From Hyaloperonospora brassicae (taxonomy: Eukaryota; Oomycota; Peronosporomycetes; Peronosporales; Peronosporaceae), in assembly GCA_947650285.1 (NCBI GenBank), contig CANTFL010000921.1, positions 62,001 through 126,000 on the forward strand: a stretch of 64,000 nt of DNA. The letters are read 5' to 3'. Position numbers and translations under genes: made by a program. Below are positions 1-64,000 of this stretch, piece by piece; the first letter of the stretch is position 1, and each line of letters opens with the position of its first letter. The notes beneath the pieces were generated by a model that searched no databases, was not told the origin of the DNA, and saw nothing but the letters and a program-made list of their open reading frames with translations.

Positions 1-545
1 CTCAGACCTACCAGTTTCGTCCATGTTGTACACGTCACGTGGAGCATACCCGGCAACCACGGCCTTGAGGTGTGGAAGACCCTCTTCTAGAGCGCCCATA
101 TCTGCTGAGCCACTCTCGCCATGAAAACGGACAGCTCGCAGTTTGTGGAGCCACCTATTTGAAAAGCGGATGTTTTCCTCCGAGACGCCCATTGATCCCG
201 CAAAAGTCTGAGCCTTGGCCCGTATGAGATCTCCAGTGAGAGCGACCCCTCGGTGCTGGCACTGCAAGACCCAGAAGGCGACGGCCTCCTCCACAGCTGG
301 GTACTGGACAGTCCGAGGACGCTTAGCGCTGAGGTTAGTGGTGTCCATTGCCTCAAGCTCCTTCCTTTTTTTGATAATTTTGCTGATCGCTGCCTGGGAA
401 AGTGCCTTCTGGAGGTCAAAGGCGTCCTTTGTCCAAGCCGCCAGGGCAGTCTGGGTGATGCGCGGGTTAGCATCCTGGTGCTTGCAGATGCGCAGCTTCT
501 GCTCGTTGGTAAGACGTATCTGCGACAACTGTTGTGAGTGAGCAA
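1..545 (-). CDS. CENP-B/pogo-like transposase, N-terminal part
   Basis: A minus-strand frame is open from about 545 through base 1 with no stop. The N-terminal third reads LTNEQKLRICKHQDANPR followed by a helix-turn-helix, then a second CENP-B-type DNA-binding region (VEEAVAFWVLQCQHRGVALT ... FSNRWLHK). It ends at DVYNMDETG, the usual context of the first catalytic Asp of the DDE domain. The family cuts and pastes DNA at TA sites. No in-frame ATG precedes the DNA-binding domain, so the 5' end is either in an upstream exon or damaged; that part of the boundary is uncertain. The DDE core lies outside the window, so activity cannot be judged. Confidence 0.7.
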
Positions 546-803
546 GGTACAGTTGGTGAAACTTCTTAACCAGAGATAGCAAAATTACCAGAGACTGGTG
601 GGGCAACCAAAATCACAAAATCGTCAAAGGGCACGTGACACGTGACAGACAGGTTTTGGAAGCCTGGAGGTTTGTTGCGTTTTTGATTCTTTAATTAATT
701 AAATTAATAAATTTTCCGCAGCATATCTCTGCTATGGAATAACCTCTGCTATGTTATAAGATTTGCCTTCCACCAAGTCTATAACTTAGCAGAGGGAAGA
801 CTG
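1..803 (-). mobile_element. pogo/CENP-B-type DNA transposon, 5' part, cut by the window edge
   Basis: Read on the minus strand, the element starts at 803 with a CAGT-type terminus (TACAGTCTTCCCTCTGCTAA, including the TA target dinucleotide at 804-805), as in pogo/Tc1-mariner elements. A subterminal region repeats the CTCTGCTA core near 730 and 752. A transposase frame then runs off the window at base 1. The far terminus is outside the window. The element interrupts an LTR: the sequence right of 803 continues as an old Ty3-type LTR. The TA duplication cannot be confirmed because the other end is missing. Confidence 0.7.
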
Positions 804-1095
804 TAAATTGTCATTAATATAATTCAGTCCTATTACTCTTGTGTGTCTGTTTGTCCAGACTTAATTATGCTTATATAACTTAACGTATGATGACTTCTAC
901 TCACCACCCATTGCGCGCGTCTAGCAGCAATTGGTGGGATGATATCATCACGATATCAACCAATGAGTAGACCCTTCGGTCATCCCAACAATATCATCAT
1001 TATTTGTGATATTGTTGAAAGAATATTTAACGGAATGTTCTTTAATGCCATTTTAGCCTAAATGAAACAATCATGTAACGGGCTACTACGTTACA
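804..1095 (-). repeat. Old Ty3-type LTR, 3' part removed by the pogo insertion
   Basis: On the minus strand this begins TGTAACG...CGTTACATGATTG at 1095 and aligns along its length with the LTR at 5437-5875 and more loosely with the LTRs of copies A and B. It shares the block around 928-968 with the GATATC inverted repeat and the TTGTCC/ACTTAATTATGC block. It stops at the pogo-like terminus at 804. Its U3 end faces right, opposite to the LTR at 5437, so the two form a divergent pair about 4.3 kb apart. Confidence 0.7.
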
Positions 1096-1679
1096 GTCTG
1101 CGTACACGATTTCTCGCCCAACGTCCATATCAATTTATGAAATAGTACACACTGGTGTCAACCGCTTGGAGATAGGCAGTAATATCTGGCTTTTTATACA
1201 TCATTTAAGAAAAGTTAATGACAATGTCTGATGTATCGTCGTGGCGCTACGTCGATAGCAAGATACTACATTTGCGTGATCGCATATTGAATATAAGATA
1301 TCTCCATGAGCTTTTACCACAATATTAGCACACCACCGAGTAGGCGCTTCTGAGCCACCAAGCGCGTCTTAAAATAGACCTTAAAGGCTTCCCGGTTGCA
1401 GTTCGCAGCCACCGTGTAGTATCAACCGAAGCAAACTGGAATTATTCGACACAAAGCGGTCCGCAAAAATGCGTCCATTAACGCTTAATATTGGCGATAG
1501 CCATTATTGTAGCTGATCTGGCTTCAATCCGAATTTACCCATTATCCCACCGTGCGTCCATACAATCTAGTCTAAGCATGGCTTCCGTATCCTATAGATT
1601 TACCAACTCTGCTGTGGAGAGCTAGTTCACGATGCGATTCCTGGACTAACCCGCACCTGCGACCCACATCGTTGTCGGC
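1096..1679. other. No gene recognised
   Basis: AT-rich sequence between an old LTR and the LINE relic. No long open frame or RNA gene was seen. Confidence 0.4.
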
Positions 1680-4163
1680 TATTTGGTACGCATACCCTTC
1701 CAGTCACCATAACCTGGCGTGGCGTACGTGTCGACGTGAAGTCGCTCCTTTATGAGGATATGCCGAACAAGACGACCGAAACCTTCAGATCCAGTGACCC
1801 ATGTCAAAACAGCAGCCGCTGCCATCAGTAAAAGATCAGACCTCACATAGGGTACCTGCAGTCCGCCGTCTTTCCCCGAAAGTTCCACCTTGCATTCTAC
1901 CTTGCAAGCTCGGCATTGCCTACCGTCTCAAATGTTCCACACAAAATATTGACGAGCCGATGCAAGATATCAATGATGTCAAGAGTCGGCCAGATATAGC
2001 GCGCAAAAATCAATGTCGTTGGTATTATAATCGCTGCTGCGAGAAGAACACGCAGCCTCGGCTTGTTTGTCTTCGAATTCGCAAGCGCTAGTAGTGAATT
2101 GATAACTCTCACACGCATCGCCCCGTTTAGCTGGACGAGATTTTCAATTCCGATTAGTACCCTAATATCATGGCAATGATCAGCATCGCGGGGCAACTTC
2201 ATTTCTACAAGCGAATTAGGGCTGATTAAATACCCCTGTCGAAGTGGAACAGCGATCGACTTCGTGACGTAAATCTTGAGTCTTAAAGCCTCTACGGCTT
2301 GCTCTAGAATACTTAGTACCTTCTCCATCTCGCTAGGTAAAACGATGTGCACTTGTACCCCGCATACTCGCATACCTCAAGTGTTAAGAGATATGAATGA
2401 TTGGCAATCGAGATCCCGGTTACGTCGTCTTCCACCTCTATACTGGAGTATGAGAGGTTAGGTGCTATAATAAATAGCATGGGTGCGAGCGGATAGACTT
2501 CGCGGATGCCACACCTAATGAAGAGTTTTCCTAAGACATACCCGTTGACATTTTAGCGACACCAAGTGCCCTCGTGTTATATTTTTAAAAATTCGAACAA
2601 AGTCATTTGAAATACTTGGTACCGTAGGGTTGCCAAAAGAAACTGACTCGTGATCGAGTCATATCATTTGGAGAAATCGAGCAATACTGTCATACTATGT
2701 TATATCGTGGGTCATCACGTGCTTTATTCTTGGCGGCCGATAAAAGGTCTGTAGTGTGATTCATGGCCCGACTAGAACGAAGCCAGATTGTAGCAGGTTT
2801 ATTATCTCGGGTGGGTATCGCCTTGATCGGTTCGCAAGTACGCGCGTGAAGATATTGTGATTCGTGTCAAGGAGTGCAATCGGGCGGTAGTCGAGTTGCA
2901 TAGAAGCATATCTATTTTTTAAAGGATATATGAGCATCTCGAAACGCCTCGGAAACCACGCCTTCTTCAAACTAAGGGTTGCAGATACCATGCAGTAGTG
3001 GAACAAGGTGTCGATGTGGTCCCGGTACGAGTCATTTCCAGTTTCGTCAGTACAACAAGCCTTGTCACGGTGGGACATTCGAATGAATTTGCGCAATTCG
3101 TCCTGAGATACTGGACCGAAAAGCCCTCTATCCCATCATTTAGTGAATTAATTGTAAGCTGACTCACAAAATCATTAATCGCAAAGGACTTGCAGCCGTT
3201 TGAAACATGATACTTTGTGTCCCTTCCATGATGTCGTTTGCAAGTTCACACGACGTGTCATCCCATGTTTCGCCGAGCCCCTACGTGAAATTTACGGTGT
3301 TATCGAGAAATATGATGGACACATCCCACAAGAAAGCGCGCGTGGACCGCCAGCGGTAATGTGTGTGCGACCAGCAAGGAGATTGATGCTTTGCTACCTG
3401 GCGACTCGACCTATCATTGGAGATTGCATTCTCATCGTTATTGCCGTTTCGTCCGTCGATCCATCATTCGTTTCTTTTGTCCTGGTGCTGGTTGTATTAG
3501 ATGTGAGCGCAATATTCGCAAGCCGGACACCCTACCGGTATCGACGCTGTCTGTAACCGCCAACCGTCGTTCGCGCGATTCAGGCTTCGCCAATACATAA
3601 CTTTTTCGCAGGCAAACTTTAACCGCCACCCACCAGTCGGACGTTGCGAGGACTCGTTCCGATAAATTAGTGCACAACACTAAAGTTTCATCTAGATCTT
3701 GCTGTGCATCGTCCAAAATGTCGGTAGCTACCTCTATGCGGCTTCGGCTGCGTAACGGGAAGGTATATACACCATGCGAGGCCGTATGACCTGTACAAGT
3801 GTTACGGGATACGCTACGCGCACCGCGACACCGACATGGTTCAAAAATGGAGCAGGCATAGCCTTGACGCTTGCATGAATCCAGTCAATGTTCTTACCAC
3901 AGAAGAACCACCGGTCAATTCTGCTGCTAGCTGGTGCACCACCTGAAAGCCTGTACAATTTTGTATAATATTTGAGATGAAATTCCAACGACTCTATCCT
4001 CGTGAGCGCGCATGACTTCGTCGTCTAACGCGTCGACAGGTCCGCACTCACAAAGTAACATCCGCAGCTCCTTCGAGTCGTGGGTTGGCGGCGAGGTCTC
4101 ATCAGACCTATATATTAGTAAATTAATGGTACAGTTAAGTCTCCACTGAGAATGAGCGGTCAC
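1680..4163 (-). pseudogene. Decayed non-LTR retrotransposon (LINE): endonuclease and reverse transcriptase pieces
   Basis: Several minus-strand fragments in the right order resemble an L1-like ORF2. 3734-3988 carries an apurinic-endonuclease C-terminal pattern (SSRIDRWFF ... NHVGVAVRV, where the family has SDH). 2761-3096 has the RT motif YRPIALLDTNHNIFTRVLANR followed by GFV. 1897-2373 has the HIVLPSE ... KSIAVPL palm/thumb region and a long thumb-like stretch to 1897. Frames change several times and stops separate the pieces, so it cannot be functional. The 5' part may reach about 4960, but no motif was recognised there. Confidence 0.6.
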
Positions 4164-5436
4164 AACGCATGTTTGAGTACAATATAAAGCTATCTAATCA
4201 GAGATTCACGAGCACTTATTTTCGAAAAGCATAAGAATTATCGATCACATGCGTTGTGCCTTGTATATCAGCAGTTAATGCCATACAGTGCTGAGTCCAG
4301 CCGCTCCAATGATATGGTTGGAACGTCTTGATTGAGCTGTAATGACGGTTATAAAGTCCTATCCTACCCCTACACCCAGTGTCATTGACATAACAAGGGC
4401 TTCAGGCGCTCAGCTGTCCATCATCATCGCTCGTTGTGAATGCTAAAAAAAGAAGGTGATGCATATAGGCTTCTTCAATCTCAATCCGAAAGAGTATAAT
4501 CTCTTGAATGCAGAAAAGATCTGATTACCCAAATTGTTGTCGCTGTTGAAAATGACTGAACAAGGCGTCTTGTCTGTAATTACGACGACCAATACTGCGA
4601 ACGTTTTGTGTCAACATTCGATGGTATTGTCTTCGGTTGCGTGCCTCGTTTTGTAAAAAAGATTACGCCTCCCACTGGGGCCATTACCATCTTTATCATG
4701 TATTACGGAAGGGCAGCCTAGATGATCGGGGGCAGAGCGCAATTGTCGATGAGCACCGGTGGGCCTGGTGGATTTAGAATGACGTGAAGTAACTGATGAT
4801 ACCGCGTAATTTTTAAAGAGTTTGTAAGTGGAACCACACGAGGCCAAGCCACTCCTGGATTTACATTGGAGGAGAAATCAGCATCAACTGGACCCGTATC
4901 GTTGCCAAAATCCAGGAAAGCGAGCGCGTGGATCCACAAACCAGAGGAGGCAATTTCCGACACCAGAGCTTGTTTGTCGATTTGACTTCAGATTTACGTG
5001 TTCGACAGTCTGGCAACACGGCGTCTTACGGCTGGTCTGTGGAGAAACACGTGCGCTGGAACCCGACTAACCCTGATAAAGCGGATATCTCTGGAATGGA
5101 AAGCTGAGAGACAGTTGTCGCAAGGAATAGATTAGGATAACCAGAAGTCTAAACTGTCCATTAAAACCTATCCGCGTCGATCATACGGCAATCTGGTCGC
5201 TGCCGTAATACGATCCATACAGAGATTCCGTTTCGATGTTGGTAGTGTCATGTCGCTTTTATGATGCCTCATTAGTGCAAGTGTCGATTGAATATTAACG
5301 ATCTTACTGAGTGGGTTCAATCACGAAAGCATAATGTCCCGTTTAGACAAAATAGGGTACGAAATGTTCTGCAGAACATCATTCAACGCATAATCATGCC
5401 TAGGACTGTAGTCACCACGAGTGCACGCTGGCATAT
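4164..5436. other. Probable further LINE-derived or unclassified decayed sequence
   Basis: Only short frames (for example 4718-4963 minus) and no recognisable motif. Position suggests the 5' part of the LINE relic, which is inference only. Confidence 0.3.
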
Positions 5437-5875
5437 CGTAACGGGGTAGCCCGTTACATGATTGTTTCATTTAGGCTAAAATTACAATAAAGAACATTCC
5501 GTTAAATATTCTTTCAACTATTTCACAATCATGATGATATTGTTGGGATGACCGAAGGGTCCATTCATTGGTTGATATCGTGATGATATCATCCCACCAA
5601 TTGCTGCTAGACGCGCGCAATGGGTGGTGAGTAGACGTCATCATACGTTAAGATATATTAGCATAATTAAGTCAGGACAAACAGACAAACGAGAGTTATA
5701 GAACTTAATTGTATTAGATAATAATTTTACTTGTACCACGACTAGAGCCTTTGCCTTAGAGCTCTACCCTCCAATTTGTAGTTCTACACATAGCAGGGCA
5801 CTGACTATCACTGCAGTCAGTGATAGTAAACTCCGTAGTGGTTGACCAGTACGTTATCACCAGTGCCCCGTTACA
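5437..5875 (+). repeat. Old Ty3-type LTR in plus orientation
   Basis: Starts CGTAACGGGG...CCCGTTACATGATTG and ends GTGCCCCGTTACA. It aligns with 804-1095 in inverted orientation. It is followed directly by CCTGGTA, the first seven bases of the sequence that follows the 5' LTR in copy B (CCTGGTAGCAC). It was therefore once a 5' LTR with its primer-binding site attached. Copy A's LTR starts seven bases later at 5883. Confidence 0.7.
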
Positions 5876-5882
5876 CCTGGTA

Positions 5883-6272
5883 TGTGACGGGGCACACCCT
5901 TGCGTGAACTTAACGCAAGGGTTTCGGTGCCCCGACAGACGTACACGTGGCAAGCGAGGAAGCGTAGGTAGGGTAAAAGCAGAACTGTTATATTAATATA
6001 ATTAAGTCTTTAACTACTGTCTCTCTGTTTGACTTAACTTAATTATGCTAATATAACTGAGTGTATGGTGACGTCTCGTCACCACTCATTGCGCGCGTCT
6101 TGCGGCGATTGGTGGGTTGATATCATCAAGATATCAACCAATGAACAGACTCTTTGGTCGACCCTTCAATATCACCACTTTGGTGATATTGTTTAAAGAA
6201 TATTCAACTTCATATTCTTTATTGTCACTTTCCCTAATGTGACAATTCCATGTAACGGGCTGCCCCGTTACA
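5883..6272 (-). repeat. Copy A 3' LTR
   Basis: TGTGACGGGG ... CCCGTTACA, 390 bp. It contains the family's inverted-repeat series (for example arms ATTGTCAC/GTGACAAT around 6223-6248). Confidence 0.85.
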
Positions 6273-6371
6273 TCACCCCCTTAACTGATAGTCACCGTGT
6301 GACTATCGAAAATATGGAGGCCACCCGTTGGCCACCATTGGGACAGGGAGCACTTGTTGGGTCCGTTCCAT

Positions 6372-6378
6372 TCACTTT
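6372..6378 (+). promoter_or_regulatory. Inr-like motif upstream of the copy A antisense gene
   Basis: TCACTTT fits the oomycete initiator consensus (YCAYTYY) and lies about 30 bases before the ATG at 6402. The same position in copy B (22327-22333, minus) and copy C (TCATTCC, 30163-30169) also fits. The flanking promoter element is not perfect here, so the promoter role is inferred. Confidence 0.5.
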
Positions 6379-6401
6379 CCGCTTAACCTTGCATAGTTAA
6401 C

Positions 6402-7874
6402 ATGTCTATGCGAGGTGGCTCAAGACACGCACAGCCCGCTACTGTGTCAGCCTCTGCGGCAGATGATTCGTCGTCCGCTGCTTCTTCTCCGCCTGCAGCA
6501 AGAGGTGCTGCAGGTGCACGCGGTACAACACCGCGTGCGCATGATGACCCCGACATTGAGGTCATCTTCTCTGACGAGTCTGACGTGTCTGACTCGGGCA
6601 ATGTTCCAGAGGCGTCTCGATCACCGGCGACGCCTCGGTGTTCGCCAAGGCCACTGCCGAACGAACGGACTCGTGAGTTGCAACACAGTCTGTTCGGCAG
6701 TGATGACGAATCGGGTGATGAGTATGTTTACTCATCACCGCAATCAGCTCGTGCTCCTTCACACGAGCGACTTGACGATGGTGCAACCCATCGTCATACT
6801 GACAACCGTGGTACCGACAAGGGTACCACTGTGAAGCGTGATGAGCCAAAGCCGTGGCGTTTGCGCGAACAACTCATCAATAGCTTGTCTCACGAGACAA
6901 GCCAACACCATCGAATTTCCTCATTCGATGCGACTGAGCTTCACGGCTTATGTTCCAGCGCGAAGAACGTTCGCGCTAAAGAAGACTTTTATCTCGATGT
7001 CTTTCTTAGACATCGATGGTACAACGGCAACCAAAAGCGTGACAAAACATCGCTTTTGGCTGCGTGGAACGCGTTCGTCCAAAACGTAAAGAATTTCGGA
7101 CGAGAAGGGTGGCTCAAGAAACTTGAGGCGACACGCCTCAGGTTTGAAAGGCGAACGCCAACCGGTGCTAGGTACCGGTTGCATTGTTTATCGAGTGAGG
7201 CAGGCATTCCTTGCCTCACAAGGGGAGACCCTTGTGCGAGTTGTGTTGACAACTTGCAGCGTGCACATAGGGATGTGTATTCCCTAAATTCGCCCTGGGG
7301 AAGGGCACACATCTCGGCTGAGATGCGGGACGCCATTGAAAACTTGCAATCCATCTACAAGCGCCTAGGGCGCGTGTTTACCGATGGGCCCTCGGACCAA
7401 TCGGATGAGTCTCGTCATAATGGCGGACGAGACCTTCAACGTCCATTAACAGCTGAGAGCGGGGCTCCCAGCTGTTCCAAGTGGGTGGATACCCCCGCCA
7501 ATGGGCGAGGTAGCTCGTCCTTGATCCTGGATCGTCACGGTGGTTCAAGATACGCTCCACTAGAAAGCGTTGACCACCGTGAGAATCCACCAAAGGATGT
7601 GATTGAGGAGGAAAGACCTCCTCCAGATGATTCGGCTCACCATCTCGACCATTACGAGATGGATCGCGCAATCGATGAATTGCGCGATGACTTGAAGCAC
7701 GAGCGCGACCGGCGCTACGCTTTGACTGATACCGTGCGGAAGAACCGCAAGGATCACGAGGCTGATCGGGCGAGAGATCGCGCCAATTATGCCACAGCGC
7801 AGCTTCAGGTCGAGCGGGATGTCCGCTACCATTCCGACGAGCTGGCGACAGCTCGCGGGAGATATCTCGGTTGA
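6402..7874 (+). CDS. Antisense accessory ORF of copy A (490 codons, frameshifted C-terminus)
   Basis: The frame runs opposite to gag-pol at the 3' end of the element. It is collinear with the 534-codon ORF of copy B: an acidic/Ser-rich N-terminus, a central conserved block (DFYLDVFLRHRWYN, LLAAWNAFVQNVKNFGREGW), a Cys cluster of the form C-x8-C-x6-C-x2-C, and a C-terminal charged coiled coil. Relative to B one base is missing near 7860, so the last 60 or so codons are out of frame and the ORF ends early. It overlaps the copy A chromodomain region on the other strand. It has stayed open for 490 codons while gag-pol broke many times. No known family was recognised. Confidence 0.7.
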   Translation: MSMRGGSRHAQPATVSASAADDSSSAASSPPAARGAAGARGTTPRAHDDPDIEVIFSDESDVSDSGNVPEASRSPATPRCSPRPLPNERTRELQHSLFGSDDESGDEYVYSSPQSARAPSHERLDDGATHRHTDNRGTDKGTTVKRDEPKPWRLREQLINSLSHETSQHHRISSFDATELHGLCSSAKNVRAKEDFYLDVFLRHRWYNGNQKRDKTSLLAAWNAFVQNVKNFGREGWLKKLEATRLRFERRTPTGARYRLHCLSSEAGIPCLTRGDPCASCVDNLQRAHRDVYSLNSPWGRAHISAEMRDAIENLQSIYKRLGRVFTDGPSDQSDESRHNGGRDLQRPLTAESGAPSCSKWVDTPANGRGSSSLILDRHGGSRYAPLESVDHRENPPKDVIEEERPPPDDSAHHLDHYEMDRAIDELRDDLKHERDRRYALTDTVRKNRKDHEADRARDRANYATAQLQVERDVRYHSDELATARGRYLG

Positions 7875-10800
7875 GTTCCAAAGTATCTTATCTGCGCGAC
7901 CAGACGGATCGTCTGGAGCGCGAATGCCAGAACTTGATTGATGTTCTTGAACGTGGGGGCTATCTTCATCGGAAGAAGAAGGCTCGTACTGACAGTACGA
8001 CCTAAGCCTCCCCACGTAAAACGTAGGATGCGTGCGCATCCTACGTGGCAATTCGAGTGTGTATGCATTGCCCTTGCGATGCAACACTCGAAATGGCCCA
8101 ATGTATTTCGGCAGTAGTTTACTACTGCCGACACTAGTGACTGCATGTCCAGGTAGGTTTACCGTTGACAGTAGTACTAGGTCATTCACTTTAAATGAAA
8201 GAACATTTGCTCTTCCATTCTTGTCTGCGTTCCGTTTCTGACGGTCCACCGCATTTGCGATGGAGTCCTGAACGAAACGGACTACCGCCTCTCGAGTCAG
8301 CAGGAAGTTCTCTGCTGACTAAATGTTTCGTCTTTCATTGCGCTTCGTGCGCACTACTAAGAGGTTGCTCTCTTCTTCAGCGAGGTTGTCTTCTTCCTCG
8401 CTGGCATAATCGTTGACGATGCTGAATATACCAGCACCGTCATCATCATCCGAGTCAATAATAGCGATGACGCTATTATTGAGGTGATCTTCTTCATCGA
8501 TGTCGACCTGATCGACATCGGCATCATACGTGACGACGTTAGCGTCGACACGTGATGAGCAAGAGCCAGAACGGTTTTTGCTCGAGCGAGTTCCCCCCCT
8601 TAACTCAGAGTCACTCTGTATAAGGGAGGGAATACGTGGATGGCGTACGCCATTCACGTAGAACGGTGTATGCGTTGTGGACGCATGCACGGAGTTGTTG
8701 ATGGCGAATTACACCATTGGTAGGAATTGGCTCCAACTGGGAAACGAGTGAACATATCCTCGAAGAATCTCTTCGAGGACACGGTTCGCACGTTCCGTCT
8801 GACCATCTGTTTCAGGATGGCCAGAGGTTGACATTTTAAACTTGTTCCCAATGTGCGTAACACGGATTGCCAAAACGCAGCCGTGTACCGAGGGTCACGG
8901 TCGGATTCGAGTTCACGGGGTAAACCGTGGAGTCGAAACACAGTGTCGATGAAGCCACGCGAACAGCCGTGGGCGTTGATCGATTCTGGGACTGCAGCAA
9001 GATGGACCATCTTGCTGAACCGGTCAACAAACACAAGAATGCCATTATTCTTGTGAGCTTCTTCGGGAAACCCGAAAACAAAGTCCATGGACACGGACTC
9101 CCAACACTGTGCCGGGACCGGCAGAGGTTGTAACGGTGCACGGGATGAAGGACTAGACTTCACCCGTTGACAGACCTCGCAAGAACGAATGTACTTGCGG
9201 ACAAACTGATACTGTCGGGGACAGTAAAAGTCATGACTGACCGTGATGTAAGTCTTTTTTCGGCCACGATGCCCTCCAGACAGTGTATCGTGACACTTAT
9301 ACATGATGCGTAATCGAAATTTATCATGATCGGGAACGACGACACGAGGCGTGTCGTCGGCAACAGCTGTATAGTACAGCAGGCATTTGCGAGTAGTGTA
9401 CCCATCCGAAGAGGAACGATACAGGGCCGGCAAATCCGACAAGGATTTCCCGGATGGTTTCACAAGATGACCCATCAAACGGAGGAGATTCGTGTCTCCT
9501 GCGTATGCCTTCCGCACGTTGTCGAGTAAAGGCGACGACGGCACACTGATGCACAGTGTCGCAAAAGTGGGCAAGGCCTCACTGTTGACGCGGGTCGTTA
9601 ACTCGAAGTCGGGCCGGCGCGAAAGCACATCAGAGACGACGTTTAGTCGTCCTAGTTTATACTCCACGGAGAAGTTGTACTCCGCGAAGAAAGACAGCCA
9701 CCTCGCCATCCTCTGCGAGAGGTTTGGGCTGTTTACAGCCGTGCGTAGCGACGCATGGTCCGTATAGACAACAAATGGTCTATCTTCCAAGAGATAGACG
9801 CAAAACTTAGCCAGTGCGTACTTCATGGCAAGGAGTTCCTTGTCATGCACTGGATAATTGCGTTCAGCTGGTTGCAGCTGACAGGATTGATGACAGACGA
9901 CGCGCTCTGCGCCGCCTGAGTCGTATTGCATCAACGCACAGCCGATCGCAAAAGCGCTGGCGTCACAGACCACATGAAATGGTCTGTCCTAGTCGGCAAT
10001 CGCCAACATGTGCAATTGCATCAATCTTTGCTTGATGCCTTCAAAGGAGCGCTGGCAGTCAGCGCTCCATGCCCATTTCATATTTTTCTTTAGCAAACAA
10101 GAAAGATGAACAGTCATCTCGGCGTAGTTGCGCGAGTACTTGTGCAAGTACGCCGCTAGTCCAAGAAACTTCCTTAGACCCTTGACATCGACTAGCACTG
10201 GCCAGTCGGTGATCGCCTTGATCTTTTCGGGATCAGGGCGTACGCCGTGTTTCCCCACGATGCACCCAAGAAGTGGTATTTCGCTAGCCGCGAATATACA
10301 CTTCTTGAGGTTGGCGTACAACTTATACTTGCGCATAAGTTGAAGAACCTGACGAACGTGAGTTCTGTGAACTTCAACGTCCGTCTTTCCGTCCATAGCC
10401 CGGCTATGGACGAACACATCGTCGAAGTAACTCGGTGCAAAGTCTCGCACCGGTCTCAACAGATTTGTTACACATCTGTTGAATGTTGCAGGGGCATTAC
10501 TCAGCCCCTGTGGCATCACTAGCCACTCCCACAGCATCCCGCTGGGGGTACTCACTGCCGTGAACGGGACGTCCCGTTCACGCATCAGGATCTGATAGAA
10601 TCCATCCATCAGATCCATGGACGAAAAGATGGTACTCTTTGACATACCATCTATGATTACGTCCTTCCTCGGTATCGGCGTCTGAGCCGGTACCGTTGCA
10701 GCATTCAATTTGTTGAATGCGTGCACTATCCGCCACCCTCCTGTGGCCTTTCGCACACAGAAGGTCGGAGAGCTGTGAGGGGATGTTGATTCCCTCACAT

Positions 10801-12216
10801 GGCCCGCTGCTAAGCGATCGGCAAAGAACTTGTCGATCGCTATCACTTGTTCACGAGGCAGTGGCCACTGCTTCATGACACAGTACTTCGAGCCCGGTTT
10901 GAGCTCGATCTCGTGTCGAGTGCCTTTGTCCTTAGGTTACTCGCAAGGTACGGATTCAGGAAACACATCCCTGAATTCGATCAAATCCTTATACAAAGGA
11001 TTTGCCTGAAGTAACTCCCAGGATTGGGACGCGTATCGCTCAATCGGAGTCTTATCATCAAGGACACTTTCGTCCATCGATGAGCTGCTGAGAACCCGTT
11101 CGTTCTCAGCAAATACTGTTGCCGACCGAATATCGGCCACATACTCATCCTCCGTGACAAGTATTCAGATCTGCTTGACTTTGCCACTACGCAGATCACG
11201 CAAGAACCGTTTCGGTTCTAGCGTTGGCAATTGAGTTATCTCCGAAGTTAACTTTGGAGGCACAATCAGATCAATGGCATAAGCGCCTACGCTTGATCCG
11301 TCATTAACCAAGACGTTCAACGTCTCGGTTTCTTCCTGGAAACTTCGTTTCACAAATTGCTGAAGGCCTAATCCTTCAGCAAGCGACTCTTGAGGAATTA
11401 CTTCCTCAAGTACGTGGGGACTTATTCCCTCGACGTCTTCCGACTGTGGCTGTGGAACCACAGTCAGGCACCGATCCTCTACGGTCGACTCTCCAGTCGA
11501 CCTAGGATTTTCATGTTGCCCCTTGGGGGCAACAGGTTTCTTTCTTCTAAGATGCTGCCCGCTAGGCATGCATCCATGTCCCGGTCCACTCTACTTATTC
11601 GAGTGGTGGACCTTCGGCGCAGCCTGTACATCTGTACAGCCGCCGGGAGCTTGCTCCACAGTGTAGTGATCAACTACACTGTGATCTTGTGTAGTCGTGC
11701 TAACGACCGTACCGCAAGTGAGGCCATCGCACTCACTCGCAGTACATACACACGCTTGTGGACGCTCCATGGCGTTCATCAGATGGCCAGCTGATGAACA
11801 AGCGGCAGGCATCTTCACGGATCGATGCTACCAGCTCACCCCTGGCTCTTAACTTCTGAGATAAGGTAATTTCAAGATGACATCAACCTTGTGTCCAGAT
11901 CCAGTAGGACGAAGTCATCATCGTACTGTTCACCCTCTAACGTGTAGTGGATTCCTACTACACGTTTCTCAACGGTTATCGATGCGCCTGTTGCAAGGCG
12001 CACCGTCATCCTTGTGAGGGGAATGTCGCGCTCAACGAACTTGAGCCTACGACCCTCTAGTGTCGAATGACGAACAAAGTTGTTCGACGCCCCACAGTCT
12101 ACTAGGGCACGAAGCGACATATCATTTGTCGCTTCCAACTTCAAGGTGATGAGCGAAACGTCATCACCAGGTGCAGAGACACACAATGATTGTGTATCTG
12201 GAGCAACTTTCGTCAA
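7378..12216 (-). pseudogene. Copy A pol: protease-RT-RNase H-integrase-chromodomain, broken
   Basis: Minus-strand pieces follow the copy B protein in order: protease (VDCGASNNF, 11872-12216), linker (11165-11569), RT with YFDD (9989-10876), RNase H and integrase (8654-9973), acidic linker (8319-8690), GPF-type integrase tail (7560-8249) and chromodomain (7378-7881, FLVERIL ... SWEP). Each boundary is a frameshift or stop. At 8590-8610 the reading frame passes straight through a TTAAGGGGGGG tract where copy B is shifted. In life the polyprotein would have carried out reverse transcription and chromatin-targeted integration. Confidence 0.9.
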
Positions 12217-12266
12217 GAGATTTGCAAATTCTCTTGAGGTTGCTGGATCAGTAGGGCGCTCCGCTC

Positions 12267-13420
12267 CTACTGACCCCGACCATTTTTTGATGGTCCGTCT
12301 CGCTGTTGCGGTTTCGCAACAGCGCTGGACCCACGCCCATTGCCATTTCTGGCAAATGGTCGTCCATTTCGCTCAGTATTGTTTGGTACTGGGCGTGGAG
12401 CACTACACTCGTATGCGTAGTGCCCTAACTTCTGACAGCGATTGCACCTCTGCAATCGCTTGTTGTTCGAAGAGCGAGGTCTCTCGCTCTCAACATAACA
12501 GAGGTCCATTGGTTCTGGACCTCCGATCTCTTTTCGTCTCGGTGGACGGTAAGAGTTTGATCTTGCATGGGCCTGTCTCATGCTAACGTCTTTCTGTTCC
12601 GCGGCTGATATCGCCTCTTCAAGCGTATTCAGCTCAAGGTGGAAATGGTGGCTCCTGACGGGCCCTTCTGCGAGCCTTTGCATGAACAGCGTAATCAACG
12701 TGTGTTCATGGACTGGGTTAGCAGTTATACTACTCGCGAGGAGTCGTATATGTTGTGCGTAAGCGTGCACATCACGCTTACCCTGCTTGAGTTTCAAGAG
12801 CTCTGAACGAGCCCTGAACTCAGCACGTGGCGGCTCAAACGTTTGTCTGAGCCGGGACTTGAAGTCATCTAGCGACCTCAACACATTTGGGTCGCTACTC
12901 TCGAGCCCCAGGGACCAAGTTTTGACACGCCCTGCCAAGTGGGTTTGAGCAAATGTGAGTTTCATTTGCTCATCTTTGACGCGACGAGCCCTTTAGGCTC
13001 TGTCGAGTTCGACAAACCATAGTAACAGGGAGTCCTCCGAGACTCCACTGTACTTGAAGATGTCAACTTTCATGACTTCGGGACGACGCGCATGCGCCGT
13101 CCCGCCCACAGCAGCATGGAATTGCTGCTGTCTCAACAGCTCCGTCTGTTGAGCACCGATTTCTCTCAACTGCTCGGCCTGTTGAGAGCCTTGCTGGTGA
13201 AGCAAGGCTACTTTCTCCCTCTCGAGAGCAAGTTCATTGTGAATGAACTTGGCGATAGCGGCATGTTGTTGTTCTCTGTCTAGAGACTCCAACATGGTGC
13301 TAATGGCGAGTTTGCCTACGGTAGAACTCATTCGTTCTACCGCACCCCATTGATGTCACTAAAATGGGTAAACCCTTCACGCGTGGCGTGAAAGGTCTCT
13401 TCATCATCCAACATGTTCAT
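12267..13420 (-). pseudogene. Copy A gag, frameshifted
   Basis: ATG at 13420 (MNMLDDEE). A single-base loss around 13350 shifts the frame to a stop; the ORF resumes at 13331-12993 and 12965-12267. It ends in the zinc knuckle CNRCQKLGHYAYEC (CX2CX4HX4C). The A AAA AAT slippery site and downstream stem are preserved on the minus strand near 12245-12290. Confidence 0.85.
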
Positions 13421-13464
13421 GTGGAATGTTGTGGTCCTTGGAAGGACTACAAAGTGCTACCAGG

Positions 13465-13856
13465 TGTGACGGGGAACACCCTTGCGTGAACTTAACGCAA
13501 GGGTTTCGGTGCCCCGACAGACGTACACGTGGCAAGCGAGGAAGCGTAGGTAGGGTAAAAGCAGAACTGTTATATTAATATAATTAAGTCTTTAACTACT
13601 GTCCCTCTGTTTGACTTAACTTAATTATACTAATCTAACTGAGTGTACGGTGACGTCTCGTCACCACTCATTGCGCGCGTCTTGCGACGATTGGTGGGTT
13701 GATATCATCACGATATCAACCAATGAACAGACTCTTTGGTCGACCCTTCAATATCACCACTTTGGTGATATTGTTTAAAGAATATTCAACTTCATATTCG
13801 TTATTGTCATTGTTTATTTATAGTGACAATTCCATGTAACGGGCTGCCCCGTTACA
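13465..13856 (-). repeat. Copy A 5' LTR
   Basis: 392 bp, TGTGACGGGG ... CCCGTTACA. On the minus strand it is followed by CCTGGTAGCACTTTGTAGTCC-like sequence (13464 downwards), the primer-binding region. It differs from 5883-6272 by a replaced hairpin loop (13811-13822) whose arms are intact. Confidence 0.85.
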
Positions 13857-14846
13857 GACTCTATGTCCACACGCACCATCGCAATTATAGCTCAATTGCT
13901 CCAATTGCACCACAAATCGAGAGCAACACTGAAAGTTTCGGCGTCTCTAGTACCTTCGCAACTCGAGCACCAATGTTCTATTGTCGGCTGCTGCCATCTT
14001 GCATAGGGCGCGTACGAGCCTCGATGATCGTGAATTGCTCCAATGAAGTCGAACACGTGTCATGCGGACCCATGACCATCTTCGCTAGTTTACGTACCAC
14101 CACGGCTTAGGACCATCATGTTGCGAATGGATACCGGCACGTCGATGTTGTTCAGCGGCACCATCGTGCGAGCGTAGAACATGTGCGTAATAAAGACCAC
14201 CAGTTCCAGTACTTCGTAACAATTTACATGCGACACCGCCACAGCATTATCGACACTGGCTGGATCCACTGCCATGACACCCGCAGCATCCGTGCAGATC
14301 ACTACGTAATCAGCACCAAACAAAGCGTCGAAGAGCGCGGCCGTGTGGTCAGCCTCCTCCCGTTCCGTCTTAGCGTCGTCGATCGTCCATTCCTTGCAGA
14401 GCCGATCAAGCCTGTGATCACCTCGACTGACTCGGGGCTTTACCCGAACTCTGCTGTAGCAGCTTCGAGTTGGACCCGTCCTATCGGACGTTCGCACAAA
14501 TGGCTTTCGCGCGTCTCGTCCGTCCGAACGTAGCCACTCACGTGCGTCCACTCAGATCGGATAGGGTAGTACCCTATCTACGCCAAGCATCTGGCTATCT
14601 CCGCAGCCGTCCGCCCTAGTGCTCCACCCGACAGCTTCGCGTCCGTAGCCACTCGCGCGTCCAACGAGCGGCGCTGCACCAGAGTCGACGAGCCGACGCG
14701 CATGCCTCCATGTCACCTGCTGACTCGACCAGCAGCGCGATCAGTGTGTCGGGCGCAAAGCTAACTGTACGCAATGCTAAATGTACCTTTGCGTGCCACT
14801 TGTCGATGCCATTTTAAGCGCTCGAAGTGTCGCCAGTGGCTGAAAA
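13857..14846. other. Sequence between copies A and B; holds the aspartate-kinase-like relic
   Basis: Not part of either element. Apart from the relic at 14090-14770 (minus) no gene was seen. 14833-14846 is the left half of the palindrome into which copy B inserted. Confidence 0.5.
14090..14770 (-). pseudogene. Aspartate kinase-like relic
   Basis: The minus frame 14090-14551 reads ... TAALFDALFGADYVVICTD, AGVMAVDPASVDNA, SHVNCYEVLELVVF, then VPLNNIDVPVSIRNM with GGT. This follows the aspartokinase pattern (TDxxGVxxxDPR-xV-x-A, sYxEmlELaxxGaxvlh, vPlxvrnxf-GT). A further piece at about 14715-14760 (PDTLIALLVESAGDMEA) matches the earlier part of such kinases. The nucleotide-binding N-terminus and a clean ACT region are not visible and stops intervene. 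Aspartokinase starts the lysine/threonine/methionine pathway; this copy looks dead. Assignment is by pattern only. Confidence 0.45.
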
Positions 14847-15234
14847 TGTAACGGGGCAGCCCGTTACATGATATTGTCACTTAAGGAAAGTGACAATAAA
14901 GAATATAAGATGGATATTCTTTAAACAATATCACCAAAGTGGTGATATTGAAGGGTCGACCAAAGGGTCTGTTCATTGGTTGATATCGTGATGATATCAA
15001 CCCACCAATCGCCGCAAGACGCGCGCAATGAGTGGTGACGAGACGTCACCATACATGCAGTTATATTAGTATAATTGAATTAAGTCAAACGAAGAGACAG
15101 TAGTTTAAAGACTTAATTTATTAATATAACAGTTCTACTTTTACCCTACCTACGCTTCCTCGCTTGCCACGTGTACGTCTGTCGGGGCACCCAAATCCCT
15201 TGCGTTAAGTTACGCAAGGGTGTGCCCCGTTACA
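14847..15234 (+). repeat. Copy B 5' LTR
   Basis: Begins TGTAACGGG, ends CCCCGTTACA. It is built from consecutive inverted repeats, for example 14847-14868, 14978-15002 and 15197-15220. Confidence 0.95.
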
Positions 15235-15237
15235 CCT

Positions 15238-15250
15238 GGTAGCACTTTGT
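15238..15250 (+). promoter_or_regulatory. Primer-binding site
   Basis: TGGTAGCACTTTG starts three bases after the 5' LTR. TGG pairs with a tRNA CCA end. The same sequence adjoins the 5' LTR of copies A and C and survives as CCTGGTA beside the LTR at 5437-5875. The priming tRNA was not identified. Confidence 0.7.
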
Positions 15251-15278
15251 AGTCCTTCCAAGGACCACATCATCCAAC

Positions 15279-16433
15279 ATGAACATGTTGGATGAAGAAG
15301 ACACCTTTCACGCCACGCGTGAAGGGTTTACCCATTTGAGTGACATCGAATGGGGTGCGGTAGAACGAATGAGTTCTACCGTAGGCGAACTCGTCGTCAG
15401 CACCATGTTGGAGTCTCTAGACAGAGACCAACAACATGCTGCTATCGCCAAGTTCATTCACAATGAACTTGCTCTCGAGAGGGAGAAAGTAGCCTTGCTT
15501 CACCAGCAAGGCTCTCAACAGGCCGAGCAGTTGAGAGAACTCGGTGCTCAACAGACGGAGCTGTTGAGACAGCAGCAATTCCATGCTGCTGTGGGCGGGA
15601 CGGCGCATGCGCGTCGTCCCGAAGTGATGAAGGTCGACATCTCCAAGTACAGTGGAGTCCCGGAGGACTCCCTGTTACTATGGTTTGTCGAACTCGACAG
15701 AGCCCTAAGGGCTCGTCGCGTCGAAGATGAGCAAATGAAACTCACATTTGCTCAGACCCACTTGGCAGGGCGTGCCAAAACTTGGTCCCTGGGACTCGAG
15801 AGTAGCGACCCAAATGTGTTTAGGTCGCTAGATGACTTCAAGTCCCGGCTCAGACAAACGTTTGAGCCGCCACGTGCTGAGTTCAGGGCTCGTTCAGAGC
15901 TCCTGAAACTCAAGCAGGGTAAGCGTGATGTGCACGCTTACGCACAACATATACGACTCCTTGCGAGTAGTATAACTGCAAACCCAGTTCATGAACACAC
16001 GTTGATTACGGTGTTCATGCAAGGGCTCGCAGAAGGGCCCGTCAGGAACCACCTGTTCCGCCTTGAGCTGAATACGCTTGAAGAAGCGATATCAGCCGCG
16101 GAACAGGAAGACTTTAGCATGAGACAGGCTCATGCTAGCTCAAACTCTTACCGTCCACCGAGACGACAAGAGATCGGAGGTCCAGAACCAATGGACCTCT
16201 GTTATGTTGAGAGCGAGCGACCTCGCTCTACAAACAACAAGCGATTGCAGAGGTGCAATCGCTGTCAGAAGTTAGGGCACTACGCATACGAGTGTAGTGC
16301 TCCGCGCCCAGTACCAAACAGTACTGAGCGAAATGGACGACCATTCGCCAGAAAGGGCAATGGGCGTGGGTCCAGCGCTGTTGCGAAGCCGCAACAGCGA
16401 GACGGGCCATCAAAAAATGGTCGGGGTCAGTAG
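15279..16433 (+). CDS. gag: Gag (capsid/nucleocapsid), copy B
   Basis: 384 residues, intact. Residues 45-110 are Gln/Glu-rich and predicted coiled coil. About 120-280 is the retrotransposon gag capsid fold (LLLWFVELDRAL, GRAKTWSLGL, FKSRLRQTF, LKQGKRDVHAYAQHI). A zinc knuckle CNRCQKLGHYAYEC (CX2CX4HX4C) lies near residue 330, followed by a basic Gly/Arg tail. Gag assembles the particle and the knuckle binds element RNA. The ATG at 15279 is the first after the primer-binding site. The frame ends at TAG 16431, just after a slippery heptamer, so most product should be Gag alone and a minority Gag-Pol. Confidence 0.93.
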   Translation: MNMLDEEDTFHATREGFTHLSDIEWGAVERMSSTVGELVVSTMLESLDRDQQHAAIAKFIHNELALEREKVALLHQQGSQQAEQLRELGAQQTELLRQQQFHAAVGGTAHARRPEVMKVDISKYSGVPEDSLLLWFVELDRALRARRVEDEQMKLTFAQTHLAGRAKTWSLGLESSDPNVFRSLDDFKSRLRQTFEPPRAEFRARSELLKLKQGKRDVHAYAQHIRLLASSITANPVHEHTLITVFMQGLAEGPVRNHLFRLELNTLEEAISAAEQEDFSMRQAHASSNSYRPPRRQEIGGPEPMDLCYVESERPRSTNNKRLQRCNRCQKLGHYAYECSAPRPVPNSTERNGRPFARKGNGRGSSAVAKPQQRDGPSKNGRGQ

Positions 16434-16452
16434 GGGCGGAGCGCCCTACTGA
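16412..16452 (+). promoter_or_regulatory. -1 programmed ribosomal frameshift signal
   Basis: Slippery heptamer A AAA AAT at 16412-16418 in the gag frame (codons TCA AAA AAT), an 8-base spacer, then a 9-bp perfect stem TCAGTAGGG/CCCTACTGA (16427-16435 with 16444-16452, 8-base loop). A one-base slip back leads into the pol frame with no stop before the pol ATG at 16487. The heptamer and stem recur in copy A (one mismatch) and in the decayed copy C (unchanged). Confidence 0.85.
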
Positions 16453-16486
16453 TCCAGCAACCTCAAGAGAATTTGCAAACCTCTTG

Positions 16487-19400
16487 ATGAAAGTTGCTCC
16501 AGATACACAATCATTGTGTGTCTCTGCACCTGGTGATGATGTTTCGCTCATCACCTTGAAGTTGGAAGCGACAAATGACTTGTCGCTTCGTGCCCTAGTA
16601 GACTGTGGGGCGTCGAACAACTTTGTTCGTCACTCGACACTAGAGGGTCGTAGGCTCAAGTTCGTTGAGCGCGACATTCCCCTCACAAGGATGACGGTGC
16701 GCCTTGCAACAGGCGCATCGATAACCGTTGAGAAACGTGTAGTAGGAATCCACTACACGTTAGAGGGCGAGCAGTACGATGATGATTTCATCGTACTAGA
16801 TCTGGATGACAAATTTGATGTCATCCTGGGATTACCTTGGCTCAGAAAATACGAGCCAAGGGTGAGCTGGCAGCATCGATCCGTGAAGATGCCTGCTGCT
16901 TGTTCATCAGATGGCCATCTGATGAACATCTTGGAGCGTCCACAAGCGTGTGGATGTTCTGCGAGTGAGTGCGATGGCCTCACTTGCGGTACGGTCGTTA
17001 GCACGACTGCACAAGGTCACAGTGTAGTTGATCACTACACTGTGGAGCAAGCTCCCGGCGGCTGTACAGAAGTACAGGCTGCGCCGAAGGTCCACCACTC
17101 GAATAAGTCGAGTGGACCGGGACATGGATGCATGCCTAGCGGGCAGCATCTTAGAAGAAAGAAATCTGTTGCCCCCAAGGGGCAACATGAAAATCCTAGG
17201 TCGACTGGAGAGTCGACCGTAGAGGATCGGTTCCTGACTGTGGTTGCACAGCCACAGTCGGAAGACGTCGAGGGAATAAGTCCCCACGTACTTGAGGAAG
17301 GAGTTCCTCAAGAGTTGCTTGCTGAGGGATCAGGCCCTCAGCAACCTGTGGAAGCAAGATCCCAGGAAGAAACCGAGACGTTGAACGTCTTGGTTAATGA
17401 CGGATCAAGCGTAGGCGCTTATACGCTTGATCTGATTGTGCCTCCGAAGTTGACTTCGGAGATAACTCAGTTGCCAACGCTAGAACCGAAACGGTTCTTG
17501 CGTGATCTGCGTAGTGGCAAAGTCAAGCAGATCTGCGTACTCGTCACAGAGGACGAGTATGTGACCGACATTCGGTCGGCAACAGTATTTGCTGAGAACG
17601 AACGGGTTCTCAGCAGCTCATCGATGGACGAAAGTGTCCTCGATGAGAAGACTCGGATTGAGCGATACGCGTCCCAATCCTGGGAGTCACTTCAGGCAAA
17701 TCCTTTGTATAAGGATTTGATCGAATTCAGGGATGTGTTCCCTGAATCCGTACCTTGCGAGTTGCCTAAGGACAAAGGCACTCGACACGAGATCGAGCTC
17801 AAACCGGGCTCGAAATACTGTGTCATGAAGCAGTGGCCACTGCCTCGTGAACAAGTGATAGCGATCGACAAGTTCTTTGCCGATCGCTTAGCAGCGGGCC
17901 ATGTGAGGGAATCAACATCCCCTCACAGCTCTCCGACCTTCTGTGTGCGAAAGGCCACAGGAGGGTGGCGGATAGTGCACGCATTCAACAAGTTGAATGC
18001 TGCAACGGTACCGGCTCAGACGCCGATACCGAGGAAGGACGTAATCATAGATGGTATGTCAAAGAGTACCATCTTTTCGTCCATGGATCTGATGGATGGA
18101 TTCTATCAGATCCTGATGCGTGAACGGGACGTCCCGTTCACAGCAGTGAGTACCCCCAGCGGGATGCTGTGGGAGTGGCTAGTGATGCCACAGGGGCTGA
18201 GTAATGCCCCTGCAACATTCAACAGATGTGTAACAAATCTGTTGAGACCGGTGCGAGACTTCGCACCGAGTTACTTCGACGATGTGTTCGTCCATAGCCG
18301 GGCTATGGACGGGAAGACGGACGTTGAAGTTCACAGAACTCACGTTCGTCAGGTTCTTCAACTTATGCGCAAGCATAAGTTGTACGCCAACCTCAAGAAG
18401 TGTATATTCGCGGCTAGCGAAATACCACTTCTTGGGTGCATCGTGGGGAAACACGGCGTACGCCCTGATCCCGAAAAGATCAAGGCGATCACCGACTGGC
18501 CAGTGCCAGTCGATGTCAAGGGACTTCGAAAGTTCCTTGGTCTTGCGGCGTACTTGCACAAGTACTCGCGCAACTACGCCGAGATGACGGTACATCTTTC
18601 TTGCTTGCTCAAGAAAAATGTCAAGTGGTCATGGAACGCTGAGTGCCAGCGTTCCTTTGAAGGTATCAAGCAAAGCTTGATGCAATCGCCGATCTTGGCG
18701 ATTGCAGATCAGGACAGACCATTTCATGTGGTCTGTGACGCCAGCGATTTCGCAATCGGCTGTGCGTTAATGCAGTTCGATGCAGATGGCGCGGAGCGCG
18801 TCATCTGTTATCAATCGCGTCAGCTGCAAGCAGCTGAGCGTAATTACCCAGTGCATGACAAGGAACTCCTTGCCATGAAATACGCACTGGCTAAATTTCG
18901 CGTCTATCTCTTGGGAGATAGACCGTTTGTTGTCTACACGGACCATGCGTCATTACGCACGGCCGTAAACAGCCCACACCTCTCGCAAAGAATGGCGAGG
19001 TGGCTGTCTTTCTTCGCGGAGTATAACTTCTCCGTGGAGTATAAACCGGGACGACTCAATGTCGTCGCGGATGCTCTTTCGCGCCGGCCCGATTTCGAGC
19101 CGGACGCGCAATCCAACAGTGAGGACAAGCCCACTGTTGCGACACTGTCAGTCAGTGTCCCGTCGTCAAGTTTACTTGACGACGTACGAAAGGCATACGC
19201 GGAAGATAAGGATCTTCTGCGATTGATGGATCATCTGGTGAATCCATCCAGTAAATCCATGAGGGATTTACCGGCTTTGTACCGATCCTCATCGGATCGG
19301 TATAGTACACGCAACGGATTGCTGTACTATACAGCTGTTGCCGACGACACGCCTCGTGTCGTCGTACCCGCTCATCATGATTTGCGATTGCGCATCATGT

Positions 19401-20347
19401 ATGAGTGTCACGATGCCCCAACAAGCGGCCATCGTGGTAGAGAAAAGACTTACCTCACGGTAAGTCGCGACTTTTACTGGCCCCGCCAGTATCAGTTTGT
19501 TCGCAAGTACATCCGTGCTTGCGAAGTATGTCAACGGGTGAAGCCTAGTCCTTCATCCCGTGCGCCATTGCAGCCTCTGCCTGTTCCGACAGAGTGCTGG
19601 CAGTCCGTTTCAATGGACTTCGTCTTCGGGTTTCCCGAAGACGCTCACAAGAATAATGGTATTCTTGTGTTTGTGGACCGATTCAGCAAGATGGTCCATC
19701 TTGCTGCTGTCCCTGAGTCAATCAAGGCTCAAGGTTGTGCTCGTGTCTTTCTAGACACGGTCTTTAGACTCCACGGGTTACCCCGTGAACTCGTATCCGA
19801 CCGTGACCCTCGGTTCACGGCGGAATTTTGGCAAACCGTGTTCCGTACTCTCGGAACACGATTGAAGATGTCCACTTCTGACCATCCAGAAACAGATGGT
19901 CAGACGGAACGTGCGAACCGTGTCCTCGAAGAGATTCTTCGAGGATATGTCCACTCGTTTCCGAGTTGGAGCGAATTCCTACCCATGGTGGAATTCGCCA
20001 TCAATAATTCGGTGCATGCTTCAACACAGCACACACCGTTTTACGTGAATGGCCTACGCCATCCACGTGTGCCCACCCTTCTAGAGTGTGACTCTTGGAT
20101 AAGGGGGGAGGGACTCGCTCGAGCAAAAACCGTTTTGGCTCTTGCTCATCACGTGTCGACGCAAACGTCGTCACGTATGATGCCGATGTCGATCAAGTCG
20201 ACATCGATGAAGAAGATCATCTCAATAATAGCGAAGACGCTATTATTGATTCGGATGATGATGACGATGCTGGTATATTCAGCATCGCCAACGATTATGC
20301 CAGCGAGGAAGAAGACAACCTCGCTGAAGAAGAGAGCAATCTCTTAG
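16487..20347 (+). CDS. pol: Pol polyprotein, copy B (C-terminus out of frame)
   Basis: Probably made as a Gag-Pol fusion by -1 frameshifting; the ATG at 16487 is simply the first Met. Order with approximate residues from that Met: aspartic protease with VDCGASNNF at about 38; reverse transcriptase about 440-640 with catalytic YFDD at 596; RNase H from about 745 (VVCDAS ... YTDHAS); integrase zinc finger (H-H-C-C ending CEVCQRVK) at about 970-1010; integrase core ([28 protein letters not shown]) at about 1040-1150. Beyond about residue 1205 the frame leaves homology, and the integrase tail and chromodomain continue in the -1 frame from 20095. Copy A is in frame at this point, so this is most likely a recent two-base insertion. 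Confidence 0.92.
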   Translation: MKVAPDTQSLCVSAPGDDVSLITLKLEATNDLSLRALVDCGASNNFVRHSTLEGRRLKFVERDIPLTRMTVRLATGASITVEKRVVGIHYTLEGEQYDDDFIVLDLDDKFDVILGLPWLRKYEPRVSWQHRSVKMPAACSSDGHLMNILERPQACGCSASECDGLTCGTVVSTTAQGHSVVDHYTVEQAPGGCTEVQAAPKVHHSNKSSGPGHGCMPSGQHLRRKKSVAPKGQHENPRSTGESTVEDRFLTVVAQPQSEDVEGISPHVLEEGVPQELLAEGSGPQQPVEARSQEETETLNVLVNDGSSVGAYTLDLIVPPKLTSEITQLPTLEPKRFLRDLRSGKVKQICVLVTEDEYVTDIRSATVFAENERVLSSSSMDESVLDEKTRIERYASQSWESLQANPLYKDLIEFRDVFPESVPCELPKDKGTRHEIELKPGSKYCVMKQWPLPREQVIAIDKFFADRLAAGHVRESTSPHSSPTFCVRKATGGWRIVHAFNKLNAATVPAQTPIPRKDVIIDGMSKSTIFSSMDLMDGFYQILMRERDVPFTAVSTPSGMLWEWLVMPQGLSNAPATFNRCVTNLLRPVRDFAPSYFDDVFVHSRAMDGKTDVEVHRTHVRQVLQLMRKHKLYANLKKCIFAASEIPLLGCIVGKHGVRPDPEKIKAITDWPVPVDVKGLRKFLGLAAYLHKYSRNYAEMTVHLSCLLKKNVKWSWNAECQRSFEGIKQSLMQSPILAIADQDRPFHVVCDASDFAIGCALMQFDADGAERVICYQSRQLQAAERNYPVHDKELLAMKYALAKFRVYLLGDRPFVVYTDHASLRTAVNSPHLSQRMARWLSFFAEYNFSVEYKPGRLNVVADALSRRPDFEPDAQSNSEDKPTVATLSVSVPSSSLLDDVRKAYAEDKDLLRLMDHLVNPSSKSMRDLPALYRSSSDRYSTRNGLLYYTAVADDTPRVVVPAHHDLRLRIMYECHDAPTSGHRGREKTYLTVSRDFYWPRQYQFVRKYIRACEVCQRVKPSPSSRAPLQPLPVPTECWQSVSMDFVFGFPEDAHKNNGILVFVDRFSKMVHLAAVPESIKAQGCARVFLDTVFRLHGLPRELVSDRDPRFTAEFWQTVFRTLGTRLKMSTSDHPETDGQTERANRVLEEILRGYVHSFPSWSEFLPMVEFAINNSVHASTQHTPFYVNGLRHPRVPTLLECDSWIRGEGLARAKTVLALAHHVSTQTSSRMMPMSIKSTSMKKIISIIAKTLLLIRMMMTMLVYSASPTIMPARKKTTSLKKRAIS

Positions 20348-21327
20348 CAGTGCGCACGAAGCGCACTGCTAGACAAAACAAAGAGTCAGCAGAGAACTTC
20401 CTGCTGACTCGAGAAGCGGTAGTCCGTTTCGTTCAGGACTCCATCGCAAATGCGGTGGACCGTCAGAAACGGAACGCAGACAAGAATGGAAGAGCAAATG
20501 TTCTTTCATTTAAGGTTAATGACCTAGTACTACTGTCAACGGTAAACCTACCTGGACATGCAGTCACTAGTGTCGGCAGTAGTAAACTACTGCCGAAATA
20601 CATTGGGCCATTTCGAGTGTTGCATCGCAAGGGCAATGCATACACACTCGAATTGCCACGTAGGATGCGCACGCATCCTACGTTTTACGTGGGGAGGCTT
20701 AGGTCGTACTGTCAGTACGGGCCTTCTTCTTCCGATGAAGATAGCCCCCACGTTCAAGAACATCCATCAAGTTCTTGCGTTCGCGCTCCAGACGATCCGT
20801 CTGGTCGCGCAGATATGATACCTCGGTATTCAACCGAGTTATCTCTCCGCGAGCTGTCGCCAGCTCGCCGAAAAGGGAGCGGACATCCCGCTCGACCTGA
20901 AGCTGCGCCGTGGCATAATCGGCGCGATCCCTCGCCCGATCAGCCTCGTGATCCTTGCGGTTCTTCCGCACGGTGTCGGTCAAAGCGTAGCGTCGGTCGC
21001 GCTCGTGCTTCAAGTCATCGCGCAATTCATCGATTGCGCGATCCATCTCGTAAGGGTCGAGATGGTGGGCCTGGGGTTCTGGAGGAGGTCTTTCCTCCTC
21101 CACCACATCCTTTGGTGGATGCTCACGGTGATCAACGCTTTCTAGTGGAGCGTATCTTGAATCACCGTGACGATTCAGGATCAAGGACGAGCTACCTCGT
21201 CCAGTGGCGGGGGTATCCACCCTCTTGGAACAGCTGGGAGCCCCGCTCTCAGCTGTTAATGGATGTTGAAGGTCTCGTCCACCAGTATGACGAGACCCAT
21301 CCGATGAGTCCTGTGGCCCATCGGTAA
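20095..21327 (+). CDS. Integrase C-terminal domain and chromodomain of copy B, in a separate frame
   Basis: 410-codon open frame with no credible ATG start; it is the continuation of pol in the -1 frame. It contains an acidic linker, then the integrase tail (FKVNDLVLLSTV, KYIGPFRVLHRKGNAYTLELP: the GPY/F module), a Pro/Arg-rich linker and a C-terminal chromodomain (FLVERILNHRDD, YLVQWRGYPPSWNSWEP, about 21136-21300). In chromoviruses this domain steers integration to chromatin with particular histone marks. Bases 20699-21327 also code on the opposite strand. Without frameshifting, copy B's integrase would lack this part. Confidence 0.88.
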   Translation: MDKGGGTRSSKNRFGSCSSRVDANVVTYDADVDQVDIDEEDHLNNSEDAIIDSDDDDDAGIFSIANDYASEEEDNLAEEESNLLAVRTKRTARQNKESAENFLLTREAVVRFVQDSIANAVDRQKRNADKNGRANVLSFKVNDLVLLSTVNLPGHAVTSVGSSKLLPKYIGPFRVLHRKGNAYTLELPRRMRTHPTFYVGRLRSYCQYGPSSSDEDSPHVQEHPSSSCVRAPDDPSGRADMIPRYSTELSLRELSPARRKGSGHPARPEAAPWHNRRDPSPDQPRDPCGSSARCRSKRSVGRARASSHRAIHRLRDPSRKGRDGGPGVLEEVFPPPPHPLVDAHGDQRFLVERILNHRDDSGSRTSYLVQWRGYPPSWNSWEPRSQLLMDVEGLVHQYDETHPMSPVAHR

Positions 21328-22303
21328 ACACGCGCCCTAGGCGCTTGTAGACGGATTGCAAGTTTGCAATCGCGTCACGCATCTCCTCCGAGAGATGTGC
21401 CCTTCCCCAGGGCGAACTTAGGGAGTACACATCCCTATGTGCACGCTGCGAGTTGTCAACACAACTCGCACAAGGGTCTCCCCATGTGAGGCAAGGAATG
21501 CCTGCCTCACTCGATAAACAATGCAACCGGTACCTAGCACCGGTTGGCGTTCGCCGTTCGAACCTGAGGCGTGTTGCCTCAAGTTTCTTGAGCCACCCTT
21601 CTCGTCCAAAATTCTTTACGTTTTGGACGAACGCGTTCCACGCAGCCAAAAGCGATGTTTTGTCACGCTTTTGGTTGCTATTGTACCATCGATGTCTAAG
21701 GAAGACATCGAGATAAAAATCTTCTTCAGCGCGAAAGTTCTTCGCGCTGGGACTCAAGCCGTGAAGCTCGGTTGCATCGAATAAGGGTATTCGATGGTGT
21801 TGGCCTGTCTCGTGAGACAGGCTATTGATGAGTTGTTCGGGCAAACGCCACGGCTTCAACTCATCACGCTTCACAGTGGTACCCTTGTCGGTACCACGGC
21901 TCCCAGATTGACGACGGCTCGCGCCATCGTCAACACGCTCGTGCGAAGACGCACGAGCCGGCGGTGGTGAAGAATAGAACTCACCACCCTGATCATCGTC
22001 ATCACTGCCGAACAGACTGTGATGCGAATCACGAGTCCGTTCGTTCGGCAGTGGCCTTGGCGAATACTGAGGCGTCGCCGGTGAGCGAGACGCCTCTGGA
22101 GCATTGCCCGAGTCAGACACGTCTGACTCGCCAGAGTAGATGACCTCCACATCGGGGTCATCATACGCACGCGGCGTGATACCGCGTGCACCTGCAGCAC
22201 CTGTTGCTGCAGGCGAAGAAGGGGCGGCAGACGACGAAGCGTCTGCCGCAGAGGCTTGCACAGCACCAGGCTGTGTGGGTCTTGAGTCACCTCGCATAGA
22301 CAT
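20699..22303 (-). CDS. Antisense accessory protein of the Ty3/gypsy element, copy B (534 aa)
   Basis: Intact opposite-strand gene at the element's 3' end. Seen in the protein: a Ser/Ala-rich acidic N-terminus (1-130); a conserved globular centre (about 170-330) with FLRHRWYN, AWNAFVQNVKNFGREGW and a cysteine cluster C-x8-C-x6-C-x2-C that could bind zinc; a Pro/His-rich linker; a highly charged coiled coil (about 420-520, ELRDDLKHERDRRYALTD ...); and a basic tail HRKKKAR that could be a nuclear signal. An Inr-like TCACTTT sits 24-30 bases before the ATG and the ATG lies in the loop of a 10-bp inverted repeat. The ORF is present in A (490 codons) and as a ruin in C. Retrotransposons with antisense genes are known (for example Grande in maize), but no match was recognised. 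Function is unknown; a regulator or nucleic-acid-binding partner is conceivable. Confidence 0.8.
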   Translation of the reverse strand: MSMRGDSRPTQPGAVQASAADASSSAAPSSPAATGAAGARGITPRAYDDPDVEVIYSGESDVSDSGNAPEASRSPATPQYSPRPLPNERTRDSHHSLFGSDDDDQGGEFYSSPPPARASSHERVDDGASRRQSGSRGTDKGTTVKRDELKPWRLPEQLINSLSHETGQHHRIPLFDATELHGLSPSAKNFRAEEDFYLDVFLRHRWYNSNQKRDKTSLLAAWNAFVQNVKNFGREGWLKKLEATRLRFERRTPTGARYRLHCLSSEAGIPCLTWGDPCASCVDNSQRAHRDVYSLSSPWGRAHLSEEMRDAIANLQSVYKRLGRVFTDGPQDSSDGSRHTGGRDLQHPLTAESGAPSCSKRVDTPATGRGSSSLILNRHGDSRYAPLESVDHREHPPKDVVEEERPPPEPQAHHLDPYEMDRAIDELRDDLKHERDRRYALTDTVRKNRKDHEADRARDRADYATAQLQVERDVRSLFGELATARGEITRLNTEVSYLRDQTDRLERERKNLMDVLERGGYLHRKKKARTDSTT

Positions 22304-22318
22304 GTTAGCTATGCGAGG
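22290..22318 (-). repeat. Hairpin around the antisense start codon
   Basis: Perfect 10-bp arms CCTCGCATAG (22290-22299) and CTATGCGAGG (22309-22318) enclose a 9-base loop holding the CAT/ATG at 22301-22303. Copy A has the same structure with one base changed to a G-T pair (about 6388-6416). Confidence 0.75.
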
Positions 22319-22326
22319 TCAAGCGG

Positions 22327-22333
22327 AAAGTGA
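22327..22333 (-). promoter_or_regulatory. Inr-like motif of the antisense gene, copy B
   Basis: Minus-strand TCACTTT within CCACTCACTTTCCGC, 24-30 bases upstream of the ATG at 22303. It matches the oomycete initiator consensus. Copies A and C have a matching motif at the same place. Confidence 0.5.
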
Positions 22334-22419
22334 GTGGAACGGACCAAACAAGTACTCCCTGTCCCAATGGTGGCCAACGGGTGGCCTCCATATTTCGATA
22401 GTCATACGGTGACTATCAG

Positions 22420-22433
22420 TTAAGGGGGGGTGA
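22420..22433 (+). promoter_or_regulatory. Polypurine tract
   Basis: TTAAGGGGGGGTGA directly precedes the 3' LTR, as expected for the plus-strand primer. It is preceded by an inverted repeat GATAGTCA/TGACTATC (22397-22417). Confidence 0.75.
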
Positions 22434-22821
22434 TGTAACGGGGCAGCCCGTTACATGATATTGTCACTTAAGGAAAGTGACAATAAAGAATATAAGATGG
22501 ATATTCTTTAAACAATATCACCAAAGTGGTGATATTGAAGGGTCGACCAAAGGGTCTGTTCATTGGTTGATATCGTGATGATATCAACCCACCAATCGCC
22601 GCAAGACGCGCGCAATGAGTGGTGACGAGACGTCACCATACATGCAGTTATATTAGTATAATTGAATTAAGTCAAACGAAGAGACAGTAGTTTAAAGACT
22701 TAATTTATTAATATAACAGTTCTACTTTTACCCTACCTACGCTTCCTCGCTCGCCACGTGTACGTCCGTCGGGGCACCCAAATCCCTTGCGTTAAGTTAC
22801 GCAAGGGTGTGCCCCGTTACA
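22434..22821 (+). repeat. Copy B 3' LTR
   Basis: 388 bp, differing from the 5' LTR at two positions (both T to C, in the block CGCTCGCC...CGTCCGTC near 22751-22770). Followed by target duplication GAAAA. Confidence 0.95.
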
Positions 22822-22885
22822 GAAAAGGCCACTGGTCCTAGAGCACACAAAGTCGGTGTCTCTCGCTTACGATGCAGCAGAAGCT

Positions 22886-22936
22886 TCAGTCAGTCTGTCT
22901 ATCTGTCTGTCTATCTGTCTGGTTGTCTGTCTGTCG
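22886..22936 (+). repeat. (GTCT)n-type simple repeat
   Basis: Imperfect tetranucleotide run of GTCTGTCTATCT units. The frame through it encodes only SVYLSVYL-type repeats and is not a gene. Confidence 0.85.
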
Positions 22937-24100
22937 CGTCGCTGCTCATTGCCGGGGACGCGTCCGCCGCGCTGTGTCTCGGACTTGTAGCGCCTCAGAG
23001 CGGCGGTCGGGAGCTACATTGGCGCACGCTGCGAAAGCGAGGACTAAATGAAGGCAGCATATCGACGGCGACAGCCGATAGATGCGGCAGCTCGGGGAGA
23101 GCGTATGTCGATACTATGGGAGAACGTATGTATTCATTTGTACCACAGAGAGGGAAAGCAGTTATTTAGGGGGTATTGGACTCGGCGACAATCTTCGCGT
23201 CGGCCTATCATTTGGTGCTAGTCATGCGTTTGATAGACAAAAGTTCTTGACTTTGGGCGAAGGTGCTGGATTAATCTCGACGCGCTGTCAACGTCAGCAC
23301 GCAGTTCTCTTCCCATCATCGCATATTCACACTCCCACTTAACTTCGATATCTCGCTTTACTGGTTCGAGCGAACGACTTGTCGCTGCTCTTTAGCGAGA
23401 TGGCGGTCGCAAGTTGGCCACCTGACGAAAGAAGAGGATCAAAGGAGAGAGAGATTCATGACTGTCTATTACACATAATGGTTATGCGCCAGAAGTCTGA
23501 ACTCTTCTTAGCCAAGTATACAGCGCCGGTCGCGGCAGTGGTTCATGGCACCCCTCTAGTGGTAGCGAAACTCCGCTAGCCTCTAGAGCAACAAAATTCA
23601 AGGGAGGCATGTAATCTAGCCCCTTGAAGCACCGTTGCCGCCCCTCTAGATTCACGCATAGCCAAGGCAATTCATTGACGTACACCCGTAGTCCAGAAGC
23701 GGACGAATCTTTGAGACGTCGTGGACTGCACGCCCTAAACACTGCGTCGTTGCGCTCAACAACAAGAGGTAAAAGATTGAAGAGAATATCATCGACAATG
23801 CGCGACGGGCGCTCGTAAACAAACGCAATCTAGAGCTGCTTGCGTGATGAGCTCCTCGAAATAGGGATGTGGCTACAGCACCACTCACCCGTGTGACGAT
23901 GCGATCGGAACTTTATCCTCTCGAGATGAGGTCGTGAGGCACACGGCGGTACAGATAGTTGCCGTCAACGAACGTGTTTTTAGTTGGTTGGTTCAAGATC
24001 GTCTACTTAACTGTTAAGGTTGCGAGATGTCTGAAAGTTACCAAGCTCAGATGACAACGCCGGTGCTCATTCGAGTCCGGTGGATGTACGGGGCGCGTCA
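22937..24100. other. Gene-poor stretch; one unrecognised open fragment on the minus strand
   Basis: The only coding-looking piece is minus 23482 to about 23832: a 110-codon open frame (VYERPSRIVDDILFNLL ... LRVYVNELPWLCVNLEGRQ ... PLNFVALEASG) that starts after ...CTCTAG, a possible splice acceptor, and ends in TGA. It has no ATG and no family was recognised. It may be an exon or a degraded gene. Confidence 0.3.
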
Positions 24101-24252
24101 CCTAAAGTGACGCTCTCGGTTCGTCTGACTAGGGCTGCTGTAGCCAAGGGACAAATGGGTATCGTTCGTGATCTGTCACGGCCGCCCGGGCGGCAGGAAG
24201 ATCACAAAGAGTGCAATCGCCGAAGCGAAGACACATATCGTAGGGAAACCCT

Positions 24253-24480
24253 GGTGACCGCTTGCGCGGCCCCTCGACGTGGAGTGCGATCACCGAAGTG
24301 ACTGCAAGGCGGCCGCTTGCGTTACCCGTCGTTCCCCTCCGCACACACCCGAGACAGCGAGTGCAGCGTGCCCGTGTCAGAACTGAGACCCTGTCGGCTC
24401 CCCTAGGGGAGGATTCCCTCCGACGTGGCAGCCCCCGAAGGGGAAAAGGATTGGCTTTAGCTGAACCGTAAACATTTGGG
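24253..24480 (-). repeat. Dispersed repeat module, copy 1
   Basis: On the minus strand: GGTTCAGCTAAAGCC, a C/G-rich GGGAGCCGAC block, then further along GTCACTTCGGTGATCGCACTCCACGTCG and GCGCAAGCGG. The same modules occur on the plus strand at 27353-27540 and 49748-50490. Confidence 0.65.
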
Positions 24481-24669
24481 AAATCGATCGTGTTTTGGAT
24501 CCAGGTAGCTCCTTCGTTCCAGCGCGTGACCCATCTTGACCTGCGGCGCGAGGCTAATCCCGTCGTCTGTATCCGCACGTAACAAGGCCGCAGAAATCCA
24601 GTGGCGATCCGAATAGATGATGATAGCAAGGCTAATGCAGGGACAGAGATGCTTAGGCAACGACACCAT
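24457..24669 (-). pseudogene. Possible retroelement RNase H-like fragment
   Basis: The minus frame contains IIIYSDRHWISAALLRADTDDG, resembling the YASxWAISAxLxQExDG stretch of gypsy-type RNase H domains. It is short and isolated, with stops on both sides. Weak resemblance only. Confidence 0.25.
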
Positions 24670-26683
24670 CGCGGCAATTTGCGATAAAATGTTTTGTTAC
24701 CGACTTCGATCTGGTCTAATGACGTCAGTATCGCGCTTCGCGTCCAATGTTGCAACGACGACAAAACAGAATCTTTTGCTGCGCAAAAAGCTTGGGCTGG
24801 CTGCAGCACTTGACAGGAGAACAGCAGAGTTGACAATAAAACGAGCTGTATCGATATGCGGGATTAAGATTGAGTGGCTCACGGGAGTCACGGCTCACTG
24901 TTCGTAGTCCTCTACTGCTCCAAACGTTTGCAGTTATACAACTCGTATTCTCAATGTGCAAATGCAAGGTCAATCATTACCGACATGTTCTTGTCAATGG
25001 GGTACATATGTGTGGCGGAGGATTAGACTGTCTATTGGGTCGTCATGACTGCGCTAAGATGTCTGTATGGATCATTCCCTAATTTCCTACCACAATCTGT
25101 CGTTCTTCTCCTCGCTTTCTCATTCTGCTTGCTCGAGACGTCGGGCTTCACGGGGTGCACTCTGCAAAGGGCACGTGGAAACGGATATCCAGTCCTGGGG
25201 GCAGACAGGGCGCGAAAATCGCAGAAAACGCCGGGTACCAAACCGATCACCCCCGATAGGCCGCTGGTGCACCTGGACGGTTCCGATCAAAATCACGCTC
25301 TAGGCGAGTTCTCTTCGTGGGACCGGGATCCGCGCTAGGCGAACGGGTCGGCGACCGAAGAAGACGGACGGAAAATAGCAGGAACTCGCTTGCGGCTTGG
25401 GTGCAGGGGTTCGACACTCCGTCGATATGCCCCACACCGTAGGATACCGGGGAATTGCTTCCCTCTCGGGTCGCACGCTGCGTTCCTCCCGTAGCACCTG
25501 CAGGAAAGAAAAGGCCTCCCCCTTTTTAACCTTGGCCCCACTAACGAGGACTCCCCGTCCAAGGTAAGGGGCCAGATGACTGGCTCTTAGGAGGTCTTCG
25601 TCTCGGTCCGTTGTCGCTCAAAGAGCTCAAATTGAGAAAGCCTTAATGCCACCTCATATGCGCGGACAACACCCAGCATACGGTACGCCACTACAAGGAT
25701 CACAGGCATGGTCGTGGGGAATTGGCTATACGTGAGTATGGTAGGCTTGTGCAGATTATTCCCACCAAGAAGATGTAGTGCTAGTGGGGATCTGTGCTGT
25801 AACAGGTTCGAGCGAGATTCATTTTGGAACGTTGAAGGAACATGGACCTCGTGACATAGCGACAAGGAAGGTACATGCTTATCAGAGAAACTGGATAGAA
25901 ATCCAGATCTTTCAAGCATTCAGTTTCAAGGTCCATTTCGAGCAAAGAGTTGAGATCGATGTGGGTACAAGCTGCCATCGGTAGGGCGAATTGCACGAGG
26001 TATGAACGAGTCGTGTACGTATACTTTCGCAACGATCTAAAGCTAGTGTGACGTTACGAGCTTAGCGCAATGGTGAAATTGATAGCAAGGTTTACGTACA
26101 CTCGTTGCTAGTGTTTACCAGCATTTCACACGCCATCAACGCCATAAATATGTCAACTAGTTGGTAGTTTATGCGCGCTTGTATTTGTTGATACTGCAAG
26201 GCTGTGAACACCATCAGCCTTCAGTACACCCAACAAATGTTCGAAGCATAACAAGATGGTCGATCTGAAAAAGTGTTAAAGAAGCCGTGCTACGCTTGGT
26301 CTCGTCTGCATTGGTAGGCGACCGCCAAACTAGCTGGCGCAGGATGCGGCTGGTGTCGACTGCTTACGCCAGTACTGTCGTTCAGATTATTGAAAATGGT
26401 GATCCGTGCGCTGCTGTATGAGTTTACAGAGGTGCGTCGAGCGCCCCGAGGGATTGCGGCAAAATACAAATCCATATCGAGTGGTAGGGACTATCCATGG
26501 CAGATGGCTCTGTGTATCCAAACGCACGTCCAGCTGATCGAGCTCATGAACCCCAGACGTTTTATGCACAGCTGAAAATTTGCCCGGTCGCTCCGGCATC
26601 CAACGAAGTATATCGATGTCCCCTCATCGCAGTGGAATTTGGCTGCGCGAGTAAGTGGCATTTAGTGTCGTCACTCTCATTTT
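24670..26683. other. No gene recognised
   Basis: Short unsupported frames on both strands. Pieces around 25160-25560 are GC-rich and resemble other local repeats but no ends were found. Confidence 0.35.
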
Positions 26684-26699
26684 TCATTCCGCAATTTGC
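26684..26699 (+). promoter_or_regulatory. Oomycete core promoter: Inr plus FPR
   Basis: TCATTCCGCAATTTGC. The core CATTYYNCAWTTT matches the classic oomycete initiator and flanking promoter region at every position. Transcription would start about 55-62 bases before the ATG at 26746. Confidence 0.85.
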
Positions 26700-26745
26700 T
26701 TTCAAGACCGCATTACTCGCCCACCACAACTCAAGTCCAATCGCA

Positions 26746-27111
26746 ATGCGTTTCACGGGTGCACTTGCTGCCGCCGTCGCTGCAGCAATCTCGGGGTCTT
26801 CGAGTAGTGCGTTGAGGTGCCCAACGGGCCCTAAGGATGCGTGTCACGGCCGAGTTCCGGAGGACGTGGATTATCATTCAAAAGTATGTGGGACTAGTAT
26901 AATCGCTGACTTTAATTCCTGCTGCGCAAGCTTGTGCAATTTCCCGTCATGCAGAGACACACAAGGATGCAAAGACGCGCTCAACATCCCTGAAAAATCG
27001 AGTTTGTGCCGAGTAGAGACAAACCGCGATCTGAAGAAATTCGCAAGGTGCTGTACGTGCTGCCGTTATGATCCCATACTTCCCTGCTACCGAGGTCAGA
27101 CTCCTCCGTAG
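26746..27111 (+). CDS. Small secreted cysteine-rich protein (candidate effector)
   Basis: 121 residues. Residues 1-22 (MRFTGALAAAVAAAISG ...) are a clear signal peptide with a likely cut after SSSSA. The mature part is about 99 residues with 14 cysteines in a regular pattern including CC, C-x3-C, C-x4-C and a CCTCC cluster, an even number suited to disulfide bonds. No RXLR, LFLAK or elicitin pattern is present. The frame is open for 83 codons upstream, but the Inr at 26684 places the transcript start after the upstream in-frame ATG, so 26746 is the start. The gene lies alone among repeats, the setting typical of oomycete host-interaction genes. Secretion is supported; an effector role is inference. 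Confidence 0.8.
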   Translation: MRFTGALAAAVAAAISGSSSSALRCPTGPKDACHGRVPEDVDYHSKVCGTSIIADFNSCCASLCNFPSCRDTQGCKDALNIPEKSSLCRVETNRDLKKFARCCTCCRYDPILPCYRGQTPP

Positions 27112-27352
27112 TAAGTCACGGCAGGTTCTGACCAGCAGATCGCACAGTTCCATGATCCATCCGTGGCAGATGGAATGCGAGAAGGCCTTCATTGGTGCCG
27201 CGTGGGTGTGGATGTCGAACAAGGATCACGGTAGTTGACGTTTAGCTAGTTTGCTTTAAACAGGCTGTGATGTTACAATGTGAATTGCGTCTTGACACCT
27301 CAAACTCTTGTCTTATTGGTCTTATACATCACTGCTGCAATCCCCAACGTTT

Positions 27353-27540
27353 CACGGTTCAGCTCAAGCCAGGCATTTCTTCCCCCTTCAGAGCGGCCAC
27401 TTTGGAGGAACCTCTCCCTACGGGAGCCGAAGGGGTCTAGGTTCTGCCTCGAGCAAGCTGCGCTCGCAGACTCGGGTGTGGGTGGAGTGGACCGACGGGT
27501 TGCGCAAGCGGCTAAGAAGGTCAAGATTTTCCAGCTAGAG
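27353..27540 (+). repeat. Dispersed repeat module, copy 2
   Basis: CGGTTCAGCTCAAGCCAGGC, then GGGAGCCGAAGGGGTC, then GACCGACGGGTTGCGCAAGCGG, matching the modules at 24253-24480 (minus) and 49748-49890. Confidence 0.65.
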
Positions 27541-27798
27541 GCGTTTCCGCTCCACTGCTATCGCTCCGGTGGTCATGACATTCAGTCTGGACGGTCGCTT
27601 TAGTGGCCACATTAAGGTCTGCAGCCGAGTATGATGGCTTTCTCCCGACGTGTGACGTCGCTTCGGCTACGCGCACTAACGATCAATTGGCCACGCTTGT
27701 GGTCACGGATTCGACTGGGCGCCTTTGTAGGCGCCTCTACATCTTCTACTGCATTAGGTAGCATTGCACTGAGAGCCATAAAAGATATGCTCGCCTTG

Positions 27799-28492
27799 TG
27801 TAACGGGGTTACACGTCGACTGGTGGTCGACAATAGGAGTGGTGCACACAAGGGATGGGATTCCCTTTAAAGTGATATTAGAACACAGTATCAATTGTTG
27901 AAGACTGATGTCTTTCATCCATTGATTACGAGATATTTGGAGAGGTTTTATTTAGGACATTAGCGAGTAGGTTAATTACCTTGTTCTAAGGTGGTTTTAG
28001 GTCAAAAGAAGAAATAAAGTTCAGTTCCATTTTGATTCAAAAGACGCGTGCCTCTCTGAGGCGTCTTGTGATCGTTTGAGGAGGTGGCAACGCCTTGTTA
28101 AGGCAGCTGCTCCTTGTGCACTCTCTGCGTTGATTCTCTGAATCGTTTGGTCCCCCTGGAACAAGGACCGTAACCTCTCTGAGCTTGTTGACTCTTTGAG
28201 TCGGGTCCTTTGAGCCAAAACTAAAGCTCTCTGAGCTGTTTGGCTCTTTGAGTCGGGTTCGCTGAACCACACCTTAATCGCTCTGATCTGTTTGACTCTG
28301 CGTCGGGTTCTGTGAACCACAAGTTTCTCGTTGAGCGTTAAAGTCTTCCTCTGACTTAAGGAGCTGTGTAGATCCGTTACATCTTGGGTTGGCTGGTCTT
28401 GACTTCCACTTCCCTCGCTGTCCGCTCCTAGGATCACCCAACTCGTAGATCCGGATTTCCGGATCGTACCTCCTGGCACATCAGTCGTTACA
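27799..28492 (+). repeat. Possible solo LTR of another element, with internal triplicate
   Basis: Begins TGTAACGGGGTTACA and ends CAGTCGTTACA (or at ATCCGTTACA, 28384). Within it, 28170-28325 holds three imperfect units of about 50-60 bp (CTGTTTGxCTCTTTGAGTCGGGTT ... TGAACCAC). The flanking 5-mers do not match, so the boundaries are uncertain. The open minus frame 28021-28479 is a by-product of the repeats. Confidence 0.35.
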
Positions 28493-29583
28493 AAATAGTA
28501 ACAATGGACATGCTTGACACCACATATATGTTACGATGTTGCTCTCGTACATATCGCGTTCTATGTAAGATATGCATGGGCTAATTTTCTCGCCTCTTTA
28601 CGAAGTTAAATCCGTCCGATCTACGCAACAGTAGTATTACGATCGTGTCCTATATATTAAAAGCAACTTCTTAGAGATCTCCGCAGGCTGAATTTTCAAA
28701 TGTAGCACGACCAAGTGCAATGGGCTAGATTTATACTGAATGTCACAAACGCATCCACCGTATCATTGCATTCCTATTGCTCCTTGTAGAAGTCGTTGAC
28801 TCGATATACCAATTCACATCTGCATTTGCAGCTACGCTGAGTTGTAGCCACGTGGTTGCAACAATTGGCGTTCATAGAAAGGTCATACAATTACCTCTTC
28901 ATGTCTAAAGCGTCTAGAAATCGCCTCTTGGCGTGTAGCCCGTAGCTGTAATCCACTTCGATTAGCCTGATTTTTGCTTGCTTATCTCTACCGATAATGT
29001 GGATGCCTTAAAACGCTTTATATCACGGTGACAATGACTCAGAAAACAAACAAGTGCAACAATGATTGGTGAATAGCTGCGGGTCTGTAACGAGCTAGTC
29101 CGATACATCCACATGGTGACAGACCGACAGACTGAAGCAGCTCACGCACACACACGGAAATAAACGTTCATGTATGTAATAGATTTGTTACTCATGAGTT
29201 TCTTATACGTGCAGCGATTTCGTAGACATGTCACTCCATACCTATTTTTCTGCTGTACACTGAGCTTTTAGTGCGAATTGGTCTTTTTAAATTTAGCCCT
29301 TAGACAAGTCGTATAAACACAGATGATGACGCAGTACTCTAGGTATAGGCAGTGCTAATAGAGCTATCGACGTGCTTTCTGTCGGCCATTCTTAAGGGTG
29401 TGCGAAGGTAGCAAAGGCGTCGCACTTATTCACGACGATGCAGTGCATGAGAATAGCTCAGTTGCAACGTATTATATACATGTAATGGGGTACCGGAAAA
29501 TACGTACCGGACTACCAGGACGGAGATAATTCTCACTGATAACACCAAAGGTCAGTCATCCTGCTACCTCTGAGCACTACGCA
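28493..29583. other. No gene recognised
   Basis: AT-rich stretch without long frames, RNA genes or clear repeats. Confidence 0.4.
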
Positions 29584-30047
29584 TGTTACGGGTCACGCTC
29601 TTACCAGATAATTGGTAAGACCTTGCGTTGATTGAACATAGGGCTGCGTACTACCGACGTCACGTACACGTATCTTGAGGAAGCGCAAGGAAATAAACAG
29701 AGCTAAGGAAGCTCTGTTTAAGGAATAAGTAGAACAGTATTCAAGATATTTAAGTTTCTTTAAAAAAATCATCTTTGTCGTCATCTAGCTATATTGAACT
29801 ACAATCTTCTATGTGGGTTTCTTGCCCGCCACCATTTCATGCGTCCAGCAGCGATTGGTGTTTAATTTGGTTGATGTAGCGTCTACATCAACCAATGAGT
29901 AGAGCACCCACGAATATTACCCTCGGTGGTAATATTCTGCCAACATTATCCCTTTTCGAGTAGTATTGATGAATATTATTTGAATGAATAATATTCAAAA
30001 TTTGATGCATTCGTATCAATTTTATGTAAAGGGACCACCCCGTTACA
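29584..30047 (-). repeat. Copy C 3' LTR
   Basis: TGTTACGGG ... CCCGTTACA, 464 bp. Inverted repeats with changed arms: GGTTGATGTAG/CTACATCAACC (29869-29893) and GAATATTACC/GGTAATATTC (29912-29937). Confidence 0.75.
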
Positions 30048-30162
30048 TCACACACACCACTCAACCATCAGTAACTGTAGTGAGCAATTGAATTGACAGG
30101 AAACATAGTGACCACCGTCTTGGTGCTCTGGGGAAAGGGAGCACTTGTTGGTTTTGTCTTTC

Positions 30163-30169
30163 TCATTCC
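30163..30169 (+). promoter_or_regulatory. Inr-like motif of the antisense gene, copy C
   Basis: TCATTCC in TTTCTCATTCCAACC, at the position equivalent to the motifs in A and B. It is a perfect initiator match, although the gene behind it is ruined. Confidence 0.45.
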
Positions 30170-30181
30170 AACCTTCAACGC

Positions 30182-31950
30182 ATGACGAATTCGTCTATAA
30201 GCTGCGCGAGCAAGGCCGTCGCTGAAGTGGCTGCTCGGATGCGTGCAGCCAGCTAATAAACAAACGAAGGCTCGGCAGCAGGTCGGACTTCGCCTGCTGC
30301 TGTTGATAAGCATCCTGCAACACCAAATGTTGCAAGTGCACGTAGTCATCCACGTGCAGCTTCTATATCCGCAGCTTCGGTTGCGGGGATAGTCTTGTGG
30401 ACGTCGACTCCAAAATATAGTTTTGTCTATTCGGGTGCGGCGGACTCCCCTTTCGACACGGATTTGCTCGCAAAGCTCCACCATAAATCCATGGGTGCGG
30501 AAACGACGACTGCTAAGCCTCGTGGTAGTCTTAATAAGACTCTAAGCCATGAGACGTTAGGCCCATCCGAATTGTCTGAGGACTCGTCGCGGGGCTGGAC
30601 TGATTGCTCTCGCATTTATTTGATGCAAGTGTGGAACATGAGGACTTTAGTCATCTTGATGACGTCGATGATTCGTTGCGGAGTCAGCGTATCCGTAGCG
30701 ATCCCAGTGATTGCGGCAATCGTGATGTCATTACCTATGTCGGCACTACGCAAGAGGATCAAGATCGTGACGTGTTACGATCTGATCCTGTAAAACAAAT
30801 CATGGATGCCTTCATAATGCAATCTGAGGTGGTGGTTTGAATAAACCAATGAAAGTTGTCGGATTCTGCTCTTCGATTCGTCAAGAATCCGTGGTCTTGA
30901 TGTCAGTGCGAGTAATTAACGCACTCGAGAATAGTATTACATCGATGCCTTTTCAGACATCGATGTTACCACGGCAACCGTACCTGAAACAAAGTTTCAT
31001 TGGTGCAGGCGTGTAAATCTTTCATCGGCAACATTGAAATTGTTGGCCGTGACGCTTGCCTGGAAAAACTTACTGCAACTCACAATAACTTTTAAACAAA
31101 ATTCCATAACCGGTGTTCAATTTAAATTGCACCGATTGTCTTGAGAGGCAGGTTTACCTTGCCTCTAGTAGGGAGAGAAATATCAAAGTTGTATTGACAA
31201 CTCTGTTCGCGCCCCTAGGAAGGCCTTCCTCCTAAATCAGCCCTACTGGAGTGCGCGTATCTCTTCCGAGATTTACAAATGGATTGAGACTTTACAATCC
31301 CTTTACATGCGCACAGGGCGTTCATTCGACGATGGTCCTCCTCTAAAGGTTGGGTCCCATCGTACTGGTCGACGATACCGAAAACATTCACCATGAGGTG
31401 AGGGCAACACTCATAGCTGATCCACGAGGGTGGATACTCTCGCTGCTGGACGATTTAAGTCGTCCTAGATCCTGAATTGTCACGGTGGTTCAAGATTCAC
31501 GCCATAAGGAAATTTTACTACCGTGAAAGTCCACCAAAGGATGTGATGGAGGTGGAAACCCTCCTTCAACTTGCTCGACTCACTATAGCGACCAGCAAGA
31601 GATATATCGTGTAATTTCTTAATTGCGCGAGGATTTGGGGCACAAGAGGGATAGACTCAATGTTTCGACCAATTCTGTGCGTAATAACCGCACGGAATGT
31701 AAGGCTGATCATGCGAAGTATTGTGCCGTTTACGCCTTCGCACAGCTTAAAGGAGGCCGAGATGTCCGTTTATATGTTGACGAGATGGCGAAAGATCGCA
31801 GGGAGATCTTGCTGTTGGGTGGATAGGTCTCTTCACTACGCATACAGAGTGATCGTTTGAATTGCGAGCGCAAGAATCTAATGGAGGTTCTTGAACGTGA
31901 TGGAGATCTTCATCGTCGGAATAGGTCTCGTACTGACAGTACGGGCGGAA
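30182..31950 (+). pseudogene. Antisense accessory gene of copy C, ruined
   Basis: Fragments follow the A/B protein in order. The last recognisable one is the coiled coil at 31623-31826 (REDLGHKRDRLNVSTNSVR ...). Many stops and frameshifts. Confidence 0.65.
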
Positions 31951-32019
31951 TCCCCCCAACATCAACGTATTATGCGCGCGCTTCCTACGTGGCGGCTTGA
32001 TCGTGTATGTGTTGCCTTG

Positions 32020-35000
32020 TCAGCGCAGCACACGAAAGAGACCGATGTACTTGGACATTCGTGTACTGCTGCCCACGTCAGTTACTACGTATCTACGTAA
32101 GTTTACCGTAGATAGTATAACTAAGTCGCCTTCAATAAATGAAAGAACATTTGCTCTCCCATTATTGTCAGCGTTCCATTTCTGCTGGTCCACCGCGTGA
32201 GCGATGGAATCCTGCACGAAACGGACCACTGCTTCACGATCCAGCAGAAACCTTTCTGCTGATTGGCGAGGATGTCGTCATCCTTGCTGGAATAGTCGTT
32301 GGCGATGCTGAAAATACCAGCACCTTTATCATCGTCTGACTCAATTATAGCGTCATCGCTATTATTGAGATAATTATCTTCTTCAATGTCAGCATGATCG
32401 ACATCGGCATCATACGCGACGACGTTAGCGTCGACACGTGTTGATCAAGAGCCAGAACGGTTTGTGCTCGAATGATTCCCTCCCCTTTGTTAAAAATCAC
32501 ACTCTAAAAGTAGGGGAAGACGTGGATAGCGTAATCCAGCACGAAGAACGGCGTGTGCCGGGTTGAAGCATGCAAGGAGTTGTCGATGGCAAGTTTGACC
32601 TCCGGCAAAAACGCACTCCAACTCGAAAAGGATTGGACGTACTCTCGAAGCAACTCTTCGAGAACACGGTTGATACGTTCTGTCTGACTATCTGTCTCGA
32701 ATAGGTCATATGTTGACATCTTCATATGCGTTCCGAGCGATCAAAACACGGATTGCCAAACCTTCGCTGTGAACGGAGGATCACTGTCGGATACGAGTTC
32801 ACAGTGTAACCCGTGAAGTCGAAATATATGCCAAAAATACACGAGCCCAGCTCTATGCCGTGATCGAATCGGGTACTTCAGCAAGATGCACCATCTTGCT
32901 GAACCGCTCAACAAACACAAAAATATCCTTATGCTTGTGGTCGTCTTTGGGTAAATGCAATACGAATTCCAAGAAAACGGACTTCCAGCACTCTGTCGGT
33001 ACAGGTATAGGCTATAAGGGTGCACGGGATGAAGGACTAGGATTCCCCGTTGTCAAAACTCGTAAGCACAAATGTACTTGCGCACAAACTGAAACTGTCG
33101 GGGACAGTAAAATTCACGACTTATCGTAAGGTAAGTCTTTTTCCTTCCACAATGCCCGCTTGTTGGGGCATCGTAAAACTCATACAGATGCGCAAGTGCT
33201 AATTGTTCTGTGCGGGAACGACGACACGAGGCGTGCAGCCGGCAACGGCCGTATGGTACAGCAACCCGCTGCGTATAGTGTACCGATGCGATGAGAAACG
33301 GTACAAAGCCGATAAATAATTCGACGATTTCCGATTGGATTCACCAGATGATCCATCAAGCGCAGAATATCCTTCTCTTCTGCGTAGGCCTTCTTTATGG
33401 CGTCAAATAATGTTAACGACGGCACACTGACTGTAAGTGTCGCAAAAGTGGGCTTGTCCTCACTGTTGGGTTGCGCGCCCGGCTCGAAATCGGATCGGCG
33501 CATCAGCGACAACGTTGCGTCTTTTTGTCTAGTATTCGGCGGATAAATTATTTCTTGCGACAAAAGACAGCTACCTTGCCATTTTTAGCGAGAGGTTAGG
33601 ACTGTTTACGGCCGTGCGTAGTATGGCATGGTCCGTATACACAATGAACGTTCTATCTCCCAAGAGATGGACGCAAACCTAAGCCAGTGCATACTTCATG
33701 GCAAGTATTTTCTTGTCATGCACTGGGTAATTACACTAAGCGGCTTATATCTGACGCGAGTGATAGCGGATGACGCGCTCTGCGCCACCTGTGTGAAATT
33801 GCATCAGCGCGCAGCCGATCGCGGAATCGCTGGCGTCACAGGCCTCATGGAATCGTCTTTCCTGATCTGCAATCGCCAGTATGAGCTATTACATCAGCTC
33901 TGATTGCTACCTTCAAAGGGACGCTAATAGTAAGCTTGTCATGACCACTTCACATATTATTGAGCAAGCAAGAAAGATGGACATTCATCTCGGGCGTAAT
34001 TCATTGAGTACTTGTGCAAGTACGCCGCTACCCCAAGGAACTTACGAAGTCCCTTGACATCTACTGGCACAGGCCATTCGGTGATCTCCAAGACCTTTAG
34101 GGATCAGGGTGTACGCCGTGTTTACCCACGATGCACCGAAGAAGTCGTATTTTGCTAGCCGCGAAGATACACTTCTTGAAATTGACGTACAACTTATGCT
34201 TCCGCATAAGTTAAAGAACTCGACTAACGTTTGTCCTGTGAACCTCCAATTCCGTCTTTCCGGTCATCGGCCGGTTACGGACGAGCACGTCGTCTAAGTA
34301 ACTCGGTGCGAAATTTCGCATTGGTCTCAACAGATTTGTTACACATCTTTTGAAGGTGTATGGGGCATTTCTTAGCCTTCGTGGCATCGCTAGCCACCCC
34401 CACAGCATAGCTGGAGAAGCTCACTGCTGTGTACGGGATTTACCGTTCACTCATGAGGATCTGATAGAATCCATCCATCAGATCCATGGATGAGAAGATG
34501 GTACTCTTTGACATACCATCTATGATTACGTCCTTCCTCGGTATCGGCGTCTGAGCCGGTACCGTTTCAGCATCTAACTTGTTGAATGCGTGCACTACCC
34601 GCCATCCTCCTGTGGCCTTTCGCACACAGACGGTCGGAGAGCTGTGAGGAGAAGTTGATTCCTTCACATGACCCGCTGCAAAGCGATCGGCAAAGAACTT
34701 GTCGATCGCTTGCACATGTTCATGAGGCAGTGGCCACTGTTTCATGACACAGTACTTCGAGCCCGGTTTGGGCTCGATCTCGTGTCGAGTGCCTTTGTCC
34801 TTAGGCAACTCGCAAGGCACAGATATAGGGAACACATCCTTGAATTCGATCAAATTTTTTACAAAGAATTTGCCTGAAGCGACCCCCAGAATTGAGACAT
34901 GTATCGCTCAATTCGAGTCTTCTCATCGAGGACACTTTCGTCCATCGATGAGCTGCTGAGAACCCGTTCGTTCTCAGCAAACACTGTTGCCGACCGAATA

Positions 35001-37312
35001 TCGGCCACATACTCATCCTCTGTGACGAGTATGCAGATCTGCTTGACCTTGCCACTACGCAGATCAAGCTACAAACGCTTGAGTTCGAACGTTGTCAATT
35101 GAGTTATCTCCAAATTTAACTTTGGAGGCACAATCAGATCAATGGCATAAGCGCTTACGCTTGATCCGTCATTGACCAAGACGTTCAATGTCTCGGTTCC
35201 TCCCTATGAACTTGTTCCCACAGGCTGCTGAGGGCTTGTCCGCTTAGGTTGCTGATATCTGAATTTCTCAGCATGAGACTCTTGAGAAATTCCTTTCTCA
35301 AGCACGTGAGGACTCATTCGCTCTACGTCTCCTAAATGAGGCTGTAAAACCACAGTCAGCGACTGGATCTCTACGGTCGACTCTCCAGTCGACCTAATAT
35401 CAACGTGTTGCCCTTTGGTGTCAACAGGTTTCTTCTTTCTAGGATGTTACCCGCTAGGCATGCATCCATGTCCCGATCCACTCGACTAATTCAAGTGGTG
35501 GACCTTCGGCGCTGCCTGTAATTCTGTACAGCCGCCGGAAGCTTTCTCCACAGTGTAGTGATTAGCTACACTAAGGTCTTGTGCAGTCGTGCTAACGATC
35601 GTACCGCAAGTGAGGCCATCGCACTCACTCGCAGTGCATACACACGCTTGTGGACGCTCCATGGCGTTCATCAGATGGCCAGATGATGAATAAGCGGCAT
35701 GCATCTTCACGGATCGATGCTGCCAGCTCACCCTTGGATCAGACCTTCTGAGAAAAGGTAATCCCAGGATGACATCAACTTTTCGTCCAGATCCAGTAGG
35801 ACGAAGTCATCATCGTACTGTTCGCCCTCTAACGTGTAGTGGATTCCTACTGCACGTTTCTCAACGGATATCGATGCACATGTGGCAAGGCGCACCTTCA
35901 TCCTCGGTAGAGGGATGTCACGCTCGACGATCTTGAGCCTACGACCCTCTAGTGACTGGCGTCGAACAAAGTTGTTCGACGCCCCACAGTCAACACGAGC
36001 ACAAATTGACAGATCTGTTGTCACTTGCAACTTCAAGGTGTTGAGTGATATCTCATCAACAGGTGCAGTGACACACAATGATTGTGTTTCTGGAGCGACT
36101 TTTCGTCAAGAGATTTGCACATTCATCTGAGGTTGCTATATCAGTAGGGCGCTCCGCCCCTACTGACCCCGACCATTTTTTGATGGTCCGCTTCGCTGCT
36201 GCGATTTTGCAACAGCGTTGGACCTACTCCCATTACCCTATTTGGCAAATGGTTGTTCATTCCGCTCAGTAATGTTTGGTACTGGTCGTGGGCGCTACAC
36301 TTATAAGCGTAGTGTTCTAACTTCTAATAGCGATTATACTTCTACAGTCTCGTGTTGTTTGAAGAGCGAGGTCTCTCGCTCTCAACATAACAGAGATCCA
36401 TTGGTTCTGGACCTCCGCTTTCCTGCCGCCTCGCTATCGATAGGTAGTCGAATTTGTTTGATCCGCTCCAAACTGAATGCTTCTTGGTCCGCCACTGATA
36501 TCGCTTGATCTAGTGTCTTTAATTCCAAATGTTACCGATGGGTCTTGACGGGTCAGCAAGTAGACCCTGGATGAATAAACACAGTGATTTTCGTGTGTTC
36601 ATCTTGAGGGTTGGCAGTTATACAACTCGAGAGTTATCGGATGTGCTGAGAGTAAGCATGTACATCTTGTTTGCCCTGTCTGAGTTTCAAAACCTCAGCA
36701 CAAGCCCGAGATCGTCCCGTCGCAGCTTAAACGTTTGTCTGAGCCGGTATTTGGATATTTTCAACGATCTAAATGTTTATGGATCGTGGATATTGATCCC
36801 TAAGGCCTAAGCCTTCTCACGTCCAGCCAAGGTGGACTGGGCGAATGCAACTTTCAATTCGTCGACGAAGATGCGACGAGCCCTTATGGCATCGTCCAAC
36901 TCGACGAACTGTCTGAAAAGGGAACCTTCCTCGACTCCCCTTCACTTTGAGATATCAATCTTCAAGATTTTGGGACGACACATACGCGTCGTCCCGCCCA
37001 CAGTAGCATTGAATTGCCGCTGTCTCAACAGCTCTGTCTGTTGAGCAACGAGCTCTCTCAACTGCTCGGCCTGTTGAGAACCTTGCTATGAAGCAATGAT
37101 CCTTTATCTCTTACGGCGACAAGTTCATTTTGAATGAACCTGGCTGTAGCAACATGTTGTTGGTCTATGTTAAGAAACTCTAACATGGCGCTAATGGCGG
37201 TTTCGCCGACGGTAGAACTCATTCGTTCTACCACCCTCCATTCGATGTCACTCAAATGGTTAAAGCCTTCACGCGTGGCGTGAAAGCTCTCCTCCTCATC
37301 CAACATGTTCAT
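32020..37312 (-). pseudogene. Copy C gag-pol relics
   Basis: Minus fragments: gag start MNMLDEEESFHATREG (37312), protease-like VDCGASNNFVR (35728-36078), linker (34801-35102), RT with FSSMDLMDGFYQILM (34440-34853) and SYLDDV in place of YFDD (34211-34408), integrase pieces (32741-33563) and integrase tail (32020-32229). Each is separated by frameshifts or stops. Confidence 0.8.
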
Positions 37313-37362
37313 GTCGGATGAGGTGGTTGTGGTCGCTGGACGGACTACAAAGTGCTACCAGG

Positions 37363-37809
37363 TGTAACGGGGCACGCCTTGTGTCAATTCGACACAAGGT
37401 TGTGTGCACCCGACGTCACGTACACGTGGCGTGAGGAAGGGCAGCGAAGAAGGCAGAACTCGAAAGCTCTGTCTAAGGGAAAAAGTAGAACTGTATTTAG
37501 TTTAGTTATGTTTCTTAATAAACCATCTTTGTCTTGAGCTAACTATGTTAAACTACAATCTCCTACGTGGGTTTCTTGCTCACCACCCATTCCGCGCGTC
37601 CAGCAGCGATGGGTGGTCAATCTGGTTGATGTACCGTGAACATCAACCATCAGGTGGAGCAACCCATCAAAGAAATGTTACCCCCGAGGGTAATTTTCCT
37701 TCAACCTTTTTCCTTACGAGTAATGTCCATTGAACATTATCTGAATAGATAAGGTTCAAAAATTGATACAAAGATATCAATTTTTATGTAACGGGCTCAC
37801 CCCGTTGCA
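37363..37809 (-). repeat. Copy C 5' LTR
   Basis: TGTAACGGGG ... CCCGTTGCA, 447 bp. Contains CCTTGTGTC/GACACAAGG (37377-37399), a paired replacement of the CCCTTGCGT/ACGCAAGGG hairpin of copy B. Confidence 0.8.
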
Positions 37810-38332
37810 CGAACAGTGAGTGATCAACGCGCGCTTTGTTGCTCGAGAGTCCATATTTTATCAAGTTGAATACGCGTCCGCTCTCTTGCGTTGCTCGCGC
37901 CAAATGTATCTCCAACTCAGCAGTCGACTCTTCGCCTTCGGTTGCAATAGCACTTGCGTACTTTGGTGACAATTGATATGAGGAATACATTCACGAGTTC
38001 ACTACTACCATCGACTCGCATCGTTTCCTCTCTCCCTCAGGATCTTGCGTAGTTCGACAAACCGGGCATCGTCACCGGTTCACTACGACACATATGGCGA
38101 CCCCTTACCTTACGTGAACCTTATCACGCTCAGTGTTGGAGACAGCAACGGTCGATCGTTAACACTATGAAGTCACATCTGACTGACTGTCTTTGACCTG
38201 CGCTGGCCATCTCTACAAAAAAACTATGCCATCTGACAGCGACTGGGCCGCCCTTGTCAGTCGCATTTTCAGCCAATCATCTACTCGCCAGCCATACCGC
38301 TCATCGTGCCACTGGTCTCGGGCCCATTTTGT
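37810..38332. promoter_or_regulatory. Boundary of the repeat island and upstream region of the PHD gene
   Basis: No gene seen. A CCAAT motif (CAGCCAATC, 38271-38279) lies about 60 bases before the ATG at 38333, with TCGCATTTTC just before it as a weak initiator candidate. Confidence 0.4.
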
Positions 38333-41300
38333 ATGGCGCATACTGTCACGTGCTGCAACTGTGGCTGCCTCAACTTCAGCTCGACGCACAGCGCGTGCGA
38401 CAAGTGTCGGCCCACACACAACATGATGACGTCGAGCCACAACGTGCTGCACCTCACAGGCGCCTCGAGTGGCAGTGCGCCGTCACGTGACGTGCACGTG
38501 CGCTCATTGGGCAACAAGCGAAGGTACAGCGAGATCCGATTGGCGGCTGCGACAGCGCCAGTCCCCAAGCGGCAGCAGCACGTAAAAAGTGTTTTCTACA
38601 AAAAGCAGCAGCAGCAGCAGCCCACCGACGTCATTGACCTGATCTCGGACTCGGACGACGTGGCAAGTGACGGGCATAGTGACAGTGCAAAGCACAGTGA
38701 GACGACTGCAGGAAATGACAGCGCAGCGGTCGCCAGTGCCGACCTGTTCCAGAGTCGCGTGTTCCCGTCAGTGGTCTTCGTGGCCAGTCACTTCCCGTCG
38801 GTCGAAGACGGAGCGATGTTGAGGAAGTTAGCAACAGAGACAGGACGGGCAGATGCTCAACAACGTGAAGAGTCCGTTGTTGTTACCACACTGCCGACAA
38901 GTTGCCAAGCGCCGGCGCTTCGAGCGACGTCGACAGCACGCGCGTTACCGTCTGCACAAGCTGTGGATTGGCAACCTCAGCCAACGGTGAAGCCGACACC
39001 TCCGGCAGTTGCAGGTGTGGAGCCGACACGTCCGCCGATTGCAGCCGGGGAGACAAAAGCTGTGCCGATTGTGAAGTCGACACCTCCGCCGGTTGCAGCC
39101 GGGGAGACAAAAGCTGTGCCGATTGTGAAGTCGAAACGTCTGCCGATTGCTGTTGTGGACCCAGAACCTCATTTAATGCCAATTGTAGCCGTGAAGACGA
39201 AGCCTTTGTCAAGTGCAGTAGTGGAGCCAAGAAAACCGCCAGTTGCAGGTGTGGACTCAAGACCTGTTCCAGTTGTAGCTCAAAAGAGTCAGCAGAAGGA
39301 GCAGCAATCGGCGACGACAGTGGAAACAGTCATGAAGAAAAGCGACGATCTAGATGCGGCAAAGAAAAGCGAAAAGAAGCTTGTGACTGATGTTGGTAGT
39401 GCACGTGCACAAGTAAAAGAAGGTGTGCGAGCTGAGGGAAAGCTGAAAGACGCCCTGTCCCAGTCCCGCGTTTTCGAACAGATTGAATTTCGAGCAACGG
39501 ATTTCGTGACTGCAGCACAAGTGTGGGCGACAGCCAGACGAAGTCATTTGCCGCCACTGAAGTCGACGGTGTTGATAGCAGCGTCAGGGAGACCAAGTAC
39601 AGCAACAGAAGACGGGTGTCGTCATGCGAATGATTTGACAGGGCTCGTAGAAACGACAAAGGTCACCTCGCCTACAGATGCATCTATCACTTCTAGCACA
39701 CCGACGGTAATTGCTTCCCCTGCAGAACCAGTTGAGGCGTTGAGGTCAGCTCGTGCACCTTCGCAGGTGTTGACTTCGACTCATTTCGACACCACATCAG
39801 ATAAATCGTCAAGCGCGTCTTCGAGTGCAGGTCGACCTCACCCTGTCGCAAAGTCGTCCGTGTCGTTGGCAACGGCGGCAGCATTGCCACCTGCCGCTCC
39901 GGAGCCAGTACCGTCAGCTGTAAAGGAACTTACCAAGGTATTGGCAGTTCGGCCTGTTGATTCTCCGTCGGTACAAAATCAAAAAATACCCACGCCAAGC
40001 ACAGTTGTGCAGTCTATAGCACCAGCACTGAAGCCTCCCACATCGTTCGCTGAAGGAAGCGCGAAGCCAGCAGCATCTGCATCGTCGACTCTGGAGTCAA
40101 CGCTGACAGCGGAATTGCAGGCAGAAGTAACGGTGTCAGCTACGCCATGGTCAACTGTTGACACAGCTACGAAGTCACCTTCTGCGTCAGCGACATATTC
40201 TGTACGGACCCAAGCGACTGACAACGTGAACGTGCTAGTACCAAAAGAAATGCGGCATGAAGTAAATTGGCGATCGACTGATGAGCAACGTCATCAGCAG
40301 CCATCACTTGCTGGAGCAAACGCTTCCACAGAGGTCGATGGAAAGCGTCATCACACGGCGAGTGCAGCACCACCTAAAGTGGCTCGAGTGGCCCCCCCTG
40401 TCTTAGGATACTGCAGTCCAGAGTTTTTGGAATTCATGCGTGAGTGTGGCAACGCTGAATATGATGAAGAAGACGATCCTGACGAAGCGAGCCGCCTACA
40501 GCTGAAGCTACTGGATGTGGTGGACCTCACGAATTTAAGCAGCTCAGAAAACGGCGATACTACATCTCCTTTGTCAACTCCGCGTGTCGGAGAGCTTGGT
40601 GTGGGCGCACAGCAACTGTGTCCGTCAACTAGCGAGGTAGTCGAAAAAGGGGGTCAGCGTTTGGCCGGCGATGTTGTGAATACGCTAGGACAAAGAACCT
40701 GGTATGTTCCGACGCTGGAAAGTGAGCGGAAACGGACTCAGCCGGAGAAGGTTATGTGCGAGTTGTGCGAGGAGAAGGGACTTGCGTCGAGACTAGTTCG
40801 CTGCCCGACGTGCACGAAATACTATCATAAGAAATGTGCAGAGGAAAACGGCGACGAAAGTATCTGTTGGAATTGCGAGCTTGGCTCGATGATTGACGAC
40901 AGCGAGCTCGATGAAGAACATGCCAAACACAATAGTGAGTACTTAGCATATCTGAAGGCAATTCGACGCTCTCCAGATGACGCTGATGCCGAAGACGAGC
41001 GTATGGCTGACAACGAGGACGACGAACAAGAAGATGACGAAGTTATAGCAGAGGTGAAGACTGAAATGGAAAGTGTAGCAGGAGGCGGCGAAGACAGCAA
41101 CGTTGTCAACGAGATGCATGTCCAGAGTGCGGGGAGACGATGGAAGGAGTTTATTGGAGATGCTACCGCTGACGTTGACGATTCTTACCTCGAGATCACG
41201 AAACGCATTACGGAAGAACTTTGTGACAACGAGAAGAAAACCTTGTACTCACGGGGCTTCGTGTCGCGGGAGGAATTCGAAGCGCAGATGCATGAGGTTG

Positions 41301-41800
41301 AGGAACACTACATAAAGGAGGAAGCACGGCTGCAGCAGCTGGAACGGGAAAAAGCGCTCGAAGCAAAGAAGGTGGCTGAAGCTAAACTAGAGCAGGCAGA
41401 AGCGGAGCAGGCAATCACCAGCAGCCAGTGCGTTGGCAATAACGCTGCTGCGAACGACAATCCTATGGCCTCCGAACTTGTTGTCCAAAGTAAGAGCGCA
41501 TCAACTGGTGATGCGCTTCCTTCCGCCGACACTACTAGTGCGGTTCAAATGGGTACTGCATCGAACTTGCCGACAGGCACTCAACTCGAGTCCACCCTGC
41601 TGTATCCGTCGCAGCACAAGCGTCAGTTTCTACGCGATTTGTACGAGCGCTCAACTCCAGTCCACCCTGCTGTATCTGCAGCAGCAGAAGCGTCAGCTCC
41701 TACGCCGTTTGTACCAGCCGCTACTTGTGCAGCAGCATCAGAGGTGGTGGATAATGGACCACCGCCGGTCACTGGACAACCGTCATCAAAGCCTTTGTAA
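38333..41800 (+). CDS. PHD-finger nuclear protein
   Basis: 1155 residues from the ATG at 38333. The frame is open a little further upstream but has no earlier ATG. Residues 5-25 form a small zinc ribbon resembling the RanBP2/NZF type (C-x2-C-x3-N-x7-C-x2-C). A long Ser/Pro/Ala/Thr-rich, probably disordered region follows, with an 18-residue direct repeat (PIVKSTPPPVAAGETKAV, coded at 39041-39150). At about 808-850 is a PHD finger (CELC ... CPTC-x4-H-x2-C ... CWNC), which typically reads the histone H3 tail. After it come acidic stretches and a Glu/Ala/Lys coiled coil (about 985-1030). Near the end a 70-bp tandem duplication (41581, 41651) changes the reading frame relative to the repeated unit, so the last 50 residues may not be the ancestral C-terminus. 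A chromatin reader role is inferred from the PHD finger; no specific orthologue was recognised. Confidence 0.8.
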   Translation: MAHTVTCCNCGCLNFSSTHSACDKCRPTHNMMTSSHNVLHLTGASSGSAPSRDVHVRSLGNKRRYSEIRLAAATAPVPKRQQHVKSVFYKKQQQQQPTDVIDLISDSDDVASDGHSDSAKHSETTAGNDSAAVASADLFQSRVFPSVVFVASHFPSVEDGAMLRKLATETGRADAQQREESVVVTTLPTSCQAPALRATSTARALPSAQAVDWQPQPTVKPTPPAVAGVEPTRPPIAAGETKAVPIVKSTPPPVAAGETKAVPIVKSKRLPIAVVDPEPHLMPIVAVKTKPLSSAVVEPRKPPVAGVDSRPVPVVAQKSQQKEQQSATTVETVMKKSDDLDAAKKSEKKLVTDVGSARAQVKEGVRAEGKLKDALSQSRVFEQIEFRATDFVTAAQVWATARRSHLPPLKSTVLIAASGRPSTATEDGCRHANDLTGLVETTKVTSPTDASITSSTPTVIASPAEPVEALRSARAPSQVLTSTHFDTTSDKSSSASSSAGRPHPVAKSSVSLATAAALPPAAPEPVPSAVKELTKVLAVRPVDSPSVQNQKIPTPSTVVQSIAPALKPPTSFAEGSAKPAASASSTLESTLTAELQAEVTVSATPWSTVDTATKSPSASATYSVRTQATDNVNVLVPKEMRHEVNWRSTDEQRHQQPSLAGANASTEVDGKRHHTASAAPPKVARVAPPVLGYCSPEFLEFMRECGNAEYDEEDDPDEASRLQLKLLDVVDLTNLSSSENGDTTSPLSTPRVGELGVGAQQLCPSTSEVVEKGGQRLAGDVVNTLGQRTWYVPTLESERKRTQPEKVMCELCEEKGLASRLVRCPTCTKYYHKKCAEENGDESICWNCELGSMIDDSELDEEHAKHNSEYLAYLKAIRRSPDDADAEDERMADNEDDEQEDDEVIAEVKTEMESVAGGGEDSNVVNEMHVQSAGRRWKEFIGDATADVDDSYLEITKRITEELCDNEKKTLYSRGFVSREEFEAQMHEVEEHYIKEEARLQQLEREKALEAKKVAEAKLEQAEAEQAITSSQCVGNNAAANDNPMASELVVQSKSASTGDALPSADTTSAVQMGTASNLPTGTQLESTLLYPSQHKRQFLRDLYERSTPVHPAVSAAAEASAPTPFVPAATCAAASEVVDNGPPPVTGQPSSKPL
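41581..41720 (+). repeat. 70-bp tandem duplication inside the PHD gene
   Basis: TCAACTCGAGTCCACCCTGC (41581) and TCAACTCCAGTCCACCCTGC (41651) start two imperfect 70-bp units. 70 is not a multiple of three, so the second unit is read in another frame. Confidence 0.8.
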
Positions 41801-42808
41801 CAGTGTGCACCAATTGGAAGATGTAGCGTCAAGTATCGACAACACGCCAGGGGTTCGAGCAGTACGTCAAGAAGGTTGTTGTTACGCCCGAGGTTCATCA
41901 CAAACTGCTCGGTCGCAGCTACAGTAGCTCAACGCTTTGCCTCTGCTCAGTGAACGGCCACCGGTCTAGACGCGGCCCGTCAAAAGCAAGACACGTGGAG
42001 CAGGTCGTAGCAGACGCGTGTTTCGCCAATGCAATGTGCAAGTTGGTACTCTCGGCCGTCGACATCACTACTGCACCATCAAAGCTCACCAGTGATGGAA
42101 GCACGAGGAAAAAAAGGTGTGAACGACGAGGCAGAACGAAGGAGTCTGTCGCAATTTGTTGTCTGGAGTGGATACTGAGGAGACGCTATTGACTGCAACA
42201 TGGACAAGTTTTGCAGGAATCGTGCCCTTGCTTGCATTGCTACATGCAAAAGGCGCTGGATCAGCCAGCGGCAATGCTGACGGTGAAGATGAGGCTAACG
42301 ATCTCATGGCCAAGCCAGTCATTGAGTGGGTGCGAAGATTTGACGTCGATGATAGCTGCGGAAAAAGCTCTTCCGTTGCAACGAAAATGTACTGTACGAT
42401 ACAAAGTCTGTAATTGCAGACAACAACGTGCTGTGTTTCTGAGCCGTGTCGCACGCAAAAAGCGGTGGCTCATCGTCCCTTGTCGACGAGCTTGATCTGG
42501 GTAGCTACAAAGCTGTACTTCACAGGATAGTGCACCAAAAAAAGCAGTATAGTGGAGTGTCACTCGCAGGGGGGAGACATGGCGTCCGGGGGGATGTGAG
42601 TCTGCACATCTTCCACACTCTCAACAAAAGCCGTCGGCCTCTCAAAAAGCGCCTCACAAGTCCAAAAGAGGTCCTCACGAGTCGCTATTAAGGGTGGATC
42701 TCTACGCGCCGCCCCGCATCAACTCGTCGCCGCGATGGCAGAGGTCCGTTCGCTTTGTCCTCTTTCGTCGCTTTCCATTGCGCGCGTCACGACGTCACAC
42801 GCGGGTCG
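41801..42808. other. Intergenic stretch with unsupported open fragments
   Basis: Plus frames at about 41829-42192 (starting after GATGTAG, a possible acceptor; QGFEQYVKKVVVTPEVHHKL), 42156-42413 and 42446-42691 lack ATG starts. They may be 3' exons of the PHD gene or remains of another gene. No domain was recognised. The promoter of the CAF-1 gene must lie in the last 150 bases. Confidence 0.35.
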
Positions 42809-45800
42809 ATGGAACAAGTTGCAGACGTGCGTGTGGGTGGGTGGGTTTAGACTGACTGTTTGTATACGTTCATGTGCTCACTGGATGTAGACGAAAAAAG
42901 GGGTCAAACAGGCCACTATCAGCGCCTTTTTCTCGCCCCGAAAGACCGAACGCGCACCAGACGCGACCAACGCAGCCGCACCAGAGCCAAAGAGGGTCAG
43001 CGCCAAGCGCCCGAGAGCGTCGCCGCTTGGTGCTAATTCGGAGGCTAATTCGGAGGTTAATGTGGAGGGTACGGGCAGCGAAAACCGGGCGCTACTAGCA
43101 CCGGATGAAGCTCCGACAAAGGCGAAAGCGAAGCCGAATAAGGACAAAACTGCAGCAGTGGGCAAGACAACGACGGCGTTGAACGCCAGTAAGAAGACGA
43201 AAAAGAAGAAGAAGAAGAAGCAGCGGCTCGTGCGCTTTACGTCTCCTCATGCCGTGACTGCTCACGATAGCGAAGACGGATGTTTCGATGAGGAGGACGA
43301 CGTGGACGACGAGGACGATGTGTTTAGCACGCCAGAAGCCAAGAGAGCTCGAGCTGAACTGGAGACGGGCGCTGGGGTTGTTCCTGCTGGAGCTCTAATT
43401 CTGAACGACGACGTTGTTGATGACGAAGAGATCGTCAATGTCGGCGAAGACGATAGTGTGGCAACGATCGAAGTGACTGAAGCGAGAAACGGAGACGCTG
43501 CGTCTGGCGTTGTTGATTTGACTGTCGTGCCAGCTGCAGAGAATGCAGCAGAGCCAGCAGCTACTAGTGCTGATGAAAGCAAGAAGGCACGGACGAAAGC
43601 GACGACTCAGTCGTCTGCTATGAAAAGCACTACAGCAGCTGCCACGGCTATGACGAAACGACAGGTTGCTGTGAAAGAACTGGCTACAGCTGCTGCAGCG
43701 ACAAAGCTTGCTCGAGTAGAACCTTTAGATCCGGTCATACAGGCCCGTGTGGATACGTACAAGATGAAGACTGATGAGCTGACAAGTGTGTACAGAGAGC
43801 TCTCTCTGTCTGAGCTGGAAAGCGATGCGATTATGCAAGATATATACGGCGTTAAACTAGATTACGACCTGGACGTCATCGTGGACGAAGGAAAAGTGCA
43901 ACGAGCGCTGATAGAGACGTGGCAGAAACTTCGGGATTATGCGCGCTCTATTCCTGACACTACAGATGTAGTCGTGTTGCCCACTACAGTACCATTTCCC
44001 CACGAAGTAAAGTGTTTCATCGTAAGAGCTATCCAGGGGCGATCTGCAAGCTTGTCAGTGGTGTCGCGAGGACTTCTCGCCGCGTTTAAGAAAGACATTG
44101 AAGTGGCAAATCGTGACGTAGAGAAGACAGTAAAGAAGAGCGTGATTGACGGTTGCACAGTAGACCGTGCGGCATCATTAGCGATGGAGATGGAGATCAA
44201 AACGCTAGCGCAACGCATTCCGCATGGGGTGCGTCCTGCGAAGGCAAATGTGTTCGAAGACACTACCGTCGATGCACTGTGGGTGTGGGAGGTAGGCAGT
44301 CCAGAGATGTACTTTGGCGATGAAGCACAGAAGACCGTGAAGCGCATGCGTAAGCATCGCAAGCGTTTTGGTCAGCAGCTGAAAACGCTAGCCAAGGTCG
44401 TTCAACTCTTGCATCAGAAGCCTGTAGATGAGGCAAAAGTGAGTGCTGAAGAAGCAAAGGTTGGGAAGTTTGGATTCGTAGTGGCTGCTGAGCTACAAAA
44501 GGCGAAGGATAAAGAGATGAAAGTGTTGGAGAAACTCGCTGCTGCCGAGGAGAAGAAGCAGCTTGAAAAGCGCCGTCTGTTGGAGCGCCAGGAAGCAAAG
44601 GATGAGGAAAAGCGAAAGCGCGATCGTGAAGTGGAGGAGAAGGAGATGGGGTCATCCAAGGCGCAAAAGAAGTTCAAGTCCTTTTTCGCGACGGATGCAG
44701 CAAACAGTACTGGAACTTGTGACTCTGTCGTGACGGACACGACATGTGACCACGATGCGAAGACTACTGTCCATCCGGCAGAAAGCAAGAGCACCAAGAT
44801 TGCTCGCATGGACGCAGCTATTGGCTTCTTGGGCTCCGCGGGAGACACGTCACTCGTTGATACACCAAGCACGTCAGTCCAGACCAGTGTCTCGTTACTG
44901 AAAGGTAGACGGGGTACAACAGGCACTGCAGCAGATCTGACTTCGTCATCTAGTTGGAGTTCTCGGCGCCACCGCGACCCAAACTTTGGCGTGATGAAGT
45001 TGCTGCAATTTCATGAGAACAACCGGCCAGCGTATTACGGCACTTTCAGCACTCGTAGCCGCCTCTTCCGCGGTGGCCGCCGTCCGTTTACACAGTACTC
45101 CAAGTTCGACTACACTGTCGACAGCGATGATGAGTGGGAGGAAGAAGAGCCAGGTGAGAGCCTGTCGGACGATGAAAACGACGGCGATGAGTCTGACGAA
45201 GATACGCTGGACTACAACGACCAGTGGCTAGCGTATGAGGATGAAGTGGATTATATGGACGATGCGGACAAAGAAGGTGACCGAATAAGCGGTGAAGCAC
45301 CAGCGTCACCGACAAAGCGCAAGCTGCCATCGCAGCTCGAGAAGAAGCGCAGAGCAGTCAAGTCGGCCAAGCTGGAGCCCCAGATTATCGGCCCCTTCTG
45401 GTATGTCCACGGGGGTGACAACTGTCCGTCGAGCCATTTTCCCGAGCTCGCGGGTGAGCTGTTGAGCGAGCCTCTGTTCGAATCCAGTTTGATGCAAAAA
45501 GCTCGTGAGTATGAAGAAGAGCAGAGGCGTCAAGAGCAGCAACGGCAGCAGCAAGAAGTCGAGCGGCAGGAGCAGGAAAAGCTGAGAGCACACGACAAGG
45601 AAGACCAAGGGAAGCAGACAGGGACAGCTCAGGCTACTCCAGAGAAGCTAACAGCTGCAGTGGAGACAAAGCAGCCAGAAGCTATTTCACAGCAGCTTCT
45701 GTCGCAGAAAGTCAATGCAAACAAGACGTTGGCTGCAGCCAGATCGACACCCACCACGACGTGTGCACAATCGCCGTCACCGGCCAAAGCGCCGAAACAA

Positions 45801-45986
45801 ATCGACTCGTGGTTCAAGAAGGTGTCAAATCCCGTATCAGCCCCAACAACAACTGCAACTGCAGCAACTGCAAGACTGTCAAGGCCTTCGAGTCCGTTAC
45901 CGACCGATCGTGCGGACGCGAACAAGTCACTGGACGAGCACAGCAAGAAACGTATCGACGTTGTTGAGATCGACTGTGACGAGTGA
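42809..45986 (+). CDS. CHAF1A: Chromatin assembly factor 1 large subunit (CAF-1 p150/FAS1)
   Basis: Predicted exons 42809-42826 and 42891-45986, 1037 residues. The 64-base intron has GTGCGT, a CTCAC branch-like site and TGTAG, and joins ATG GAA CAA GTT GCA GAC in phase to the long frame, which itself has no usable ATG. The exon 2 start codes QATISAFF, a canonical PCNA-interacting box. Further on: a Lys-rich segment, the KER-like charged coiled coil (about 525-590 of the protein), a second box-like QKKFKSFF (44664-44687), the family hallmark MKLLQFHENNRPAYYGT with DSDDEWEEEEPGESLSDDE (ED region, about 44991-45170), and a C-terminal PKQIDSWF (45792-45815). CAF-1 deposits H3-H4 on newly replicated DNA, recruited by PCNA. 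Identification is secure; the intron is a prediction. Confidence 0.92.
42827..42890 (+). other. Predicted 64-base intron of the CAF-1 gene
   Basis: GTGCGT ... CTCACTGGATGTAG. It fits the short-intron pattern of oomycetes (GTRNGT donor, CTNAY branch, YAG acceptor) and is phase 0. Confidence 0.75.
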
Positions 45987-46226
45987 GTGGTAGCGCTGTG
46001 TATGAGAGCGACTTGTAACGACCGTGAAGCGAAACATTGGGTCGCGCGTGTCGCAGGTGCTCCACCGATGGCATGTCGCGCGAATGTGCCCCGCCTCGAC
46101 GCCTTGTTTTCCACCACTCATCGACCGTCGTGGTCTTCGTTGCGAGCCAATGAACATCGCGCTCGTTTTTCCACCGGCCGCTCGGCCATCAGTTTTGCTT
46201 TCTCCGTGTCGGAAATCGTACTTAGC

Positions 46227-46640
46227 ATGATGCTCGGTCCCCGCGCCCTCGCGCCGCTCCGCTTGTCGCCCGTCCGCTGCGCGACGCGACGCGCGTTCGC
46301 CGCCGCCTCCTCTGGCGGCATCCCCGACGACATGGAGCACGCCGTCGGCCGTGAGCGACAGGAGCTCGAGGCCGCGACGATGGGCGTGACGCAGTTCAAC
46401 CGCGACCCGCTCGAGAGCGACGAGGCGCAGGGCAACTCGAAGGACGACCCGATTCTGGTGCCGTCGTTCTACGACGTGCGGACGGTGGGCGTGTCGCACA
46501 ACGACGCCTCGTACCTGTACTGGTTCAACATGGTCAAGGGCAAGGTGCACTACTTGCCGCAGATTGAAAAGTACTTTCTGCTGTACAATCCCGAGGAGCT
46601 GGCGCAGCTGGTGAAGGAAGTCGAAGCGAAGCAGCAGTGA
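46227..46640 (+). CDS. COX5B: Cytochrome c oxidase subunit Vb-like (COX5B/yeast Cox4), mitochondrial
   Basis: 137 residues from the first of two adjacent ATGs. An Arg/Ala-rich presequence (LGPRALAPLRLSPVRCATRR) is followed by GGIPDDMEHAVGRERQELEA, which matches the GG-P-D-EQATG-ERE start of mature subunit Vb. Then DDPILVPSFYDVRTVGVSHND and YWFNMVKGKVHYLP follow the family's EDP-LVPS ... RIVGC ... WFWLHKGEA. The subunit sits on the matrix side of complex IV and normally binds one zinc through four cysteines. Here every one of those positions is non-Cys and the mature part has no cysteine. The upstream frame to 45987 is open but lacks support. It is convergent with the MYB gene at 47129. Confidence 0.82.
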   Translation: MMLGPRALAPLRLSPVRCATRRAFAAASSGGIPDDMEHAVGRERQELEAATMGVTQFNRDPLESDEAQGNSKDDPILVPSFYDVRTVGVSHNDASYLYWFNMVKGKVHYLPQIEKYFLLYNPEELAQLVKEVEAKQQ

Positions 46641-47128
46641 GGCGGCGGCAGGGGCGGGCGCTTGTAGCGGGGGGAGAGGGGACGGGTCGTCGTGGTCGGT
46701 GGTGTGCACGTGGTGTGGCGGGCGCGTTCGACTACGTACGACCACGACCGGTCCTTCGGACGACATTCGACGACACTGGCCAGAGCAACATTATTTTCGA
46801 AAAAAAGATGATGTTTTTTATTTTGCTTTTTCGATAGCGTTGTTGTTGTTGCCTTTTTTTTCTGCGGGTGTGTGCGTGTGGTGCTTTGTTTTGGTCTATA
46901 GTTTGGCCGCAGACGCTGACGTGGTGATGATGGACATGGAAGTTGTACGACGGGAGTTTGTCTCTATGTTTTCTCACTGTGCTCTCTGATCAGTGGCCGT
47001 CGACATCGTGACACTGGATTGGCGACAAGCGCAGTCAGCTGCTGCGGCGATCGTGACAAGTGACTGACTGTGCACTTGTGTGTCAAACCGCCACGCGCGA
47101 GCAAAATTGTAGCAGGTGCCGCCATTTC
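46641..47128. other. Convergent intergenic region
   Basis: 3' flanks of the oxidase and MYB genes. T/GT-rich runs around 46790-46900 may belong to 3' ends. No gene seen. Confidence 0.5.
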
Positions 47129-48712
47129 TTAGGGCACTCTGCTGTTGTTGCAGCGCAGGTACTGGAACGGGGCTGGCGCTGCTTCTAGTGGATGTGAGTG
47201 GGGCTGGAACGCAGCAGATGCTGTTCGTTCCGCTTCGAACGTCGTGTGGGACGACAGAGGCGGAAGCACAGGCGCGCGGACGTTTTCTCGTTCGAGAGAC
47301 ACGACCTCTGACTCGAGTTGCAACCGGCTGCTGTCCAAAGTCACATATGGACGTTCGGAGTGCTGCACTGATTCTTGAGGGTCGTTCTCGAACGAGTTCC
47401 ACGATCCAGAAGTCAAGTTTTTGTCACTTGAAGGCGTCGCTGCAGCAGCGTCACTTGATCCCAGTTCCGACGTTGGACTCAATGTGGGTGTGCCCAGCTT
47501 GTTGACAGTTTCCGGTGCACAGGGCATAGGCTGCGACGGTACCGGTGGCGGCGGCTGACGCTTCAGCATACTATCCGTGTCAAAGGGAAAACGCCCAGCA
47601 AACTTCAACAGATACTTCTGGGCGTGCGTGCGCGTTTGCACTGCACTGCGTGTCCTGACCACTTGAGCTACGCGTCGCCAGTCTTTCCCGTACAAGCGAA
47701 TGCCTTCGAGAAAAGCAGCGTGCTCGTCGCTCGTCCAGCGTCCTCCTTTCGAGGGACCAGTGGTGAATGTGCTCGACGGTGGAGTTGGACCTGGAAGACC
47801 CACCATCAGCTTTTCCATCTTGACAGTTGGTGTGACGGGAGCACTGCTCGTCTGCGGCGAAGCATGAGTGGCATACACGGGTCGTGGAGATACGTGGATG
47901 CTCAGCGGAAGTTGGCGAGCACGTATTGTCTGGTCGATGGAAACACTATTGATCAAGGGTGGTGAGCACGTCTTGGGCCGAATAGAGTTGTCCTTGTTCG
48001 GTTCTGCGATCACCGCCTCGCGCTTCATTTTTAAGTTGATGATCTGGTCGCGGTACTTATCGCGCTCATTGCCATGCGCACTCAGCATCGCAGCCTCCAT
48101 GGACGCAATGCTTTTCGACAGCGACCGGATTTGACGGTGTGGCCACCGCTTGATACCGTTTCGACGACAGATTTTCTTCATGAGCGTAATGCAGATGCCA
48201 AAGTCCTTGGCGACGTCGATAATCGGGCGGTCAAAGTGCACCCGCAGCTCATCAATAGAAATGTGTTTGGTCACCAAACTCTTGACGCGATTGCTCTCGT
48301 TTCGAAAGCGATGACTAAAGCCAGCGTCATCGGTAAAGTCCAGCTTGCTGCCTCGCGGACCGTCGAAATTGATCTGCTGCACGCGTTGCATCTTACTCGC
48401 GGTAGCACCTGCGGCGAGAAATGGACAATGGTGTTGTGACGCTTCTTGTTCGTCGTCGTCGTCATTGGATAACTCGGCCATATCGTCGACTGCCTCCATG
48501 ACCGAATAACGTGTCGTTGTCTGCACAGGTGAGAAGCCTTTGCTTAAACTCGTGAGGATCATTGCTGTCTCCTCTGGATTCAGACCCGACGTCTCTGCTT
48601 CTGTCGTTGTCGCATTGGACTGGACGTTTCGCCGGAGATGGTTTGTTTTCGGTAGCAATACCTCGTGGCCGCCCGTCACGGCACGGCCCTCGACGTCGCA
48701 TGCCATGCCCAT
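47129..48712 (-). CDS. RWP-RK plus MYB (SHAQKYF-class) transcription factor
   Basis: 527 residues, intronless as read. Residues 148-200 form an RWP-RK domain (ISIDELRVHFDRPIIDVAKD ... KRWPHRQIRSL), a DNA-binding fold of plant and protist regulators. Residues 323-370 form a single MYB repeat (GRWTSDEHAAFLEGIRLYGK, WRRVAQVVRTRS, THAQKYLLK), the THAQKYL ending being a variant of SHAQKYF. An acidic stretch (83-90) and a Ser/Pro/Thr-rich C-terminus could be regulatory. Both domains are intact in one open frame. The protein should act in the nucleus as a sequence-specific regulator; targets are unknown. The ATG at 48712 is the first in the frame; a second in-frame Met is two codons later. Confidence 0.88.
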   Translation of the reverse strand: MGMACDVEGRAVTGGHEVLLPKTNHLRRNVQSNATTTEAETSGLNPEETAMILTSLSKGFSPVQTTTRYSVMEAVDDMAELSNDDDDEQEASQHHCPFLAAGATASKMQRVQQINFDGPRGSKLDFTDDAGFSHRFRNESNRVKSLVTKHISIDELRVHFDRPIIDVAKDFGICITLMKKICRRNGIKRWPHRQIRSLSKSIASMEAAMLSAHGNERDKYRDQIINLKMKREAVIAEPNKDNSIRPKTCSPPLINSVSIDQTIRARQLPLSIHVSPRPVYATHASPQTSSAPVTPTVKMEKLMVGLPGPTPPSSTFTTGPSKGGRWTSDEHAAFLEGIRLYGKDWRRVAQVVRTRSAVQTRTHAQKYLLKFAGRFPFDTDSMLKRQPPPPVPSQPMPCAPETVNKLGTPTLSPTSELGSSDAAAATPSSDKNLTSGSWNSFENDPQESVQHSERPYVTLDSSRLQLESEVVSLERENVRAPVLPPLSSHTTFEAERTASAAFQPHSHPLEAAPAPFQYLRCNNSRVP

Positions 48713-48903
48713 GATGATCCCGCCACCGCTTGCCTCTTGTCAGCCGTCAATCAGATGGGTACGAAAGAAAACCTCCTGCTTTGCGCGTTGCACGAGAGCA
48801 ACAAAGCAGCCGACGCGCCCGATTGTCTCTAGCATGAATATGATGTGGATGCAGCACGAAATGGGTTAGTAAACAATGTAGCCATCTTGTCCTGTTTGTG
48901 CAG
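48713..48903. promoter_or_regulatory. Upstream region of the MYB gene
   Basis: On the minus strand, CCCATTTCGTGC near 48862 is an initiator-like motif, about 150 bases before the ATG. No other element is clear. Confidence 0.3.
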
Positions 48904-49062
48904 CGCTCTAGCGACTGGCAAGCGAGTGCTGCCAAATGGATTCGGGAGCTCTTGGAAAAACAAAGCAGGAGGGAGAGCTTGAAACGACACATGGCCGGCC
49001 AGGTGGACTTCACAAAAGAGCTCCTGGAATTGCGTCCATCTGGTTTTTCAGTGCGTCGCTCG
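48904..49062 (+). CDS. Possible internal exon of an unrecognised gene
   Basis: Open segment of 53 codons (SSDWQASAAKWIRELLEKQ ... GQVDFTKELLELRPSGF) bounded by TTTGTGCAG and GTATGT, both good splice signals, in phase 0. No convincing first exon or last exon could be joined to it. It could be a small helical protein gene or chance. Confidence 0.3.
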
Positions 49063-49079
49063 GTATGTCTACAGGTGTG

Positions 49080-49190
49080 TATGCATCTCTATGTACCTAG
49101 ATATGTATGTACCTAATTATGTGGGTAGGTATACCGAGATATGTATGTACCTATGTATGTACATAAATATATGTACATATTTTTAAATGC
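49080..49190 (+). repeat. (TATGTACC)n-like simple repeat
   Basis: Imperfect runs of TATGTACCTA and TATGTACATA. Confidence 0.8.
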
Positions 49191-49384
49191 ACATGTGGAC
49201 GTGTGGATGAGAGGACTGATGAGTGGATGAGTGGAACTCGCGTACCTGTAGACTGTCGCTCGTTTTGTCCAACTTGGTGCGGCTGACGTTCGTCGACCGG
49301 TCGATGATGGGCGACAATGTCTGAGCCTTTGGGTGCGTGCGACTTTATTGTTCCTGCGACGGTGTACCTGTCGGTCTATTTGTC

Positions 49385-49407
49385 TTTTTGTGTGTGTGTG
49401 TGTGTGT
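49385..49407 (+). repeat. (GT)n simple repeat
   Basis: Short GT run in a region with no gene seen (49191-49740). Confidence 0.75.
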
Positions 49408-49747
49408 CAGTCGGTCAGTCTGACAGTCTGTGTGGCCTTTGGAGCACCTACCAGTGGATCAACGCGCGAGTCAAATCGTCAATGCGAGAGGTGTGAAGTG
49501 ACGCTTAAGTAAGCGCCCTTACGCGAGGTTGTTGCTTCGAGTTGACCAGAATAGGAGTGGGAGGATAGTAAGAAGATGTGGTTTTAGAATCTGCGGCAAA
49601 ACGTGACCCATTGTCCGCTGTTGCGTTTCGCTTCGGGCGAGTTGATCGCCTCTAGTACAACGCGCAAGCGATTTGGCGTCTACGATAAATAAGTGCGGAG
49701 TGCGCAAGTTTACATCTGTCGATTACTATACATTCCCAAATTTTCAC

Positions 49748-49890
49748 GGTTCAGCTCAAGCCAGGCTTTTCCCTTCGGGAGTCACGTCGGAGGATCCCCC
49801 TAGGGGGCCGACGGGGTCGAAGATCTGACGGGGGGTGCACTCGCAGTGGGGTGTGGGGTAGGGGACCGACGGGTCGCGTAAGGCAAGCAG
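49748..49890 (+). repeat. Dispersed repeat module, copy 3 (left part)
   Basis: GGTTCAGCTCAAGCCAGGCTT, GGGGGCCGACGGGGTC and GACCGACGGGTCGCG, the same order as at 27353-27540. Confidence 0.65.
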
Positions 49891-49939
49891 GGGTGTTTTA
49901 TGGACTGGAAGCGTACCCCGCGCCACGTGTGCCGTGGGG

Positions 49940-50490
49940 AGGACACCCACGTCGGGGGCCGGTAAGGTGCAGGGCCACCATCGCAGATGGGTGAGCCTCG
50001 GAGAGAGATACGGGGGTTGGGTTCTCCACGCAGCAGTCACTTCGGTGATCGCACTCCACGTCGGGGCGGCAAGCGGCTGAAGGGGGCCACCATCGCAGAT
50101 GGGTGAGCTCCTCGGAGAGAGATACGGGGGTTGGGTTCTCCACGCCACGCAGTCACTTCGGTGATCGCACTCCACGTCGGGGGGCCGCGCAAGCGGCTGA
50201 AGGGGCCACCATCGCAGATGGGTGAGCTCCTCGAGAGAGATACGGCGGTTGGCGTTCTCCACGCCACGCAGTCACTTCGGTGATCACTCCACGTCGGGGG
50301 GCCGCGCAAGCGGCTGAAGGGGGCCACCATCGCAGATGGGTGAGCTCCTCGGAGAGAGATACGGCGGGTTGGCGTTTCACGCCAGCAGTCACTTCGGTGA
50401 TCGCACTCCACGTCGACGGGCCGCGCAAGCGGCTGAAGGGGGCCACCATCGCAGATGGGTGAGCTCCTCGGAGAGTCTCTCTTATAGGGA
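49940..50490 (+). repeat. About five tandem copies of a 118-bp unit
   Basis: CATCGCAGATGGGTGAG recurs at 49979, 50091, 50210, 50328 and 50447 (spacing 112, 119, 118, 119). Each unit also holds GTCACTTCGGTGATCGCACTCC and GCGCAAGCGGCTGAAGGGG. One diverged unit segment lies at 24253-24315 on the minus strand. Long open frames across it are by-products. Confidence 0.92.
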
Positions 50491-51960
50491 CCAGCCACGA
50501 TAAGCCTCCGGGTCTCCCGACGCTCACTTCAGGCTTAGCAAACTGCAGAGGTTAAGGCGCATAGTTAACACCGTGCAAATAGACCATCTGAACAACAACA
50601 ACAACAAAAAATCTGTCGATTACTATCCTCTTGCTGGTGGACCTCGTAGCCATGTCGTGGGAGTCCCGTTTGTCGTGAAGTAGCACACACGTTGCAGCAG
50701 AAGCTACAACGTTGTAGTCGAAAGGTCGTCCAGGTGACGAAGAAGCAGACTCGGACATACGACGACTTGTTGCTGCAGCTTACTACTGTAAGTGGCCACA
50801 CTGTGCAAAGAGTGGAGCTAAACTGCCAACACACAAGCACGAGTCTGAGTTTACTCGGCCAAGAGCGATGTGTCGACCGTCATCGAGGGTGTGAGTGGGT
50901 CGGTAGTTCGATTAGCGGCGAGAATTGGTCCGTGGCAACGAAACGATACCATCGACAGCGCTTGTGGGCTAGCGCTAGACAGGTGGATCTCATAGTATGT
51001 AAAGCCACATTGAGGCTCAGTAATGATCATGCAGTCATGCGTTTCCTCACCATATAGCAGCTTGCGTCTGTGCTTTCGTGCACAATCGTTGGCTCGTATG
51101 AGGAGCCATGTACACGTACGTACGTACGTACGCCTTGGCGCTTTGAGCTTCTCATGGTGTTCAAAACCACGTATCATTGACTGTTGTAACTACCCGCGTG
51201 TCCCGGATACGTAAACGCTTCGACGCGCGCAGTACATGTGGCTACGCAGCATCTCCATGTTCTGCGGTAGTGGCGCTTTTGCTTAGTCCGTCGCGAACGA
51301 AATGCCCACGTGGCATCCACTGTGCTCAGCGCTCAGCTATCTTTGCTCTATCGATCTCAAGTGCCGCACAATCGAACAGCCAGAGACATGCACGTCTCGT
51401 CCTGCAGCGTCCTGCCTTCGACTCACTCACTTTCATCCATACCATCGACGAAGGTGTGCGTTCGCCAATCGAACGACGACCAAGTCGACATCGCGTTTAT
51501 CTGATTCCGTGCTGCCTCTTTGCCACCAGCCGCGCAGGTCCACAGAAGACACCTGCTACGTTCGCAAGACGACTGTGAAAAAGCCAGTGACGGCACATTA
51601 GCGACCATAGTGATCCATATCGATGCGATCAGTCCTTTGAACACGACAAAGAAGAAGAAGAAGAAGCACAAAAGTGTTGCTACTGTACCGTCGAGAAGGT
51701 CAAACAGCTATCCCGAGATCATATCGTATCGCCTATTTCCTTCTTCACAATGACTAGTGAGTGCCACACAAAGACCGACAAGCCAAACAATAATATGGAA
51801 CCGTTCTGGTCTGCGGATCAGGTCACGTCTGGTCGCGTCAAGCGCTGCGTCTGACAATATCCAGCAGCGCTCATCGTAGTACCGCCTTTTTCATCGTCAC
51901 TGTTGAAACGTCTCAGTATCGCTCGAGCACTTATCGTCGTCACTAAAGTCTTTGGCTCAG
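50491..51960. other. No gene firmly supported; upstream region of the FGE-like gene
   Basis: Several short frames without domains. A (TACG)n run at 51114-51131. The last frame 51520-51753 includes a Lys run from an AAG repeat. CATCGTCACTG near 51892 is a weak initiator candidate for the gene at 51961. Confidence 0.35.
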
Positions 51961-54228
51961 ATGCGTCGGTCGAGCGTTCTTTTCGACTGCATCTTTGTAG
52001 TCTGTTGCCTCTTCAACCAGATGCATTCCTGGGATCCACAACCCGATGGCTACGAAGTGATTGACGGCCCGAGCAACGCCAGTGCATTGCCAACGTGGCG
52101 TCACGACTGGACCGTGTGGAAAACGATGGAGCTCGAGAGCAATCGATATGATTTCAACGACAGGTGCAACGTGTACAACCTGCGCGAAACGCAGTGGACG
52201 CAGACGAATTTCGTGCAAACGTTTCTCATGATGAGCGATCGAGCGATTTACGACCGGGCAACGCAGCAATACACCGTCGACAAGTACGTCAACGAGATGG
52301 AGCAACGTGTGGGCACGCTCGACAGTGTCGTGATCTGGCCCGCCTACCCGAACATTGGGATCGACAACCGCAACCAATTTGATCTCTTACGGGACCTGCC
52401 CAATGGACTCGACGGCGTGAAACGCGTTGTTGCTGACTTTCACCGTCGTGGCATTCGCGTCATTCTTCCCTACAATCCATGGGACATTGGCACGCGAGAC
52501 GAAGCAGGACTTGAAGGGACGGTGCGGATGTACACGGCCGACATTATTGCCCTTGAGGCGATTGTATCGGCGCTTCAGGCGGACGGGTTCAATGGGGATA
52601 CCATGTACGGCGTTCCAAGATCCTTTTTCAACTGCAGTAACCCACTCATTGCAACGCCTGAAGGCGGGGTGCCCACAGCCTATCTGAGCCACAACCCCAT
52701 GAGTTGGGGATACTTTGGCGGCTACGAACACTTTCCGCCAGTCGCTCGGGCCAAGTTCCTCGACTCGCGACACCTGGTGCAACTCTGTGCTCGATGGTCG
52801 CTCGATAGGACTACGGAATTGCTGACTGCTTTCTTCAACGGGGCCGGGTACGTCGTGTGGGAAAATGTGTGGGGCATCTGGAACGCTATGACGGAACGAG
52901 AAGATGCAACGGTCAAGCGGATGTTTGCGATCTTGCGCAAGTTTGGACACCTCGTTTCGACTGGCGCGTGGACTCCTTACTACGGACTGCAAGACGACGG
53001 ATTGTTTGCAAGTGCGTTTACGGTCGAAGCGAGCGGAGAAGCACTTTACACAGTAATCAGTACGGTGCAAAGCGACATGACGTTCGACTTGGCACTCACG
53101 AGCGCACAGACGGCAGATGATGTCCACGTGTATGACGTCTACCACGGAGAAGAACTGCAAAAGAAGCAGATTGGCAACAGCAGTAGCGTAGGGAACGGAT
53201 TGGTCGTGACGGTGACGCTCGAGCCTCGAGCGTTTGGTGCGATTTACGTGACAAAGGCCAACGACAACGACATGCATCAGTTTTGTCGCGAGATGCGAGC
53301 GATGACCGCCAAAGCCCTTTCGGAGTACTCGACGACGCGCACTTTGCTGCAACAGCAGCTCATTCGCAGTGGCCATGAAGCCGCAGAAACTGAACCGCTG
53401 GATGTTGATGGGATGGTGCGTGTGTCGGGGATGGACAGCTGGTGGTTCAACGTCAGTGGCGTGCAGATTGAACCCGTTGAGGCGTGGACGCCCGACTCGA
53501 CTCAGTTTGGCTCGGGGGTGCAGTTTCCATGGGAACACCGTCCGTGGAACAACCACTCGACTCGACTGGTCATTCAAGACTTTCTTCTCGACGTCCACCC
53601 TGTGACCAACGCTCAGTTCCAGACATTCCTCACGTCAAGTGGCTATCGTCCCAAGTCCATGGAGCGCTTCTTGTTGCACTGGGAAAACCGACAAGGCCCG
53701 TTAGTGTCATGGCGTATTCCACCGGCACTGGCACAAAGTCCTGTTGTATACGTTGCCGTCGAGGATGCTGAAGCGTTTGCAAAGTTCTACGGTAAGCGGC
53801 TTCCGCATGATTGGGAGTGGCAGTACGTTGCGTCCAATGGAGAGAACTATGACACTTACCCGTGGGGATCCAACTGGAACAGCACCAAAGTGCCACAGGT
53901 GTTTCATGGAAAGGAATTGCCGACACTTAGTCCCGTGGGTTCGCGTGTGGCCTCGCGCTCGACAAAGTTCCTCGTCGAAGATCTCGTTGGGTACGTGTGG
54001 CAGATGACCGACCGCTTTTGTGACGCGCACACGTGTGGACTTCTCCTGCGCGGAGGAAGTAGCTACTACCCGATAGCAGCTACACATGGCGACCCGAATT
54101 GGTACTTTCCACAGTCTCTCGATGCCCAGCACCACAACCGCTTTCTCATGGTCAGCGAAGGCTACGACCGGTCTCCTATGGTCGGCTTTCGTTGTGCAAA
54201 AAGCGCCCCGCCATCTCGTGCAAACTAA
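51961..54228 (+). CDS. Secreted protein: TIM-barrel-like N-terminus fused to FGE-sulfatase-like domain
   Basis: 755 residues. The start (MRRSSVLFDCIFVVCCLFNQ) is a signal peptide. Residues about 70-430 resemble a glycosidase-type barrel (VVIWPAYPNIGIDNRNQFD, RGIRVILPYNPWDIGTRDEA, FNGDTMYGVP), including an Asp where such enzymes have a nucleophile; the family was not identified. A small beta domain follows. Residues about 535-750 form a formylglycine-generating-enzyme/sulfatase-modifying fold (FLLDVHPVTNAQF, FAKFYGKRLPHDWEWQYVAS, LRGGSSYYP, MVGFRCAK). The cysteine that follows GGS in true FGE is absent, so oxidase activity is doubtful and a binding role is possible. Function is unknown; it may act on or bind extracellular glycans. 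The true ATG is 51961. Confidence 0.78.
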   Translation: MRRSSVLFDCIFVVCCLFNQMHSWDPQPDGYEVIDGPSNASALPTWRHDWTVWKTMELESNRYDFNDRCNVYNLRETQWTQTNFVQTFLMMSDRAIYDRATQQYTVDKYVNEMEQRVGTLDSVVIWPAYPNIGIDNRNQFDLLRDLPNGLDGVKRVVADFHRRGIRVILPYNPWDIGTRDEAGLEGTVRMYTADIIALEAIVSALQADGFNGDTMYGVPRSFFNCSNPLIATPEGGVPTAYLSHNPMSWGYFGGYEHFPPVARAKFLDSRHLVQLCARWSLDRTTELLTAFFNGAGYVVWENVWGIWNAMTEREDATVKRMFAILRKFGHLVSTGAWTPYYGLQDDGLFASAFTVEASGEALYTVISTVQSDMTFDLALTSAQTADDVHVYDVYHGEELQKKQIGNSSSVGNGLVVTVTLEPRAFGAIYVTKANDNDMHQFCREMRAMTAKALSEYSTTRTLLQQQLIRSGHEAAETEPLDVDGMVRVSGMDSWWFNVSGVQIEPVEAWTPDSTQFGSGVQFPWEHRPWNNHSTRLVIQDFLLDVHPVTNAQFQTFLTSSGYRPKSMERFLLHWENRQGPLVSWRIPPALAQSPVVYVAVEDAEAFAKFYGKRLPHDWEWQYVASNGENYDTYPWGSNWNSTKVPQVFHGKELPTLSPVGSRVASRSTKFLVEDLVGYVWQMTDRFCDAHTCGLLLRGGSSYYPIAATHGDPNWYFPQSLDAQHHNRFLMVSEGYDRSPMVGFRCAKSAPPSRAN

Positions 54229-56552
54229 GAGATCAGAACGCTTCGGATACTGAACACGGAAGAACCTGCGCGACCACTGATACGTTTGACACTGTGGCTC
54301 TGACATTCGGAGACACACACACACACACACTGTCGATACGTTCCATGACAACAATGCAACGGAACGTGTTGTCAATATGTGTATCATAACGTTTTGCAGC
54401 CACATCGTACAGCTGAACCGTATCCGATATACCAAAGCGTCAAGTCTCCTCATGACGTTTGCGTTGATGACGTTGTCCAATAGTGCCAATGCTGTCTGCC
54501 CACCGTAATCAAATGATTACCACAGTTGACCTATCAATCAGTGCAGATTGTCGTCCGTCGCCAGCCACTTTCCACACACCTTATTGCTTGATCACTCTAT
54601 TGGCCATCGTCAGTTCCTCTATTCAACGTCAAAGCTCGCACGTAACCTGCTCGCGATTTCAAATAGGGCACGCACCGCACTCGAAAGAAAAGCGACTTTT
54701 TTTCCCGGGGGGAAATCCGCTCGCCGTACCGTACGCGACACTCTCGAGTCGTCCCCCGTTGCGAATGACTGACCTTGTGGTACATCGTAAAGTTGTTGTC
54801 GATTGCAAAACTACGCATGATGATGCAAACGTGTTTGATCATCCGTGTCGTGGCTATACGGTCTCCAGCATTTGGGCTGTCGTTCGTTTCTACGATGTAA
54901 GAAACTAAGTACAACGAGTCGATCAGTGGCGCCATCAACTTTGCTTTCGAATCGCTGGCGTCCACGCTTGGCGTCACCTCAGTTGTACCAGAGACCTCCA
55001 AACTCTATGGACGTATGGACGTACAATCGCGTACGTGGTAAGTCGACAGCAATGCTGCACCAGTGCAAGTGGGATCCTGCGTGCCCCTCAACCAAAACGA
55101 GTTTTGTGTATCGCGAAAAAGACTCTCATTGATCACACGAAACGCAGATGCCGGACGGAAGACAGATGTACTTGTCCTCACACGACCACTGCCTTTGGTA
55201 TACAGACACGTTAACCATTACGTACGCATACTGTTTGGACTCCATGCGGTACAGTGTGAGCTACATGAAACTTGAACGTTTGAAATTTGCACATCTGCAA
55301 CCACACCTTTGCGACCATCAGAAGCTGTGCATTGCTACTCCTGACTTTCTGGTGCTTGCATACAGCAAGAAAAATCTGGCAGGTTCTTGGCCAGAAGATG
55401 CTTCCGACAGCAGCGTTTTGCCAGTACCAGCAATAGTAGGCAAACAATACTACTGTAAATGCCTCGTATGGAGCTACGAAGCGAGCTGCACGGCAAGTGT
55501 GTTTCTTGGCGCTGTTGACCATATCCTGGATCGGGCTGGTACGAGCACACGCACTTTTGCACCACATTTTGGTCGACATTTCATCATCGACCTGGTGGTG
55601 TGAGTTATGCATAAGAGAAAAGCAAGACATCGACATGATGAGCATCGTCACATCGTTCCTGTAGACTGGACCTTGTCATGCAGACAAAGCAGACTCGTCG
55701 TGTACAGGAAACTCACGTCGAACAGCACTGCAATTTAGCGATGTAATCAAACAAGTAGCTGCATGAATCTAATATGGGAAGAATGCTTCAGAAAACACAC
55801 GGTAGCTGGCAACACGGATGGTTCTGGTGCTCAATAGCCTGCAACTCCTGATCAGTCCCGGTGCGGGACAAGCATAGGACCAACTCAAGGGTCAAATGTG
55901 GTCATTGCTTCGTGCCAATATCCAGGACACTTCGTCACATTCACATATGGTAAACTGACGATAGATGCACCACGAATGGCTCAAAAGCGAGCGATACCAG
56001 AAACGGGGCTCACCAGCAATCACCAACTTTGATGTCGTCAGCTTTTCGTGGCAATCGCAATACCGACAAGTTGACGATGGCTACAGCCAGCCAGATCCTC
56101 GAGTCAGTCAATATCCGTCGAAAGCACCAAGTGACGGGACGTCGATCTTGTGCAAAAGCAGACGATACAACAAGCGAGTGCTTCCATGTTGTCGCGTCCT
56201 TGTCTGATGCTGTACGTGCTGCAATAGCCACGCTGAGGGGCTTGAAAGATCGATCATGACACTCGTAAACACCTCGCGAAAGCAGCGAAGATCACGTTCA
56301 ACAACTTGTGTCGTGGGCTGGACACGGACCACGGGAGAAGTCCGTCAAGCGGAGCTGAGCTCCTCGTCATGATGGTTGCGACGACAAGTCAATTCCGCTA
56401 TTGCCTTGCCTCATGTAGCTGCTGCAGTTGCTGGGCAAAAGCGACCGAGATCGTACCAAGCTGATGCCTTGCAAAGTGCTGCGACGGTGCGTGGCGCTCA
56501 CACTGCCGTACGCGTCTCGATGCCAGTCGTTTCTCGATAGTGCATGTGCTGG
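54229..56552. other. Stretch with possible exons but no assignable gene
   Basis: Coding-like pieces: plus about 54910-55037 (SISGAINFAFESLASTLGV ... ending at GTAAGT, a perfect donor), plus 55148-55603 (151 codons from an ATG, LTITYAYCLDSMRYSVSYMK ..., six or more Cys), and plus 56029-56259. A minus-strand alternative (54774-54998, ending AAG/GTCAGT) overlaps the first. An (AC)n run sits at 54316-54330. A multi-exon gene is likely but the model cannot be fixed by eye. Confidence 0.35.
55148..55603 (+). CDS. Unrecognised open frame, possibly a 3' exon
   Basis: 151 codons from ATG to TGA, with several cysteines and no signal peptide at this ATG. An upstream piece ending at the GTAAGT donor (55038) could be joined to it. 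The minus strand is also open over most of it, so this is uncertain. Confidence 0.35.
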   Translation: MPDGRQMYLSSHDHCLWYTDTLTITYAYCLDSMRYSVSYMKLERLKFAHLQPHLCDHQKLCIATPDFLVLAYSKKNLAGSWPEDASDSSVLPVPAIVGKQYYCKCLVWSYEASCTASVFLGAVDHILDRAGTSTRTFAPHFGRHFIIDLVV

Positions 56553-57839
56553 TCAATTCCGTGGTGCCGCAGGCGACTTGTCGCTGACTTGCAGAGCTTC
56601 AAATAAGCAAATATCAAGAAGGTAGGCTGTCAACCCCCAGATGACGTGCGGACCGCCCGTGAAGACGGGCGTCGCGTTGCTGTGGCGAGTCCAATTGTCC
56701 TGGTTCATTAGGTCCCGCAGTGGCACGGTGAACAGCGACTCAACTTCGTCTTCGTTGATTGCCACCGTCTGATCACTCATCTCGCCGATAAAGCCTACGA
56801 TCGGTGTAACAGCAATGCCTGTAATCGAAGTGACACTGGACCAGTCGCAGCGAAGGACCCCAAGGATATCGACGCTTTCGGGCGCAAGACCGACTTCCTC
56901 CTTCATCTCGCGAAGACACGTCCCTTCGATACACGAATCATTGGCGTCCACCATTCCTCCTGGAAAGCAGACCTCACCCTTGTGCTTTCCAACAGTGAGT
57001 GAGCGCAGCGTAAAGAGCACGGACGGTTCACCTTCGAACGTACAGAGCGGGATCACCACAGCTGCTCGTGCAGAGTACGCCTTCGTGATCTGACGTGGCA
57101 GTCGACTCAGCCGTTTGCGAATGCGCTCAAGATGGCGTGGCCCAAACGCTTTTGCAAGTGGCGTCTGTCGCTGGGTCTTTGATTCATGCTGAGCAAAGTC
57201 TGCAGCACAACAAAAGACAGCCACAGCAACAAGCCAACAAGCCACAAAATGAGATAAACTCCGTTCCGCACTTTGCAGCACCAATTACACAGCAACGGCC
57301 CGCAAAGCAGACAATTGACATCGTCAACATCGCGCCGTACCGTGATACGGTTTCAGCACTGCCTCCAGTTGGTCCAATTTGCCGTCACTCAGTAGCTCAG
57401 CACAGAGCCACAGCGTGTACTCCCTGTCCTGATACGCTGCTGCAAGCGCCGGTGCCGTGTAATTGTTCACAAGGAAACTCGCGTCCATCTGAGGCTTCTC
57501 GAACGCCCGAGACAGCGACTGCGTGTCCTTCACCGGCAGCTCTTCGTGCTCGTCGTCCAGTGGCTCCTGTGGCTGCGAACCGCTTCCGCCTACAGCGTCG
57601 ACGTCCCATTTTTCCCCGTCCGTCGTAGCGGTCTCGTGGTGACTGCTGCAGTGGTAGTACACGTGCGCCGACGGCCGCGCAGTCCATTGTGTGTGTGCCC
57701 CACCACAAGTCGTCAACGGTCCGTCCCGCGCGTCTGCTCTCTCGTCGTCGCACGTGGGGGAAGCGGTGGCAAACACGCGACGCAGCGGCTTCGCACGACC
57801 AGAGACAGCGGCGAGCGACCAGCGCCTGAGTCGCTGCAT
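56553..57839 (-). CDS. Probable mitochondrial Nudix CoA diphosphatase (NUDT7/8-like), two exons predicted
   Basis: Exon 1 57839-57341 starts with an Arg-rich mitochondrial presequence (MQRLRRWSLAAVSGRAKPLR). It ends CAC G at a GTACGG donor. Exon 2 from 57199 codes the Nudix domain: LFTLRSLTVGKHKGEVCFPGG matches the CoA-pyrophosphatase signature and is followed by the Nudix box GGMVDANDSC ... REMKEEVGL with the Asp and spacing of NUDT7. Such enzymes split CoA and derivatives to 3',5'-ADP and phosphopantetheine. The Nudix frame itself has no ATG and is closed by TAA upstream, so it must be spliced; joining 57341 to 57199 removes 141 bases and gives 381 residues. A nearer acceptor at 57271 (70-base intron) would instead give a 220-residue product with a transmembrane tail. 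The Nudix assignment is firm; the exon model is inference. Confidence 0.75.
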
Positions 57840-58513
57840 GACGCGACGTGGACAGGCAGTGAGTGGATCGAGAGGAGCTGCAGGCAGTGAGGGAGCGGGC
57901 GGGCGGGTCGAGCAGCTACGAAAGTGGCCGCCGGCCGCAATTGTTGCGAACTTTGTCAAGTTTGACATTGGGCCAGCGCTGTGTTGTCGACATCGTACCG
58001 AAGTGGTGGGACGGGCGCGTTTACCGGTATCGTGGGGCAAGGTGGTTTGAGAGCGCACGTGATTGGTTGGAAGAGAGATGGCGCGGGTGCTTGATTTCAG
58101 CCAATCGATGATGGACAATAGAGGATACGCTACGTCGTATGACTGGCTGGCCATCTGCTGGCTGGTTTGCTGAGCGTTGCCATGTCGCATGGCGACGGTC
58201 TGGTTTTGGCGCAGGTGGGGTATTCCAGCCAATCAGAAGCCCGTCGCGCCAGAATGCCTGTTTTGTGTCGAATGGCTGAGGCAGTCTGCTTTTTATACAA
58301 ACGATCGCTGCCGTGCACAAAAACGCGTTTCGATTCGCGTTTTGTCCATGCAGTGTTTGCTCTTGCAACGAGTGGCGGCTCGCAGTGGCGGCTCGCACAA
58401 TCGAGGTTTTTCTTAGCGACCTCGAGCCGTCAGCTTATAAAAAGCAGAACGTCCAGTCAAACATGCGACGAGATATGACGTCTGCCACATCAACAAGCAG
58501 ATAGTCCACACCA
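57840..58513. promoter_or_regulatory. Divergent promoter region between the Nudix and KH genes
   Basis: Contains CCAAT motifs (CAGCCAATC near 58099 and 58230, and an inverted GATTGG near 58060) and TATAAAA at 58436-58442, 72 bases before the KH start. A short upstream frame lies at 58463-58504. Confidence 0.5.
58463..58504 (+). CDS. uORF (13 codons) before the KH gene
   Basis: ATG CGA CGA ... TAG ends 9 bases before the main ATG at 58514. It would be in the leader if transcription starts about 25-30 bases after the TATAAAA or earlier. A translational control role is conjecture. Confidence 0.35.
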   Translation: MRRDMTSATSTSR

Positions 58514-61156
58514 ATGCGGTTCGACTGCACAAACCTCCCAAACAGCCTGCTCTCGCTGGATCTGCAGTACGCGCTCTCTCCTCCAGTCATGCAGCGACCA
58601 CGTGAAGCGCTCGCGAGCTACGACGTCAATGACGACACGACACCAGCGATGCATCACGGCCACGTGTCCAGTGGTCTCCGGTGGAACACGACGGACCACG
58701 TCGCGTGGATCGAACAACCGCCAGCGGCACGTGAAGTCCCGCGCGTGGCGATCAAACCCGAGCCAACCGTCGATCCAGCGCCTGGGTTGACGAGTGTACC
58801 TAAAATCAGTACTTTTTGTGGCCCGAGCCATGACCTGCCATTGGAGGCGTCGGCTCCTGCATTTGACCCGACGGAAATGGCTGCTTTCGGTTTTATATGT
58901 GGAACCTACGATACCGACTTAAGTAGCAGCACGCGTGATCACAGCCTGCTGCAACACCTGGAGCCACACCACGTGCCACTTGACGTCGTTCGGGCACATG
59001 ACGTTCCATTGGAACTTCAACATGGAAACAGTTCCTCTGGAAAGCATTGGGAGCCGCTCCCACAAGTTCCAGTTGCGTTACTTCAGCCACCGACAGGCTC
59101 AACAGACGAGGCACCAGACTTGCTGGCATCCCTGTCGTGTCTCACGTCAGACGAGTACGACGACGGCGAGCTGCATGGCGAGTTTCAGCACACAGTGCAC
59201 CTTCTGATCCCGTCGAACGCTACTGCAGCACTGCTGGCGCGTCGTGGCCAACCAATTCAGAACATTGGGCAACAAGCAGAGTGCACTCTGTTTATCCGGA
59301 ACGCCGATGCACTGCCATACAAAGACGATCGTCTGCTGTGCATTCAAGGGACAGCCAAGTGCATCAGCTTAGCGCAGCGTCTGGTCGTTGCGTACATTCG
59401 CGCGTTTCGAGCGAAGAAGGGCGATCCAAACTACACTGATCTAGTGCACGGACACGCGGGTGTGCCGCTCGTAGCAGTGACCTCGAGCACGAGAGCCATG
59501 GACGTTGCAGTTGCCTCGAAGAAGAAGAAGAAGGACGAGGTGAAGCTCACGAATCCGTTTGTCTGGATGGTACAGCGCGAAGACGTTGGTAAGATGATGG
59601 GGAAGCAAGGAAGTGTCTTGCAATCGATTCGTCGGGACACTGGCGCGTCCATCCGTATCGAAGACAATGTCGTACCTGGCACGACTGAGAGGCGAGTAGT
59701 CCTGAGTGGACCGGTGCAGTCGATTGCTGCAGCAGTAGAGAAGATTCGAAGCCGGTCGGGCGGGCGGGCTGAAGTGGCTGCAAGTGCGACAAACAATCGA
59801 CGGGGACGGTATTTTGCCATTCCGTACCATTCGGCCGGTTGTCTCATTGGTCCGCAGGGCTCTACGATCAAAAGCGTGACTGAGCGCACGGGTGCACGCT
59901 TGCAAGCTCCTTCCACAGAGGATCTGCCTTTGGGTAGTATCAATCGCATTCTCCATATCCAAGGCACTCCGAAACAGATCGAGCACGCCCGGCGGGTCAT
60001 TAGTGCCAAGTTACGCGACTATTTGGCCACTTCGACGAGTCCACAAGCATGGAGCATCGGTTCGACTGGCGCCAAGGGCGACAGGGTCACCATCAAGGTC
60101 CTCCTGCCGTCTAGACTTTGCGGGTTTATGCTAGCCGACCGAGGCAAGCTTATTCGTGAGATTTCCGAGAAGTCGGGGGCGCACACGCACTTCTTGGCCG
60201 CCCGTAATGGAGACGGTAATCGGGTCTGCGTATTCACTGGCGACATGACCTGCGTGCTTCGCGCGCAACGTCTCGTGCTGCAGTTCATGGCAGGAGATGC
60301 CATCTCGTCGAAACGGGTAGGGGGTCCACGCCGAAAGCGAAAGCGTGTACAAGGAGGTGAAGAAAAGAGCTGCGATCATGACGAAGTGAAGGAAGAGTGC
60401 GTGAGTAAAGAGGAGCCGTGTTACGTCGGTGACGTGCGCGAAGAAAATGGCGATGGTGACGAGACCAACGCGGCTCCCTTTTCACTTCCTGTGCAAGAAA
60501 CGCATGCTCGTCAGCAGCCGATTCGCCATCCTCAACGTGTCTACGTAAATGCCAAAGGCGAGCTGTACACGTATGACGATGACATGATGTGCAGAGCGCA
60601 TCTGCACCAGCCAATGCGTCAACGGCCAGTCGTTATTTGCCCCTGCGAGGCCCCTCGGGATGACCACGCTCGCGTTGGATACGATTACAATGAGTATGGC
60701 CATGACGAACGGATGTTGTGCGACGTGCCTCGGCCTCGGTGTCCAACAGAGCTGACAGTCGTCCGTCTACAGCCCCCTGGAAGCCATGAAGATGAGTATG
60801 ACGATGACTGTGACGAGTACGTTGATGTAGATGACGATGCTGGTGCGCACGAGGAGACTATCGTCGGAAAGCAGGAGCAAAAGCGACGACCAATATGCAG
60901 CCGTCTTCAGAACGCGCGTCAATCGACTGCATGTTCTGGTCGCAAAGTGCAGATGATAGTTACGATGCCAAGTGCCCGTCAGAAACGGTCAAAGAAGAGC
61001 TCGACAAGCTCGAGTCGCGCGACAAATGGTGGCGCTGTCTGTGTCAGTGATACTTGCAGCAAAGCGCGTCCTCCCAGTGTGCCTCGAGATGGAAAAGGAT
61101 GTGGTGGCCCCAATGCGAATCGCGGCCGTGCCAGTGGCAACAAACGCCGTTGTTAG
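58514..61156 (+). CDS. RNA-binding protein with four KH domains
   Basis: 880 residues. Four KH domains: about 225-298 (loop ARRG), 347-412 (GKQG), 431-503 (GPQG) and 523-595 (ADRG). The GxxG loop is canonical in the second and third; the first and fourth keep only the last Gly and may bind RNA weakly or serve in packing. The N-terminal 200 residues are probably disordered. The C-terminal 280 contain a basic stretch (RRKRKRV), acidic runs (DEYDDDCDEYVDVDDD) and an Arg/Ser/Lys-rich end. The domain layout is like poly(C)-binding and vigilin/HEN4-type proteins that bind single-stranded RNA or DNA; a specific orthologue was not recognised. The ATG at 58514 is the first after TATAAAA apart from the uORF. 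Confidence 0.88.
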   Translation: MRFDCTNLPNSLLSLDLQYALSPPVMQRPREALASYDVNDDTTPAMHHGHVSSGLRWNTTDHVAWIEQPPAAREVPRVAIKPEPTVDPAPGLTSVPKISTFCGPSHDLPLEASAPAFDPTEMAAFGFICGTYDTDLSSSTRDHSLLQHLEPHHVPLDVVRAHDVPLELQHGNSSSGKHWEPLPQVPVALLQPPTGSTDEAPDLLASLSCLTSDEYDDGELHGEFQHTVHLLIPSNATAALLARRGQPIQNIGQQAECTLFIRNADALPYKDDRLLCIQGTAKCISLAQRLVVAYIRAFRAKKGDPNYTDLVHGHAGVPLVAVTSSTRAMDVAVASKKKKKDEVKLTNPFVWMVQREDVGKMMGKQGSVLQSIRRDTGASIRIEDNVVPGTTERRVVLSGPVQSIAAAVEKIRSRSGGRAEVAASATNNRRGRYFAIPYHSAGCLIGPQGSTIKSVTERTGARLQAPSTEDLPLGSINRILHIQGTPKQIEHARRVISAKLRDYLATSTSPQAWSIGSTGAKGDRVTIKVLLPSRLCGFMLADRGKLIREISEKSGAHTHFLAARNGDGNRVCVFTGDMTCVLRAQRLVLQFMAGDAISSKRVGGPRRKRKRVQGGEEKSCDHDEVKEECVSKEEPCYVGDVREENGDGDETNAAPFSLPVQETHARQQPIRHPQRVYVNAKGELYTYDDDMMCRAHLHQPMRQRPVVICPCEAPRDDHARVGYDYNEYGHDERMLCDVPRPRCPTELTVVRLQPPGSHEDEYDDDCDEYVDVDDDAGAHEETIVGKQEQKRRPICSRLQNARQSTACSGRKVQMIVTMPSARQKRSKKSSTSSSRATNGGAVCVSDTCSKARPPSVPRDGKGCGGPNANRGRASGNKRRC

Positions 61157-61240
61157 GACCAACGTGGATTCAACCGATGCGATACGTGGCCGCTTTGCTC
61201 ATGCAAACTGGTGAGGACTATCACGTTGTAGGTTCGTCGC

Positions 61241-63355
61241 TCACCGTCGAGCGAGAAGACTGGCAGCTGTAGCTGCGGTGGCGCACGCGATGAACGACAG
61301 ACCAAAGTACAGTGGAGAACTGGGTGGAGACTCCAGTCCCGCCCCTCTTAACTCCTCGACGGACAGTCTACGAACTCGCGTGTACACATTCTCGCCAGCG
61401 ATCGATAGACGACCAGCTTCCTCAATTTTGCGGTCATACGCGTCGAAGGTGCTGCCGTGGTCAGTGACTCGACAGCGAGTCGAGAGCTTGACGGGTCTTT
61501 TCACTTGTGACGACGTCGTGCTGGTGGAAAGCTCCGAGTCTGTGTCCCGTTCGATCTCGAGCTGCTTCTCGTGACGCACCACATCGCAATGCTCGGGCTT
61601 TGGCTCGACGGCGCGCGGTGTTGGACCTGCTTGTTTGTGAGCGTGCAACGCTGCACGGTTTTCGTCGTTCTTCGCTGCAGCATCGTCGCGTACCGAGGGT
61701 GTGTTGTCGACCCAGTCGATTGTCCAAGACATCTTCCGTCGGAGCTCCTCGTCTGATGGTAACCTGTTGGCGGGTGCTACAATTGAGCCGCTCGTATCAC
61801 GCTCGAGTGACGATCGCTGCAAGTCTGACGACACATGTGGCTCTGTGCGACTGTCACGTTTGCTCTTCGCCGGGTCGCCATGCTCACGATCGTGGCTGTC
61901 AAGTGCCAGCACACACGCAGCAGTCGTGATGGAGCTGTCCCTGTTGTCCGAGCCCAACAACTTGCGTCTCTGGTCTCGCACCTGCCTCTCGTCTGATCTG
62001 CTTCGTGACGAGTGTCGTTGACGAAGGACCCGATTTTCCAGACGCAGAGCTGCAACCTCCCGCGTGGCGTCCTGCAAGAGCTGCTCCATGACTTTGCTCT
62101 CGCACAAGTCCACGTCGGCATCGTAGCTGCGACCCCATCCGGTGCTGCTTTCCCGTTCGCGCTGCTGCTGCTCAAGTACCTGCATGAACTGCTTTTGGAA
62201 GTGCTCCAGCGTCTTTGTAGCACGCCCTGCCTCGACGCGCGCGCTTGCTGTGCAGTTCTCTGCTACCTGCAGCTGAGTCGTTGCGCGAGCTTTGCACGCC
62301 TCAAGCTTCTGAATGCACTCGTCACAAGCCGACACGCGCGCTCGGAGCTCATTGGTTTCGCCTTCCAATCGTCGCACGGTGCGACGCAACGTGTCTCGTC
62401 CCGCTCGCGCACTGTCAAGCTCCTGTGTTTGCTGTTCGGACTGCGCTGTCAAGAGCTCACACTCTTTCCGTGCGCGTAGGATCTCGAGACGCTGTTCGTC
62501 GGTCTGCTGTTGCAATTGGGCACTCTCCTGCTCCAGCTCATGTCGGCGGAGCTGCTCCCGTTCACAAACAAGTTCCGACTGCAAACACCGCCGATTGACC
62601 GCGTCAAGACGCTGTTCAAGTTGCAGCATACGGACCCCTCGAGTCGCGCACTGTTCGCACGCGTCGGTTGGGTCTACGCCTCTGCACGAGGTAAGTAACA
62701 GTATCTGCTGCTGCTGCTGCTCATGGCTGAGTGTTGTCTGTAATCCCGTCGTGCTCCACGACTCGTGGTTGTAGCGCTGCAAGGCCGTCTCCAGAGCAAC
62801 GGTCCGGTCGTAGAGCCGCTGCGTCTCTCGCACCGCTTCGTCCCGCTCCAGCTGCACAGTCTCCAAGACGTCCTGCGCACTGTCGAGCTCGTTCCGTGCA
62901 GCATCGAGTTCCGCCAGCAGTGCGTTGCCTGCATTTGCAGCCAAGCAGACGTTGCGTTGCTCACTTGCAAGGTCCACCAGCACCCGCGCGAGTTGGTCCT
63001 CCACCCGCTGCTCTCGTGCAGTAGCGTCTCCAGCGTGTTCCGCTTCCGGATCGGTGCTACAGTGACGAACATCGTCTTCGCTCGTCGCACAGTCTGCTCC
63101 TGCCGCAACGTGACAGCGTCTGGAACTCGCGAGGCAACGACCGTCGTCGTCGGTCACGACCACGTCGGTAGTCAATCGACTCGCGTGGTCGAGTGCCGTG
63201 GCCAGTTCTTCGTCGCGTGCGTCGTTGACATCAGTGACTTCGTCCCATCGGTCTCTGCTCGACGAACGTGGTCGGCTTTGCGCACTGCTGCGACTCGTTG
63301 TGGTCGGCGACGACGTGGCAACCCACAACTGATCGGAACTCGCGGTGCAGACCAT
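61241..63355 (-). CDS. Tail-anchored coiled-coil protein
   Basis: 704 residues from the ATG at 63355. The frame is open further to 63457 but only with GTG; the upstream TAG is preceded by ATTAG, so a 5' exon is possible. Residues from about 150 to 430 form long heptad-type coiled coil rich in Glu, Gln, Arg and Leu (LEQRLDAVNRRCLQSELVCE and similar). A Ser/Asp/Arg-rich linker follows. The last 25 residues hold a single hydrophobic segment (YFGLSFIACATAATAASLLA) ending in RR, typical of tail-anchored proteins of ER, Golgi or mitochondrial outer membrane. Such proteins often tether membranes or vesicles. Its 3' end is 85 bases from that of the convergent KH gene. No family was recognised. Confidence 0.72.
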   Translation of the reverse strand: MVCTASSDQLWVATSSPTTTSRSSAQSRPRSSSRDRWDEVTDVNDARDEELATALDHASRLTTDVVVTDDDGRCLASSRRCHVAAGADCATSEDDVRHCSTDPEAEHAGDATAREQRVEDQLARVLVDLASEQRNVCLAANAGNALLAELDAARNELDSAQDVLETVQLERDEAVRETQRLYDRTVALETALQRYNHESWSTTGLQTTLSHEQQQQQILLLTSCRGVDPTDACEQCATRGVRMLQLEQRLDAVNRRCLQSELVCEREQLRRHELEQESAQLQQQTDEQRLEILRARKECELLTAQSEQQTQELDSARAGRDTLRRTVRRLEGETNELRARVSACDECIQKLEACKARATTQLQVAENCTASARVEAGRATKTLEHFQKQFMQVLEQQQRERESSTGWGRSYDADVDLCESKVMEQLLQDATREVAALRLENRVLRQRHSSRSRSDERQVRDQRRKLLGSDNRDSSITTAACVLALDSHDREHGDPAKSKRDSRTEPHVSSDLQRSSLERDTSGSIVAPANRLPSDEELRRKMSWTIDWVDNTPSVRDDAAAKNDENRAALHAHKQAGPTPRAVEPKPEHCDVVRHEKQLEIERDTDSELSTSTTSSQVKRPVKLSTRCRVTDHGSTFDAYDRKIEEAGRLSIAGENVYTRVRRLSVEELRGAGLESPPSSPLYFGLSFIACATAATAASLLARR

Positions 63356-63486
63356 TTGTTTGCAATTGACGACAGCAGAGACTTTGGCCGCAGAAGCGAT
63401 GAACGGACGGATTGCACGGGCGGAACAAGCGCTGCACTGTCGGGCGATGGCGGACACTCGCTGACGCTAATGATGCTGAGGGACGG

Positions 63487-63992
63487 ATGTCGAATGTCGG
63501 TGGGTGGCGTGTCTTTCGCCGCCTCGGGCCAACTTTGTGGGCGATCTACGAACCGGTCGAGCGAAACGTGTCGCCCATTGTGTGTGTAACGTCGTTTGTG
63601 GAGCTCGTGCCCACCGTGCGACACGTGGCGTCGTCTGTGGCGAAAGAAAACGCGGCACTCGGCTGCAGTGTGGCATAGAGGGCCTTCAATGTCCACCAAT
63701 TGACGGAACCGGCAGACGGCGATTGCGACGCGGTCAGCACATTGCCGCAGCTACTTTTCTCGGCGTGGTCGGCCTCCCGATGATTTGAGTCCAATCGTCC
63801 GGACGTAAAGCCTCGGATCGAGTCTCGCGTGACGGTTGCACTGCAGTTTGAAGACGATCGACACGATCGCATGCACAGAAATGTTAGAGCTCGTGTGGAC
63901 AACTGGGCACGACGGCTACGATCTTTTTCAAGTGACGGTCGCTGCTGACTTGGAGTTGTGGCTGATCGTCGCTGGCGAACCGGATGAGGAAA
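63487..63992 (+). CDS. Unrecognised gene, 5' part, cut by the window edge
   Basis: Two coding-like pieces. 63487 to about 63660: ATG TCG AAT ... gives SNVGGWRVFRRLGPTLWAIY and about 35 more residues. About 63847-63992 gives TEMLELVWTTGHDGYDLFQV and VAADLELWLIVAGEPDEE, ending at the donor GTAGGT (63993). They are in different frames and need at least one intron between them, which could not be placed. Transcription is divergent from the coiled-coil gene. No family was recognised. Confidence 0.45.
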
Positions 63993-64000
63993 GTAGGTGA

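What the first reader, a model, noticed from the sequence alone, without database searches (positions are those of the whole stretch)
14847..22821. A retrotransposon whose whole sequence is tiled with short perfect inverted repeats
Reading copy B, nearly every 20-40 bases holds a perfect inverted repeat with arms of 6-13 bp and a short loop, one after another through gag, pol, the antisense gene and the LTRs. Examples: 16734-16761 (10-bp arms AACGTGTAGT/ACTACACGTT), 16902-16927 (13-bp arms, no loop), 17018-17044 (11-bp arms), 16427-16452 (9-bp), 22290-22318 (10-bp). Copy A shows the same at 6475-7470, for example GTGATGAGTA/TACTCATCAC near 6712. Host genes read in the same way (such as the KH gene) do not show it. 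Because inverted repeats fold on both strands, sense and antisense transcripts and single-stranded cDNA would all be chains of small hairpins. Either codon choice is under element-wide selection for structure (packaging, escape from small-RNA silencing, protection of cDNA), or a mutational process such as template switching in reverse transcription keeps perfecting palindromes. I know of no described element built this way.
Basis: seen in the sequence. Interest (0 to 1): 0.93.

Follow-up and report, generated by a model that had tools for sequence, protein, structure and literature searches.

The report
Retrotransposon tiled with selected small hairpins
A jumping gene in a mould-like microbe has tuned almost its whole sequence so that either strand folds into a long chain of tiny hairpins, and natural selection appears to keep them; this may shield it from the cell's defences.

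Summary
Copy B (14847-22821) is a complete, young Ty3/Gypsy element, probably of a peronosporalean oomycete. Perfect short inverted repeats cover about 40% of it, in LTR, gag, pol and a conserved antisense gene. Against synonymous-codon shuffles they are 5- to 7-fold in excess at arms of 6 or more and 30- to 45-fold at 8 or more; mirror and direct repeats are not enriched; three of four host genes are at chance.

Stems peak at 8-10 bp. Two related families (about 50% protein identity) have hairpins at other positions and of other lengths (5 bp; 5-9 bp). Six other groups of RT loci lack them.

Synonymous mutations private to young copies hit stems as often as other sites; changes shared by lineages avoid stems (OR 0.36). 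So selection keeps the hairpins; no palindrome-making mutation bias is seen. Both strands are equally folded (MFED 48% and 47%; highest value quoted for vertebrate RNA viruses 23%), and in B G.U is not favoured over A.C.

Best reading: a strand-symmetric relative of viral genome-scale ordered RNA structure. Shielding from RNA silencing is inferred, untested. My searches found no paper describing it.

The parts
14847..22821 (+). Complete Ty3/Gypsy element (copy B), hairpin-tiled
   Evidence: LTRs, 5-bp target duplication, gag, pol, chromodomain
14842..14846 (+). Target-site duplication GAAAA (repeated at 22822-22826)
14847..15234 (+). 5' LTR; hairpins in its first ~205 bases, none in 15052-15196
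15237..15250 (+). Probable primer-binding site (TGGTAGCAC...), judged by position next to the LTR
   Evidence: sequence read; tRNA not identified
15279..16433 (+). gag: Retrotrans_gag, Ty3_capsid, zinc knuckle (the last below its Pfam cut-off)
16484..20347 (+). pol: protease, RT, RNase H, integrase
20092..21327 (+). Second frame with SH3 (Tf2-1-like) and chromodomain, end of integrase
20699..22303 (-). Antisense gene (aORF, 534 aa), conserved, no Pfam family over its cut-off; model of low confidence: helical part about 180-321 and coiled coil 417-518
   Evidence: 81 matches in the genome, copy B's included, 69 of them without a stop inside
22422..22433 (+). Probable polypurine tract (AAGGGGGGGTGA)
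   Evidence: sequence read
22434..22821 (+). 3' LTR, 2 differences from the 5' LTR
16901..16928 (.). Example hairpin: 14-bp arms, no loop
17018..17044 (.). Example hairpin: 11-bp arms, perfect in 15 of 17 copies compared (copy A among them)
17319..17344 (.). Hairpin with a compensated pair (G-C to A-T) and both one-sided intermediates among copies
17403..17432 (.). Hairpin gained by three changes in one arm relative to copies A and C
5883..13856 (-). Copy A: full-length, 92.4% identical, decayed, hairpin-tiled
29560..37900 (-). Copy C: old relative (internal part 31127-37439, 78.5% identical), hairpins largely decayed; LTR hairpins of its own; outer limits approximate

Best explanation
Copy B belongs to a clade of oomycete Ty3/Gypsy elements whose sequence is kept by selection in a state in which single strands of either polarity fold at once into a chain of small, purely local, perfectly paired hairpins. 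Selection acts on how much and how folded the strand is, not on particular hairpins: positions turn over between families while stem length is set per family (about 8-10 bp in B, 5 bp in the L042 family). Shown here: excess, strand symmetry, conservation of stems, turnover of positions. Inferred: the benefit. The likeliest one is protection of the element's RNA, both the genomic sense RNA and the antisense RNA made for the antisense gene or by the host's RNA-dependent polymerase, from RNA silencing: strands locked into short hairpins anneal slowly to each other and offer few open target sites, while stems of at most about one helical turn are too short to be diced.
For: Excess over codon- and dinucleotide-preserving controls, only for inverted repeats. 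Both strands equally folded: MFED +47.7% / -47.1%, 21 fragments each; MFE z -19 sense, -29 antisense for the first 3 kb of pol, 12 shuffles. Excess strongest at loops of 2-12, small at 16-30 (10 vs 3.7) and gone beyond 30. Extension probability peaks at 0.83 for 7 to 8 bp and is back at the random level, 0.27, for 10 to 11. Selection: synonymous changes shared by lineages 23 per 291 stem sites, 20 per 75 loop, 127 per 594 between hairpins (OR 0.36, p 3e-6); private ones in young copies 9, 7 and 13 per the same sites (OR 1.03); same with two other stem definitions (OR 0.41 and 0.31; private 0.93 and 1.11). Hairpin score change: 102 private mutations of young copies -0.62 vs random -0.69; 162 shared ones -0.03 vs -0.71 (z 5.6). 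Repeated in nine L042-type sequences, stems of 4+: shared synonymous 7 per 125 stem vs 16 per 57 loop and 31 per 152 between (OR 0.25, p 3e-4), private OR 1.04. Positions not shared between B and the sister families. Antisense gene: 81 matches, 69 without a stop. Oomycete small RNAs of 21 and 25/26 nt map to both strands along two abundant Gypsy-type elements (PMC3522703, passages).
Against: No small-RNA, transcript or probing data were available, so the benefit is unproven. The 25-nt unit itself is hardly the target: 44% of 25-nt windows of B fold to -4 kcal or lower vs 29% in shuffles. The L042 family stops at 5 bp and seems to avoid a sixth pair (L042 7 of 66 extended, p 0.004; its relative L043 10 of 68, p 0.05), which a simple 'as folded as possible' shield does not predict. 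In the L042 family one-sided stem changes lean to G.U (13 G.T vs 4 A.C at arms 5+, 18 vs 13 at 4+), which would suit sense-RNA selection. L045 shows the trait weakly (7 vs 0.8 stems of 8+, MFED 4.5%). Pairwise tests of stem conservation were mixed for L042/L043/L044 and weak for L045/L046. Copies are related, so shared changes are not independent. Correction of stems during reverse transcription could also spare stems in lineages and is not strictly excluded.
Confidence: 0.4

Rival explanations
1. Packaging code: each family's Gag recognises hairpins of its own stem length dispersed along the genomic RNA, as dispersed packaging signals do in some RNA viruses.
For: Family-specific stem lengths; an end preference in L042 (closing pair with 5' pyrimidine in 85 of 112 stems vs 53% in chance hairpins, p 3e-7); trait found in one set of related families only.
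Against: Acts on sense RNA only, so G.U should be tolerated: in B, stems of 8+ with a G.T pair are not commoner than with an A.C pair (pol 32 vs 40, gag 9 vs 5, antisense ORF 12 vs 12), and shared broken pairs are 18 G.T vs 15 A.C. No repeated loop sequence seen in B.
Confidence: 0.2
2. Single-stranded cDNA is the selected molecule: hairpins protect, compact or pace minus-strand cDNA in the particle.
For: No G.T over A.C preference in B, perfect Watson-Crick stems, equal folding of both strands, LTRs included.
Against: No direct evidence; hairpins in the template should slow reverse transcription (general knowledge); a stop at 10 bp or 5 bp is unexplained.
Confidence: 0.2
3. A mutational process, fold-back copying during reverse transcription, keeps making and perfecting palindromes.
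For: One hairpin gained by three changes within four bases of one arm (17423-17426); gains have 5 transitions to 11 transversions vs 30 to 17 elsewhere (p 0.04).
Against: Private mutations in young copies make or break hairpins as random placement does (gain 7, loss 33 of 102). Differences from copy C are not gathered in one arm (15 of 49 stems, 15.2 expected). In the part that was shown (its output was cut), clusters among young copies did not build palindromes, with one 2-base exception in L018 and L031 that makes a 5-bp stem.
Confidence: 0.1
4. Chance, composition, codon bias or assembly artefact.
For: One host gene is slightly above its shuffles.
Against: Controls; nearly the same number of hairpins in each of 30 loci (copy B among them) on 27 contigs and different hairpins in sister families.
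Confidence: 0.01

Closest known systems
[quoted passage not shown]
   Same: Hundreds of consecutive stem-loops through coding sequence, positions and pairings poorly conserved between relatives, paired sites less diverse (PMC7642675, abstract and passages); duplexes said to be mostly over 8 and never exceeding 11 bp, citing the authors' then unpublished analysis (PMC3950689, passages). B: stems 8-10, turnover, lower diversity at stems.
   Different: An LTR retrotransposon, not a virus; MFED 48% against 15% (SARS-CoV-2) and 23.4% (highest quoted there; shuffling methods differ somewhat); antisense strand equally folded; no G.U preference in B; stem length differs by family (5 bp in L042).
Dispersed packaging signals of RNA viruses (PMC6281560, search listing only)
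   Same: Many stem-loops spread along a genomic RNA.
   Different: No shared loop sequence seen in B; strand-symmetric.
Ty3/Gypsy retrotransposons with a chromodomain and an antisense extra gene (plant examples recalled, no call)
   Same: Domain order gag-PR-RT-RH-IN-chromodomain, extra gene between pol and 3' LTR on the other strand.
   Different: Hairpin tiling; I recall no report of it.
Quasipalindrome correction by template switching (recalled; PMC7999016 listed, not read)
   Same: Would make perfect inverted repeats with short loops.
   Different: No mutation bias towards palindromes among private mutations.

Membership tests
Ty3/Gypsy LTR retrotransposon | LTRs with TG...CA ends, 5-bp target duplication, gag and PR-RT-RH-IN order | tested here: met
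Chromodomain-bearing Gypsy (chromovirus-like) | Chromodomain at the integrase C-terminus | tested here: met
   PF00385 E 1e-13, PF24626 E 2e-13 in 20092-21327; a tree placing it among chromoviruses was not made
GORS | Folding energy well below dinucleotide-shuffled controls throughout the genome | tested here: met
   21 of 21 350-nt fragments positive, 25.6-65.1%
GORS | Pairings not conserved in position between relatives | tested here: met
   B stems in L046, L045, L042 pair 136/347, 127/329, 139/372; synonymous shuffles give 123, 120, 129, so the observed values are only 1.1-1.9 sd higher. The closer pair L045/L046 (69% identity) does share positions: 132/239 vs 106 and 102/150 vs 79
GORS | Paired sites less variable | tested here: met
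   mixed in the pairwise tests
GORS | Duplexes restricted to about 8-11 bp | tested here: inconclusive
   B met (peak 8-10); L042 family not (5 bp)
GORS | Positive-strand RNA virus genome | tested here: not met
   LTR retrotransposon
Sense-RNA structure under selection | G.U pairs accepted more than A.C mismatches | tested here: not met
   B; in the L042 family the trend is towards G.U
Dispersed packaging signals | Common loop or stem motif bound by the capsid protein | tested here: inconclusive
   No repeated loop sequence in B; closing-pair preference in L042 only; binding not testable
Small-RNA evasion | Fewer or less active small RNAs than unstructured elements | not testable with these tools
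   no small-RNA data

The most novel reading that the evidence does not exclude
A clade of retrotransposons writes a length-coded hairpin armour into both strands of its whole genome: stem length is a family trait set by selection (about 9 bp, 5 bp, 5-9 bp), positions are free, and the armour keeps sense and antisense RNA from annealing, so that an element with genes on both strands escapes RNA silencing.
Probability: 0.3. Interest if true: 0.95.

Novelty: new variant of a known kind. Interest (0 to 1): 0.86.

Why it matters
Its folding excess is about twice the highest value quoted in the GORS paper I saw, and it is a retrotransposon with at least 40 near-identical copies, so recent mutations can be compared with lineage changes. 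That makes an old question (does genome-wide folding serve defence evasion, packaging or nothing?) testable outside vertebrate viruses, with natural families that differ in stem length and with hairpin-free elements in the same genome as controls. It also shows that coding sequence can carry a second, strand-symmetric code.

Tried and rejected
Chance, composition and codon usage: rejected by shuffles. Fixed span as the constrained quantity: B's span is tighter than independent arm and loop would give, but for L042 this vanished once loops under 3 were treated as open, so I do not claim it. Small RNAs folding on themselves as the selected unit: weak. Regular spacing: none. Conserved, covarying structure: not between B and the sister families; a few compensated pairs within the clade, against copy C (9 of 21 pairs changed on both sides) and in the LTRs. 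Outer-G preference in L046: present at arms 6+ (23 of 34) but not at 5+ (25 of 58), so not claimed. Gains exceeding losses on the branch to the B clade (16 vs 2) is biased by how stems were chosen and is not used. Lower density where frames overlap on both strands (12.7 stems per kb in 20699-21327 vs 21.5 in the antisense-only part): not used, since the one-frame stretch 20348-20698 is lower still, 8.5. Known RNA families: none at gathering score in the window. Relatives' DNA in viral, prokaryote and plasmid collections: none useful. Fold of the antisense protein: poor model (mean pLDDT 55), best PDB match E 0.42. RT groups were told apart by match length and hits, not by a tree. Copies in each family are related, so counts of shared changes are not fully independent.
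Full report
What it is. Copy B is a complete Ty3/Gypsy element: LTRs 14847-15234 and 22434-22821 with two differences, target duplication GAAAA, gag, protease-RT-RNase H-integrase, SH3 and chromodomain, and a 534-aa gene on the opposite strand. The genome (100.6 Mb, 898 contigs, unnamed) is taken to be that of a peronosporalean oomycete because the nearest named pol relatives are from Peronospora, Phytophthora and Globisporangium (89% over 501 residues to a Peronospora effusa protein). At least 40 nearly identical RT regions exist (the tool scored 40 of 2323 candidates). The antisense gene matched at 81 places (81 of 3737 candidates scored), 69 of them without a stop inside; 11 relatives came up outside, nine without a name and two called uncharacterized.

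The observation. Only inverted repeats are enriched in B. The first stem starts within one base of the LTR start; the right flank to 24500 has no stem of 8 or more, and the 1-kb stretch between copies A and B has one. In pol the codon phase in which third positions face each other is the rarest (11 stems vs 28 and 28; gag 4 vs 8 and 9; antisense ORF 6 vs 10 and 14), and stems of pol lie in less conserved residues (0.677 in 215 residues vs 0.751 in 615, p 2e-4) without making the protein deviate more at conserved ones (14/124 vs 44/417; 119 homologues). This is what tuning through tolerated codon changes would give.

How folded. In 350-nt fragments with dinucleotide shuffles the element's MFED is 47.7% on the + strand and 47.1% on the - strand (21 fragments each); copy A 36%, old copy C 20%, L042 14 and 18%, L046 12 and 13%, L045 4.5%; three host genes -4.0 to 3.6%; five other RT loci 1.7 to 8.1%. 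Published values, read as passages: SARS-CoV-2 15%, highest in vertebrate RNA viruses 23.4% (PMC7642675). Shuffling methods differ somewhat, so the comparison is rough.

Who has it. Of nine groups of RT loci examined, the B family, L042-L044 and L045/L046 (46-51% identical to each other over pol, L045 to L046 69%) show it; L001/L002, L003, L004-L008, L048, L049 and L050 do not. Stem lengths differ: with loops of 3-15, B (pol, gag, antisense ORF) exceeds chance at 8, 9 and 10 bp (36 vs 1.5, 29 vs 0.5, 24 vs 0.3) and nearly stops at 11 (2) and 12+ (2); L042 exceeds at 4 and 5 (133 vs 92, 67 vs 26) and hardly at 6 (8 vs 6.3) or 7 (4 vs 1.4). The chance that a stem is extended by one more pair falls to the random level at 10 to 11 in B (10 of 37) and below it at 5 to 6 in L042 (7 of 66).

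Selection or mutation. Thirty near-identical copies supply new mutations, and other subfamily copies supply changes that have passed through transposition. Over 4.6 kb, private synonymous mutations of young copies fall on stems and non-stems alike; shared changes avoid stems. Private synonymous changes of single copies of other subfamilies, which mix lineage and new changes, avoid stems less strongly (OR 0.53, p 0.025), and the changes shared among young copies only are too few to judge (OR 0.46, p 0.53). Scored by effect on hairpins, 102 private mutations of young copies behave like random ones (7 gains, 33 losses); 162 shared by other subfamilies do not (16 gains, 19 losses); the two intermediate classes lie between (271 private in other subfamilies: 8 gains, 61 losses, -0.33 vs -0.72; 36 shared among young only: 2 gains, 8 losses, -0.19 vs -0.70). 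In nine L042-type sequences the same contrast appears for 4-5-bp stems, while pairwise tests of L042, L043 and L044 gave anything from OR 0 to 0.99 at synonymous sites, and L045/L046 0.70-0.86, not significant. Private non-synonymous changes of young B copies are somewhat rarer in stems (10 per 947 sites vs 41 per 2233, OR 0.58, p 0.12). Against selection alone stand one three-base one-arm gain and the transversion-rich gains. Correction of stems at reverse transcription is not excluded, but then compensated pairs should be common, and broken pairs far outnumber them (48 to 5 among shared).

Which strand. In B neither the make-up of imperfect stems (13 G.T, 12 A.C) nor broken pairs (18 G.T, 15 A.C shared; 28 and 32 private) favour G.U. 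So the selected thing is DNA-like or involves both RNA strands. In the L042 family a lean to G.U exists at arms 5+ (13 vs 4), so this may differ by family.

Turnover. B's stems are paired in the sister families only 1.1-1.9 sd above synonymous shuffles, and pairs changed on both sides are Watson-Crick near chance; L045 and L046, closer to each other, share part of their positions. Within the clade, stems persist while loops vary in sequence and, in the LTR, in length. Whole hairpins are present or absent as blocks between the LTRs of copies B and C.

Function. I commit, at 0.4, to protection of both RNA strands from silencing. It fits strand symmetry, the antisense gene, locality, indifference to position and the limit near one helical turn, and oomycete small RNAs are known to cover both strands of two abundant Gypsy-type elements (PMC3522703, passages; Dicer-like and RNA-dependent polymerase background PMC4791657, passages). 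That short stems are not diced and that structured strands anneal slowly is general knowledge, not tested. It does not readily explain the 5-bp limit of L042. Packaging and cDNA protection remain open at about 0.2 each.

Novelty. Of ten paper searches, seven concerned repeats, structure or antisense genes in retrotransposons and none listed a hairpin-tiled retrotransposon; the others served for background. The library is open-access and lacks most subscription journals. The nearest known kind is GORS; I therefore rate it a new variant, extreme and strand-symmetric, in a new kind of element.

Noticed in passing
20699-22303 (-): A conserved antisense gene of unknown function in a Gypsy element, with relatives in Peronospora matthiolae and unnamed records; a conserved core with a Cys-containing stretch and a long coiled coil.
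   Followed up: partly
16632-16637: Copy B differs from the 29 other young copies by four bases in six; copy A also departs there, so recombination between subfamilies is possible.
   Followed up: no
29912-29937 and 29694-29720 (copy C LTR): Whole hairpins present in copy C's LTR are absent as blocks in the LTRs of A and B.
   Followed up: no
20092-20347: pol ends in one frame and the SH3/chromodomain part continues in another; RT loci with a 1339-aa frame recur in the genome, so the frame change may be a family trait (frameshift) rather than damage.
   Followed up: no
L042 (3 kb pol piece): Five-bp stems seem to avoid a sixth pair, and the loop-closing pair has a 5' pyrimidine in 85 of 112 stems of 4+.
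   Followed up: partly
43062-45986: A CAF1A-like host gene has slightly more short inverted repeats than its shuffles (16 vs 7.8, highest 15).
   Followed up: no
L049: A different RT group (2225-aa frame) has MFED 8.1% without excess perfect hairpins.
   Followed up: no
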